Shown: positions 1-64,000 of the stretch, piece by piece
How positions within the stretch are numbered: position 1 is the stretch's first letter
How the letters are laid out: each line of letters opens with the position of its first letter
The notes under the pieces: model-generated
Databases searched by the model: none
What the model was told of the DNA's origin: nothing
The model's input: only the letters and a program-made list of their open reading frames with translations
Position numbers and translations under genes: made by a program
Origin: Cinnamomum chago
Lineage: Eukaryota > Streptophyta > Magnoliopsida > Laurales > Lauraceae
Direction of reading: 5' to 3'
DNA: 64,000 nucleotides
Assembly: GCA_038049695.1 (NCBI GenBank)
Contig: CP142458.1
Location: 64,761,501 to 64,825,500, forward strand

Positions 1-2089
1 TGGCCTTCATATTATATTGCTTAAGGTTTGGGTTTCTGGTGGAGGTTGGGGTGGGGTTTAGTAGCCCTCACATCTATATTCGGCCAAACCCAAAGTAAAT
101 TACTGTTAAGCCCACCTATTTAACCCGGCTCATCAACATCTCTAGTGAAACATACCCTCTATCATGAAGGGCACAAAAGAGTTCAAACCTTGGCCATTAC
201 TTTAAAAAAGGAAAAGAAAAATTAGGCAATCCAAAGGAAGTATTGAAAAGTATTTATATTGTATATATACTAACTCCTTGAGGTTTTGGTAAGATTAGTT
301 ATCTGAAGAAGCTTAATATGGTACTAAAGTCAACCGGTCGCAAGTTAGAATCCTAGGAGGAACGACTCGGTGTTGGCAAAATTGTGCAGACCCAGTTACA
401 CTTCACACTTGAGGAAGAGTGGTGAGGAATGGGCTCCACCCGAGGGAGAGTCTTGAAATATCCAAACATGTGTGGCCTAGAATTTATGGCATTTGTATTC
501 AACAGAATTGATATGATTATTTAGATGAATAACTAGGCATTTCAGTAATCTTTCATTCTTGGTTTTTCAGTTTCTCTGTTTATTTTGTACATTTAGCTCA
601 CTTGTCACCTATTTTCTACATGTTCCCTTTGCCTAAGTATTAATCAAATTCCCATATGAACTAGTGCTGAAAGTCTACCGAAGCATCATGACTCAAATCG
701 AATAATATTTGGGCATGGGTCTAATATTTTGGTCATCTAGGTTTAGGTTCACATTTGGGTCCATGCATCATTATACCTCATGTGGACCCTATGATCAGAT
801 GTCATCACTGTCCTTTTCTATATTGAATACATTAAGTAGGTGCGCATGGAGCTGTGGGCCCCACCTGGGGATGCGGCTGGCTGGAGGGATTGAAAGATCT
901 AGTTGGGGCCTACCCACGTACAAAACAAAAAATAGAGCTCACCCGATCATCCTAACCTTTTGATCAGACACATAAATATCTATCATTAACAACAAGTGCG
1001 CAATTGATCCAACAGTCTATTCTATTAAGATCTTTTGGGTTTTCTACACGTGTGAAGCGAGGCTTCCGACCAATCGTGCAATTCCTTGTCTTGTAGGGTC
1101 TTGTTGACCTTCCTAAGGTGCAAAGCCCACCTATGCTTAATCAAAACATTAACATCATGTTTCCCTTCATAGATAGGGATTTATTTTCACGTTATTTCTA
1201 ATTAGAATGATCTATACCATCATATTTTATGGACTTTCTTTCCAATTTAAGTTCAACTAGGGTGATCTGGTCAATAGATTGATATTATGAGAGTGAAAAA
1301 AAAAATGGATCCAACATGTAGATCAGTGTGTTTGGGATCAACCATCGGCAAGGCCTTCAACATAAATTGATTAGAGCATGTAAATATGGGGCCCAAAATC
1401 TGTCAAACCAATATGTGAAAAATGAAATGAAGTATGCATTGAAGTCCTCACTTCCATAAGAATCAGCACATAAATTCTCATGTAATAATAGTTTAGATTG
1501 GTGGAGGTGATGGACCATTAGTGATAACACAAATTGCCAATCCCTTTCAGGTCTTGATTCTCATGCCTTTATCTTTGGCATTATGGTGTAGGTGTTGCCA
1601 CAGGCTCAAAAATAGTCTTTTGCCAAAGAGGCTGGAAGTGAGATGGTTCTCTGGACACCGTCAAAAGGAGCGCACTATCAAGAATGATTTTGTGCTTGGA
1701 TGTATTAAGAAGTTTTGAGACATTTAGGTGTGTGGTGAAGGTTTTGAGCTTTTTAGGGCTGTCCACATGAGGTGTTAATTTTGTGGTCCACTATTGTGCC
1801 AAATGGAGACAGGCTTTCACATTTTTGTGGTCTGAGGATGGGTTGATCCTTTTTTGTGGTCATTTGGGTGGTGGTGCCTTTTGTTTTTCTGTTTGGGTCT
1901 TGGTGGCTATTATGGTGTTTTTGGTTGTTCTTGGTTTGGATGGTCCTCCAGTTTACCAAAAAAAAAATCAATGGAGTACATCACTTCCAGTGACATAAAT
2001 TAGACCCACTTTTATTTTTTTATTTATTTTTTTATTTTTTTTTTATTTTTTTTTTTAAGGATCAGAGCATCTCCAATTGATATATTATT
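1..2089. other. intergenic, no gene recognised
   Basis: No exon-like reading frame with a recognisable domain is seen on either strand. The stretch ends in a T-rich low-complexity tract (about 2008-2056). A segment at about 1740-1965 ends in an A-run (about 1959-1967) and resembles the 3' tail of a LINE, but no protein similarity supports that. Confidence 0.5.
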
Positions 2090-2960
2090 TTGAAAATGTC
2101 AAATTTTATTTGAAGGCTTATGTGACAATTCGAAGGTTTGGAATTTATTATTTTCAAAGTATGAACTCCACCTGGTTTGCCAAATTTATTTATTTTTTAA
2201 TTATATGTTTGTCTTCTTATGATACCCACATCTAGGGGCAGACCTAGGAAATTGACCTTGGGAGGGCTTTATGTAAAAGAAATATTGGGGAAAGGGCTGA
2301 TGCAAGAAAAAAACATATAAATTTGTTGAATTTGCAGGGGGTATTCTTAAGATTTTTAAGCTTCTTGGTATGGTGGGGGCTTCAACCCTAGACCCTGGGT
2401 TTGCCCTTGCCCACATCATGAAAGAAAGAAAAAACTATTGCATTTTTGTATTCTTGAGGGGACCGTTGCATAAAATTATCTAAAATAAGAAAAGGTATAC
2501 GCCTTTTCCATACTTCAAATTTGGCATATCCATCCTTTATGCCAAATGTCAAGTCACATATGGCATGGTTGCTGGAGATATGTTGTATGCCAATTTTGGC
2601 CGTTGGAGTGACCATGTGGCAATTGACAGTGCATTGGAGATGAAATTTGAAGATTTGAGATTTGACATCTCCTAAAGTAGGAACTCCACCACATATACCA
2701 AATCTATTATTTTATTATATTTTTTATCTTTTACCTCTTTTGACCTCTTTATCTTTTTTAAAAGATTTTGCATTCTTGTGGGACCCACGTCATAAAACAC
2801 TTCAAAATAATAAATGACATTTGACCTTTTCATCTGTCAAATTTGACAGTCTCATGTGCCATATCAAATGCCAGATCATATATGCCATCTCGATTAGAGA
2901 GTCCATCTTTGTCTTTTTTGACCGTTGCTGCCGCCATGTGGCATTTGGCATGGCCGTTGA
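2090..2960. repeat. diverged tandem duplication, AT-rich
   Basis: Two successive units share an order of short landmarks: a TTTGAAG-like start, AACTCCACC followed by CCAAAT, a T-rich tract, TGCATT.TTGT..TTCTTG(A/T)GGG, ATGCCA motifs, and GACCGTTG or GGCCGTTGG before CCATGTGGCA. The first unit (about 2090-2640) is longer because a small hAT-type element sits inside it. The second unit runs about 2641-2960. The divergence is high, so this is an old duplication or two members of one repeat family. No coding capacity is seen. Confidence 0.45.
2233..2409. mobile_element. hAT-type MITE, 177 bp
   Basis: The element begins TAGGGGCAGACCTAGG and ends CCTGGGTTTGCCCTTG, so its ends are imperfect terminal inverted repeats. 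It is flanked by a perfect 8-bp direct repeat CCCACATC (2225-2232 and 2410-2417). An 8-bp target duplication with TA..G termini is the hallmark of hAT transposons. It has no coding capacity, so any movement depended on transposase supplied elsewhere. It sits inside one unit of the local diverged duplication and is therefore younger than that unit. Confidence 0.75.
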
Positions 2961-4216
2961 GAGAAGTCAGCAAGTCGCCGATGATACGTAAATTTCGTCG
3001 GAAGGATCCAAATTAAAGGCCTATGAATAACTTAGACTCCGATTTAAAAAACTTCAGTTTTTCTATCCTCTATTCAAAATTGGGAAAAGTTTAACAAATT
3101 ATTTGAAAAAAAAAAATTTCCCTTCTCTAAAATGATGAAATTCTATTTTAATGCAGTACTCATACAACGGCGAATCGGGGTCCTTTGAGTGGCCTTACGC
3201 ATCGTGAGTGGACCACTCACAGTCTGCCACATCACCGCGGGCAATCCCTGCACGGATGATCACCATTGGGTCTTCCCTCACCAACCCACCCAAAATGCTG
3301 ACATGTGGCTTGTCCTGTGGACGGGGACCCACCCATTACAGTACCGAGAGCGGCAGACGCAAACGACACCCTGGCAAACGCATGGACCTTTTACCATGCC
3401 AAAATTTTGGCTACACCACTTCTTCTTATTGATAAATTTGATATTGTTGAGTCTAATCTTGACCTAATCATATAAAAAGAAGGAACTATTTTCCCACGTG
3501 TTAGTATCTGCCTCCCCTTTGGGGTACTGAAACTTTCTGCCATAAAACACATGTTAACGATCTAGACCGCTCATCAATATTGGACCTATCACAGATGATC
3601 ATTATCTAAATCCTGATCAAGACTTGTTATCCATTAAATCTGAACCATTGATTTTTCATTGATAGTTCATACCATGACACATATAGTCAGGTTATGATGA
3701 TTCGATCAAGGAAGCATATCCATTTTCCTTGCATGTAAATGTAGAATTTCAGTCTTACCCACACTTAAATCGTTCGAGTAGTTAGGAAGTCCTCGCTTCG
3801 AAATGTTTGAGACCTTATCCGACGCACAGTATTTTAGTGGATGGTTTTTACCAATGATCAATTATAGGGGGGTCTGTGCATTCCACGTAATAAAAAATAA
3901 AATAAAATAAAATGTAGAATTTCAGTGTCATTGATGGACATGGATACAAGATGGGGTGGTTCCCTTCCTTTCAATTCAGTGTATGTGGGGAACATTAAAT
4001 TCTGTCTAGTCGACCGTTGATCTATTTGGCCAGCAGATTGATAGAAGATGCTTCAAGATCATTTTTAATGTCTCATATGGCTTAAAATGTCTTATAGTAG
4101 ATATAGTTTGACCACAACAAATTGGACTGGAGTCCATTCATCCTTGTGGGAACTGCTTCAATTACCTTTCATGTTTAATGGATGGATTTGTAGGGCAATA
4201 TATGAATCAAAATAAA
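2961..4216. other. intergenic, no gene recognised
   Basis: Mixed AT-rich sequence. Short open frames near 3190-3470 have no recognisable domain and unremarkable composition. Nothing else supportable is seen. Confidence 0.5.
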
Positions 4217-4369
4217 GGGAGATGCTTCTATGAGAGATATATCTTATTTTAAATGAGAAATTGGGTGGGGCCCTCACATCCATATCCAATGCCAATAACT
4301 TAAATGTGAGGGCCCCCATCCCTATCTCTCATATAAGGTGAGAGATATCTCTCGTAAGAGCATCTCCCC
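4217..4369. mobile_element. fold-back MITE, long terminal inverted repeats
   Basis: The left arm GGGAGATGCTTCTATGAGAG and the right arm, read on the minus strand as GGGAGATGCTCTTACGAGAG, are imperfect complements. Pairing continues inward through AGATAT, an ATGAGA motif and GGGGCCCTCACAT against its complement. Almost all of the 153 bp could fold into one hairpin. The TIR resembles plant Mutator-like or hAT-like MITEs (GAGATGCTCT ends), but no clear target duplication was found (AAATAAA against AAACTAAA), so the superfamily is unassigned. Confidence 0.7.
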
Positions 4370-6198
4370 AAACTAAATACTACCTTGGTTTAATTATATA
4401 ATAATCTCATTAAAGATTTTAGGCTGTAGCACAAATGATTAGGGACAAAATACCTGTGTGTCGTCGTATATGGGAGGGCAGAGTGCGTGATTTGGAGGCT
4501 CTACAAACAGGTCAACAAGTTGAATCATTCATTTTGATGCTCCAGAGTCAAATGTCATCGGTGAGTTTAGTACCAAATCAAATTGGGACTTTGAGTCATA
4601 ATCAACCAACATTAATAGCCACTTGCTCAGTTTTTTTCCATGGAAATATTCATGTGTGGCCCACCAATGTAAATTCCCTCTTCAAAATCATAATCTGACA
4701 TTGTATTTGCATTGCTCCTAATCTCACTTCAATAAGAATTGAACCCACTATTGAATTAGTTCTATATACAATGCTCCATTAAATTAAATATATGTATCTC
4801 TGTGACCCACAAGTTTAACGTCTTTATATAAAGAAAAAAACTCAACCTTCGATCCAACGGTCAAATTCATCTGGTTAAATGAATCAATTTACGATTTTTG
4901 ATAAATCTCGTTATTAATTTGGACTCTTAATATAGTTAATTTCTTTGTTGATTTCAATCTTGAGTATCTACAGTTTCCTTATATTCTAAGCTCTTAATAA
5001 GGCCTCATACTATTTTAGACTCTTAGCACCTAAGAATTGAGCCCCACATCAACCTCCTATTGAAAATCCAAACCCCTCCCTCACTTTTTATGGAATGTCC
5101 CAAGTATTTCTATAATTGCAATTGGCCTGTTATGGTAATTAATAAATATAATTATTAATGCAAAAGATTGTATTAGTCACATTATTCATCACATGCTCAA
5201 TATTACAGTGGGGACTACTGCCATGAGCATCTCAAAAACATTTTTTCCTCCTCTTGCTAGTTTAGAGTTGATCAAGTTGACAATAGTGCCCAACTTTAAT
5301 CAGAGTAAAATCAAGACTACAGTAGATAATGTCAACTTTAATCAGAGTAAAATCACTACCACAGTAGATAAGAAGTCAATCATGATTCCAAATAGCTTAT
5401 ACTAAAAAAATAGAGAAAACTAAAAAAAAAAAAAAAAAAGAGATCCTAGATGGCCACTCACCGAAAACCATGAATAAACTATATATCAAAACCCTAATGA
5501 ACTTTTTTTGAAAAGTAAATATGAAACTTAGGTTATATGGTAGATAACGAATGAAAGAATGTCAAACTTTGCTATTCCTACCTCGTTAATGGAGATCAAT
5601 AACTTCCACAAGGAATATTCATTATTGGAGGAGAGTTTTGTTCTGGTTCATTTTGGTACAGAAAACCAGCAATCGCAGACGATAAAGGTCGGAGAAGAGG
5701 CATATTTAATGAATTAGCAACGATATCGATACTAACTTTCAATATTAAGCAACGACGTCGTTGCTTGTTTAAAAAATGTAAAAAAAAAAAAAAAAATGAA
5801 TTTCCTGGCGGACATAAAGGTTCTGTTGCATAAAAACTATGGATACCTCTTTTGGTTAGTTACTTAGTTTACATCTAGGGTCACCTTTTTTAAGTAGTTT
5901 TGTATGTGAGTACCACCTGTACCACATGGGATCAGGATCAGATTCAGACTCACTCCATATTGGTGGTCTCATTGGGGGCCACAATGAGGCATGGAGGGTT
6001 TAGATTGGATTTCATCCAGACAACTATAGAAAAGTTGGTGAGTAGCACAAGTCCCAGGAAAGTTTCAAGTTTCTACCAAGTCAAAATCTCTAAAAAAACT
6101 TCTAAACGGCTAGTGAGAACAAGCAACTGCAGGAAGCATCCTCGGAGTTAGAAACTGCTCCTCTCCTACTACTCAACGGCTCCTACAGTAAGCATCCT
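4370..6198. other. intergenic and tetraspanin upstream region
   Basis: No gene recognised. It contains A-runs (about 5423-5438 and 5779-5794) and a short local direct repeat (CAACTTTAATCAGAGTAAAATCA twice, at about 5291 and 5333). The last few hundred bases are the probable promoter of the tetraspanin. Confidence 0.5.
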
Positions 6199-6206
6199 TA
6201 TAAATA
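6199..6206 (+). promoter_or_regulatory. TATA box of tetraspanin gene
   Basis: TATAAATA lies about 190 bp before the start codon and just before a C/T-rich leader. This gives a plausible transcription start near 6230. It is placed by position and motif only. Confidence 0.55.
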
Positions 6207-6239
6207 TTCCTACCTCTTTCGATCCTTTCATATCCATTT

Positions 6240-6350
6240 CATTCTCCCTCTTCATCTTCTTCTTCCTTCATTCCATTCTCATCTTCTTCTCCTTCTTCTT
6301 CTTCTTCTTCTCCTTCTTCTTGTTGTTGTTGTTCTTCTTCTACTTTGATT
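6240..6350 (+). repeat. CTT-rich pyrimidine tract in 5' leader
   Basis: An almost uninterrupted run of CTT/TTC triplets, ending with a short GTT run, fills the probable 5' untranslated leader of the tetraspanin. Pyrimidine tracts of this sort are common in plant leaders. It is also a microsatellite prone to length change. Confidence 0.7.
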
Positions 6351-6394
6351 CTGCAATCATTGTTTTTATCTGAATTGCTACTACTTGATTGAAG

Positions 6395-9300
6395 ATGGTT
6401 CGAATAAGCAACAACCTGGTGGGACTCCTTAACTTCCTCACATTCCTCCTCTCAATTCCCATCTTGGGAGGAGGGATATGGCTCAGTCATCGTGCCAGCA
6501 CCGACTGTGAGAAGTTTCTTGATAAACCCATTATCGCTCTGGGTGTCTTTCTCATGCTCATCTCTCTTGCTGGCATGATTGGTGCCTGGTGTCGCGTGTC
6601 CTGGCTCCTTTGGATCTATCTCCTTGTCATGTTTGTTCTGATTGTGTTGGTTTTCTGCTTCACCATCTTTGCTTTTGTTGTTACCAATAAGGGTGTTGGT
6701 GAAGTTGTTTCTGGGAGGGGGTATAAGGAGTATAGATTGGGAGATTATTCGAACTGGCTGCAGAAGAGGGTCAGCAGCGAAAAGAGCTGGGCGAAGATCA
6801 GGAGTTGCTTGCAGTACAGCAAAGTTTGCCAGAGTCTGGAGGATAAGAATCTGCCGCAATCTGCTTTCTTTAATTCGAACCTGTCCCCTATTCAGGTATA
6901 TTTTCTTATACAACTTTTAAAGCCTTTTTTTTAACAAATCTGACTCATGCTTTTGAGTGTTTTTGGTTGATTTAGATTACATTGTGACATGGGGTTTTCT
7001 TCAGTCTTTTTCTGAATTGATTTCATTCATGGGTCTTGGATTTTTTCTGGGTTGTCTTCAGATTTACATATGGGTAACCCCTGTATTTTGTTGTTTTATT
7101 TTTATTTAGATTTTTGTGTTCTTTGTGATTTTTATTTTTTTTGGAATCTATGATTAGATTTAATCTAATGGGGTTCTTGTTCAAAGTTTATTTGAATGCT
7201 GCTTATTGAAGTGTGATGATCTGACAGTTTTTTTTTTTACTTGTATTTTTTTCCATTTTTCTTTTTGTGGTTTGCTTATCTCAGATCTGATAGATTAATC
7301 ATATGGGTTTTTGTCTGAATTTATAAGGGCCATTAGATTTGCTGTCTTGCCTGTTGAACTTGCTCTATCTGCTTCAATTTCACTGAAATCTCTCTTGGAT
7401 CTCTGTAAGATTTTTGTGTTACTTGGTATTTTATCAACATGGGTTTTCTTCAAATCCAATGACGTTTTATAGCTTCACTATCTCTCTCTAGATATCTTCA
7501 AATGAGGTTTTCTTTAATTTAATGAAATCTTTTCATATTAGGATTTTGAACTGTTACTACTAGATCAGTGGAATTGTAATCATACTGGTTTATAAACAAC
7601 TGACATTTTGGGATCATCTCCTACTTCATACAATAAGAATTCATTGTAAACTAGCTTTTCATCCAATTAGTAGTTAGTGGTGAAGAGTGAAGGATGTAAG
7701 ACTGAGATCTAATTTGACGTCACTTTTCACGGATATTATTTGCTAGGGTCATAGGAGAATTTATTGCCCTAGGTCACTTTTCATGGATATATAATTTACT
7801 AGTTTATTTGATAGAAGAGATAGAGAGTAGCTTTTTTTTCTTTTCTAGCATTAACAAGTCTTGTATTATTGATGGGATAAGACTAAGATGAATATAATGA
7901 CATGACAATGACCCTCAATGTTTTAGAATTGTAGATGGAGGTCTCATATTAAAATGCATTGTTTATTTTTGCTGACTACTGAAACAGTCACATGAATGTC
8001 ATACTATTAGTGTAATGGTAACAATCCATGCTTTTTTTTTTTTGAAAACCATGTTTCTGATTTCAAGGGTTCCTTTTTTTATTTTTATTTTTTCAATCTT
8101 AATATAGGTCTTTGGATGCTGAGGATTCTCTTCAATCTCTAGAAAGATTTTCTTGGTTTCTTATCTTTTTTAACCTTAGGGGATTGGCTGAATGGTCAGG
8201 ACCACGGTTCCTCCGATCCCACTTTCGGAGTTAGAGGTCTTGGTATCGACCCCTGGTTCCCCTTTTTCAGGAATCGAAAGTTGAGTCCACTAGTGCTACC
8301 ACCTAATGGCCATATGGGGCATTTACCTGGCTTCCCTCTGGGCCCGAAGGGGTTAGTCCAGCCCAAAGAGTTGAGAACCCTCCGATAGCAAAAAAACAAA
8401 AAAAAATGTATGCATTTCGTTTGTAGATCCTAAAATTTGTTTGATTGAAATCGTAAGTCATGGATTTTTTAATGATTTCACCATGTGGGTTTCTTCAACT
8501 TGTGGGTTTCTTTTCTTCAATTTCAAGTAGTCTCCGTCATTGATGTTTGGTTTAAGAAAGTTTTCACGCCTTTGGTAAGCCATCACCACCAACCAAGTAG
8601 GTGTTGAATAGAATATCTAACCAATCAGTTGCATTTCTATATTATAATAACACCACAATCACCCAGTCAAACGCCCTTTCAGGTTTTTTTTTTTTTTTTT
8701 TTTCTACTTTGTGTACAGTTGGGTTTGCTTAGATGTGATTTAAATGTATATTAAACAGATAGCAATTCTAATGAATACTAGGTCATACTAAAATCCAGAG
8801 TATCTGACAAGCCTCTGGCATTTCTATATGTTATGATAACAATTCATATGAAAGAGTCAAACTCCTGCTTTCAGGCCTGTTTCTCCTTTATGTGCAGTTG
8901 GGTTAGCTTAGAAATGCAATAGTCATGAAAATATTAAGCCCTACTCTAATATTTAATATTGTCCTGTAGAAAAGTTGAAGGTCCAAGCAAATGGGCCTAA
9001 ATAGTAGTTTAATGAACAAAGACGATTGGAAAAATAATACTAGCAAAGTGGACCTTTGATGGGATTAGGCTTTGATGAAGAGGGATGACGACATTTATTG
9101 AAATTTGGTAGTATACCTTTTCAACCATTCAATTGGTGCGTGACAGGAGTCGGTGGCATAGTAGAAGGTGCTCACTATTACAACCTCCAAGAGGTTGTTG
9201 GTTCACGTCTTGTTGCCAATAAAAGAAATGCCGTGGACACCAACCCGAGATGTGAATCCAGTTTGATGGTTGGGCACATCTGTGTTAAGGTTGCGGATCC

Positions 9301-9985
9301 AATTCTATTTATTGGCTTTTTGGGTCTAACTCTCAGCATTATCCAATCAATCTAGATCGCGTATTAGAGTTAATACTGATGGCATCAAAGACAAGCAATA
9401 ACCACAGTATCTCAACATCAATGGAGTGTATTTTTCTTTTGTGATTTTCAATAGATCAGTTACATATGTTGGGTCTAACTCTCAGCATTGTCCAATCAAT
9501 CTAGATCGCGTATTAGAGTTAATACTGATGGCATCTAAGACAAGCAATAACCACAGTATTTCAACATCAATGGAGTGTATTTTTCTTTTGTGATTTTCAA
9601 TAGATCAGTTTCATATGTTGATTTCAAATCTCATCTGTGGCGTTTGGGTCTTCTTTTTTTTCTACAGTCCGGCTGCTGTAAGCCACCCACAGACTGTAAT
9701 TTCACCTACCAGAGCGCGACTAACTGGACCAAACTGGCGGATAGCAGCACCATATCTGCTGATCAGGACTGCACAACATGGAGCAATGACCCCAACTCAC
9801 TTTGCTACGATTGCCAGTCATGCCAGGCAGGAGTCCTTGCCAACCTCAAGAAGGACTGGAAGAAGGTTGCCGTCGTGAACATCATCTTCCTGATCTTCCT
9901 CATCATCGTCTACTCAATTGGATGCTGCGCTTTCAGGAACAACAGAGAGGACAATTCCTACCCCAGATGGAAGGGACACCCTTAG
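6395..9985 (+). CDS. tetraspanin, TET8-like (2 exons)
   Basis: Tetraspanins are four-pass membrane proteins that organise plasma-membrane and vesicle microdomains. Plant TET8-type members mark exosome-like vesicles. Exon 1 is 6395-6895 (167 codons) and exon 2 is 9668-9985. The 2772-bp phase-0 intron has CAG|GTATAT and CTACAG|TCC borders. The product is 272 aa, the usual size for this family. The start is the ATG at 6395; MVRISNN is typical of the family. Visible features are TM1 (about 9-31), a small loop with FLDKP, TM2 and TM3 (about 44-95), a large cysteine-rich loop and TM4 (about 230-258) before a short cytoplasmic tail. The loop contains the GCCKPP signature straight after the splice junction and a C-x2-C-x2-C set. 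One oddity is GAWCR after TM2, where relatives usually have GACCR. The gene appears intact. Confidence 0.93.
8178..8406 (+). mobile_element. tRNA-derived SINE, family A (intronic copy)
   Basis: Lies in the tetraspanin intron. Its 3' part (CTGGCTTCCCTCTGGGCCCG, GGGGTTAGTCCAGCCCAAAG, GAGAACCCTC.GATAGC plus an A-tail) matches the other family-A copies in this window. The 5' tRNA-like head is diverged (GGATTGGCTGAATGGTCAGGA in place of GGTAGCTCAGTTGGCCTAGGA), and the middle is longer than in the other copies. It is the most diverged and probably oldest copy. Confidence 0.75.
8631..8930 (+). repeat. diverged tandem duplication in tetraspanin intron
   Basis: Two units, starting GCATTTCTATAT at about 8631 and 8818 (187 bp apart), share TAATAACA/GATAACA, AGTCAAAC, CTTTCAGG, GTGTACAGTTGGGTT/GTGCAGTTGGGTT and GCTTAGA in the same order. 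They are strongly diverged, so this is an old local duplication with no coding content. Confidence 0.6.
9321..9618 (+). repeat. 149-bp tandem duplication near intron 3' end
   Basis: Two head-to-tail copies (9321-9469 and 9470-9618) both begin TGGGTCTAACTCTCAGCATT. Only about four substitutions were seen between them, so the duplication is recent. It ends 49 bp before the exon 2 acceptor. Confidence 0.9.
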
Positions 9986-10344
9986 AGAGTGGGAAGGGCT
10001 TTTTCTCTTCTTTTAAGCTGCATTTGTTCTTTATATTTTTGGCTGCTCCTCTCTTGGGCTTTTTCATACTTGTTTGATTCTTTCTTTATCTTTTTGTTGG
10101 TCTGATTCCAGTCACTGGAGTTGTATACATTTTATCATTGGGATGAGCTTGGATGTACTACATTCACATATATGCAGTTTAGTATAGTAGAGCCATTGGT
10201 ATATTGCCTGTTCTTCTGCTCCTAGTTTTTTTACCTGAAAACTTTCACTGGTTAATAATTGAAAGAAGTTTTAGATGGGACAATAATTGAAAGAATGATG
10301 TAAGAAGGGATGTAAGAAGGGCCCCCACATCATGTGCTGTCATT
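9986..10344 (+). other. probable tetraspanin 3' untranslated region
   Basis: T-rich sequence directly after the stop codon with no other feature. A transcript end cannot be fixed from sequence alone. Confidence 0.45.
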
Positions 10345-10487
10345 GTGTGGGAACCACTCATGTTTTACAGGCACATGTTTTACAGGCAAACAAATTTTGT
10401 ACTATTGTGTGAGAACCACTCATGTTTTACAGGCACATGTTTTACAGGCAAACAAATTTTGTACTATTGTGTGGGAACCACTCATCA
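10345..10487. repeat. 62-bp tandem repeat, about 2.3 copies
   Basis: Units begin GTGTGGGAACCACTCATG at 10345, GTGTGAGAACCACTCATG at 10407 and, as a partial copy, at 10469. The first two differ by one base. Each unit itself contains a doubled 'catgttttacaggca' motif, so this is a repeat within a repeat. Confidence 0.9.
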
Positions 10488-11049
10488 TCAAGAAATGTTT
10501 TTCCCTACTCCCAGTGGGATAAGGTTGGGAGTAAGACTTGTAATCTAACCATTACTCCATAAAACAAGTGCAGGTTAGTCAAAGTATTTGATTAAAGTCT
10601 TCTTCTTCCAAGATGGAGGGGACTAATTATGAGAAAATGACATGTGAGGAATATGAGAAAATGGGTTGGATTCAATAGTGATGTTGCCTTCCATTGTTTT
10701 TCAAATGCTGGTTTTAGTTGACAAGGAGAGAGCTCCATATGGCGCTAATTTTACTTAACCTGTGTATGAACTTATATGCTATTGCTTATTAAGATTCAAT
10801 TGTCTCTATGAAAATTAATGTAGTATTGATTAGGAAAACAGGCCCATGTGATGAACTCAAACTTATATAACACAATTAATTAGGAAAATCTGAAAATTAA
10901 AGATCAACTCTATTTGGATAAAAAAATCAAATAAGCAAACACAATGAGAAAAAGTAGAGAATAGCTTACCTCAAATCGCTAATACCTATTTAATTGGTCT
11001 TCAATCCTTATAAGACACTCTCTCAATCTAATATAAAAGAGAAACAAAG
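10488..11049. other. intergenic, no gene recognised
   Basis: AT-rich sequence between the tandem repeat and the LINE. Nothing supportable is seen. Confidence 0.5.
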
Positions 11050-12700
11050 GATCAAAATCCACGCATGTCGGATTTAGAAAAAGCTTATGATATGGTAGAT
11101 TGGGGTTTCCTTCAATATATGATGGAAAGAATGGGGTTTGGATATAAATGGCGTAAATGGATTCAGAGTTGTGTATCTTCAGCTCATTTTTCTATAATGG
11201 TGAATGGTTCTCCTAAAGGTTATTTCAAGAGTTCCCGCGGTATCCGACAATGTGATCCTTTGTCTCCTATGCTGTTTGTTCTTATTGTGGAAGCCTTGAA
11301 TGTCTTACTGGAGAAAACTAGACGGACGAGTTTAATTACAGGATTATTTGCTATTGATGATTCTGGTTTGGAGGTAACACACTTGCAATTTGCAGATGAT
11401 TCTATTATTTTCTGTAATGCTTCTCTAGATGAGGTTTAATGGTTTGAACTTTTGTCGGGGCTTCGAATCAATTATGGCAAATGTGAGTTTATAGGTGTCC
11501 GATTGGCAGCTAGTCAGGTTGCTACTCTGGCTAATGCTTTTGGTTGCAGAGTTGGCAAATTGCCTTCTAATTATCTAGGGATACCCTTATGCTTGGGAAT
11601 TCCCAAGAGTTCAATGTGAATTCCCAAGGTTTTGGGACTCTTCAATACCTCCTCGAGTATTAGCTTTTTGTTGGGTGGCGAGGTCTCATAAAATTCTTAC
11701 TTTAGACAAGTTGAGGAGGCGTAAGCATTATATTGTTAATAGGTGTCCTATGTGTCTACAGGATGAGGAATCTGAACATCATTTGCTTATCCATTGTGTT
11801 TTTGCTCATAAAGTGTGGTCTGCAATTCTTAAAGAGTTTGATATGCAATGGGTAATGCCCTTGAAAGTCGTGGATCTTTTTCATAAATGGCTTCTACGAA
11901 CCAAATATGTTCGTATGAGAATTCTTTGGAAGGTGGTGTTGTATGCGATCTGTTAGAAAAACTGGTTGGCAAGGAATAATCGTGTTTTAAAAAAATAAGA
12001 GTAACTCGGTGGAGGATGTTGTTGCATCTATTAATCTGGTCTGTTTCAGAGTGGGTGTTTTTAAGAAAAGAGTTTAAAGGGGTGTGTTTGGAGGATTTAA
12101 GTAGATTATGGGCAGCTCATTTTCAAGGTGGGCGGGTCTCTACATTTTTAAATAGTGTTTCTTGGGAATGTCCTCTTGAGGGTTTTTTCAAATTTAACTT
12201 TGATGGAAGTTATGTTCAAGCCATTGGAAGAGGTGGTATTGGAGGTGTCATTAAAGACTGAAATGACATTATTGTAAGGAATTTTTTTTAGACCGGTAGA
12301 TTCTCTAGATGCTAATGAATCTGAAATGAATGCTTTTTTGGTTAGTTGCCATGAGCTGTGTAAGATGAAAGTTTCTAAAATTATTATTGAAGGAGATTCA
12401 TTTTCTGTCATTTAGTGGAACTTAGGCAATTGTTCTTATCCTTGGCAGTTGTCTGATGTAGTGCAGGAAGTGCAAGATATCTTGAGTCACTTGGATGCTG
12501 CCCTTTATCATGTGTTACGTAAGGCCAATGATTCGGCTGATATCCTCGCTATGGAAGGAGTGCTTCGCTAAGGAAGGAGTGCTTCATCCTTCTTTATCCT
12601 TTGATGTATAATTTTTTATGAGTTTCCTCCAGTACCTTATTCTTTTGGATTTTCCCTCTTATTAATAAATTTTACTGTCTTTAAAAAAATAAAGAAAAAA
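11050..12700 (+). mobile_element. decayed L1-type LINE, 5'-truncated
   Basis: A non-LTR retrotransposon fragment with three domains in the expected order. The reverse transcriptase part (11065-11439) has a KAYDMVDW motif, SRGIRQCDPLSP and the catalytic FADD (11389-11400). A zinc-binding RT-associated domain follows at 11675-11956 (RCPMCLQDEESEHHLLIHC). An RNase H-like part follows at about 12180-12560 (FKFNFDGS.., later IIIEGDS). The end is marked by an A-rich tail at about 12684-12700. It lacks the endonuclease and the first part of the RT. About 80-100 codons are missing between RT and zinc domain at about 11,600, where YLGIPL runs into unrelated frame. Stops and frame changes make it non-functional. 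Confidence 0.88.
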
Positions 12701-14436
12701 AGCAGAAGTCCTAAAGCACTTAGAATTAATAAATCCTCTCCATCAATCTAATCATAGCCAACTAACTAAAGTATTAATTAAATAATTTTGAACCAAAGAA
12801 ATTGCTTAAAGTAAATTTTAGAAAGAAAGAAAGAAACAGGAAGGTTTGTTGGGTTAAAAATCCCTTGGACATCCAATTTGGAGAGTTCTCATCTCTCTCT
12901 TACAAAAGCTTAACCCTTTTTGTGACTCTTGCTTTCTTTCAAAAATAAAAAAATAAAAAAATTACACTTCTAATAGGATTAGAAGTGCTTGGACACTACC
13001 TCCTTGGTGGGATTGGTCCCTCTTTGTTGGGTACAAAATTTTCATGTCTATGGAACTTGTATGATCCTTTATCTTGGTGAACCCTAAAGTCGACCCACCA
13101 TAGTTAAGGCTCAATTTATTTTCTTTTAGGGCCACATTGAACTTCAAGATATTTGTACTCATTTTATGCCTATTTAAATTCAAAATTAAGGCCTTATGTT
13201 TGATTGGACCTCAAATTTTTATTTTTTTTTATAACGATTGGACCTCAATTTAAGTGAACTAAAAACCCATTATGCCCAATCTAATTGATCCAACAACACA
13301 GGATCCATGAATTTTTTTATCACAAAAACTTTAATATTAGAAGCCATTCATATCCCACACATTCACATGAAAAGATATTCCCCAAGTTTTTATTTCATTG
13401 GAATTGATATGCACTCTTAGATTGATTAATGTAAAGGCACAGTTTCTTTTTTGTATATTAAACTGATCCTCACAAATACTTCTTCTTCTTCTTTTTGGGT
13501 TGGTGTGCTGTTTCAATTAAAGTTTTAAATCAATCAAAGGTGACATCAAATGGGTCAACAATGCTACAATCAAATGGAGCAATCTCTTGAATTTGGTGTC
13601 CATCAAATTTTAATGGGGAATCTTCTTTTCTGATTTATTATGTATACACACTACCATTTTAATGGGGAATCTTCTTTTCAAACCATTTAATCATATAGTT
13701 AGCTTCTTTTAATCGGCATGTAATAGTGCATGGTTTGCAAACACTATTAATTCCCCATTAATTGCAATTAAAAGAAGTGCATGTAAAAGAATTGCACTAT
13801 TACAAAAATGGTTTGAAAGGTTTATGCAAATAATGGCTAGCCTCTGGATCCCAAGTAGGCCTTCCTATGATCAAGTTCAAATTACTCGCACTCACTGTTC
13901 CTTGCGAGTTCCTGGGTCGGGTCGGGCCTGGATCTGAAATTTGATCGTGTTTAATATTTGGGTCGGGCTTGGATTGAGTGATAAGAAGCCCTAATTTGGT
14001 CCAACTTGTCCCAAAGCTTGTACTATAGTGAATGTTTAGACCGAACAAGTGATAGGAAGCAGGCTCAGCCATAGGCTTAATGGAAGGGCTTCAGCCTGGT
14101 ATGTTTGAGGCAGATTGGGGTTGGGCCAATAACTTATGGGCTGTGTCAGGCTTGATCCAGATATAAGCTTGTGTTTCTAAAGTCAAACCAAGACTGGATA
14201 TCCCCACCCGGCCATAAACATCTTGTTTATAAATTAGCACTCACTCAAATTCGACCAATGTGCTTATGAAAATATAGCGTTCAATTCATGTTCAAAACTC
14301 AAATTGAGCAACGTCCACTCAAATAGCAACGTCCACTCAAATGGCCCAATTATAAAGGTGTGTAGAATATGGATGTCCGACTATATTATATAATGTGAAT
14401 ATGTATAGTGAACTTCACATAAGTTAGATAGTCATT
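12701..14436. other. intergenic, repeat-like, no gene
   Basis: No protein similarity seen. At about 13,910-14,200 there is GGGTCGGG/CCGGGT-type sequence like that of the hAT non-autonomous elements further on, but no paired ends or target duplication were found. A short direct repeat (TTTTAATGGGGAATCTTCTTTTC) occurs at about 13607 and 13657. Confidence 0.45.
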
Positions 14437-14764
14437 GAGCCTGTTTTGAAAGGCAAAAAATAGAGTAGAGTGAAGTTAAATGGCCCCTAACAGTCTAAAA
14501 TTTCAACTCTACTCCATTTGGGTGAGTCTGTCCCGATAAATGAAGTAATGTTGTGAGTCACATGTATTGCATTTCACTTCAACTCTAAATACTTCCATTT
14601 CCTTGAGTATAAGTGTATTTTACTCCAAACCGTAACTTCAAAATAAGCATCCAAATGAAGTAAAGTGAAGTACTCTACTTTAACTTCAACCTACTTCTCT
14701 TCACTCCACTCCACATGTGAAATCAATTTTATTTTACTCCACTCATCATTTATCCAAACAGCCC
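14437..14764. mobile_element. candidate Tourist/Harbinger-like MITE
   Basis: The left end GAGCCTGTTTTGAAAGGC and the right end, read on minus as AGGGCTGTTTGGATAAATG, are similar inverted repeats of the GGGC(C)TGTTTGG type seen in plant Tourist elements. Internal sequence is rich in complementary GAAGTAAAGTGAAG and CTTCACTCCACTC motifs. The right end is followed by TAA, but the left flank does not match it exactly, so the boundary is uncertain. Confidence 0.45.
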
Positions 14765-15168
14765 TAAAATTTTATGATATATATTCTACCTTCAAATTCA
14801 AGGGACATCTTATACATTTTTTAGTTATTATTTTATTACTTTAATTATTAATAATTAAAAAAATTTAAATGTGCTTTAAAAAAGAAGTGGGTGGGTGGGT
14901 GGCCTGCTACCAACAGATGTTTCATCCTGGCACATGTATTATGGAGGACTAGGGCTAAAGGTTGGGCGTTGAAGTTTAGCCAGACAAAAGTTCAGGTGGT
15001 TAGTGCATTGAGGTGATGCAGATCATTCATGTGCTGCTCAGTACCTTGATGAATGTGTCACCAATTTCTTTTCTCTGGAATTGTGAATAATTGCCTTTCC
15101 ATCATCCTATTAAATCAAATTACAGAATAGTGATCAGATTTTCATCTTTTTTATCTTGAAAAATCTCA
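14765..15168. other. intergenic, nothing recognised
   Basis: AT-rich sequence with a short GTGG microsatellite near 14,888. No gene seen. Confidence 0.45.
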
Positions 15169-15341
15169 AGGGGTAGCTCAGTTAGTTTAGGATCACGGTT
15201 TGCACCTGAAAATTATGGGTTCGAAACTGTACTACCAGACTAGGGCCACAATGAAATTTTACCCGGCTTTCTCTCCTGAACCCGTTGGAATTATTCTGAC
15301 CTAAAGGATTGGAAACCCTGCATTATCATTAAAAAAAAAAA
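15169..15341 (+). mobile_element. tRNA-derived SINE, family A
   Basis: A complete copy. The tRNA-like head has an A box (GGTAGCTCAGTTAG) and a B box (GGGTTCGAAACT). The body ends with the family tail (CCTAAAGGATTGGAAACCCT..CATTATCATT) and an A-run. Several substitutions against the 52-kb copy, and the absence of a clear target duplication, suggest an older insertion. Confidence 0.85.
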
Positions 15342-16204
15342 TGGAATGCAAGTTGCATTGTACATTTGCATAATTCCATGTCGATCCATGTTTAGATAAA
15401 GGAGCATTAATGCCAAATTCACATGGTGCTTGGGGGCAATGTAGAATTTATTTTGGGTATCCAACAATAGGGGCAGTTGCAGACCTATGATTTTCATTAG
15501 AGGAGGGCTATCAATGGTTAATTGAAAAGATCTCCAAGGTTATCTTGACAAACCACCTAAAGAAGAAAAATAACAATGGAAAATAACCCACCTAAAAAAC
15601 GTGTGATTGAGAGTCATTTAAAGTAGAGAAATTGCACAAAGACAACTTCAACATCGAGACATGAAATATATAAAAGCAAAATGAGAGGATGCATTTTACT
15701 GAGAAAACATAAAAATCGAAAATCAAACTTTACAATTTAAAATAGGAGTTTTTTCTTAACTTGATAATAGTGGAGAAGAATATGAGACGCATCATATAAA
15801 TTCTATCACACTTAACACACATTTGTGTAAGCGATTGAAATCATCTTTAAAAGGAATACAACATTGTACTTTCTCCATGGACTCGCAGTGTAAAGAACTT
15901 GGAGGTCCAAGGACATGAGGTATTATATTTGGTGTAGCCATACAATTTTTCTATAAGGTGCAAAAACCATTTTGAAAGTAATCATCCAAAGAGTTAAAAA
16001 AAAAAAAATAAAAAAAAAAAATCCTTTGTACCCTTTTCGGTTCGTTTTCATTTATAAATCCACAACAAAGAGAATAATATGTATACTATTCCCAGACCAG
16101 TAAACACCAAACTACTTTCCTACCATTTTGGGGATTGTTTGAGTTGAGAATTGAGGGAAGGAGGGAGAGAGACCAAGACACAGTTCTTTTGAAATGGAGG
16201 GAAG
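15342..16204. other. intergenic, no gene recognised
   Basis: AT-rich. Contains an A-run at about 15,996-16,021. Nothing supportable. Confidence 0.45.
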
Positions 16205-16477
16205 CTACCATGGGTTTTTTTAAGTGGGGGCTAGGCCAGATCAGCCTCATAGTCCTTCGGGCTTTTTCGAGGTTGGTGGGGGATGAAGCCCCAGACACAG
16301 ATATGTGAGCCCACCCATGCATAGTGGCTGAGACCCCACCATGGGGTGAGGCGAGGGTAGTAGACCTCAGGTGAGGTGAGAGAGCCTCGGGTGAGGGAAT
16401 GCGGTATGTCCAGAATTCGAACCCTAGACAGCCAAGTAAGACCTGACACCTTTTACCACTGGGGTAAGAGTCTGGTG
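16205..16477 (-). mobile_element. tRNA-derived SINE, family B
   Basis: On the minus strand the head reads CTTACCCCAGTGGTAAAAGG (A-box-like), then about 30 bp later AGGGTTCGAATTC (B-box-like), then a body with CCTCACCCGAGGC and GGTCTACTACCCTCGCCTCA. A related + strand copy is at 21276. The family is distinct from family A in head and body. Confidence 0.65.
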
Positions 16478-16490
16478 TTCTTGAAAAACC

Positions 16491-16565
16491 TTAAGCGAGG
16501 GAGATTTATTCTCTAGCTGTTCTTGAATAACATGAACATATGCATACATTAAGCGAGGGAGATTT
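16491..16565. repeat. 58-bp spaced direct repeat
   Basis: TTAAGCGAGGGAGATTT occurs at 16491-16507 and again at 16549-16565. It adjoins the family-B SINE and may mark a small local duplication. Confidence 0.6.
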
Positions 16566-16872
16566 GATTGCAAATCGATTCTCAATTTTGAAATAAATCT
16601 TAATTTTGACGAGGGTCCACTTAATTTTAAGAGATGGAAATGAGCAAGACTCTTCCTTTTGATTATGGTGTGCAATAATCCTCCAGTTTTCCAATGTATC
16701 CGGTAGCATAATTCTTTCAATGTCTGTATTTGAGTTGAGTGAAATTGAAGTTTATTTGAGCTGGACTTGGACCACTATTAGCTTGATTGTAGAATGTCCA
16801 TTTTAAAACATATGATATGTTTGACAACATGGAGATTGGTGATATATAAAAAAATGTGTAAAAAAAAAAAAA

Positions 16873-16999
16873 CCGCACTACCACACCGGAGCTACAGGGG
16901 AGTTTATCTGGTTTTCTTCTGGACACGAAGGGATTAGTCCAACCCAAAGGATTGGGAACCCTCTGACAGCAAAAAAAAAAAAAAAAAAGAAAAAAAAAA
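16873..16999 (+). mobile_element. tRNA-derived SINE, family A, 5'-truncated
   Basis: Begins inside the family body (CCGCACTACCACACCGG), directly after an A-run, and continues through GGGATTAGTCCAACCCAAAG to GACAGC and a long A-tail. The tRNA-like head with its A and B boxes is missing. GTGTAAAA flanks both sides (before 16872 and at about 17000), a likely target duplication. Confidence 0.8.
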
Positions 17000-17345
17000 G
17001 TGTAAAACACTTTTCTGTAAATAATTTAATATGTGGTGCTAAAGTAATGAATTTGAAGCAGTATAAGTCAATTTCATTTCATTAATGTACCTCAATTATT
17101 ATGGCATAAGATTAGCCTCAAAATATGAAGGTTTTTTTAATTGTAAAAAATCATGTTTCGTTATTTAAGCAGAGGTCGTGATCCATTGTCATTTAATGGA
17201 GACTATTTGTTCAAAATGAGCTTCCATCCTGTCATTATAATATAGTGGGATTGTCAGAATAATTTTGACTGGCAACAACTTGACATGATGAGCATCTTTC
17301 CCTCAAAGGACCCTCCTTCATAGATTGGCCTCCTAGTTTGGTGAG
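17000..17345. other. intergenic, nothing recognised
   Basis: AT-rich with no paired repeats or coding signal. Confidence 0.4.
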
Positions 17346-17353
17346 GGTGGGAA

Positions 17354-18904
17354 TAGAGATGTCAAATGGGCCGGCCGGCCCGAACCAGCCCACCAGTCAA
17401 CGGGCCGTGCCGAGGAGGCTGGGCCCATTTGGCCCGGGCCCGCTAGGCCCGCCTGGCATGTGGGCTGCCCTCTGTTGCCAGCCAGGGACGGCCCGCCCAA
17501 AAGTGACTTTTTAAAAAAAATTGTCCATTTTAACCCCTCTCCCATGCGAACATTCCCATAGGATAAAATTTTACTAAACCACATACACCAAATACTTGCA
17601 ATTGGCCAACATGAGATTTTTTTTTTTTTTTTTAATGAAAATAGTAGGAAATGCCTATTGGCAAAGAAACATGTGGGTGTGACTTCCTTACTACATTGAC
17701 ATGCCCCATCCCCCAGCAATGATATGACCATTTTTGGACTGGCACTTGCATTTCCAGAGGTTGGGTTGGACCCCGTTTGCATCCCCCTTTGGCTAGGATG
17801 ATACTTTTATTAATTAGTTTAATTTGATGACCTTTGAATTTAGTGTACATATTGCAAATTCTATATCTTTACTATCATAATGGGGCTATCTTTGCTTAAT
17901 TAATTCAGTTCCTTCCCATCTACCAGCTGGGCCTTGAATTGAAATTGATCCTTTTTCTCTTTTCTTTTTCTTTTTTTTTTTTACTTTAGTTGACTTATGA
18001 TTTTATTGTAATAAATTTGCATGATGTTCAAATATCATTAAACACTGAGGATTGGTAATTAAAGACTAAGATTATTTGATTGGCTTGATATTGTCCATTC
18101 CACTCATTCACATTCAAGTAGATTTTTCATTGTCATTCCTTACTTGATTATCATGCGTTTATGTGGGCTTTATTGGGTCTTTTTTTACTCCTCATGAGTT
18201 GGAGCCCAAAAATCACCTTATTTAGGCTTTGTATCTTCATAGGGTTGGCCCATTAGTTGGTTGGGCTTCCTTGGCAAGCAAGTTTTTCATGCATGGGTGT
18301 GAAAAAGGCACTTTTTAAATGGGTGATGTATTATTTGCCTTCTTTATTGTTGTTGTCCACCATGGAGGTTGGTGATGGCTGTATCAATATGATGACAACA
18401 ATGTGTGTGCAGTGAAGCTTTATATTTTCATACATACGTTCTCATCTAACCGTTAAAAGAGGTGGGTGCACCTATGAAAAGGTAGACATCTTCTTAAAAT
18501 AAAAGCTTCCATCGGTTTGATGGGGACACCACCCATGCAAACACTTCCGTTGGAGAAATTTCCACTAAACTTTAGAACAAGATCACACATGAAATTGGCC
18601 AATATGAGCTCTTTTTTTTCTTAAATTAAAATAGGAGGAGAGACCTATTGACCAAGAGAGTGGGAAAGAGCAAGAGTAACAACAATAAAATTATGTGTGC
18701 ATGACAAAGAAAGGGAGGTAACAATTTTAGCACCACGTGAAAGCTGTCTATTATTAATTGAACCCGCTCGTGTTGGGTATTAGTGTTATTTCTAAAAAAA
18801 TGAAAAAAAAAAAGGCCCGCTGGCCCTCCTGGCCCGGCCAGCTCCAGCCCGCCCCATGGCGGGCCGTGCCAGCACGGCCTGGCCCGGCCCGTTTGACATC
18901 TCTA
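17354..18904. mobile_element. non-autonomous hAT element, 1551 bp
   Basis: The left end is TAGAGATGTCAAATGGGCC. The right end, on the minus strand, reads TAGAGATGTCAAACGGGCC, differing at one position. Flanks are GGTGGGAA (17346-17353) and GGTAGGAA (18905-18912), an 8-bp target duplication with one mismatch. The subterminal ~100 bp at each end is dense in GGCCC/GGGCC motifs, as expected for hAT transposase binding regions. No transposase sequence is recognisable inside. The TIR is nearly identical to the left end of the transposase-bearing element at 22463, which could have mobilised it. Confidence 0.87.
17540..18660. repeat. direct repeats inside the hAT element
   Basis: About 130 bp at 17540-17670 (CCCATGCGAACATTCCC, ATTGGCCAACATGAGA, a T-run, AGGAAATGCCTATTGGCAAAG) recurs in diverged form at about 18530-18660 (CCCATGCAAACACTTCC, ATTGGCCAATATGAGC, a T-run, GGAGAGACCTATTGACCAAG). 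The element therefore holds an internal duplication about 990 bp apart. Confidence 0.65.
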
Positions 18905-18912
18905 GGTAGGAA

Positions 18913-19454
18913 TGTAAATGGGTTGAGTGGATGATCCGAGCCTAGAAGCTGACCTGGTCTAATGACCTGCACCGACATTTGAAAACTAGCTGGAGAATAA
19001 AATTTGAAATTAGGGATAAAAAATTGTGGGGGATTCTATAAAGAGGTGAGACATATTGTTAATAGCAATGTTTTTGTGTTTTTTATAGCTCAGCACAGGT
19101 AAGGACTCAAGGGTGTGAGTGCCTATACATGTGAGGAGAGAAAACCCGCAAATACGGGAAATGAGAACTCGTACATCCAGGAGTGAGGGGTGACCAGGGC
19201 ATTCATCCTTGATCATCCGGTGAGAGGCACATGCAGTTCACTCGTAGGAGAACATTCTGCTTCTAATCCTTCTAATATAAAGGGCAAAAGTTGAACTTCA
19301 ATGTTCCGAGTACGAATCGATTGGATAAATGACCTAGGCCCCTGAATCAATTGGACCTAAAAAGAAGAGTCCACGTGTGAAAGTTTTGGGTTAAATCCTG
19401 TTTGTAAGAGGGGAATCCAGGTCCATTACCAACCCAAGGTAAGAGTAGCAAGTG
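18913..19454. other. intergenic, possible hAT fragment
   Basis: Starts in TAGGAATGTAAATGGGTTG (from 18907), which matches an end of the 19463 hAT-type element. No partner end is found, so this may be a truncated relative. No coding signal. Confidence 0.4.
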
Positions 19455-19462
19455 AATGGGTG

Positions 19463-19836
19463 TAGGGTTGTAAACGGGTTGGTTCCGGTCCCGGTCCATG
19501 GAGGAATAGGAACCGGAACCGTTAAGGGAAAGGTGGAACTGGATCTGGACCCAAAACCGTTTTGGAATTGGTTTTTTGGCTCTGAAACCAGAACCAGAAC
19601 CATATATGAGACGGGTCCGAGTTTAGGTAGAGAATGATATTAAAAAATATGGTTTTTAGGAGAGATTTTTGAAAAACGAGGTAATATGTCTAGTCTCGGG
19701 TCTACGGGTCCAAACTAAAGTGGAACTGGACCTTGATACATTTACTTATTGTGGCCTAAATAAGAACCTAGACTCGGTTTTTAATGAGTCGGAACCTCCG
19801 GATAATCAGAGAATCGGGAACCCATTTACATTCCTA
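19463..19836. mobile_element. non-autonomous hAT element, 374 bp
   Basis: The left end TAGGGTTGTAAACGGGTT and the right end, read on minus as TAGGAATGTAAATGGGTT, are imperfect TIRs. The flanks AATGGGTG (19455-19462) and GATGGGTG (19837-19844) match at 7 of 8 bases. The interior is rich in GGTTCCGGT/GGAACCGG motifs and has no transposase. Confidence 0.87.
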
Positions 19837-19913
19837 GATGGGTGGGATATTATTAAAATATAAGAGGTTGTGAGACTTCACCCTCACCCAACTAATAATA
19901 TCAATGTGACTAT

Positions 19914-20089
19914 GAGGGATAGCTCAGTTGGTCTAGGACCGTGGTTTGCTCCCGAATGTTGAAAGTTCCAAACTACACTATCACACTGGGGCCATAAGGG
20001 ATTTACCCGGCTCCCCCTGTGCCTGTAGGGATTAGTCCGGCCTAAAATGCTAGGACACCCTCCATAATAATAATAATAAGAAAAAAAAC
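19914..20089 (+). mobile_element. tRNA-derived SINE, family A
   Basis: Full-length. Head GGGATAGCTCAGTTGGTCTAGG (A box), diverged B box (AAAGTTCCAAACT), family body and a tail of TAATAATAATAATAAG and A-run. Target duplication ATATCAATGT at 19898-19907 and 20092-20101 confirms retroposition. Confidence 0.9.
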
Positions 20090-20520
20090 TGATATCAATG
20101 TTAAGTTTTTTTTCATATCAAAATGCATTCCCTGACCCGTGCGTGATGCTTTAACACTGGCTTGAGCCCACCAGCGTAAACTTCTGAGGATCCAAATTAA
20201 CTCTTTTCTAATGTGTATTTCAAGGGCCAGGTTAGCCAGAGTGGATCTGAGCCTGACCCACATAGTGCTAGATTTGGGCATTTTTTTTAGCCCTGTGGAC
20301 TTTACTCACCTAGTTCCTAATGTCCACTGATTGGGTCTAGGCCTTGATGATTTTAAGAGGTCCGACCTGACTCAGTCCAGCACATTTGGCACAAGGGGTC
20401 TCTGTGTTTTTTTTTTTTTTTTGCAAAGGGATTGATGACTAAACTCCTAGCAATTTGGACTTGGTGTGCATCCAAGTCTTAAAAATTTTGTCTCTCAGGA
20501 GTGGGGTAGCCGGGCCGGCC

Positions 20521-20568
<48 letters not shown>
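20521..20568. repeat. TA/CA microsatellite
   Basis: A (TA)n run passes directly into (CA)n. Confidence 0.95.
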
Positions 20569-21275
20569 ACAAAATAGTGTTAATTGAGACTATCAACAAA
20601 GGCCCATGCCCAAAAGTAAAAACATAAGAAGAGAATAATACTAAAAGGAAAATAAGTAAATACTATTGAAATTTAGAGTTTTCTTTGAAATACTATTGAA
20701 AAGAAAAACAATAAAAAATAAAGAAATATACTATGTAGATAAAAATAAGAGGATTTTACCGGAAAAATCCCCTAAGACTCGTTATAAGTCAAAAACGGCC
20801 TCAATGTCTTATAAAGACTAGTGGTCTTAGGGGCTTTGTTTGGGTTTTTTTTTTTTTTTTTTTTTTTTCTTTTCTTCTTTGAGTGGGGATATCCCTGCTC
20901 CTTTTACTTTAAAAATTTTCAAAACCCTTTTTTCTATTTTTGTTCTTCTCCCATTTTATCCCCACTCATTTACTTAGAATAAACTGCGATATCATCGCTC
21001 AACACCCAAAAAAAAAAAAAAAAGAAAAAGAAAAGAAAAAGAAATTGATGGCGATTTTTGCTTTTAACAAGTCTAAGGGGATTTTTCTGGTTAAATCCTC
21101 TAAAAATAAATAAATATATTGTGTATCTTGCTCTCACACGATCCTTCCCCACTGGCATTCGAGAAATCATTTAGAATATTAGAAAAGTATGAAGTAAGTT
21201 GATTGGGTTTTGAGAGAAATTAGGAAAATATTTAAAGAGATTTAATTTGTGTAATTAATAAGATATCGAGTTGAG
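20569..21275. other. intergenic, no gene recognised
   Basis: AT-rich, with a long T-run (about 20847-20868) and an A-run (about 21008-21023). No feature beyond low complexity. Confidence 0.45.
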
Positions 21276-21436
21276 AATGGCCTCTTACCTTAGTGGTGTA
21301 AGAGGCGTCACTTCTCACTTGGCTGTCACGAGTTCAGACCCTGAGAGTGTCACCTTTCCTCACTCGAGGGTAGGGTCACCTCACCGAAGACCCTACCGAA
21401 GGTCTACTACTCTCACTCGAGGGCAGAAGGGAAGAA
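21276..21436 (+). mobile_element. tRNA-derived SINE, family B
   Basis: Head TCTTACCTTAGTGGTGTAAGA (A-box-like) followed by CACGAGTTCAGACCC (diverged B box). The body has CCTCACTCGAGGG and GGTCTACTACTCTCACTCGA, matching the minus-strand copy at 16205-16477 in order. No A-tail or clear target duplication was found. Confidence 0.6.
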
Positions 21437-21582
21437 CCATATGATTGACAAGATTTTGGTAATTTGAATTGCTAAGTATTAGATGATGTGTAGATAATAT
21501 GAAAAGATTTTAAGGGAGGATGATATTCAAAGATGAGTGGTTTTAAATTAGAAGTAGGGATGCATGGACTCTATTTGGAAAG

Positions 21583-22055
21583 TAGGGATTCATATGGGCC
21601 GTTTGGAGGGGAAACCATCAACCAAACTGAACCCATCGGTTTTCTATTTTCCCAAATAGAACCGCACCGCCCATGTACTCAAATCGAACCGAATCGAAAG
21701 GAAACGGTTTGATCACATTTTTGTTTTGTTTTGTTTATTTTATTTATTTTCTCACAAAAGAAATGGTAGTTTAATTGGCGAGAGACGTTGGACTTAAAGT
21801 AACGGAGTGAGGGTTCGAGTCTTCTTTAAGTAATTTTTCATATTCCTTTTATATATTTTATAAAAAGCATATATTTATATAATTAGTTCGGTTCGGTTCG
21901 GTTTGAGCGATTTAATAGCACATTTAAATCGAAAACCGAACCAAATGGAACAGTTTAAAGGAAATCCGAGCAGCGACCGAACCAATCTACTACAAAACTA
22001 ATCCCCTGCATCGGATTCATCCGGATCGGTTTAGCCGTGTTTTTTTACACCCCTA
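21583..22055. mobile_element. non-autonomous hAT element, 473 bp
   Basis: A perfect 8-bp target duplication TTGGAAAG flanks it (21575-21582 and 22056-22063). The left end is TAGGGATTCATATGGGCC; the right end read on minus is TAGGGGTGTAAAAAAACACG. The interior carries GGTTCGGTTCGGTT and CCGAACC motifs like the element at 27748. A tRNA-like stretch inside (about 21766-21838, with AGGGTTCGAGTC) may be an older SINE fragment. Confidence 0.87.
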
Positions 22056-24188
22056 TTGGAAAGTAAATGAATCTTGAGAGAGGTCACATACATTATGCCG
22101 GCAAGGACCTTCCCTACCCTATCCTCCCTATGATTAGCATGGACCTAATGGACCCCAATCAGGTGCCCCAATACTGATCAAGGCGTGTGTGTAGGGATGT
22201 GATAAAACTTGAGGTAATTTTTTGAAGCACACAATACTTTGTGAGGCCCACCTGGTTGAAAGCATGCTAGTCATGAGGGTTGGTAGAATCGATCTCATCA
22301 TTCATGTGGATATGGACTCGACAAATATTAACCTTATCTGTGGTCTCAACCCTTGATACAGGGGACTAAATCAAATAACCCAATAACTAGGCACACGTGA
22401 GAAAGGAAGCCCACATATGTGAGAAGGAAAGCCCACACATAGAAAAGGAAGCCCACACGTGGTAAAGATGTCAAACGGGCCGTGTCGGCACGGCACAGTC
22501 GTTGTGTTGGGCCGTGCCGTTCCTCCGTGCCCACCATGCCTCATGTTTCAATCTTAAACTTACGTCTCTTTATTTTCGGTCTTACACTTAAAATTAAAAA
22601 TTAAAAAATACACACTGAGAAGAGAATAATACATATTTAAGTAGTTTGGTAAAACTCAACCTACTCCATAGAGAAGAGAACCATTTGGATCTTTCCTACT
22701 TGAAGGTTTTTTAATGGGATTATATTCAAAACCATTACAATCTTTTTAGAGAATAAGAATATAAAAAAATAAAAATCTTTTATATTTACAAATTACAATG
22801 AAGAAAAAGTAAAAAAAAATTAGACTTGTAGTCCGTTGATGTATTCAATTTCTTTCAACTCTTGCTTTCTTTTGTCAGCCAACTATCAACCCCGTAGGCA
22901 AATACGTCACTCAAATGTTTCTTCAGCTAGATTCGATATTCTGTCATCCACCACACGTTTACTTGCAATAAAAGCTTGTTCTGATGCTACAAAAGACATT
23001 GGAATAGTTAGTAGATCACGAGTTATGATAGCTAACACCGGAAACATATTTTCGTGTTGTTTCCACCAGGCTAAAACGTTAAAACTATATGCATCATGCA
23101 TTTGTAATATACCGGAGTCAAGATACAAGATAACTTCGTCACTATATTACTTGAGTTAGAGGCTCTGCCCAGTCTACTATAAAAAAAATCCCACCCAACT
23201 CCACTTAATTGCTGGACTTGTTGAGGGGCCATAGTAACTCTAGTTGTACCCATTTGGTCACAATAAAATTGAAAAGGTGTTTGTAATTTTATCCTTATAT
23301 TTGAGTATCTAAATCTTGATGGGCTATTGGTCCATACTATTATTTATTTTTTCAATAAAACAATGTACACAAGTTGATTTTAACATAGGATCTAATGCAG
23401 CAACTAAATGAAATGTCATTGGAGCAACTTTCCAATATTTATTAATTTTTTCTTTTGATTTTTTAACAATGTCTTCAAGTAAAAAATGATCTTTAAATCT
23501 TTTAAATTGTGAACTAATTTCAAAGAGAGGATTTGAAACTGGTTGTTGGATAATACACCCCGGAGAAAAATAATGTTGCATCATAAAAAATTTGTAATTA
23601 ATCTCGTATGTGGGGACACAACTCTCAATGTTCCTCAGTCATCAACAAATCTCGTGCATTAAAAGCACAATATCCATTCAAAACTTATTTTCTATCAATT
23701 GCCTTATTTAACAAATCATAGATAAAATTTCATATATGATTAACAACTTTGGGTATTTTTTATAGCTCATGCATTGTACCTCGCACATATTTAAGAAATT
23801 GTCATCTTTTTGCGGAGCATAAAATATGTTTATCGATTTTTTTTTGTTGCACTGGAAATATTATTTAAACCAACTCATGCAATGAGATTTAAGTTGTAAC
23901 ATACAAATCTGTTTTGGAAGATAGAACATTCTATCAAAGATGCAAGTGGCATCTGCAATTTCATTAGTTCACTAGCCACTATACTATTTATTGCATTATC
24001 TAAAGTTATAACTATAACTTTATCCTTAATATTATATCCATCTAGTTTTTCCAAAACATTATTCTATTGCCACAGTGTGCCCATTCAAGTTTGGCAAAAT
24101 AATTATTCGTTTATTAAAAATTCATCTTACATCTATGTTATGGGCAATAATACAAAGATAACTATCATCTTCTTTTGAATGATCATAT

Positions 24189-25964
24189 TGTTAGGAATTT
24201 TGTAAATTGCAATTTGATGGATGCATTTTTATATTAGCATCATTTGATTTACACACACTTGCATTGATTTAGAAAATCTTGAAATCTTGATTTTCACATG
24301 CATTGGTTTTAAGTCTTTTAGAAATCATGTTTTATGCATGTTTTGTTTTTATACTTGGATGCAATTGTATTTGAAAAGAGTTTTATCAAATCAAGCAAGT
24401 CATTGGTTTTAAAGTTTCGAATCATTTTAGGCTTTTTGTGTTTCATGTTTTTAAACATCTTAGTTTGATTTAAAACATGTTTCCAAGCTTGATTTAATGG
24501 CCCAAAAATCTCTTCCAAGAAAAACCTTCAAATATGCAAAAGTTAGGGATTTTGGTCCCAGGGGCCATGTGACCGGTCGACCAGCCCAGGGGACCCGGTC
24601 GACTGGCCACACTGTGCATGTTGACTGGGGCAAAGAGCCGTTGCTCTTCCAACGGTCATTTTTATGACCGTTTATAGCCAGGTCGACCGGGCCCTGTTAC
24701 CAGGTCGACCGGGCACTCGCAAAACTCAACTTTTTGAGTATAAAATGAAGTTCATTCCTTTTCAAAAGTTGGAGATTTTGAAGACTCTTTTGAGGAGCTT
24801 TGAGACAAAGAAAAGGGGATGAACTAAGAGAGACAGCTAAAACTTGGATTAATGAAGTTAAATCTCTAAGTAAGCTCTACCTCTCTTAATCATAGTTTAC
24901 ATGCTTTGTATAAGTTATTAGTAAATGATTTTGTGCATGATAACTATGATGTGATGAATCCATTCTTCTCTTAATCTTTGATCTAATTAAAGATTGGATT
25001 CTTCACTTTGTTTTCATCCAAGTTGTTTTTAAATCTTCCTTAATCATGCTTAGCCTAAATCTTTGATTTCTTTTATATAGCATGATTCATTTTCTTGGTT
25101 GAAACATTACTTGTTGTTTTCATTCATTTAAACTTTAGTAAAATTAATTTGGTTTTGAAAACAACATTGCACATGCAACACATGTTCTAAGTTAGTCATT
25201 TTCATACAACTTGTTAGTCTTTGATTTTCATATCATTAACAAGTTGATTTTCATACATGTGATTTGCATTAAACTTCAATCAAATCTTATATGTGCATTA
25301 AACTTTGAAATGCTTTAAACATATATTTGATTGAGCCTTCTTTTTAAACTTGATTGAAGTTATCACACATACACATCATGAGCATACACATTTGCATTCA
25401 TTTAGTGTTTGTGTGAGTTTGTTATTCACTTTCATATCCGCCTACTTTAGAGGCAAATACATTGTGCTTAAATTGTATCTCTTAGAGTGTTCTTTTGTGA
25501 AGACACATTCTTAGAGAAATCTTCATTTGTAAAGGTTATTGCTTAGCCTAAGAAAAGCATCTTGTAAAGGTTATTGCTTAGCCTAAGAAAAGCATCTTGT
25601 AAAGGTTATTGCTTAGCCTAGAAAAGCACATTGTGAGGTTGTTGTTTAGCCTAGAAAAACAACATTGTAAAGGTTATTGCTTAGCCTAGTAAAAAGCATA
25701 ATTAGTGGAAATCCAGTGGGGTGATTGGATCACAAGCAGGTAGTGGACGTAGGCATTGAGGCCGAACCACTATAAACCTTTGTGTTGTGGTGCTTGCTTT
25801 TGTGGTGATTGTTTATTTTAGCTTCCACGTATTGTTTGATTAATCATCACTTGTGACTAGTTTGTGTTAAAAAATTAAAATTGGCTAGAATTGGTCACAT
25901 TTTGTAGCTCACCCTATTCAACACCCCCCCCCCCCCCCCTCCCTCTAGGGATAGATCCCAGGAC

Positions 25965-26003
<39 letters not shown>
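24189..26003 (+). mobile_element. solo LTR inside hAT transposase (1.8 kb)
   Basis: Begins TGTTAGGAATTTTG and ends in ..ACACACA. Flanks CATAT (24184-24188 and 26004-26008) are a possible 5-bp target duplication, weakened by the AT microsatellite. The transposase reading resumes on both sides, so the piece is an insertion. It has no coding sequence, but has the look of a SIRE/Maximus-type copia LTR: a GTGGACGTAGGCATTGAGGC...GAACCACTATAAA block near 25743-25778, C-rich and T-rich tracts and internal tandem repeats. A single LTR without internal genes implies LTR-LTR recombination. Confidence 0.7.
25527..25696 (+). repeat. ~35-bp tandem repeat in the solo LTR
   Basis: Five units of the type TTGTAAAGGTTATTGCTTAG followed by CCTAAGAAAAGCATC. 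The first two are nearly identical and the later ones vary (GTGAGGTTGTTGTTTAGCC). Repeats of this kind occur in the LTRs of large copia elements. Confidence 0.9.

Positions 26004-26014
<11 letters not shown>
25961..26014. repeat. CA/TA microsatellite at LTR-hAT junction
   Basis: (AC)n passes into (AT)n across the LTR end and may have grown after insertion, blurring the target duplication. Confidence 0.9.
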
Positions 26015-26018
<4 letters not shown>

Positions 26019-27264
26019 GTAGTTATAGCTATTCCAACAAGAATGACTACAAAGTAATTTTTAATATTTTGCTCCTCACTTTGCCAAAGTCTAATAGCAT
26101 CATTTCTAACAGTATTTTTAAAAATCTTTTTAAACTGCAGGCAAATGTTATTTTGGATAAATTCTTCAAAAAACTCAATTTCAGCGAAAACAAATGGTAA
26201 TTCAACTAACACAATCATTTTAATGAGCAATTGTCTACCAGTAACAACATTAAAAGAAAGAGGCCCAAACCACTATCACCATCAGTAGAAATCTAGGTCT
26301 GTGTCCCTATCCCCCCTACCCCTCCAGTCCCCGGCTTAGGTAAGGGTTCACATTTTCTCTTATGCCTTATCAAGTGGCCGGTACCCCCAACTGATTCGGT
26401 AGCATACATCTTACCACAGTTATTACGTTGTGCCTTTTGGACCCCCTTTCCATCTTCAATAACAATAACAATTGTATATGCTTGCTAAACGGGAGAAGTT
26501 CTAGTTCTCTTGGATATGTTCTACGGGATCTAGTGGGTTGTATTGGGACGTCACCTACTTCTTTCTCTTGCAATTCAACAAAATCATCTTCTTCTCATAA
26601 ATTAACGAAAAAAGATTGTGTGGAAACTCTTCTACAAGATCGTCCAACCATATTTCGAAAATGGAGTTTGAAACACAAAGTTATATAATAACAGTAATAG
26701 CCTTTTTTTATAATTAATATTAAAAAGGGGAGAAGATGAGAGTTATTATAATATATTATAGACTTATAAGTATGGAATCTCAATTTTAAATGATATCAAT
26801 GCATCCAAATCTTTTAAGGCCCTTTTAATCTTGTTTCTTGATGACTTGACATTTGGCCCTCCAAAAACTTCTTAAAGAGAGTGGGAGAGTTGTATAATTT
26901 TGGTGAGAAATGAGAATGGGATGGTGAGATTATTTTTAGACTTTGTAAAATTCAAAATGACACAAAATATCCCTTATATGACCATTTTTTTGGGAGCGGG
27001 GGTGGGTTTGTAAAATGGTCTTTTTTTTTAAAAAAAAGCTAATTTTTTTACCATTGGGCTTGTCAGACGGGCTGTGCCGTTGGCTCGTGAAGCACAATGG
27101 ACACGGGCCTCACGGGCCAAGCTGTGTTGTGCCGAGCCGCTCACGTACCGTTCCCAACTTGGCTGCCCGTGCCAGGCACATTGGCCTAGCACAAGCCGTG
27201 CCGTTGACTCTTGTGCTGGGCCCTGCCGTGCCGTGCCGTGTCGGCCTTACCCATTTGTCTTCTA

Positions 27265-27747
27265 GACACTTAGATAAGGAGTCACCCTCGATTGGAACCA
27301 TATCATTGTGTTTCCATTTATTCATCCCGACAACTTTTTAATTTGCTTGTAATGAGCAGTGTACGGCACGAGGCATTGCAACATACTCCAACCATCAACC
27401 ATTTGAGGAGGGATCCGGATCCCCTATTTGGACCAAACCGGGTCAGGGGGTGCCACATGGGAAAGGAATTTTTTTGAGAGATAGAAAAAAAATTATAGGA
27501 GATGAGATGTGACATCTCTCCGATGTAGGTCTAAACAGGGATCCATTTCCTTTGGTGAGTGGAAGAGCAGAAAAGGGTGATGGTACAAGAGAGGAAAATA
27601 GATGGGCCACAAGACCTTCAAAAGAATGGTAAGGAGCGTTAGTTCTCACTGGTAAACATGATTTTCTTTTCACACACCTGACCCACCACTTAAATTAAAA
27701 GATTACCAAAACTACTTTCTACGCACCCATGTTTCCGAAACTACTTA
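27265..27747. other. intergenic, nothing recognised
   Basis: Lies between two hAT-type elements. No coding or repeat signal that can be supported. Confidence 0.4.
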
Positions 27748-27933
27748 TAGGGGTGTAAAAAAAAAACCGGAAAACCGTCTAACCGAACCGAACCAAACCA
27801 AACCGCGGTTAATAACCGTATTTTACGGTTCGATTACGGTTAATGAAATCCAAAAACCGCACTGTTCGGTTCGATTACTGTTTTTCATAATAATTCATGG
27901 TTATTAATTGAACCAAACCGTATAATACGATTC

Positions 27934-28305
27934 GGTTAACCGTACCATTTACAAATAAAAGAAAAAAATAAGGGGGCTAAATGAAATATTTCTTACCTTA
28001 TTTAATTGCTCTTTATGTGTCATTTTACCTTCAATCATTCACATTTATCCCCTTATGTGAGGAAGGCATTCCACGGTTATTAACCGTAATCGAACAATTT
28101 AATACGATTAACCATATACGGTTAACCGTACCATTTACAAATAAAAGAAAAAAATAAGGGGGCTAAATGAAATACTTCTTACCTTATTTAATTGCTCTTT
28201 ATGTGTCATTTTACCTTCAATCATTCACATTTATCCCCTTATGTGAGGAAGGCATTCCACGGTTATTAACCGTAATCGAACAGTTTAATACGGTTAACCG
28301 CGGTT
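27934..28305. repeat. 186-bp tandem duplication inside the hAT MITE
   Basis: Two copies (27934-28119 and 28120-28305) both begin GGTTAACCGTACCATTTAC and are nearly identical over AAATAAGGGGGCTAAATGAA and the following bases. A recent duplication. Confidence 0.9.
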
Positions 28306-28420
28306 ACGGTTTTCCACGGTTTTTGTGGATACGGTTACGGTTACAGTTTTGAAAGACAAAAAATTACGGTTACAGTTCGATTAACGGTTTTCCCAAATTT
28401 ACCGGTTAACCGAACCGTTA

Positions 28421-28642
28421 TGTCATTCATAGAGATGGAAACTAGAACACAGAAAATACAAAATAATGTTTTTAATCCAGTGCCCATTAGGGTCGACTGT
28501 TCTCCCATTATAAAGGGGTTGAATCCCTGATTACATGCAACTATCATTATCTCATCTAATCTAGATCCTAAAAATCAGTTTTACAATTGACTAAGTAAGA
28601 TATGATGACTGGGCCCAAAATGGGTTTGCGCTTGGATTGACA
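28421..28642 (-). repeat. copia 3' LTR
   Basis: 222 bp from TGTCATTCATAG to GGATTGACA. This copy is uninterrupted and shows the empty state of the MITE site found in the partner LTR (ACTAAGTAAG). Confidence 0.95.
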
Positions 28643-28665
28643 CCCCCCCCCCCTCAAATTGATGC
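28643..28665 (-). other. copia polypurine tract
   Basis: On the minus strand a run of G following AATTTGAG sits directly before the 3' LTR, the position of the primer for second-strand synthesis. Confidence 0.75.
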
Positions 28666-29890
28666 TGGGGAGTCATAAAGCAGCAATTTGGAAACAAGAA
28701 ATTGATGTCGAGGCCGAGGAAGTCCCTTGGTGAAGATATCTCCAAACTGAAACTCGGTAGGGACATGAGGTAGACTAATGACATCCCGCTTATATTCATC
28801 CCGAATAAAGTGACAGTCAACTTCGATATATTTGGTACGTTCATGGAAGACGGGATTTTCAGTGATTCGGATAGCCCCAGTATTGTCAGCATGCAATGGA
28901 GTATGAGAGGTTTGAGTGAACCCAAGTTCCGAGAGAAGGCCCCGTAGCCATAAGACTTCAGAACAAGCAGAAGACATGGCCCTATATTCAGCTTCCTTGG
29001 AAGATCTGGACACACGTTCTTGTTTCTTGCATTTCCAAGAAATAAGCGAATTTCCAAGGTACATGCACCAACCAGTAGTAGAACAACGCGTGTCCGGACA
29101 GCTTGCCCAATCAGCATCCGCATAAGCAGTCAGATGAAGAGGATTATCCTTTGGATAATATAAACCACGAGGGACAGTTATGAGCAGATAGCGGATAATG
29201 CGCTTCACAGCTGTCAAATGAAGGTGTCGAGGAGCGGTCATGAATTGGCTCACAAGATGAACAGAATAGGATATGTCAGGTCTAGTGATGGTGAGATAGA
29301 CAAGACTTCCCACTAGGCGCCGATATGTATGAGGATCAGGAAGAAGGTCTCCATCATCTTTACTCAGCTTGAGATTTACCTCGACAGGTGTATCAACAGG
29401 CGAAGAATCATGCAGGTCAGCCAACTCGATAAGGTCCGATGTGTATTAGTGTTGATTAACAAAGAGACCGCTGGGAGATTGATACACCTCTAAGCCTAAG
29501 AAATAAGGCAAAGGACCCAAATCCTTCATATGAAACTAATTCCGGAGGGAATCTTGGAGAGATTTGATCATATCATCATCCGTGCCAATGATAATAATAT
29601 CGTCAACATACACCAGAAGCACAGTAACCCCTGTAGATGTGTGGCATAGAAAGAGAGATGGATCATAAGGGCTTTGAGTAAAGCCACTTTCGCATAAGCG
29701 ACCTCTGAAGGTTTCGAACAATGCCTGAGGAGCTTGCTTTAGACCATAAAGCGATTTTCGCAGTCGACAGACGGACCTCTTGGCGGGAGAGGGGACGCCT
29801 TGTGGTATACACATATAGACCCCTTCTTACAAATCCTCATGGGGAAATGCATTTTTGACGTCCATTTGGTATAATGACCAAGACTGAAAT
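28654..29890 (-). pseudogene. copia RT (C-terminal half) and RNase H
   Basis: The RT part lies at 29890-29450 with the catalytic YVDD (29610-29599) and RKSLYGLKQAPQ. The RNase H part lies at 29424-28654: AYADADWA, then SRSSKEAEYRAM and LHADNTGAIR, which hold the expected D, E and D residues. It ends with IFTKGLPRP. A stop or frame change separates RT and RNase H near 29430-29450. The upstream half of RT lies beyond the inserted solo LTR. Confidence 0.9.
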
Positions 29891-29895
29891 GCAGC

Positions 29896-31662
29896 TGTTA
29901 GTTTTATGGTCTCAATACCAGTATATGATGAATAAATTGATTAATTTCTTTATTTATCAATATAATCATGATTTCCCTTCATGAGATGAATGGTGATTTA
30001 TTACTTTATGCACATGACCAATACATATGACATAATGGTTCATGAGATGAACCGGGTCCCATTAGTATATTAGATGTGATATATGTATATGGATGAGATC
30101 CACATACGAGAGATATGTGTCACAAATCTTATACTTAAAATATCTTCACAATCAGTGATGAGATTGGGCATCTCATCTGACAATGTTGCACTACTTTGAT
30201 CACTATGAGATAGTGTGATTTGTCTCGATCATCAGAATGTAAGATTCTAGATCATAGTGCTGGTACATTGGATGTATTGAAGGACCATGAGAAGCACCTT
30301 ATGAAATACTGTCTCAATTTAAGGACTGCTCTCATAATTCCCTAGCAATAGGCTCTCAATCCTGAGACATTGATGAACTCAAGTTTCTGTCTATTCATTT
30401 GCTTTGAATCACTAATGAGTGAGGCCAACTATAGGTCAACACCTCGGTGTCTTGGGTACATGGTAGTAGGACTGTGGAAACATGCAATGATCAAGGTGAA
30501 ATCTATCTCTAATATCCCCTTGTGCCAATTAATGGATTTATCATTGGTAAGTGTGCACCCATTCCAATTAAGAGTTAATTGGAGCGGTACCAAATGATCA
30601 CTATAATTAATTGGGGCTCAAGGATAATAAGATGTGGATCTAAGATTGGATGAGACAGATTTATTCCAATTGATCCATGGATAATGATAGAGGTGCCTAC
30701 TTATGGTAATTGGGAAGTTTAGGGTCTTCATTGTAATTTATTCCTAAGACTGGAGTGTAATTGCATTTATATAGTGGAGTTATTTGCAATTAACTGTGGG
30801 TCCGGATTGCACATGAGATGTGGGGTCGCGTGTCCCAGTTGGAGCCAGCTTTCTAAGGAATCCCTAGTAGTCCCCACGCTAGCCCAAATTATTAGAAAGA
30901 TACTAATTTTAGTAGAACTCTAAAAGGAAGTAGAAAGTTACTATTTCTATTTGAAGTGAGACTTCTAATAGTGGTAATAGTAAGTTACTAATTATTAATG
31001 GAAGTATGACTTCTATTTTAATTAGTAAAAGAGGAAGTTACTAATCATATTTGAAGTAAGACTTCTAATTGTGATTTAGTAAGCAACTAATTGTTGTGGA
31101 AGTAAGACTTCTATTTCAATTAGAATGAGGTGGTTGCTTAAGTGCTATAAAAAGGGGAGAGGAGTGTATTGGACGTTTTTATGCTCATCCCATATTGGAA
31201 TTCACGCCCAATACCCTTTTGTGCAAGTGTTGCACACTCCTCTTCCTCTCCCTCTTCTAGTTCTCTTCTAGTTTCCTTTAGGGTTTTTTCTCTCGGAGAT
31301 CCCACCATCTTCTTGAGAAAAGAGAATCTGATACGGGTCATAGCGTGGAAGATCAAAAGGTGTTGGAGATTCTGATTTGATTAAGTGAAAGCGTTCATCA
31401 TCAAAGAAAGAACTCAAAGTCTTCATTAGAGCACTACAAAGCTCCAAAGGTATATCTACATCCTTGTATGTTATAGATTTCGTGGTTGCATGTTTAGGTG
31501 TTGTTTTATATCTTCTAGATAGGATATATTACTGTACATGGTTTATGAGTTTGAGGGATTACATCCTGGATTGGGTTTATTGCCTTCTAGATGATTGATG
31601 CCTGCATCAAGTGGGTCAAAAGTTTTTGAAACCTATCTGAAAGGCCCACCTATTTTCCAACA
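29896..31662 (+). mobile_element. solo LTR in copia RT, 1767 bp
   Basis: Starts TGTTAG and ends CCAACA, flanked by a perfect 5-bp target duplication GCAGC (29891-29895 and 31663-31667). Removing it and one GCAGC restores the copia RT reading frame across the junction. There are no coding domains. A TATA box (TATAAAAA, 31146-31153) and a following C/T-rich leader fit the promoter part of a long LTR on the + strand. The family is unassigned; it is unlike the host copia LTR. A single LTR implies recombination after insertion. Confidence 0.9.
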
Positions 31663-31667
31663 GCAGC

Positions 31668-33322
31668 AATGGCGAGAAGTAACCTAACAGATGTCATCTT
31701 TGCCACAGGTGCAAACGTCTCCTCGTAGTCAATGCCATACTTCTGTCTGTTTCCGAGTGCCACAAGTCTAGCTTTGTGTCTATCTAAGGACCCATCAGAT
31801 TTAAGTTTGATCGAGTAAATCCATTTGCAACCAATGGGCTTAACTGCTGAAGGACACTCAACAATATCCCATGTGTGATTCAGAGCCAATGCATCTAATT
31901 CCTCCTTCATGGCCTGGTTCCAGCTATCTTGTTGGACAGCCTGCAAATAAGAACTTGGGATAGAGATAGAAGATAGGGTGGTCATCAAAGAAGTATGGGT
32001 AAATCCATACCGCTTAGGCGGTCTAGAAGTTCTGGAGGAGCAACGTAAGGCAGGAGTAGGCGTGGAACCATTTGTCGGTGGAGGATCAAGGGGAGGGCCA
32101 TCTGCAGTGGCAGGTTTCTCCCGTCGATGGTATACAAAAGCAGGATTAAACCTAGTAACAGAGGTTTGATCCGAAAAACCTGGTAAGAGAGCTGGTAAAG
32201 AGGGAGGAGGACAATCCATGTGAGTTTGGAAGAAATATTGATTTTCAAAGAAAATAACATTTCGAGAAACCCTGATATGACGACCAATGGAATCATAACA
32301 AACAAAACCTTTTTTATTAGTGGCAGAACCCAAAAAAGCACACCTGTGAGATTGTATTGTTAGTTTCGTTCTTTCGGTGGGAGGTAGATGAATGAAGCAA
32401 ATACAGCCAAAGGTACGTAGGTGATCAAACACAGGATGATGACCAAATAATTTAAAATGAGGTGTTAAATGAGCAATGGTAGGTGATGGAAGGCGGTTAA
32501 TGAGATAGACAGCCGTGGTGAGAGCTTCAGTCCAAAAATGAGGGGGAACGGATGATTCAATCAGAAGAGTTCTAGTTACATCAAGAAGATGTCTGTTTTT
32601 CTGTTCCGCGACTCCATTTTGTTGTGGAGTATATGGACAGGTACGTTGAGAAATGATTCCTGTATTGTTTAGAAAGGATTGAAAATCCTTGGAAACATAC
32701 TCCCCCCTGAGTCTGAGCGCAAAGTTTTAATGCATTTAGAGAATTGGTTTGCAACATAGTTAACAAAAAATTTAAATGCATTAAGAACATCAGACTTCGA
32801 ATGTAATAAATAAATCCAAGTAAATCTGCTGTAGTCATCAATGAATGTTACAAAGTACTTGAAATGACTATGGGAAAGGGTCGGAGCAATGCCCCAAACA
32901 TCACTGTGAATCAAGTCAAAACATGCAGTGCTCCGGGTGGTGGAGTGTGAAAAAGGTAAAGTTTTACTCTTTCCTAATTTACAAGCATCACATTCAAAAG
33001 AAGTAGAGCCAATAGGTTTATTTAATAATCCAGATTGAAATAAAGTAGACAAAGTAGAGGCATTTATATGACCAAGCCTATTATGCCACAATCGAGAATT
33101 ATTCTGAATAAAAAAACAAAATAACTGATGTAAAGTTTTATTCTCAATAACAGAAGACATTGGTAAGGAAAAAAGTCTGCCACGCTTAGGCCCCCTTGCG
33201 ATCACTTCCCCCGACTCCTGGTCCTGCACAACACAGCCAGAAAAAGAAAAGGAGACATTGCAATTATTTTCAACAAGCTGACCCACAGAAACCAAATTGA
33301 TAGCAAGATGAGGAGAAACCAA
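31668..33322 (-). pseudogene. copia integrase and RT (N-terminal half)
   Basis: From the high end: a GAG-pre-integrase zinc region (LWHNRLGHI, then CDACKLGKSK), the integrase core with DLIHSDVWG and FVTFIDDYSRF, and LRSDSGG near 32700, where a glutamate would normally follow. A frame change lies near 32690. Next are the integrase C-terminal [12 protein letters not shown] region (32432), a serine/proline spacer, and the first RT motifs ([43 protein letters not shown]). Reading stops where the solo LTR entered. Confidence 0.9.
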
Positions 33323-33353
33323 AACATTGGTTATGGGTAAGGGGCCAGAGGTA

Positions 33354-34478
33354 TCACCAACAGAGGTGATGGGGAGATGATCTCCGTTGGCAGCTTGAAC
33401 AGTGAGATGACCAGTGTAAGGAACGACATTCTGTACTTGTGATGTTCATGGATGCCAAGGCATTGATGATCATTTGGTTAACCATCTCAGGGGTGAGAGG
33501 AACTGGAGACGAAGATTGTGATGTGGAACCAAGCTGTGAGGATGAATCATACTGCAGAGAACCACTGAAGTCAGAGGATGCATAGCATGGAGTGGTTATT
33601 GTGTAAGCAGTAGTAGCTGACGACACGGTGGAAGTATCAGGAGCGGACTGCACATAGTTGCGGGCGTAGAATTGCGAGCCTTCTTCCGACATTCATCAAT
33701 AACATGACCAGTGACTTTACAATATCTGTTAATTCTTGCCTTGCATTGATTTGCATAGCGACCATATTTTTTGCAGTTATGGCACTGAACTTTACTGATG
33801 TCCCGAGGAGGTTGTCTGGTTGTAGCAACATAGGCAAACGGAGCCTCAGCAGATCTTTGTTGTTCCAAAGTAGTTTTCGTAGCCAGACGTTGTTCTTCCC
33901 GCAGAAGTTCTTGAAGGCAGTTATCCAAGCTGGGAATAGTAGCCCTGCTCATCAAGTTCGATCTAACTGGTTCAAACTCCAGACGAAGTTTCATGAGAAG
34001 CTGATCCCGATGACTACTTTGCTGTAATGGAAGTAATTTCGGCAGGAGTGCTGTAGACACCGTGGCAAACTTAATCTCATCATATTCGGACCACAGTCTG
34101 CAAAAGCCATTATAATACTCCTGAATAGACTGGGTGCCTTGAGTGAATTGAGAGATTTCAAGTTCCAATTGAAACTGACGAGCAGCATTGCCTTGTTGAT
34201 AAATGTTCTTAAGATAGTCCCACATTTCACAGGCATTTTTTACAGGGTTTAAGATTGAGGATGAAATGGGATTCAACAGAGCCCAGCAACCATGTCTTGA
34301 TTTGAGCATCCTTTGTTTTCCAAGCTAAAATCTTCTTATCATCTTCCTCAGGTTGAGGGTCAGGTCCATCAATGTGTGCCCAGAGTTCTTTTCCTTCCAA
34401 ATAAATTTGAAATTAGAAGGCCCATGAGGTATAATTTGTTCCATCAAATCGAACCAGGGTTATCTCATGTTTTTCCAT
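33354..34478 (-). pseudogene. copia gag and protease remnant
   Basis: The gag start is the minus-strand ATG at 34478. A frame break near 34310 separates it from the main open part (34309-33596). That part has YLKNIYQQGN, IQEYYNGFCRLW and a zinc knuckle whose histidine is replaced by arginine (CHNCKKYGRYANQC). A second knuckle-like CKVTGHVIDEC follows. The expected protease active-site D-S/T-G segment is absent: the reading jumps near 33,440 from the gag-side spacer to QNVVPYTGHLTVQAANG, which normally lies well after that motif. A deletion has removed it. Confidence 0.85.
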
Positions 34479-35531
34479 TACTAAAGACTAGTAAGAAGCA
34501 CACCCAATTTTAATAACACAAACAGGAGGTGTTGCAACAGATAGCAACCAGCATACGAGATCTGACGGTGAAAAATGTCCAGAGGAGAGGCAACAACAAT
34601 AGGAAGAAGTAACACCAATGATAAAGAAATTAACAGCCAACAACAGTAGTAGTCTCAGATGAAAACAGGAAAAAAAAAAACCATTCGGCAAACAGCAACA
34701 GCAACAATAATAGTAACCCAGATGAAGGAGCAATCAACAGCAGAAATCAAGTAGCAGTAAAATGAAGAAAAATTAACCAGAACATGCAGCAGCAGCAACA
34801 AAGTCCAGAAAAGAACCAGAACAGCAAGCAGCAATAAAAATTCTGGAAACCAGCACCCAAAAAAACCAAAAACGTCTAGGTCGTCTGGGAGTAGAACTGG
34901 ACCTGGGCCCCACCAGGTGATCTCTAGGTAGATCAGAGAGTGGGGATGGGTGAACAGGATAATCAAGCAACTATTGGAAGTGGTCCCAGTCAAATCAGTT
35001 CCAGATCCTGGATTTTGGACGGCCGAGATAAAAACAAGTGGAAAAAATTGAATTTCAACAAAAACAGGTAGAAGACCTACCTCTGATGATCAATAAATCT
35101 TGAAAAAATCTTTATAAACAAGAAGATATTCAGTCGACCAAGAGGGAAGAATCCGCTGAGAATGGTGATGTTGATCACAGGTGGGCTACGCATGATCAGA
35201 GATGATCAGGGATGATCAGAGAGGATCCAGCTAAAGAAAAATATCATAGATGGCTTCCAAGGCTTGGAAGATGACTCAGGAGACGATCAGAGATGATCAA
35301 CCTGGGACCTCTGATGAGAAATAATTCCAGGAAAAATCACCAAAATTCCTGAAATAAACCTGCGACCATACTGGGCTGCTTCTGCAGATGAGTTGATGAT
35401 GATCTGAAGTTGGCCACGTTTGATATGAGATGATCAGATCTGATCATGGAGTATCTGGGATGATCAGTGATGATCTGAGGTTGGACGGAGGGCTTCCAGA
35501 TCATTGGATGTGAAAGAAACTAAAACCCTAG
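34479..35531 (-). other. copia 5' untranslated leader
   Basis: Lies between the primer binding site and gag. It is rich in CAG/CAA-type repeats (about 34650-34850) and GATGATCAGA motifs (35180-35480). No coding domain. Confidence 0.6.
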
Positions 35532-35543
35532 GCTCTGATACCA
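35532..35543 (-). other. copia primer binding site
   Basis: Minus strand TGGTATCAGAGC directly next to the 5' LTR, complementary to the 3' end of plant initiator methionine tRNA. Confidence 0.93.
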
Positions 35544-35717
35544 TGTCATTCATAGAGATGGAAACCAGAATACAGAAAATACAAAATAATGTTTTTAATC
35601 CAGTGCCCATTAGGGTCGAATGTTCTCCCATTATAAAGGGGTTGAATCCCTGATTACATGCAACTATCATTATCTCATCTAATCTAGATCCTAAAAATCA
35701 GTTTTACAATTGACTAA

Positions 35718-36564
35718 GGGGTCGTTTGTTTCTTGTGAAAGTGATTCACATGTGTAAATGACCCACATATGAGTCATTTGCATATGTAAATGACTCACAT
35801 GTGGATCAGATTCCACTGTTTGTTACTAGCATAACATTTCACATGTGAATATATGAATAAGTTGTAGATTGTTTGATGATATCTCAACATCCAAGCAACA
35901 TCAATGGTTGAAAATTGGACACGTGACCGTATTTGAGCTTCTGAAGAATATGAACGGTCCTGATTTTACAGGTGGGGCCCAGAACATAAAAAATCATAAA
36001 AGGCGGACTGGGTATGTTAGTAACAATAGGTTGTATATTGTTTGATGATATCTCAGCCTCTATGCATCATCAACGGTTGAAAATTGGACACAAGGCCGTG
36101 GTTGAGCTTCTAAAGAATATGAACGGTCCTGATTTTACAGGTGGGTCCCAGAAAAATAAAAAAATAATAAAAGGCGGACTGCTATATGTTAGTAACAGTA
36201 GATTAATCGAACGGCTCTGATTATGTTGATCATATCTCAACCTCCATGCATCATCAACGGTTGAAAATTGGACACATGGCCGTGTTTGAGCTTCTTAAGA
36301 GAATGAACGGTCTGGATGTTACAAGTGGGGCCCAAAAAAAAAAAAAAAAAAAGGCGGACTGCTACAGTGCCTCAGTATTGTGTGAAAGTGTTTCACACCT
36401 CTTGAGGTGTGAAAATGCAATGCATAAAAATGGCCATTTTTCACACCATTTACACAACTATTTTACACATGTGACTCAAAATCACACCAAACAAACATGA
36501 TTTTTGTGTATCCATTACCCATGTGATTCAATTACATATGTAAATGGAAAAAACAAACGTCCCC
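35718..36564. mobile_element. PIF/Harbinger (Tourist-like) MITE, 847 bp
   Basis: The left end is GGGGTCGTTTGTTT and the right end read on minus is GGGGACGTTTGTTT. A 3-bp target duplication TAA lies at 35715-35717 and 36565-36567. The partner LTR shows the empty site with one TAA, which proves the insertion and its borders. A 3-bp TAA/TTA duplication with GGG-starting TIRs is typical of PIF/Harbinger elements. No transposase is present. Confidence 0.95.
35861..36370. repeat. three ~170-185 bp tandem units in the MITE
   Basis: Units start near 35861, 36030 and 36201. Each has a TGATGATATCTCA-like start, CATCAACGGTTGAAAATTGG, GAGCTTCT, AATATGAACGGTC and AAAGGCGGACTG. The third unit lacks the TTGTTTGATG start and has a long A-run. 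The MITE is enlarged by this array. Confidence 0.88.
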
Positions 36565-36636
36565 TAAGTAAGATATGATGACTGGGCCCAAAATGAGCCT
36601 GGGCTTGGATTGACACGTTACACCCCTAACTACCTA

Positions 36637-37093
36637 ACATCTACTCTCTCAACTTCTCTATACACTCCCCTTTCCCAAAGAACCTCCCTCCCTCTCCCTC
36701 TCTCCCTCCCTCTCCCCCTTCAGCGGTGCTGCGGGAGGGGTGGGGGTGGGGTTAGTTTAAATTAGGTTAGTGTAGAAAGAAGTTGGGAGAAGTAAAGAGA
36801 CTCTAATAAATGTCATTTTAGGTAATTTACTACATGAATATATTAGTCATAAAATTTGCAGTATGTGAAAAAAGACCTCCGGTGTGCATTTAGCAGCTCT
36901 CTTGGCACTATGTTTGAGAACACTTTTTGGCTAACAGCTTGCCAGCAAATTCAGAGTATAGAACACCCGTATGGTAAATGTCCCTTCAATGTGATCTACC
37001 ATATCATATACTAGTCAATCTTGTACTGTAAATGCTGCTAATTAAAGGGTAACAAGTACCCAGGTTATTGAGAGCCACAACTATGGATTTGTA
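36637..37093. other. intergenic, nothing recognised
   Basis: Has a CT-rich tract at about 36,684-36,721 and no gene. Confidence 0.4.
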
Positions 37094-37800
37094 TAGGTAA
37101 ATTCTGTTAAAGATAAGGACGCCAATTCAAACTCAACTGATTCTCATCTATCTTAGTTTTCATATCTCCTTGGATCAAAAGTCAACAAGTGGTTATGCTG
37201 TCTATCTTGGATGTAATCTCATTAGTTGGAACTCGAAGAAACAAGTCACTATTGCAAGGTCCAGCACTGAAGCAGAATATAGAGGTGTTGCCATTGTCTC
37301 CTGTGAATTAGTTTGGCTACAGTCTCTTCTTCGCGAGCTTGGCTTCAATTTGTATAGGCCACCTACAGTCTGGTGTGATAAACTTGGTGCTACTTACCAC
37401 TCCGTCAATCCAGTTTTTCATGGACGTACAAAGCATGTTGAAGTTGATATTCACTTCATCCGTGATTTGGTAGCCAAAAAGCAACTTGATGTTTGTTACA
37501 TTTCCACGCAAGACCAAATTGCTGATGTTTTTACTAAACCTCTTAGTTCTTCACGATTTGCAAGCATGCGTACCAAGCTTACTGTCTTTGATAGACACTC
37601 ATGCTTGAGGGGGCTTGTTACGGATAAGGATATCAAAGAAAATTCTATTAGAGATAAGGACGCCAATTCAAACTCAACTGATTCACGTCTATCTTAGTTT
37701 TCATATCTCCTGGGATCTGATTCACTGCTTATCATCAGCAACTGTTTTCTCTTTAAATAAGTGTAACAGTCTTTGACAAATGTAAGTGAGAAAATACAAT
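37094..37800 (+). mobile_element. deleted copia element: LTR piece, RNase H, LTR
   Basis: A 75-bp LTR-like piece (about 37094-37170, GATAAGGACGCCAATTCAAA and onward) joins straight into a copia RNase H (37170-37610: STSGYAVYLG, STEAEYRGVA, WCDKLGATY, ADVFTKPL). After a TTGAGGGGGCT polypurine tract the 3' LTR starts TGTTACGGATAAGG at 37616. It repeats the same 75 bp at 37638-37715, then has a TTTAAATAAG promoter-like motif near 37750. Gag, protease, integrase and RT are gone, as expected from an internal deletion between the 5' LTR and pol. The family differs from the 28421 element. It is a relic. Confidence 0.82.
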
Positions 37801-39523
37801 TTCTTAATTCAAACTATCCGGAGGTTCAAACTCATAAAAACTAGATTTGGGATCTATTTTAGGCTCGGATTAATAAAAGGATAAGGATTTGAAATCCAAT
37901 TTAGATTTCAATTGATAAATAGGTCCTCTTCTAGAACCATACAGGTTCCGAGTAGTAGACCCGGCACCCTACATACAAGTCTTTAATATCGCAAACTATA
38001 GCTCAAAATTAAAGTTTGTTGGGCATTTTTATATTTAATCCTTAATGTAATAGACTCAATGCATTGTTATAATTTGAATGATATATTTATTTTAAGTAAA
38101 AAATAAATAAAATAGAAAACAAATTAGAATCAATTTTGGAACTAAACTTCGGTCCTCTAGAAAAACCCAATTCTGGAACTGGATTCAGATCTTCTTATCG
38201 AAATCGGATCTGGAACCAACAAAAACTCGAAACCCTTATTTAGAAACTAACAGATCTTGGGTTGTGTCCACTATGGTTCTGATCACATGTAGTGTGCATT
38301 ACAAAGTCATTTCAATACCCTTCTGTTAATATGCATTAGCCTTAATTAAACCTCTAATGATAGTGACATATACAGCAATGGAGCTCTCTCTCCCTCCCTC
38401 CCCAAATGATTGTTCCATGTGGTGCCACATGTACATTGTGTAGACTCCAGAATACTCTCGATGTTTGTTAACAAATTGATCATACAGAGAGATAAACAGA
38501 AGTCCTTTCAATGTCCACCCATCATAATCATTTTGGAAAGGTAATGGTCCAGTTGGGCCATTGATGATGGCATGGCTAGCTGTGTGTGGCTGTTGTTAAA
38601 CCTACATTAATGGGATGGTTATTGGTCTATTCCTTTGTATGGAGGAATGAAACACGGCAATGTTGACACTCTCAAGTCCCAACTACCTTGGTGTTGGAGG
38701 TACATGTGCATTACTATATTTTACTAGGCTACTCTAATCGCATTGTTAAGTATTCATAGGTGGGATCCAATTTGAAATCTAAACAGTTAAACATCATTAT
38801 GTAAATCTCTCCTCCAAAAGAATTATGGCTACCATCATATTACTTTATGTGAATAACACATGATTTTACTCTTTTTTCCCTTATTTTTACTCGTGTTTTT
38901 CACTTGATTAATCTGATTTTAGCAAGATTTTACTTGAGACTTGTTTGTTTGCTTAGAACGTAAAGGAGTTTACGGTCAAATGAGCTCCATCGAAGGATTA
39001 CTAAAGGGGTCAGGGCTAAAGGATATGAGGTCGTTTGGATTTGAATTACTGAGGTGATGTTGGATATTCATTAATTTAAAGACGTGATCAGTTGGCCAGG
39101 TCAGCCCTAAAAAACCTAAATTCTGAAAAGGGCTCAAAAGATCCGACCCACTAGTTCATAATCTGGGTCCAATTAACCCGTTTGGATAGCCCCAAAGTCA
39201 AGGGCTTCAACTAAAGCTCCAAATTGACTATGACTAATTCTAGAATGTCAGAGGTCGGTGGGTACCCTCGAACAGCTCATATATTAAAGTGGATGGGTCC
39301 ATTTCTGAAAGAGTCTGATGCATGTTCTTACATACACTAGTGAGATCAGATAGATGCATGTGGGCAACCTGATCAGCACAGGTTCAAATCCCAAACATTG
39401 CATGTTCTTTACGGCACCAGATAAATGTGGGGCCACATGTGATCAAAACAAAGTCAAGACCCAAACAGAGAGTATTAAAGACAAAAATAAAATATAAAAA
39501 AAAGGCCAGAGTCTTTTTTTTTT
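37801..39523. other. intergenic, no gene recognised
   Basis: AT-rich. No domain, paired repeat or target duplication found. Confidence 0.45.
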
Positions 39524-39664
39524 TTTACCCCACCCAAGGGGGCCGGGATCCAAGAGAGAGCCCCCGCATACACACAAGAAGGTAGCCCACCCAAGTGAGA
39601 AAGAGGCCTACACAAGCAGGAAGAACTCACGCTCTTTACCACTCCGGTAAGGAACGGTTCTTGG
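39524..39664 (-). mobile_element. possible family-B SINE relative
   Basis: The minus strand reads GAACCGTTCCTTACCGGAGTG, like the A-box region of family B, and ends in an A-run (T-run on +). No B box is visible and the body differs, so the link is tentative. Confidence 0.35.
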
Positions 39665-40592
39665 CCAGAGTTCTACTTAGCAGTGTCTAAATTGTTCGTG
39701 ATATTTTTCCAAATATTGTGATATTATTAGAAAAAATAAACTTATTGAGAATATTACAAGAAAATATTGTGATATGTTAAGATATTTGCAAAATAAAACT
39801 TTCAGGGGAGAAAGTGAGAAAATCACAATATTAACAAAAAAAAATTATATCAAAATTCAGTGTGTTCCATTTTCAACCTTGGGCCTAAGATGAAGTGCAC
39901 TCCATTTTATAGCCAGTTCTATATAAAAAGTTATTTTTATATTTTTATTCACTTAAGTTTATATTTTATTTTATTACCCAATAACATCAACTATCAAATA
40001 TCCACGCTTTGGTAGGAAATGAATGCTCACCATTTACCTTATATATTGAATTTTTGTAAATAAGACACCTTTTAGACTTTGCTCTTCACCATTTGGTAAA
40101 GTCCCTTTCATATAAATTCAATAGGGATTTCCCAAATGTGCCCTTTCACTAGGGAATTTGGGAAGAAAATGTTATAAAAATTAGATTGCGAGGAGTTGGT
40201 TTGGTTGTTTCATGCAGATTTCCTCCATTTTAGTTCTTCGTTTTATTTAATATTATGAAAAACAGTTTCTAAGAATTATTTTAAGGGCCCGTTTGTTTAT
40301 TGAAATTGAACTTTTAGTTCTAAAAGTCGTTAAAATTGAAGATTCATAAGTAGCTATATATCAAGTAATCTCCACTTTTAATAGAAGTAAATCAATGGTA
40401 TCCTAGCAGTAAGCACCTCCCTCTCCACAAACAATGCATGTTTATAAATAAACAATGCAAAATGCCCATGAAGCTGGAAATCATCAACTTTATGCAATAT
40501 AGTATAATATACACATACTCAAACACTGTGAAAAAGGAAAATTTATAAGGCTAGCTAAGAGTATTTTGAAGTATATAATTTTCTGTTCTATC
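39665..40592. other. intergenic, no gene recognised
   Basis: AT-rich. GGGCCCGTTTGTTT at 40287 resembles a Harbinger end, but no partner end was found. Confidence 0.4.
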
Positions 40593-40773
40593 TTTTTTTT
40601 TTTTGATAACGTAGGGTTCCCAGCCCTTTGGGCCAGAATAATCCCTACGGGCCCATGAGAGAAAGCCGGGTAAAATTCCTCTGTAACCCCAGTGTGGTAG
40701 AGCAGTTTCGAACCCACAACCTCCGGGTGCAAACCGTAGTCCTAGGCCAACTGAGCTACCCCTCGGGGTTAAT
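40593..40773 (-). mobile_element. tRNA-derived SINE, family A
   Basis: Full-length, on the minus strand. Head GGGGTAGCTCAGTTGGCCTA (A box), GGGTTCGAAACT (B box), the family body and an A-tail (T-run on +). The target duplication TTTTCTGTTCTATC (40579-40592 and 40774-40787) is 14 bp and exact, so this is one of the youngest copies. Confidence 0.94.
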
Positions 40774-41084
40774 TTTTCTGTTCTATCTAAACACTTCCTA
40801 ATCAAAGAGCTAGTGGGCATGGGAGATCTTATAAATCCCAACCTTTATTTGTTCAGGGGGCATTTGTTTAGTGAAGTGTATAGTACAAGTAAAATAAAGG
40901 AACTAATTATGAATAAAGTTAAGATGGGTGAAGAGTAAAGAACTACATGATAAAAACATTACTCCTCTCCTTTAATTGTACTTGGTGCAGAGTTAACTTT
41001 ATGCCATATCATTGATTAATCTCCACTAAAAGGGTATCACTTCGGTGCAGAAGAAAGGGCCCGCCCGGCCCGGCCCGGCCCTCA
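40774..41084. other. intergenic
   Basis: Nothing except a GGCCC-rich start of the next repeat at about 41,058. Confidence 0.4.
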
Positions 41085-41260
41085 ACAAATTCTTAAAATG
41101 GGGGCTTTTATTTTTAAGAAAAAGCTCCAGGGCTTGGATCATACTAACCCCGCCTAGCCCTCCTACTTTCTTTATTATCTATATATATACATATTTATGT
41201 AAATATATACTAAAATGCCCTTATAAAATCAGGATACGAAAGAGAAATTGTATGATAAAT
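41085..41260 (+). repeat. dispersed repeat, copy 1
   Basis: Shares AAAATG(G/A)GGGCTTTTATTT, GGGCTTGGAT, ATATATACATAT, GTAAATATATACTAAAATGC and neighbouring bases with an inverted copy at 59155-59370. A preceding GGCCC-rich stretch resembles the termini of the hAT elements here, but no target duplication was found. No coding capacity. Confidence 0.65.
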
Positions 41261-43498
41261 AATTTTTTGGAATGGCTACCTAATGCATTCCCCCTAGGCT
41301 AATGTTTTTTGTTGCTTTTCTTGTTGTTGCTTTGTTTGGTCTCTTAAGGAAATTGACTTTCCTGCCAAAAAATAAAAGTTGAAATATATATATAAAAAAA
41401 AAACAAAACAAAACAAAAACCTAACTTTAGTTTTGTCTTTTTGAGAATTTCCTTTTTATAATTTCTTCAGCAACCCTAGCCACATCCAAGGTCTGCCGGC
41501 TGGTTGGTACCAAAATATTACCCACCTTTTAAATATCTTCTTTCAATTTTCCACTCTAAGATTGTTTGAAAGAAAGCTCATTTTGGAGTCAATACTAAAA
41601 TTCAGTAGAAATTAGAAATTAGGCAATCAGGCAATCAGACTCTTAATAATCATTACATTCAACATGTTATATTTGAATATTTCTTTTGAGACATTTAGCT
41701 TGATGTGTAATAAATGGGACCACCGACCTTGTGATCTTGCAAGATTTTTTCTTTTTTTTGGTTGTTTTCTTGGATTGATGAAGTCAGAATGGCTTTTAAT
41801 TCAAAAGTAGAAAAGAAATCTTAGTTCCAGGACTGGATCCAGTTCTGAGTTGGAATGGGCAGGTGTTCTGTGTATCATGTGAAGGAATGGAGGAAAGGAT
41901 AAAAAATTATTTTTGTTTTGTGTAGCGTGGGGGAGTCCAGATCCTTTGACTTGAAGAAATCCTAAGTTGAAGAAGCCCAACTCCTTAAAAATCTGATCAG
42001 CTTAAAAGGATCTCTGTTAAATTGAAAGGGTCTCCCAAATTTTACTCCAATAATAATTGGTCACACTATAAGATGGTTTGTTTGATTAGTAGTGTCATTT
42101 ATTAAAATCTTATGAATATTTATGAATTACCTTTTTTTATCGAACAATAAATCTTAGGGTGAGACCGACTTCTATTGTGGTAAATTTTAAAGATACCATA
42201 TATACTAAAACAGTATGGATTTGGGGAGGTAAAACCCCACGGTAATCATGACGGTCCGCTACGTCACTGCGGCTAGCCTGCCATGCATCCGGGTATGGGC
42301 AACCTATAGTGATGTGGCGGACCCTGAGTACTTCACTCTTTGTCATCATGTGTAGACGCAATCATAGGATCCCGATTCATACTAAAAGCGACATTTATTT
42401 TGAACAGTGATAACTCTAAAAAGTTGAGGCTTACTGTGGAGTTCCACTTCTTTTAATTTGGGATTTCCGTTTGGGAATTTACTATCAAAGTAAAAATAAC
42501 GTAAAGCCTTCATTCTTCAGACAATGGGTCATGTGAAAATTACACATCTTCAAAATTCCCTCATCCTAAAAAAAAAAAAGAAGTATAAAAACAATTTCTT
42601 TGCTCCACTAAATGACAAAAAAAAACAGCCACGTATTACAAAAAAAAGTCAAGAAAACTCCATACCAATCCACTAAAAATAAAATGTCATCATAACCCCT
42701 TGTGTTTTATTATCTTTTGATTTAATACTTTACATTATTTTTACTTTACCAGTAAATTGCCAAAACGGCAAGAAATTAAAGCCTCAGTGGATCCAAGGGC
42801 CCGGGATGGTGATGGACAGGTATTTTAGCTGTTAGGTAGGGTAGGAATTAAGGCTCCTTGCTAAGGTGGTTGTGCTTCAATCCACTGTAAAGGCTACTTG
42901 CTAGGGTGGTTGTGCTTCAATCCAATTGCCTACCCAATGCCAAGGATTTCTGTGATTTTAAATCTGTTCCAAGAAGTAACAAATAATAATACCCAATCTC
43001 CCAAAAACTTCCAGCCGTAGAAAAGAGGCAAGAAAAATCGAAGTGGGTCAAGACCATTTCAACTGTATTCCCAATCCACATTACTCATTTCTCTGAGTAA
43101 GCCCCCAACCACCCATATCTCTCTCTCATTGATGAATGGGTGTACATACCATCTCACCAGTTATCTTCTAACACGCAAGAGACTCCTATCTAACACGCAA
43201 GAGACTCTTAACATTGAAATAGCTTGCAGCAGGCCTAGCTCATTGATGAAACACTTCCATGGGTTTGTATGTATATAACAAAGGGAATTGATTGCGGTTT
43301 AATTCTAACTGATGCTTGATGACTTGGCCGCCTAGTTAGCTTTTTAAGGAGTCTGGGAGGTGAGGAGATTGTGGTAGTAAGGAGTTTGGGAGGTGGTAGT
43401 AAGGAGTTTGGGAGGTGAGGACATAGTGTGGTAGTGTGAAAGGAAAAAAAGCTTCCAGAAGAGTCTCTTAAGACTCTTTCCTGTCTTTCTTTGTTAAA
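41261..43498. other. intergenic and CER3 upstream region
   Basis: No gene recognised. Contains a 40-bp tandem duplication at 42851-42926 (units starting AGGCTCCTTGCTAAGG and AGGCTACTTGCTAGGG). Further short doubled motifs lie at 43170-43210 and 43380-43420, close to the CER3 promoter. A clear TATA box was not identified. Confidence 0.5.
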
Positions 43499-43517
43499 CT
43501 CTCTCTCTCTCTCTCTC
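43499..43517 (+). repeat. CT microsatellite upstream of CER3
   Basis: A (CT)n run about 140 bp before the start codon, probably in the promoter or 5' leader. Confidence 0.8.
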
Positions 43518-43658
43518 ACCATTTTATATTAGCTTTGTGTGGTTCACTCCATTGGGTAATCTTTTTTTTGTGGGCTAATCCTATCAATTTTGAAAAATCA
43601 TAGTGGGGTTGTGAGGTTCTCAATTTGGGAGAAGGGGTAGAACAGAAAAGAAGAAAAG

Positions 43659-46600
43659 ATGGTAGCCCCCTTGTCAGCTTGGCCTTGGGACAATTTGGGT
43701 AGCTTCAAGGCATGGATAGTTCATATCACAGCCTATACTTTCTCTTTCCATTTCATGTTTCTTATTTTCTTTATTGAGTTATGTTCTGTTTTTTTCTAAT
43801 GAGCTCTAGTTCTCTTTTGCAGTATGTATTATATGGCCCTCTTGTTGCAAAGGCATTCCACTCATTGGTGTATGAAGATGGCCAAAGTGATTTCAGGTGT
43901 ATGCTCATTCTCATCCTATGTGGTCTCAGAGGCCTCATTTATCAGCTGTGGAGTTCATTTTCCAACATGCTATTCCTTACCAGAAACCGCAGAGTTATCA
44001 AGCAGGGTTTAGATTTTAAGCAAATAGACAGAGAATGGGACTGGTAATGCTAGTTGGATCCAACTCTCTTGGTTTTTCATTCAATCAAATACTATTTTGA
44101 AATGGGTTAGTTGTATTTGTATTGATGGTTTTGGAATTGTGTCTGTATTCTATCTTGTGTTGGGCAGGGATAATTTCATACTACTTCATGGTTTGATGGC
44201 AGCAATGGCATGTTACACTTTGCCATTCCTCACAACTCTTCCTCTTTGGAATTGGAAAGGGTGTATCTATGCATTGATTCTCCACATGGGAGTCTCAGAG
44301 CCTTTGTATTACTGGATACACAAGAGATTACATACTGGCTATCTTTTTACCCATTATCATTCACTGCACCATGCTTCTGCTGTGCCACAGTCCTTTACAG
44401 GTACAGATCAATAAATACCCATATTATCTTTTTCAGAACATGTTTGTATGCGACAGTTTTCTGCAGTTATTCATTTTTCATGGAAAGTGGAAACTCTGAA
44501 ATCATATTTTGTGGCTTTAGTGACCAACATTTGCTTCGGGAAACATTTTTCACACTGAACTGTGTTTCTGTGCTTGTGTAGAAAATGGTTTTCTACCGCT
44601 TGGGTCTGAATCTACTTATGATAGCATTGTGAAAATTCCTCTACCTTGGAAAATGAAATTGGCGGAAAATATTAATGAAAGACAACAAAAAAAAATTAGG
44701 AAATTTTGAATATTTCAAAAAAATATAAAAGTTTTCTACAATTCTTTCAATCAAGTCGTCTCCATAAAATAAAAAAAAAAAAAAAAAAAAAAAACCCTTA
44801 TGTCATTTCTTAAGATTTTCCTTTAATTAAGAGAAATGATTGAGGCCAACCCAAATGACCTAGTGGGGCACACTTCAACTGCTGTATGCATGGATGGTTA
44901 AAAAAAGGGTATTCCAAATTAGCAAAAAGCTAGCTTCATTAAATGGTTATAATCATCAAAATGGCCAATCTTCGGGAGGAAAGAGGTTAAGAAAAGGCAG
45001 AAACCCTTCATAAGAGAAGGGTGTTTTTGTCATTTCTCATAAAGTTTTATGGAGAGGATTTGATTGAAAGATTTGTGGAAAGTTTTTATACATATTTGAA
45101 ATACTCATCTTCATTTACTTTTTTTAAAGTAAGGCAAAAGTTTTATACTTTTTTGAAAATTTCTCAACAAATTACCTCCGATACTATTTTCATTTTCAGC
45201 ATGAAATGTGCTCTATGAACAAACCGTTAGGATCCGTTTGTGCAGCATTAGCATTCCATGGCACTATTGATTCATTCCAGTGGTGTTGCAGAAAAGTAGT
45301 TCCTACACCCTCTCATATGAAATGGTTTTTCATAGATGTGACGAAAACTAGTTCATTTTCCCCCCTGCTTTTGCATGGAAAAGCACTGCCCGTTCTTAAT
45401 CATTGCTTCAAATTTGTTATCTATCAAAGCAATGTTTTGAATGAAAGAAAAACACCCTAGGTAACTTAGCAATTCTTCTTTCTACTCCTTTTGGCAAACT
45501 TTCTTTGTAGAAAATCATAATTTTGGCATCAAACTGAATTTGCTTGGTGCCCGATTCGTGTTTGACCAGGTTGGACTGCTTGGTCCGGTTTAAGTAAGAT
45601 GTTTATCTTCATTTTCTTTTCTTTTTTCCTTTTGTTCTTTTGTTGCAGCTGGGCATGCGACGCTATTGGAGCACCTAATTTTGACCATAGTCATGGGAAT
45701 ACCTATCATGGGGGCTTCTTTGATTGGATCCGGATCCATAAGCCTGATCTACGGCTATATTTTCATCTTCGACTTCTTGAGAAGCATGGGGCATGGCAAT
45801 ATAGAAATTATTTCACATGGCCTTTTTGAGTCCTTCCCATTCCTAAGATACCTCATCTACACCGCGACGTAAGTAAATTACAAACATATGCATGTGCAAG
45901 TGTTACGATATGATTGCACGATGATGAGTGCCAATTCATGGGGGGTAGTGACATTGTTATTATCCTAGGATTATGATCCAACCACAAGTATTTGTAATGG
46001 ATGGAATAAGTTGAACCTAGATCACAAGGCTAGAGTTTTTGTAATTGTGTGAATTTGTCACACAGTACATATTCATATGGTCCCCTATGTATTTCATGCA
46101 CTTGCATGGAACATCAAACTATCATCCAACCTCATCTTACAAATGGGAGTCATCTACCAAGGTCATATTATATCAAGAGAATCTATTTTCCTGAAATATA
46201 TGGTAGAATCTAAGGATTGGTTTTGCTTTTTATCATGTCATCTTTGTGATCACTTTAAACAAGTAAAAGTGGTTCTTGATCCATCCTCACCCAATTCCCT
46301 ACAACTTCAGAAATTGTTTAGACCACTTCTTCTAAATATTCATTGCTTCTCCTTTTAATAACAAAAGAAATTTGGAATTCAATGCAAACCATTGTACTTA
46401 TGATGGGGCTTGTATGCAGGTACCATAGCCTACACCATGCAGAGATGGGCACTAATTACTGCCTCTTTATGCCTCTTTATGACAAGTTGGGGAATACACT
46501 TAATGCAAAGTCATGGGAGCTGCACAAGGAGATAAGTTCAGGTGCATGTGGATCCAATTGAATTTTCTATCACTTGTAAAAGACCCATGTTGGGAGTATG

Positions 46601-49600
46601 TTTAAAATTCCATTTTAGATTTCTGATTTGAACTTGTGCTGTGGCTAATACTTGTGTAACTAAGATCAGGTAACCCTATCAGGTGAGGATAGTTAGATCT
46701 GAAGTTGGATTCACGAGCAAGCAAAGATTTGAAGGATTTATATGAGTAGTGTGAGATGATAGTAGTCATCAAATAAAATCTCATTTTCCCTGGGCCATGA
46801 TCGATACTATTGTTGATAGTCTACATCCACTACAAACCTAACAGTTGGCGTGGCCTTTCAACCCATTCTACGTAACAATAATACATTTTCTTCCAAGCTG
46901 TACCTTCTGAACTAATCCGTGTAGGACACTAAATCAGTAAATAGAGACACCTTCGAACTTACAATACCTTATTCCAACTCTAGACCAAATATATCATTAT
47001 CATCTATTTACCTGTATCAATCTAGTTCTAGTTAACTTGATTTTAAACGGATACATCTTTTTGACATCTACAAATGAATTTTGTGTTATCCATATGAGGT
47101 TGTTGCTGTTGATATTCGGATACTTGTACATACCCTGTGTATACATGTCGGACTGATATGATAACACTCATACTGCCGGACTGATCTAGGGTGCAAGTTT
47201 AGTCTATCCTACTATATTAAGTCCATTGTTTTATATGGTTCTATTAATTTCTTACTGTTCAACAAAAAAAAATGTCAGAGAGGAATATAAACAATGATAA
47301 TTTTGTTAATTTAGAGATGTTCTAAAGAAAAATCTGGGTGGCTTTATCCTTATCCAGGTTCTGGGTTTTCAAAAGTGTAGTCGTCCCCCAGACCCTATAT
47401 CTGTGTACACATCTTTATCTATATCTGTAGCTGAGAATCATAAATTATCAATAAATTGGGCTTCTTGAAGTCTCTATTCCGCAAGACTCCTCTGTCTCAA
47501 AATGACACTTATATCTGTGTCCAAATTCCACATCATTGGTGCATATAAGAAACATGAAGCAGATATAATTAGAATGAACCCATTCAGTTAGATTTATCTC
47601 CATTAAAAAATTCTTTTTTGTTTATTGTACTTCTATAAAACTCGAGCATGTAATCATAATTAACACCCTGCATTTAAGAAAAGGAAAGAAAAGAACGTAG
47701 TTTGGCTAGTTTTAATGCTTGAGATGGTGTATATGAGTATGATTTTAATATCTAGTGGATAAAAGATATCAAAAGAACATCACATAGGCATGATGTTTTA
47801 GACCTAATCAATGTTTTAAAACTTTAACTGACTCTCATATCAAATTTTGACATGAAATATATACACTTTTTGGCTGCTACTATGTACTCAAATTGCACTT
47901 TCATTGTACTAATGCAGAGCAAAAAGATCGAGTGCCAGACTTTGTTTTCCTAGCTCATGTTGTTGATGTGACTTCCTCCATTCATGTGCCATTTTTCCTT
48001 CGCTCCTTCGCTTCGCTGCCATTTGCCACACGTCTCTTCCTGTTACCCGTGTGGCCTTTCGCATTCCTAATCATGCTAATGATGTGGGCTTTATCTAAGA
48101 CATTCTTGATTTCCTTCTACACTTTGAGGGGTAACTTGCATCAGACATGGGCAGTTCCAAGATTTGGATTCATGGTAGGCTATCAAAATTCTTTCAAATG
48201 CGACATTGCATCATGCATGTTTGGAGTAGCCCTTGCTTAACTGCTTACTGATGTTCTTTTGTGTTTGAATTCTCTTTTCCAGTATTTCTTACCCTTTGCT
48301 ACAGATGGTATCAATAACCAAATAGAACAAGCAATTCTAAGGGCTGATAGATTGGGTGTAAAGGTCATTAGCCTAGCAGCACTAAATAAGGTAGTTCCTT
48401 TTTATTTTTATTCTTTGATAGATAACATAAAGAAGTGGAGATTGAAGGGTCTCTTCCTTTTCACTAATTGTATTCTGAATTGATATAAGATGATACTTGT
48501 TTTTTTTCTCCTAGTTTTACAATATGGTGTAACACAAGATATGTTAATTATGATATAATTAGCTCTATGAAATATGATAATAATCAAACTTGTGCCATTT
48601 TCTTCTGCCAACAGAATGAATCACTCAATGGAGGCGGGACTCTATTCGTGAATAAGCACCCAGATCTGAAAGTGCGTGTTGTCCATGGAAACACCTTAAC
48701 CGCTGCTGTCATTCTCAATGAGATCAATAAGAACGTCAAAGAAGTGTTCTTGACAGGGGCTACTTCAAAGCTTGGAAGGGCCATTGCCCTGTATCTTTGC
48801 AGAAAGAAAATCAGGGTCGTGGTAAATCCTCAATCGCCTTCACATTTATAACTCTCTAATCACATGGTTTTAGTAACTTCAATTATAATTAGAAAATGTA
48901 TTCAGCTATCATCAATCAGCTGTTCTATAAATTATCATATGAATATCTCTAGAAAGTAATCTTAAAAAATGGAGATATTGTATTAACTTGCGATAAGGAT
49001 TGGGAGAAGAACTTGGTTAAACAACTTCTCTATTGCCAAAATTGAATGATATGATGGCAATGGCAGATGCTTACTCCATCCAGTGAGAGATTCCAAGCAA
49101 TTCAGAAGGAAGCACCAGTTGAATGCCAACAATATCTAGTCCATGCAACCAAGTACCAAGCCGCGCAACATTGTAAGGTAGTAAACAAGCAACAGATGAT
49201 ATTTTCTCATTGAAGATTTGGGGTCCATCAATGCGTTTTCACCACTCTTGTTTATGTTTCAATGTTCTGTAATTTAGACATGGATCGTCGGTAAGTGGCT
49301 TTCACCAAGGGAGCAGAGGTGGGCACCACCAGGCACTCACTTTCACCAATTTGTCGTCCCTCCCATCTTTAGCTTCAGGAGGGACTGCACTTATGGGGAC
49401 CTCGCTGCGATGAGATTGCCAGATGACGTTGAAGGGCTAGGATCATGTGAGGTAAGCCATGGTCTTACCATGTACTTAACATTGTTCCATAACTTCATCA
49501 TAAGTAAGACTCTGCTCTAACTCACATTCATGTATCATTTGTTTTTGGTTGTTTGATCAGTATACAATGGGAAGAGGAGTAGTTCACGCGTGCCATGCTG

Positions 49601-49716
49601 GCGGTGTGGTCCACTTTTTGGAAGGTTGGACCCACCATGAGGTGGGCGCAATCGATGTGGACAAAATTGATTTGGTGTGGGAATGTGCCTTGAAGCATGG
49701 ACTAAAACCAGTATGA
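43659..49716 (+). CDS. CER3/WAX2 wax alkane-forming protein (11 exons)
   Basis: CER3 works with CER1 in the ER to turn very-long-chain acyl-CoA into cuticular alkanes. Exons: 43659-43709, 43823-44043, 44168-44400, 45649-45868, 46420-46541, 47918-48174, 48283-48390, 48615-48821, 49067-49177, 49278-49451, 49561-49716. These total 1860 bp, in frame, giving 619 aa (Arabidopsis CER3 is about 630). The start [10 protein letters not shown] is typical of the family. The N-terminal half is a fatty-acid-hydroxylase-like membrane region with His boxes HKRLH, HYHSLHH and YHSLHH. The C-terminal WAX2 domain has [27 protein letters not shown] and [13 protein letters not shown], and ends with [12 protein letters not shown]. 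Intron 1 uses GC-AG (AAG|GCATGG); all others are GT-AG. RFGFM replaces the usual RFGFQ at the exon 6/7 junction. No breaks seen. Confidence 0.95.
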
Positions 49717-52015
49717 AGAACTGAAGAGAAAAGACTCACATTCTCCTACTGCATGGTTCATGTTGTGTTTAGCAGAAATTAATGACTGGAGGCAAAAAAA
49801 GAATTAAAACAATCATAACAAAAGCAAGCATGTAACAAACTGGGAACTTTATTTAGAGACTTATTTATTATAATTCAAGGTATTGTGTTACGGCTACTGC
49901 ATTGCAATAAAAACAGAAGACTTCTATTTATTTTTAGTTTTGATCATTAAGAGCTCACGAGGTTTGTTCTTTTGAGAATTGAAATTTTAGGTTCATTGAA
50001 TTGGTGTTAAGTTCTAAACTTTTCATGTATTTGTTATGGGGCTATGTTCCCATGTTAGCCTTGCACTGAGCAGAATTTTGTAAAAACTACTCGGGATATT
50101 GACTGTATGATCATCCTTAGACTTGACATTTGCCTCAAACCAATTGAAGTTTAAATATTTTCCGTTTCGTACAATGACGGTGCGATATTGCATTGCCCTA
50201 GGATATCACACAACATGATATGTGTGATATCGCATGGCCCCTAAGATACCACACAGCACAATGCGTGCGAAATCAGATGGCCCTAGGATACCACACGAAC
50301 AGCTCTATGGGAAATACTTAAATGTTGAAGGTGTATGGGCGAATGTTAGGTTTAAGGACAACTCTACAGCAAAATCCTAAACTAGTATAAATGGCAATGG
50401 GTCAGGTTAAATGTATAATTTGCCCCTTGCCGGGACCGGTTTTGCTTTGGTTTTAATGTGTTAGGGGGCAGCTACAGGTTTATATATGCCAACTTGAGTC
50501 AGTTTGGGGTTGGGTACAGGACTTGGTCACTCCAACTCATATTACCCATTGAAACAGGAGCAGATGGCTTGAATTTAATGGACCCTACGACCAATCAGGC
50601 TATTGATTATTTGGACCTACTTGATCAATCAAATGGCCTTTTCATGTATCTGAATCAGGGCCCTATTGAGAAAAAGGGATCAAATCATAATTTGGACGGC
50701 CAAGATGGGTCCAAAACAGTTTTGACAATAAAATTCTAAATTAAATGAGGGGTCACATAATACCCTTCAATTAGAATCCCCAGTTGGGTCCATCTATGTT
50801 ACAAAAGAAGACATAAGAGGCACAATTTCCAGCAATTGGATGCATCTAATGACCAGTCAAGAAACTTCTTTCCATGCAGGAAGATGTAAGGATCTTGTTG
50901 GAAAATGTAGAGAATTGTTGGGATCTTGAGTTTGAGACTGGGTTTTTCTTCCTAGTGTGGATTCAATCCAGAGACTTAACAGCACTATTCAACAACTCCC
51001 ATAAGAGATTTTTTTATTGGAGAACTGGATCCTTTATTGTGAGGGCAGAACCATAATTTTTTTCTAAGCAGAGGTTGCCATTATATGCAGCTAGAAACTC
51101 ACTCAAGACAGCCCATGAACAACATCACAAGAGAGAGATTATAAAAAAAAAAGTGGTACACTTTTGTGAAAGGGAAAATCTCAAATCAGGGCTTAACTTT
51201 TGGGCACATTTTAATTCATGAAAAAAAAGAAAAAGAAAAAAAACCTACATTTCAAATCAGAACTTAAGTTTTCCACTTTTCTCTCAGATCAGGATAAACT
51301 GCCGGAATAGGTACTTTCCGACGAGTTTTTTCCCCTTCTTCTCAAAAATCCAAAAATGTCTCCTTAGGGCTTTATGTGTGAAATTAGTATTTAATGGTCG
51401 TCTTTGGATATTCTCCTTTTCTTCTCCATGCAACCACTTTTAGAATCGAAGTCTCGGAAATTCTAGGAATCCAATGACACAACAAATGGTTCCTATAAAT
51501 GACAAATGAAAAAAAAAATTCTAAGGCAACCATTCTCCCCCAAAACCATTTTCATTTTCTTTGCAAATGCCATACAGAAGCATACCCTTAGGCTAGCTCT
51601 TTATTATCATTAATGTTTCCTACAAATGAGAGCATAACATGTTTACTGCTTTCAATTTGTTCTGTTAAGAAAATGGGTTTTGGTGGGTTTTGGTTAATAC
51701 TGCACCAAGAAGGAGTCAAGCAAGCTGATTCAAGGGGTGGGTACTTTACCTGTCTATGCTAATTACTAATAACTCTCTGCAGAAAAAAAAAAAAAAAAAG
51801 GGTTTAAAAATGCATGCACTGATTGCAACCTTTAGAACTGTTTACTGATGTGTTTTGATAGTGTTGTTGAAGGACCAAATATCCCAATGTCTTATTTCAC
51901 CTTACAAATATTTTATCACGTCTCTGCTTTTACTTTAAAATACCTTGTCATTACTTCTTCTGTGATGTGAAATCGCCTCATCTTTACTCCTCCATAAATG
52001 TAAATAAACAAACTC
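49717..52015. other. CER3 3' flank, no gene
   Basis: A probable 3' UTR follows the stop, with AATAAA-like sequence near 49,908. The rest is AT-rich intergenic DNA with one tandem repeat (50182-50300) and an A-run near 51,782. Confidence 0.45.
50182..50300. repeat. 42-43 bp tandem repeat, three units
   Basis: Units start GCGATATTGCATTGCCCTAG (50182), GTGATATCGCATGGCCCCTA (50224) and GCGAAATCAGATGGCCCTAG (50267). Each contains a GATAYCACACA motif and the units are moderately diverged. Confidence 0.85.
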
Positions 52016-52180
52016 AAGGGGTAGCTCAATTGGCCTAGGACCACCGTTTGCACCCGGAGGTTGTAGGTTCGAAACTGCACTACCACACTGAGGCTACAGG
52101 GGAGTTTACATGGCTTTCCTCTGGGCTAGGTGAGATTAGTCCAGCCCAAAGGGTTGAGAACCCTCTGATAGCAAAAAAAA
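52016..52180 (+). mobile_element. tRNA-derived SINE, family A (reference-like copy)
   Basis: Full-length and well preserved. GGGGTAGCTCAATTGGCCTA (A box), AGGTTCGAAACT (B box), a body with GGGGAGTTTACATGGCTTTC, and GAACCCTCTGATAGC followed by an A-tail. Target duplication TAAATAAACA at 52001-52010 and 52185-52194. Confidence 0.94.
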
Positions 52181-53899
52181 TACATAAATAAACATGCCCC
52201 ACCAAAGGAACACATTTCACCAGAAAGCCAGCAGTCAACCATTGGGAGGGCCCTATTAAAAGGGTCTCTTTAGGAGACATGGTAAAAAAACTGAGAAAAA
52301 TAAAAGACATCAATGGCTTGGAATATCTGAGAGTGTCCTTGAAATGTGATTTTGGCAATTTTACAAGCAATCTCTGTATTAGAAAGCAATTATAATATAT
52401 TAAGTTGGAAGGTTTTGGATCCAATTTTGACTGTAATTACTATTCTGACTTGGAAGTTACTTTCAGTTTTTACAACTGCTAACAAACTTTTCCTTTCACT
52501 TTCCACTAATATACTCCCCCACTTACGGACTCCCATCTTCTCCGTTTCTAACATAGTCCTACCTCTTCAAGCATACCCGTGATTAACACAGGTTTTTGTG
52601 CTAGTATATGTTTAAACAAGAGCAGCTTCATTGAAAATCTAGGGTATGGTTTTAGTGCACCTCATTTTGTGGGGTTCAGGTGGATGCATCCAGTCATGAG
52701 AAGTAGATTAGGGGTAGACCATGAACAAGAAGTTCTTGTTCTTCTGTAGGGATGGATCAAGAGTAATCTCCAATCAGTTGATGATTATCATAGATTTAGA
52801 GGTTCTTAAGTTCAAATTGTTTATACCTGTAACCTATCAGTGAATACCACTAGAATCTCACTCAGTGGTTTAGATGAAACTTAAGACAGTATGGATTTGA
52901 TCATAGGTGGGCCCCATTCTGCAAATTTCTCAGTAGGTAAGAGATTACATGAAATTTAATAAATTCTATTTCAACCATGAAGTCATACTGTCTCAACCAA
53001 GGTTGGAAAACTCGGTCTCTAGCTAACTCCATTGTCCAACTTGAAAAAAAAATTTTGACTCAGGGGAGTCAACCCGGTCGCTTCATTTATATTATTAACT
53101 CAGTTCACCTGTATTCATGATAATTGATCTAAATTAACAAACTTACATATTCAAAAAATACGAAAATAAGCAGAAGAAAAACAAAACTGTCCTTGCCACA
53201 ACTTCTCACATACACGGAGTCTCCCCCAAATTTGACTCTGGCCTTGTCCAAAATGTGGCGACTCAAAAAAGTCAGGAGTCAATTTGGAGAGTTTTCAAAT
53301 TTTGATTCAAACCACTCCATTCAACCATTCAACAAGAACATTTTACCCATGGATCTAAGGCTCTTAACAATTACAAGAACATTTTACCTCTTCCCATTTG
53401 TGTGGGCTCCTTTTCCACTTATGTGGGGGCAGTCTTTCAATGTGTGTGCGGGCTGGGCTCTCTCTTGGGTCTAGCCCCCTTGGCTGGGTATAAAAAAAAA
53501 CACACACACACAATTGCAAGGACATAGGTTGTGGGGTACAAGTACAATCTTCACCATTTTAGGTGAGAGTCTCACTTATCCATTCAATGGGAGTGATTGG
53601 TGGCTGGGCTGAGTCAGGCTCAAGTGTGTCCGATTTTAGCCCATGGGCCTGAAAAGTCAGGCTGGGCACGGCCCATTTGCAGGATAAATATACTTCTTTG
53701 CTAGTTATTTCAGGCGAGGCATTTAAGCTTACATATGACCTAGGCCCTTCCCAGTTAGCCATTGGTCTAGAAAGTTAAGCTAAGGTCCAGCCCACGGGCC
53801 TAAAACATAGCATCCAGATGAAAGCAGACCCAGACTGGCTTTTGTTTGGGCTCGCTCGGCCCATGAGCACACCCTATTTTAATGCTCTAGACATGCATC
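52181..53899. other. intergenic, no gene recognised
   Basis: GGGCC-rich sequence from about 53,590 to 53,875 ending in ACACCCTA looks like one end of a hAT-type element without its partner. A (CA)n run lies near 53,501. Confidence 0.45.
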
Positions 53900-54115
53900 A
53901 AATTCCCAAGCAGGAGTTTTGGTCTGGTCATCCACAAAGTTAGGATGAGAACATTGTCATTCCTACAAAAGCTCTTGCCAAGCCGAGAATAATATTTGGC
54001 CAAAACACGAGCAGCCTCATTAAAAGTTCTAGGAACAAAAAAGGAACTCAACAAAAGAGTCTAAAATAATATAATTAATGGCCCAATCCACTTGTCCATT
54101 GATGCTATGAACTTC

Positions 54116-57100
54116 TGTTGGGTTTTTTGTTTGTTTCAAAAATTCTAAAGGTGTTTTTTGTAAAAGGTGTTTTGTCCTTTTTTCACTTTTGCTTTATGGG
54201 TTGTGTAGGCTTTTGTAAACAACCCATCCCACATTGCTCAAGTTCAACTTTTGAACCCGAACCATGCCCTGAACGTGAAGAAGGACCAGGTGGCTCTTAT
54301 GCAAGGAAGCAATGGAAAGAAAATGATTACCTGTGCAATAGCCATATTCTGAAGCTTGTAGCAGACAACATTTATAATATGTATTCTGAAGCCCGATCTG
54401 CTAAAGACCTCTGGAGAGCTCTTGATAAAAAAATATAAAACAGAAGAGTCTGGAGCTAAGAAGTATGCAGTTGGTCGCTATCTGAATTTCAAGATGGTAG
54501 ATGACAAGCCCTTTCTTCCTCAAGTACATAACTTACAAACCATTGTTAATAAAATTGTTAAAGAAGGAATCTGAATTGATGAACAGATCCAAGTGGCTAC
54601 AATTATTGAAAAATTACCACCCACTTGGAAGGATATACAAAAAACTCTTCGACACAAGAGAAAGGATTATTCTTTGGAGAGCCTTCAGCGCTACTTGAGA
54701 ATTGAGGAAGAAGCCCGGAATAGTGATCAAAAGGATTTGGCTGAGAATGCTTGCAAAATAAATTTAGCTGAATCTAAATCACAAGTTGATGGTGAAAAGA
54801 AAGGGAAATTTGACCAACATCTAAGCAGGAATAAGCAGTCTAATCCTTCTTTTAAGAGGAAGAATTCGAAGCAAAACCAGAACAAAAAGTTCAGTAAAAA
54901 TCAAGGGACTGTCAAGCCAAAGGCTAAAGGCAGTTGCTTTGTTTGTGGCAAGCTGGGACACTTTGCAAGAGAATGTCGTCACCGAAAGAAATGTCCACAA
55001 CAATCTCAGGCAACCAAGCCTCAAGCTAATGTTACTGAAGCTGAACAGTTTGTTGCTGTTATTTCTAAGGTAAATGCGATCAGCACAGCAAAGAGCGAAG
55101 GATGGTGAATTGACACTGGTGCAACCAACCATGTCACTTTTAACACAAGTGTGATCAAGACCTATGAGAAGGTCACGAATGATTGTAAGCTCGCTCTGGG
55201 AACTACCGTTACTACTCAAGTAATCGGCAAAGGGAAGGTTGAACTTCAGTTCACTTCCGGGAAGACAGTGACATTGCTGAACGTGTTCCATGCACCAGAA
55301 TTGAGAAAGAACCATGTGTCTAGTTATCTTCTGAATAAGGCCAGATTTAAACAGGTAATAGAATCCAACCAATTTGTGATCACCAAGAAAGGTGTATTTG
55401 TCAGTAAGGGTTATGCATGTAAGAATATGTTTAAATTGAATACTGTCAATAATAATATTGCATCTTCTTCTCTGCTTATATTATGGCTTCAGTTGATGAA
55501 TGGCATGGTAGATTAGGTCACATTAATTTCAAAACTATGAGAAATATGAGTAATGATGGATTAATTGATAAATATGAAGATGATCATAAGAAATGTATTA
55601 TATGCTCTCAATCCAAAATTACTCGTAAGCCATTTAAACATGTGGAAAGGGAATCTGCATTACTTCAATTGGTTCATTCTGATAAATGTGATCTAAGTAA
55701 TACTATGAATAGAGGTGGTAAATATTATTTTATTACTTTTATTGATGACTGTTCTAGGTATACTTATGTATACTTATTAAGAACTAAAGATGAAGCACTA
55801 TCTAAATTTCAAATTTATGTGACTGAAGTTGAAAATAAATTGAATAGAAAGGTTGTGACATTCAGAAGTGATAGAGGTGGTGAATACACTTCAAAAGATT
55901 TTTTAGACTATTGTGAATCTAAAGGAATTAAGAGAACTTGTACTGCCCCTTGTATTCCCCAACAAAATGGTATAGCAGAAAGGAAAAATAGGACTTTGAT
56001 TGAAATGGTTAACTCTATGTTAATAGCATCTGGGGAGTCCTAAAAACTTATGGGGTGAAGCTCTGTTGACTGCCTGTTATATTTTAAATAGAGTTTTACA
56101 TTCTAAAACTAATAGAACACCTTTTGAGATTTGGGAAGGGAGAAAGCCTAATCTTAGATATTTTAGAGTTTGGGGGTGTTTAGCACATATCAGGATAGTA
56201 AATCCAAAAAGGCCTAAATTAGGACCCCACTCATGGGAGTGTGTTTTCATTGGCTATGCACAAGATAGTGCTGCCTACAGATTCATGAAATTAGAAGACC
56301 TAAGCCTAGTTGAGTCTAGAGATGCAGATTTCTTTGAAGACCTTTTTCCTTTTAAAACTAAGTTTACATCAGAACCTTCTTCATTGAATAGAGTACTAGA
56401 AACTCATGAGGAAGAGGAATCTCAACCTAGAAGGAGTAAGAGACTAAGGACAGCTACTAGTTTTGGTCCTGACTTTGAAACCTATCTAGTAGAGGAAGAT
56501 CCATCTACTTTCCAGGAGGCTATGACTGCTCATGATGCTGCCTTTTGGAAGGAGGCATTAGATCATGACATTGAATCTGTTTTAGCCAATAATACCTGGG
56601 AATTAACTGACTTACCTTTAGGTACTAAACCTTTAGGGTGCAAGTGGGTTCTCAAGAAAAAACTTAGGCCTGATGGGTCAATAGAGAAATATAAAGTCAG
56701 GCTAGTAGCCAAAGGCTTTACGCAAAAAGAGGGAATAGACTTCTTTGATACTTATTCACCTGTGTCTAGAATCAGTTCTATTAGACTCTTGATTGCTATT
56801 GCTACTGTTCATACATCAGATGGATGTCAAAACTGCTTTTCTAAATGGAGATTTGGAAGAGGAAATTTATATGGATCAACCAGAAGGCTATGTCATAAAA
56901 GGACAAGAAAATAAGGTGTGTAAATTAATAAAGTCCTTATAAGGTGTGGATTAACGTTGTGAATTTAAACGTTAAGGATTAAACATGTTTTAATCGCTGA
57001 TTTAATGTGGATTAATGATATTAAACGAAGAGGTTTAATGGACCAATGGACTACTAATCACAATATAAATTAGGGCCATCTGTGTTATTGTTTCAATACA

Positions 57101-57450
57101 GAAAAAACCGTTTTTCCTTTCTTCTTTTCCTTTCTGTTTTCCCTCTGAACATTTTAAAAGGGAGTCTGTGATATTCGGGCCTGCGTTGCGACCAGAGCCT
57201 GAATGAGGAAGGTCGTTGTATCCTGGGGGCAGTTCTGCTGAAAACCTTCGCACCTGGATTCTATCCCAGGGGGTGGAACTCGTCCTAAAGAGAGCGTCAT
57301 CAGACGTGCTTCGGTCACAGATCTGCTGCCGTTACTATTCTTCTTTTTCGGCCTACAGATCACAATTACAGCCTTCATCAATCGGGTACTACAGTTTCAT
57401 TTACATTATGTTTGACAGAAGCCTCTGTTCTGTAGCCTTTAGCTTTTACA
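54116..57450 (+). mobile_element. internally deleted Ty1/copia element
   Basis: Starts TGTTGGGTTTTTTG and ends AGCTTTTACA. The target duplication ACTTC is perfect (54111-54115 and 57451-57455), and the LINE reading continues across it. The first ~130 bp look like the start of the 5' LTR, which then runs into gag. At the other end, RT breaks off at about 56,935 and LTR-like sequence follows (promoter-like ATATAAATTAG at about 57,063, then a GC-rich part). So the end of the 5' LTR, the primer site and gag start are lost at one side, and the end of RT, RNase H and the start of the 3' LTR at the other. Confidence 0.85.
54260..56935 (+). pseudogene. copia gag-pol, broken
   Basis: Gag pieces (WKENDYLCNSHI, KLPPTWKDIQKTLRH) lead to an intact zinc knuckle CFVCGKLGHFAREC (about 54937-54978). 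Protease has IDTGATNH just after an in-frame TGA (55106-55108) at a place normally holding an aromatic residue. Integrase follows in a shifted frame (55483 on: WHGRLGHINFKTM, FITFIDDCSRY, FRSDRGGEYTS, QQNGIAERKNRTL), then GEALLTACYILNRV in another frame. RT N-terminal motifs ([23 protein letters not shown]) end near 56,935 before the YVDD region. Several frame changes and stops; RNase H is missing. Confidence 0.9.
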
Positions 57451-58110
57451 ACTTCTTCCTTTTAGCATCTGAATGAAGTGCTATCGTAGAGAAACCTTTG
57501 CATGAAGCATCTTTTAGTGCGAAAAAAAAACGCTCTTGCAACTGTGCTTTTAGAGGAAGGGAGTCTTGGCCCAAAGTGAGCGCCTATACAAATACAAAAA
57601 TTATACATCATCATTAGAAAACTATAAGAAAAGAAGTCTTTTTCAAATTCCCTCTCGCTATCATAAATGCACTTATTCTAGATCATACTAAAAAGTTTTT
57701 GAAGGTCAATGGCAACTCCTTTAAAAAGAAAAAAAAATTTGGCTTTCCATAAAGCCCACCAGATAGTTTTTTTTTTTCCGTAAAGGCCCACCAGATAGTG
57801 AGAGCCATAAAAGAGAGGTTTGGATTTTCCTACATCCAAACTGCATATCATTCAATTTCTTGAAGTTTTTTCCCCACTTCAGTATCTCCATATTCCTAAC
57901 ATAGTGAGATAAGAATCCAAAATTATAGCCAAACCAAACCGCTCTTGCATGATCAGATAGGAAAACAACATGTTCCACGGTTACCTCCTCAGATTTACAT
58001 ATATAAGGGCCTGTAGTGGATCTTGAGCTAGTTTTAGGATCTATTCATTTCCTTTCAAGAATGGCCTTATGAAGACATTTCCATTCAAATAGGTTTTTCC
58101 AAAAATGTTG

Positions 58111-59154
58111 TTATTATTATTGTTGTTGATGTTGAAAGGAGGATTTGACCTCAAGCACATGTGGCTAATCAGTTGAGCTTCAACCAAGTGTTGTTAATAT
58201 TGTCATTATTGTTGCTGTTGTTTCTTTAGTATTGTTATTAGGACAAATGATCTATATATTTGCTCTATTATAAATATGGAGGACCCTGATGTTAATTTTG
58301 TGAGGCTTTTCAACTTTTTCAGAAGTAAAAAGTGCCTGAAGAACTTATTGAAAGTCGAACCAAACACGCCCTGATGTTTGGATTGATTCTTCTAAGTTAT
58401 ATTAAGGGGATTTACATGTAAGCAAAATTTGTAAATTAGTCCCAACAAACATAATTAATGCTTTATGCTACCTATCAATTTCATCATTGGAAATTATGCT
58501 CCGCGCTAATGAATTTTCCTGAAGTCAGAAGGACGTGTTGCGTTTGGTTGTTCTATTTTTAATCTGTACAAGTGACTCGAACTCACACACCCAAACCAAT
58601 TGAACTGCAAATGAGATGGGCATGCTCTAGGTTTTATGATATTCTCAATCTCTAAAGAGACTCCATGGAAGAACTCTGATACTAGGCAAACCCCAATAAG
58701 ATACAACACTCACTAATATCCTTACTGATGAGATGTAAATGTAATACTAGTTCCTTGTGCATAATTTTTTTTCCTTCATTTTTGAGAAACCCTCTTGTTA
58801 CTACTTCATGGAAACATGCCACATTAGGGTAGGAAAGCACGAGTATGCAATCTTTTTTTCTTTTTTGAAATATTTGCTCATATGGTCAGTAAATTATCAA
58901 ACCCCATGCTCAAAATTGATTTTTTTTTAGAGGTTTGTGGAGGAGAACATACAAAAATGATAGGATGGATTGGGAATGCCACGACTAAGCCTCATTTGTC
59001 ATTTATACCCGTCCAATCCATCTTTAATTGCCTTCCCAATGGGTCACCATGCCAAACTGTCACAGGAATAAATAAATAAATAATGACACATCTGGATTTT
59101 TAGGATATTTTTTAATGGGCAAGTGGGTATGAAATTGCCTTCATATCCCCCTAT
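58111..59154. other. intergenic, no gene recognised
   Basis: AT-rich with nothing supportable. Confidence 0.45.
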
Positions 59155-59370
59155 TACTACTAAGTGACTATAATAAAGGCATTTTAGTATATATTTACAT
59201 ATATGTATATATTATATATAAAATAAATAGAAGTTACAAGGCCAAGGCCAAGACTTAGCTAGTACTATCCAAGCCCGTGCCTCAAGTCTTAGGGCCTGCA
59301 AAAAATTATCCATGTCTGGCCCTAGGGCTTTTCTTTAGAAATAAAAGCCCTCATTTTAAGTGCTTTTTGA
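59155..59370 (-). repeat. dispersed repeat, copy 2 (inverted)
   Basis: The minus strand matches the 41085-41260 repeat (AAAATGAGGGCTTTTATTTC, GGGCTTGGATAGTACTAG, TGTAAATATATACTAAAATG). The two copies are in opposite orientation about 18 kb apart. Confidence 0.65.
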
Positions 59371-59640
59371 GGGCCACGTTGGGCTGGGACAGGCCCCCTT
59401 TCTCAGGGCCAAGTTGATAGGCCTAGCAGGGAGAGGGAGAGAGACAGAGATAGGGAGAGGGCAGCGGAGGCAAGCAGGGAGAGGGAGAGGATGAGGGAGA
59501 GAGGGTGGCGGGGAGGGGGCGGGCGAAGGCGGCATGGGTAGAGATAGAGGGGGGAACAAGGGGAGTGAATTGAGAAGTGGAGTTTGGAGGGATTTGGGTG
59601 TTTTGGGAAGAGTGGGGTGTGTAGAGAAAAACATTGGGAA
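59371..59640. repeat. purine-rich GA/GGGA tract
   Basis: Long G/A-rich low-complexity sequence (GGGAGAGGGAGAG type). Open frames across it reflect composition only. Confidence 0.7.
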
Positions 59641-59919
59641 TCTTTTGACTTATTTGGAGTGTGTAGAGAGAAGGGGTGTCCTCAGAGATGTCTAGGGTGA
59701 GGCATTAGCAACTCTCAAAAGGAACGGACGTTTCTTGTTCTAAAGCTGAACTGTCAGCGGAGGGATGCTTTAGTAAAAATATAAAATACAGGGTATGCCT
59801 TGAGGTTATATGACAATATAGGGGCCTTAAAAAAAAGAGAAGAAAAACTCTTTAAGATATATCAAGGGTACCCTCACCTTTTCTTCTCACTGCATTCTAA
59901 GATGCAGGCTATGCAAGTG

Positions 59920-60072
59920 ATCCCATGGATCAAAAATCCACATCAGGATTTGGGACTCTGTGTTTTCCTTGGCTATACCTCGGTCTCATGGTCGACAAAT
60001 AAACAATCCACAATTGCTCAGAGCTCGACGGAGGTAGAGCATCGATCCTTGGCTCACACTACCACTAAATAA
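59920..60072 (+). pseudogene. copia RNase H relic
   Basis: A short piece reading LCVFLGYTSVSWSTNKQST and AQSSTEVEHRSLAHTT, the copia RNase H block around its catalytic glutamate (here EVEH in place of EAEY). A stop follows. No LTR or other domain is nearby. Confidence 0.8.
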
Positions 60073-60699
60073 GCTCTCATGGCTTCGTATTTCACTAAGC
60101 TTGCACTACCACTAAACTATCTAGTGGCATTTTCTGAATTTCGTTCATGAAATTGGAAAAATTGGATTTGAGGAGAGCTAATATGTCAAAACCCCATATA
60201 TAGATCATCTGTCATAAAAATAATACTGCTAAAACAATAGTAATGATAAATGATAATATTAATAATCATTTATTGAAGCTCATTTGGTTAGGTACATATG
60301 CACTTGAAGTTGAGGTCAAGTCCTCCTCGTAGGGGGAGAAATTTAACATCAACAACAGTAACAATAACAATCATAATAATAATAATAATAAACAATTATA
60401 GGATGATCCACTCAATATTAATGATCATGATGATGACATTCGATGATATAAATACAATTTTACCAAATAATAAATGATATAAACACAATGGAACCATTCT
60501 ATCATAACAATCAAGAAAGGGAGTTGCAATTGGAACACAAGATTTTACTTTTCCCACAACATTTCTATCTACACATATTTATAAAATTTAAAAATTATAT
60601 TATTTCTTTTCCCACACACCAACATTTCCTATACTACCCATTCCTCCATTCCCCTCTTTCTTTCCACCCACATCGTCATCTCTTTCTTCTCACACACAG
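60073..60699. other. intergenic, no gene recognised
   Basis: AT-rich with an AATAATAAT run near 60,376. Nothing supportable. Confidence 0.45.
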
Positions 60700-60814
60700 A
60701 CCTACCGTTTCTGTACACGGACTCTGAACTTCGACAAACGACTCGATTTCTCCGGCGTTCCTCCGCCGTCCATCCGACGTTGCCCGTCGTTTCCATCAAT
60801 CTCCTTTTTCAAAG
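60700..60814 (+). other. candidate 5' non-coding exon of mobile domain gene
   Basis: A GC-richer stretch ends TTTCAAAG followed by GTAAGTAA, a near-ideal donor site. The next good acceptor (TATTTCAG at 61951-61958) lies just before the mobile domain ATG. The implied first intron is about 1.1 kb. Inferred from splice motifs only. Confidence 0.4.
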
Positions 60815-61030
60815 GTAAGTAAATGGATCCCTAAAACTATCATTTCTTCTTTTTCCCCATCTCTTCTTTACCATTTTTTCCTTCCTAGATTACCTTTTTT
60901 TCCATGAAAACTCGTTATGGGGTTATATTCTAGTTCATTGTAAATTTTTACAAATAATGTGAGTGTTTTTAATGCATTTGGGTTGCATCCTCTCCATCGT
61001 CGCAAGGATTTTGAACCCAAATCCTGCGAT

Positions 61031-61155
61031 GTGTTCGGTCTCTGTGAGACTGAACATATCTCCTTTGTTCGGACCTGAATGTCTGAACAAAGGGTAATTG
61101 ATCGGAAACTAAGGTCCGAACGAAATCCTTTTGTTCGGACATTCAAGTCCGAACA
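61031..61155. repeat. cluster of three GTTCGGAC-type palindromes
   Basis: TGTTCGGTCTCTGTGAG with its mirrored half (61031-61055), a 32-bp imperfect palindrome at 61062-61093 (CCTTTGTTCGGACC and mirror), and a third near 61127-61155 (TTTGTTCGGACATT and mirror). The first half of one can also pair with the last half of another. Confidence 0.75.
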
Positions 61156-61960
61156 GTCCAAATGTTTTTGTTTTGTGAATATAAAATAAAATGAAAATGA
61201 GCTACTTTGACTGTTGTGTGAATGGTGTGGATCTTGGTTGTCATATTTATTTTGTTGTTGTTGTACAGTTGTTGGATTTTTAATTTTGACCTTTTGTATG
61301 TGGGGAAATTTTATTGGTGAAGTATCCTCATGACTTTGAGCATGTTCAAGTGGGCATATAATTTCATCATGGAGAGTGCTGATGAGATGACACAGTTGTG
61401 GAAAGATCATATCCAAAGAAATCCCCCATGGGCAACTCTTATTGATGTTTGGGTATTTTGATGATTAGATTGTAGTCACTGCTCTCTTTAAGTTAGACTA
61501 CTTCACTTAGAAGATCCAAATCTGTTTAGCCTTCAAATTTATAGGCTCTATTCAATGTCCAAACAACTACTCAATGGCTTCAATAACCAAACAATTGCTA
61601 CTAATGAAAGGTAATTTTGTCAAAAACACTAACTAGTGATGAGATTACTTTTGTTGTTGTTGTTGTTGTTTATGATGATGATGGTAAAAATACTACCTAG
61701 TTGTCTCCTATGTGACAGCCTGCATAGTTGAGTTGTTGGCTTCGAATTATAAAGCCAACCCAAATGGATGCGCTTTATTTATGTTTCAACCACTTTAACA
61801 CCATAGACTGATAGAGTGGTTTTTGTTTTTTCAGTTACATTTCATGACCCACATAAAACACTGATTTTTATTTTTATTTTCATCTATATGGCATTATTTG
61901 CTTATTCTAAAAACATAGTTTTTTGTTATTCTTCAAAAACGTTATTTCTATATTTCAGAT

Positions 61961-63825
61961 ATGAACCGACTAAGCTCTTCCAGGGTGCGACCTACTGCCT
62001 CAAATAGGAGGCAACGCCACCGGGTGGAAGATGTCGTAGAAGAACCGGAGGTCCCTGATGAGCTAGCTGAAGAACAACCAGAGATGGAAGAGCAACCAGC
62101 TCCAGGGCCACGAGATAGGTCGTTATTGACCAACTTTGATACACATATAGCTGGGTATATTTGGAGTGGACAGGTGTGTTTCGTTTATTTCATATGAAGT
62201 TTGATTGATTGATTAAGTTGTGAATTTATTCGATAATGATGTATCAATTGTTGACTGCAGGATTGAGGACCACTGAAGTGTCTAAGCCATGGTCAGAAAG
62301 TGTCGTTGTGGCAATGGCAATTGAATGGGTCTGATAGGTTCAGGCAATGGATGTTCAGGTCCAGTTTGGCTTCCTAAGTGACTGCATCATACTGCTCTGT
62401 CAATAAGATTATTGTATCGGGTTTTGTGGAAAGGTAGCAACCTGAGACTAACACCTTTCACATGTCATTTGGTGAGATGACCATTACTTTAGATGATGTT
62501 GCATCCATCATAGGCATCCCAGTGACGGGGCGGACTGTCTCGTATAATGATAGAATGACATATGAGGAAGCTCAAGCACTCCTTGTTGGTGCACTAGGAG
62601 TAGAACCCATAGAGGCACATGATGATCTGATCCAGGTGCGGGGCGAATCTGTTAGATTGGAGTGGCTACGGGAAAGGTTTGGCGGAATGTCTGATGATGA
62701 TGGAGAGGAGATGGTTGACTGTGCAGTAAGAGCTTACATTCTATATTTACTGGGATGTACGTTGTTCATAGACAAGAGTGGCATAAGGGTGCCGATCATA
62801 TTTCTTACACATCTGGTGGATTTGGATAACGTACGTTCATATGCAAGGGGTACTGTTGCACTGGCATACTTATACAGACAGTTGGGGTTAGCAACTCGGC
62901 GTGAAGTTAAACAAATTGCCGATTACCTAACTCTACTGGAAGCTTGGGTGTACAAGCACTTCGAATGTTTGGCTCCAACTCCAAACATTTACTGTCAGCT
63001 CGATCACCTCCGGGTCCATCGATAGATCTCTCGTAGGGAGTCTGCGCCTTTACAGGCATTACGAGAGAGACTTGATTCCATGAGCACTGACTTGGTAATT
63101 ACTCATTTTCGATTACATGAAGCTATTATTCTGTATTATGTATTTTCATATCTTATACTTGGATTCACTATTTTCAGGTCACTTGGGGCCCATATCGTGA
63201 TGTTAGGCGCTATCACCCTTTCAACGAGGTTGCATACTACTGCGGATGCATCAAGTGCATGGATGTTGTTGAGCCTTATCATCCGGATAGGGTGCTCAGA
63301 CAGTTTGGGAGAGTACAGACTATTCCTCCATCGCCATTAGCCCTCATTCGCGCTACGCGGGGTCCGACTGCCCTTGACTACCATATCGCATATCAATACA
63401 TGAATCAAATTTGGGAGGGATGGCCTAATCACCTACTGTCTGCATTGAACCGTAGTCAACCAGTAAGGCGTCCTGCAGATTGTGTACCCGGGTATATGGA
63501 TAGGTATAAACGAGTCTCGTAGAGGATATTACAAAACCCAAATCATCACTCTAATTTTGTGCCCAGACCCGAAGAAACACAGTCAAGCAGTACGGTGGAC
63601 TATGAGCAGCGTAATTCGGATGCACTGTTCATTCTTGATGAAGTAATGGAAAGGGGTGAGGACCATTGGGTTGGAAATCCACAGGGACTATATACCCATG
63701 TGAATCAGGTTGCCCACGTTTTACGGAGAATGTCAATTGCCGATGCTCAACGAACCATTCGACATCCCCACATGAGTTCACAGAGTTACACCCGTAGCAG
63801 GTCAACAAGGGGAAGGAACAACTGA
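61961..63825 (+). pseudogene. plant mobile domain (PMD/MAIN-like) gene, five stops
   Basis: PMD proteins (MAIN, MAIL1 and the domain also carried by some plant transposons) act in the nucleus in transcription and silencing. Three parts share one frame: 61961-62173, 62261-63094 and 63178-63825, with GT-AG introns of 87 and 83 bp, both phase 0. Family motifs seen: GPLKCLSHG, RFRQWMF, PETNTFHM, FGEMTITLDDVASIIGIPV, GCTLFIDKSG, ARGTVALAYLYRQL, LLEAWVYKHFE, WGPYRDVRRYHPFNEV and EVAYYCGCIKCMDVVEPYHP. Total length is 565 codons. In-frame stops fall at 62264 (TGA), 62375 (TAA), 62435 (TAG), 63023 (TAG) and 63520 (TAG), yet there is no frameshift. It is probably a young pseudogene. Which PMD class it belongs to is unclear. 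Confidence 0.85.
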
Positions 63826-64000
63826 CGAAATATGAAGAAGTTTGACTAACAAAAATGAATGCTTATATTTCTTTTTATTTTTGTAATTTGGATGGTTGTT
63901 ATAAGACTTGGATCCTCTTTTAATTAGTTTTTTATTTGGAAAGTGGTTGTACTTTTTTAGTTGATTCAAATGGTATTTTGGTTATGTTACCTTTGATTTT
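63826..64000 (+). other. 3' flank of mobile domain pseudogene
   Basis: T-rich sequence after the last stop. The window ends here. Confidence 0.4.

Follow-up and report, generated by a model that had tools for sequence, protein, structure and literature searches.

How did four transposable elements come to be stacked within 8.9 kb of plant DNA, and how much of their order of arrival can be read from a single sequence? The question is raised by a nested block in the window, the 64,000-nucleotide stretch of DNA analyzed here. The block is very probably an ordinary nested plant transposon stack, in which a hAT-like element received a Ty1/copia retrotransposon, and the copia element in turn received a solo LTR and a Harbinger-type MITE. 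The initial annotation had named these four elements, set their boundaries and pointed to an empty MITE site in the partner LTR; this description is borne out, with the element classes graded as probable. The four target duplications on which it relied are likewise all present in the sequence (Table 1).

Table 1. Coordinates of the nested block and its parts (positions in the window; a dot marks features without strand)
Feature	Position	Strand	Basis
Nested block, hAT duplication to duplication	27740-36636		four elements, each with its own target duplication
hAT target duplication, left copy ACTACTTA	27740-27747	.	sequence read
hAT-like non-autonomous element, left part, 673 bp	27748-28420	.	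TIR TAGGGGTGTAA, motifs, no long frame
Tandem duplication of ~186 bp within hAT-like element	27930-28299	.	98% alike
copia target duplication CGTTA, left copy, within hAT element	28416-28420	.	sequence read
Ty1/copia retrotransposon	28421-36615	-	paired LTRs, domains, CGTTA duplications
copia 3' LTR, 222 bp, holding empty Harbinger site	28421-28642	-	LTR alignment
copia internal part: remaining reverse transcriptase, RNase H-like ORF, G-run before LTR	28643-29895	-	
copia RVT_2, rest	29536-29826	-	Pfam, E 1.9e-15
GCAGC target duplication of single-LTR insert, left copy	29891-29895	.	sequence read
Single (solo) LTR-like insert, 1767 bp, TGTTAG...CCAACA, in copia reverse-transcriptase gene	29896-31662	.	
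Tandem repeat of ~100 bp in single-LTR insert	30935-31123	.	
GCAGC target duplication of single-LTR insert, right copy	31663-31667	.	sequence read
copia internal part: gag, integrase, SH3-like, reverse transcriptase start, primer-binding site at 5' LTR	31668-35543	-	
copia SH3-like domain and reverse transcriptase start	31668-32726	-	Pfam
copia gag-pre-integrase and integrase	32669-33445	-	Pfam
copia gag	33596-34324	-	Pfam
copia 5' LTR split by Harbinger MITE, 222 bp plus MITE	35544-36615	-	LTR alignment
Harbinger target duplication TAA, left copy	35715-35717	.	sequence read
PIF/Harbinger-type MITE, 847 bp, inside copia 5' LTR	35718-36564	.	TIR, TAA, empty site
Three internal repeats of Harbinger MITE, spacings 169 and 184	35856-36362	.	
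Harbinger target duplication TAA, right copy	36565-36567	.	sequence read
copia target duplication CGTTA, right copy	36616-36620	.	sequence read
hAT right tip CACCCCTA, 8 bp	36621-36628	.	TIR and duplication
hAT target duplication, right copy ACTACCTA	36629-36636	.	sequence read

For random positions of the window, the frequency of a shared 8 bp with at most one mismatch is 0.0007; it is 0.0017 for 5 bp and 0.020 for 3 bp. The product of the chances for the four duplications is ~4e-11, a figure that is too strong, since finding the duplications was part of how the ends were chosen.

The outermost element begins with TAGGGGTGTAA at 27748 and ends with TTACACCCCTA at 36628, which gives a perfect TIR of 11 bp. 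The 8-bp duplications outside these short TIRs, ACTACTTA and ACTACCTA, differ at one of eight positions. Motifs of the CGGTTA/ACGGTT type occur at 40 sites in the 673 bp of the left part, against 8 sites in 1-27747 and 8 in 36637-64000; the longest stop-free stretch of this part is 61 aa, and its tandem duplication shows 6 differences over 186 aligned positions. Ends, motifs and duplication make a hAT parent the probable source of this sequence. The assignment of the right tip depends on the TIR and the duplication, since just 8 bp of the hAT element lie beyond copia; the distance of 13 bp from copia to the right end, as first annotated, is true if one CGTTA is counted, and the 8 bp are what remains past the second.

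We scanned the window for ends 300-10000 bp apart that combine a perfect TIR with an 8-bp duplication of at most one mismatch. An 8-bp TIR does not discriminate under these rules, because 47 pairs are found in the window and 3-12 in each of 20 mononucleotide shuffles. With an 11-bp TIR, four pairs are found in the window: two A/T runs, the nested hAT element and an element at 17354-18904. The same rule yields no pair in 18 of 20 mononucleotide shuffles and one pair in the other two. The element at 17354-18904 is 1551 bp long and likewise hAT-like, with a perfect 11-bp TIR (TAGAGATGTCA), a duplication reading GGTGGGAA/GGTAGGAA and a longest stop-free stretch of 151 aa. Further copies of the nested hAT element, the single LTR or the Harbinger MITE were not found within the window at E <= 1e-5.

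Inside the hAT-like element lies the copia retrotransposon. Its LTRs read TG...CA on the minus strand, where TGGTATCAGAGCC adjoins the 3' side of the 5' LTR and the 3' LTR is immediately preceded by a G-run; we take TGGTATCAGAGC to be the initiator-methionine primer site. The copia assignment draws on the paired LTRs, the 5-bp duplication, the primer-binding site and the purine tract, and on the position of integrase upstream of reverse transcriptase, the domains following the order gag, gag-pre-integrase/integrase, SH3-like and RVT_2. Pfam matches were obtained for four of the six copia coding pieces, in copia order, with the rve match (29 bits) below its curated cut-off of 32.6. No Pfam match was obtained for the other two, one of which is an RNase H-like ORF (28654-29445) that resembles by eye the C-terminal part of the relative P0117. 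The coding sequence is divided among frames, with a stop near the single-LTR junction, and this copia is therefore not a working copy. We propose no function for any element of the block, because the copia coding sequence carries this stop and the frame changes, and both DNA elements are without a transposase-sized frame. A search of viral contigs for relatives of the copia protein gave seven pattern matches, none of them related, and an exact stretch of the copia LTR had no match there.

Outside the MITE, the two copia LTRs are identical at 215 of 222 positions. The seven differences comprise five transitions and two transversions (K2P 0.032, standard error ~0.012), and four of them fall inside 7 bp (28623-28629 versus 36596-36602). 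This clustering suggests a single local replacement over independent substitutions and makes the LTR divergence a poor clock, so that we give no age for the element.

The insert in the 5' LTR displays a 3-bp duplication of the TAA type and TIRs starting with GGG (GGGGWCGTTTGTTT, alike at 13 of 14 positions), which together with the empty site in the partner LTR identify it as a probable PIF/Harbinger-type MITE. Its longest stop-free stretch is 97 aa. When the flanks are joined (40+40 bases) and compared with the intact left LTR, 76 of 80 positions match in a gap-free alignment and the junction itself is free of mismatches, in agreement with the intact empty site claimed by the initial annotation. 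A scan of the unshuffled window for TAA with a 14-bp TIR (at most one mismatch, ends ~200-2000 bp apart) returned two pairs, the MITE and one A-run. A retrotransposon integrates with two LTRs made from a single template; since the MITE is present in one LTR only, it arrived after copia had integrated.

The remaining insert interrupts the copia reverse-transcriptase gene. It has TG...CA ends and a 5-bp duplication, and an internal region is absent. The short flanks joined with one GCAGC give LLLAIAAFQSWSLYQMDV, where P0038 of Persea americana has LLLVIAAFKSWHLYQMDV. The joined frame LLLAIAAFQSWSLYQMDVKNAF is open across the junction, with a stop ~20 residues beyond; of the other two joined-flank frames, one has a single stop and the other several. 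All four aligned relatives (P0038, P0117, P0001 and P0002) are continuous at this junction and collinear with the joined frame. This junction and that of the Harbinger MITE, with its empty site, are thus the two that are backed independently of the duplications. For the copia piece 31650-32726, the top match is Persea P0001 (67% over 96%), while P0038 ranks 38th by score and reaches 83% over 52% of the piece (both among the best 120 of 1268 matches). From the ends, the duplication and the closure of the protein frame, we infer that the insert is a solo LTR, presumably the product of recombination between two LTRs. Its tandem repeat ends ~20 bp before a plus-strand TATAAA at 31146, a suggestion of plus orientation; the 1767-bp insert has this single TATAAA on its plus strand but two on its minus strand, which leaves the orientation uncertain and the solo-LTR step slightly weaker. 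A scan of the single-LTR insert for bacterial promoters, with 6 sites versus 8.3 in shuffles, is uninformative.

The stacking would thus have begun with the insertion of a hAT-like MITE by cut-and-paste, followed by the integration of Ty1/copia near its right end with a 5-bp duplication. Later, a Harbinger-type MITE would have entered one copia LTR with a 3-bp TAA duplication. Another LTR retrotransposon would have entered the copia reverse-transcriptase gene and then been reduced to a single LTR; it likely arrived after copia had integrated. The insertion order proposed at the outset holds for copia into hAT and for the Harbinger MITE after copia, and does not extend to the single-LTR insert, which is undatable against the MITE. 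A solo LTR takes two steps to form, insertion and then LTR-LTR recombination, so that at least five events are recorded, or six if the tandem duplication of the hAT-like element arose here and not in its family. Three transposition mechanisms had been counted at the locus. Since hAT and PIF/Harbinger elements alike move by the DDE cut-and-paste route, the number is two, retrotransposition and cut-and-paste by two superfamilies, and we infer the transposases that acted.

The least direct part of this history concerns the single-LTR insert. Its uncertain orientation would allow another kind of element that has TG...CA ends and duplicates 5 bp of target, such as a small complete LTR element, and no full-length relative was found in the window. 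A small complete element was set aside after comparison of the first and last 600 bp, in which no terminal direct repeat was found and the only matches, of 15 and 10 bp, are at chance level (E 0.53). The primer-site motif of copia is also absent from the 1767-bp insert, and the tandem repeat is placed just upstream of TATAAA, as tandem repeats in U3 regions can be. We therefore regard an identity other than a solo LTR as very improbable. A separate matter is when the solo LTR came in. Its site is internal to copia, outside both LTRs, and nothing in the window dates the insert after integration; copia could thus have been loaded with it on arrival, as a defective copy mobilized in trans. On general knowledge, a later insertion is simpler than a history in which 1.8 kb of extra sequence was packaged and reverse-transcribed, which makes a copia that was already loaded at integration very improbable.

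The intact hAT ends, flanked by the 8-bp duplication with its one mismatch, also fit a history in which copia entered the hAT element elsewhere and the loaded element was brought here by hAT transposase. On general knowledge, a loaded MITE of 8.9 kb is a poor substrate, and no positive evidence speaks for such a move, which we consider extremely unlikely. The intact ends give the same very slight chance to the view that the loaded element, all 8.9 kb of it, may once have travelled as hAT cargo or may be able to do so even now; if true, a DNA transposon would here act as the carrier of a retrotransposon. Insertion of copia into a resident hAT-like element, with the solo LTR and the Harbinger MITE following, remains our reading of the block.

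The window is plant sequence, judged to come from a member of the Laurales and probably of the family Lauraceae. A tetraspanin-8-like ORF (6395-6934) matches Cinnamomum micranthum at 92% and Persea americana at 93%, over 93% of the query, and another match reaches 94% (among the best 120 of 994 matches). Several other repeats are present. Copies of a ~165-bp repeat, 73-85% alike, are found at 15159-15346, 40582-40764 and 52007-52188, with pieces also at 8316-8396, 16870-16986 and 19914-20092. Boxes resembling TAGCTCAGTTGG and GGTTCGAA and an A-run were read in three copies and give the repeat the appearance of a tRNA-derived SINE. At 37099-37717, an LTR-like piece (37099-37176) leads straight into sequence that is RNase H-like by eye, with a purine tract and then a further copy of the LTR (37640-37717, 94%) after it; this copia remnant looks like an internal deletion. 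Copia-like polyprotein pieces on the plus strand (54575-56914) include, by eye, a gag zinc knuckle, integrase and reverse transcriptase. An ORF at 62438-63025 is similar by eye to what we take to be the plant mobile domain of transposon-related plant proteins.

Nested transposons in several layers are described in other plants. At rice centromere 8, a solo LTR is host to two DNA transposons and ten LTR retrotransposons, which form two to six layers; nesting is described as not very common in the euchromatin of rice and Arabidopsis (PMC4387472). That array resembles the present locus in combining retrotransposons, DNA elements and solo LTRs in several nested layers, and differs from it in the families involved and in the host. 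For wheat chromosome 3B, 30,199 nested insertions of up to eight layers are reported as reconstructed (PMC4290129), an automated chromosome-scale set unlike the single locus considered here. A survey of 12 plant genomes describes nesting of LTR retrotransposons as common, especially in large genomes, and coding and LTR regions as uncommon targets (PMC6911290). That survey concerns pairs of LTR elements, whereas at this locus a coding sequence received one insert and an LTR the other, which is a DNA element. Our literature search for Persea or Lauraceae, or for "insertion order", found no report, and we make no claim on the print record for the host. The locus is clear but ordinary, as stacks of several layers that include DNA elements and solo LTRs have already been published for rice, and it leaves the knowledge of plant transposons unchanged. 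It is a clean teaching example, in which four duplications and one kept empty site reveal most of the stacking from a single sequence.
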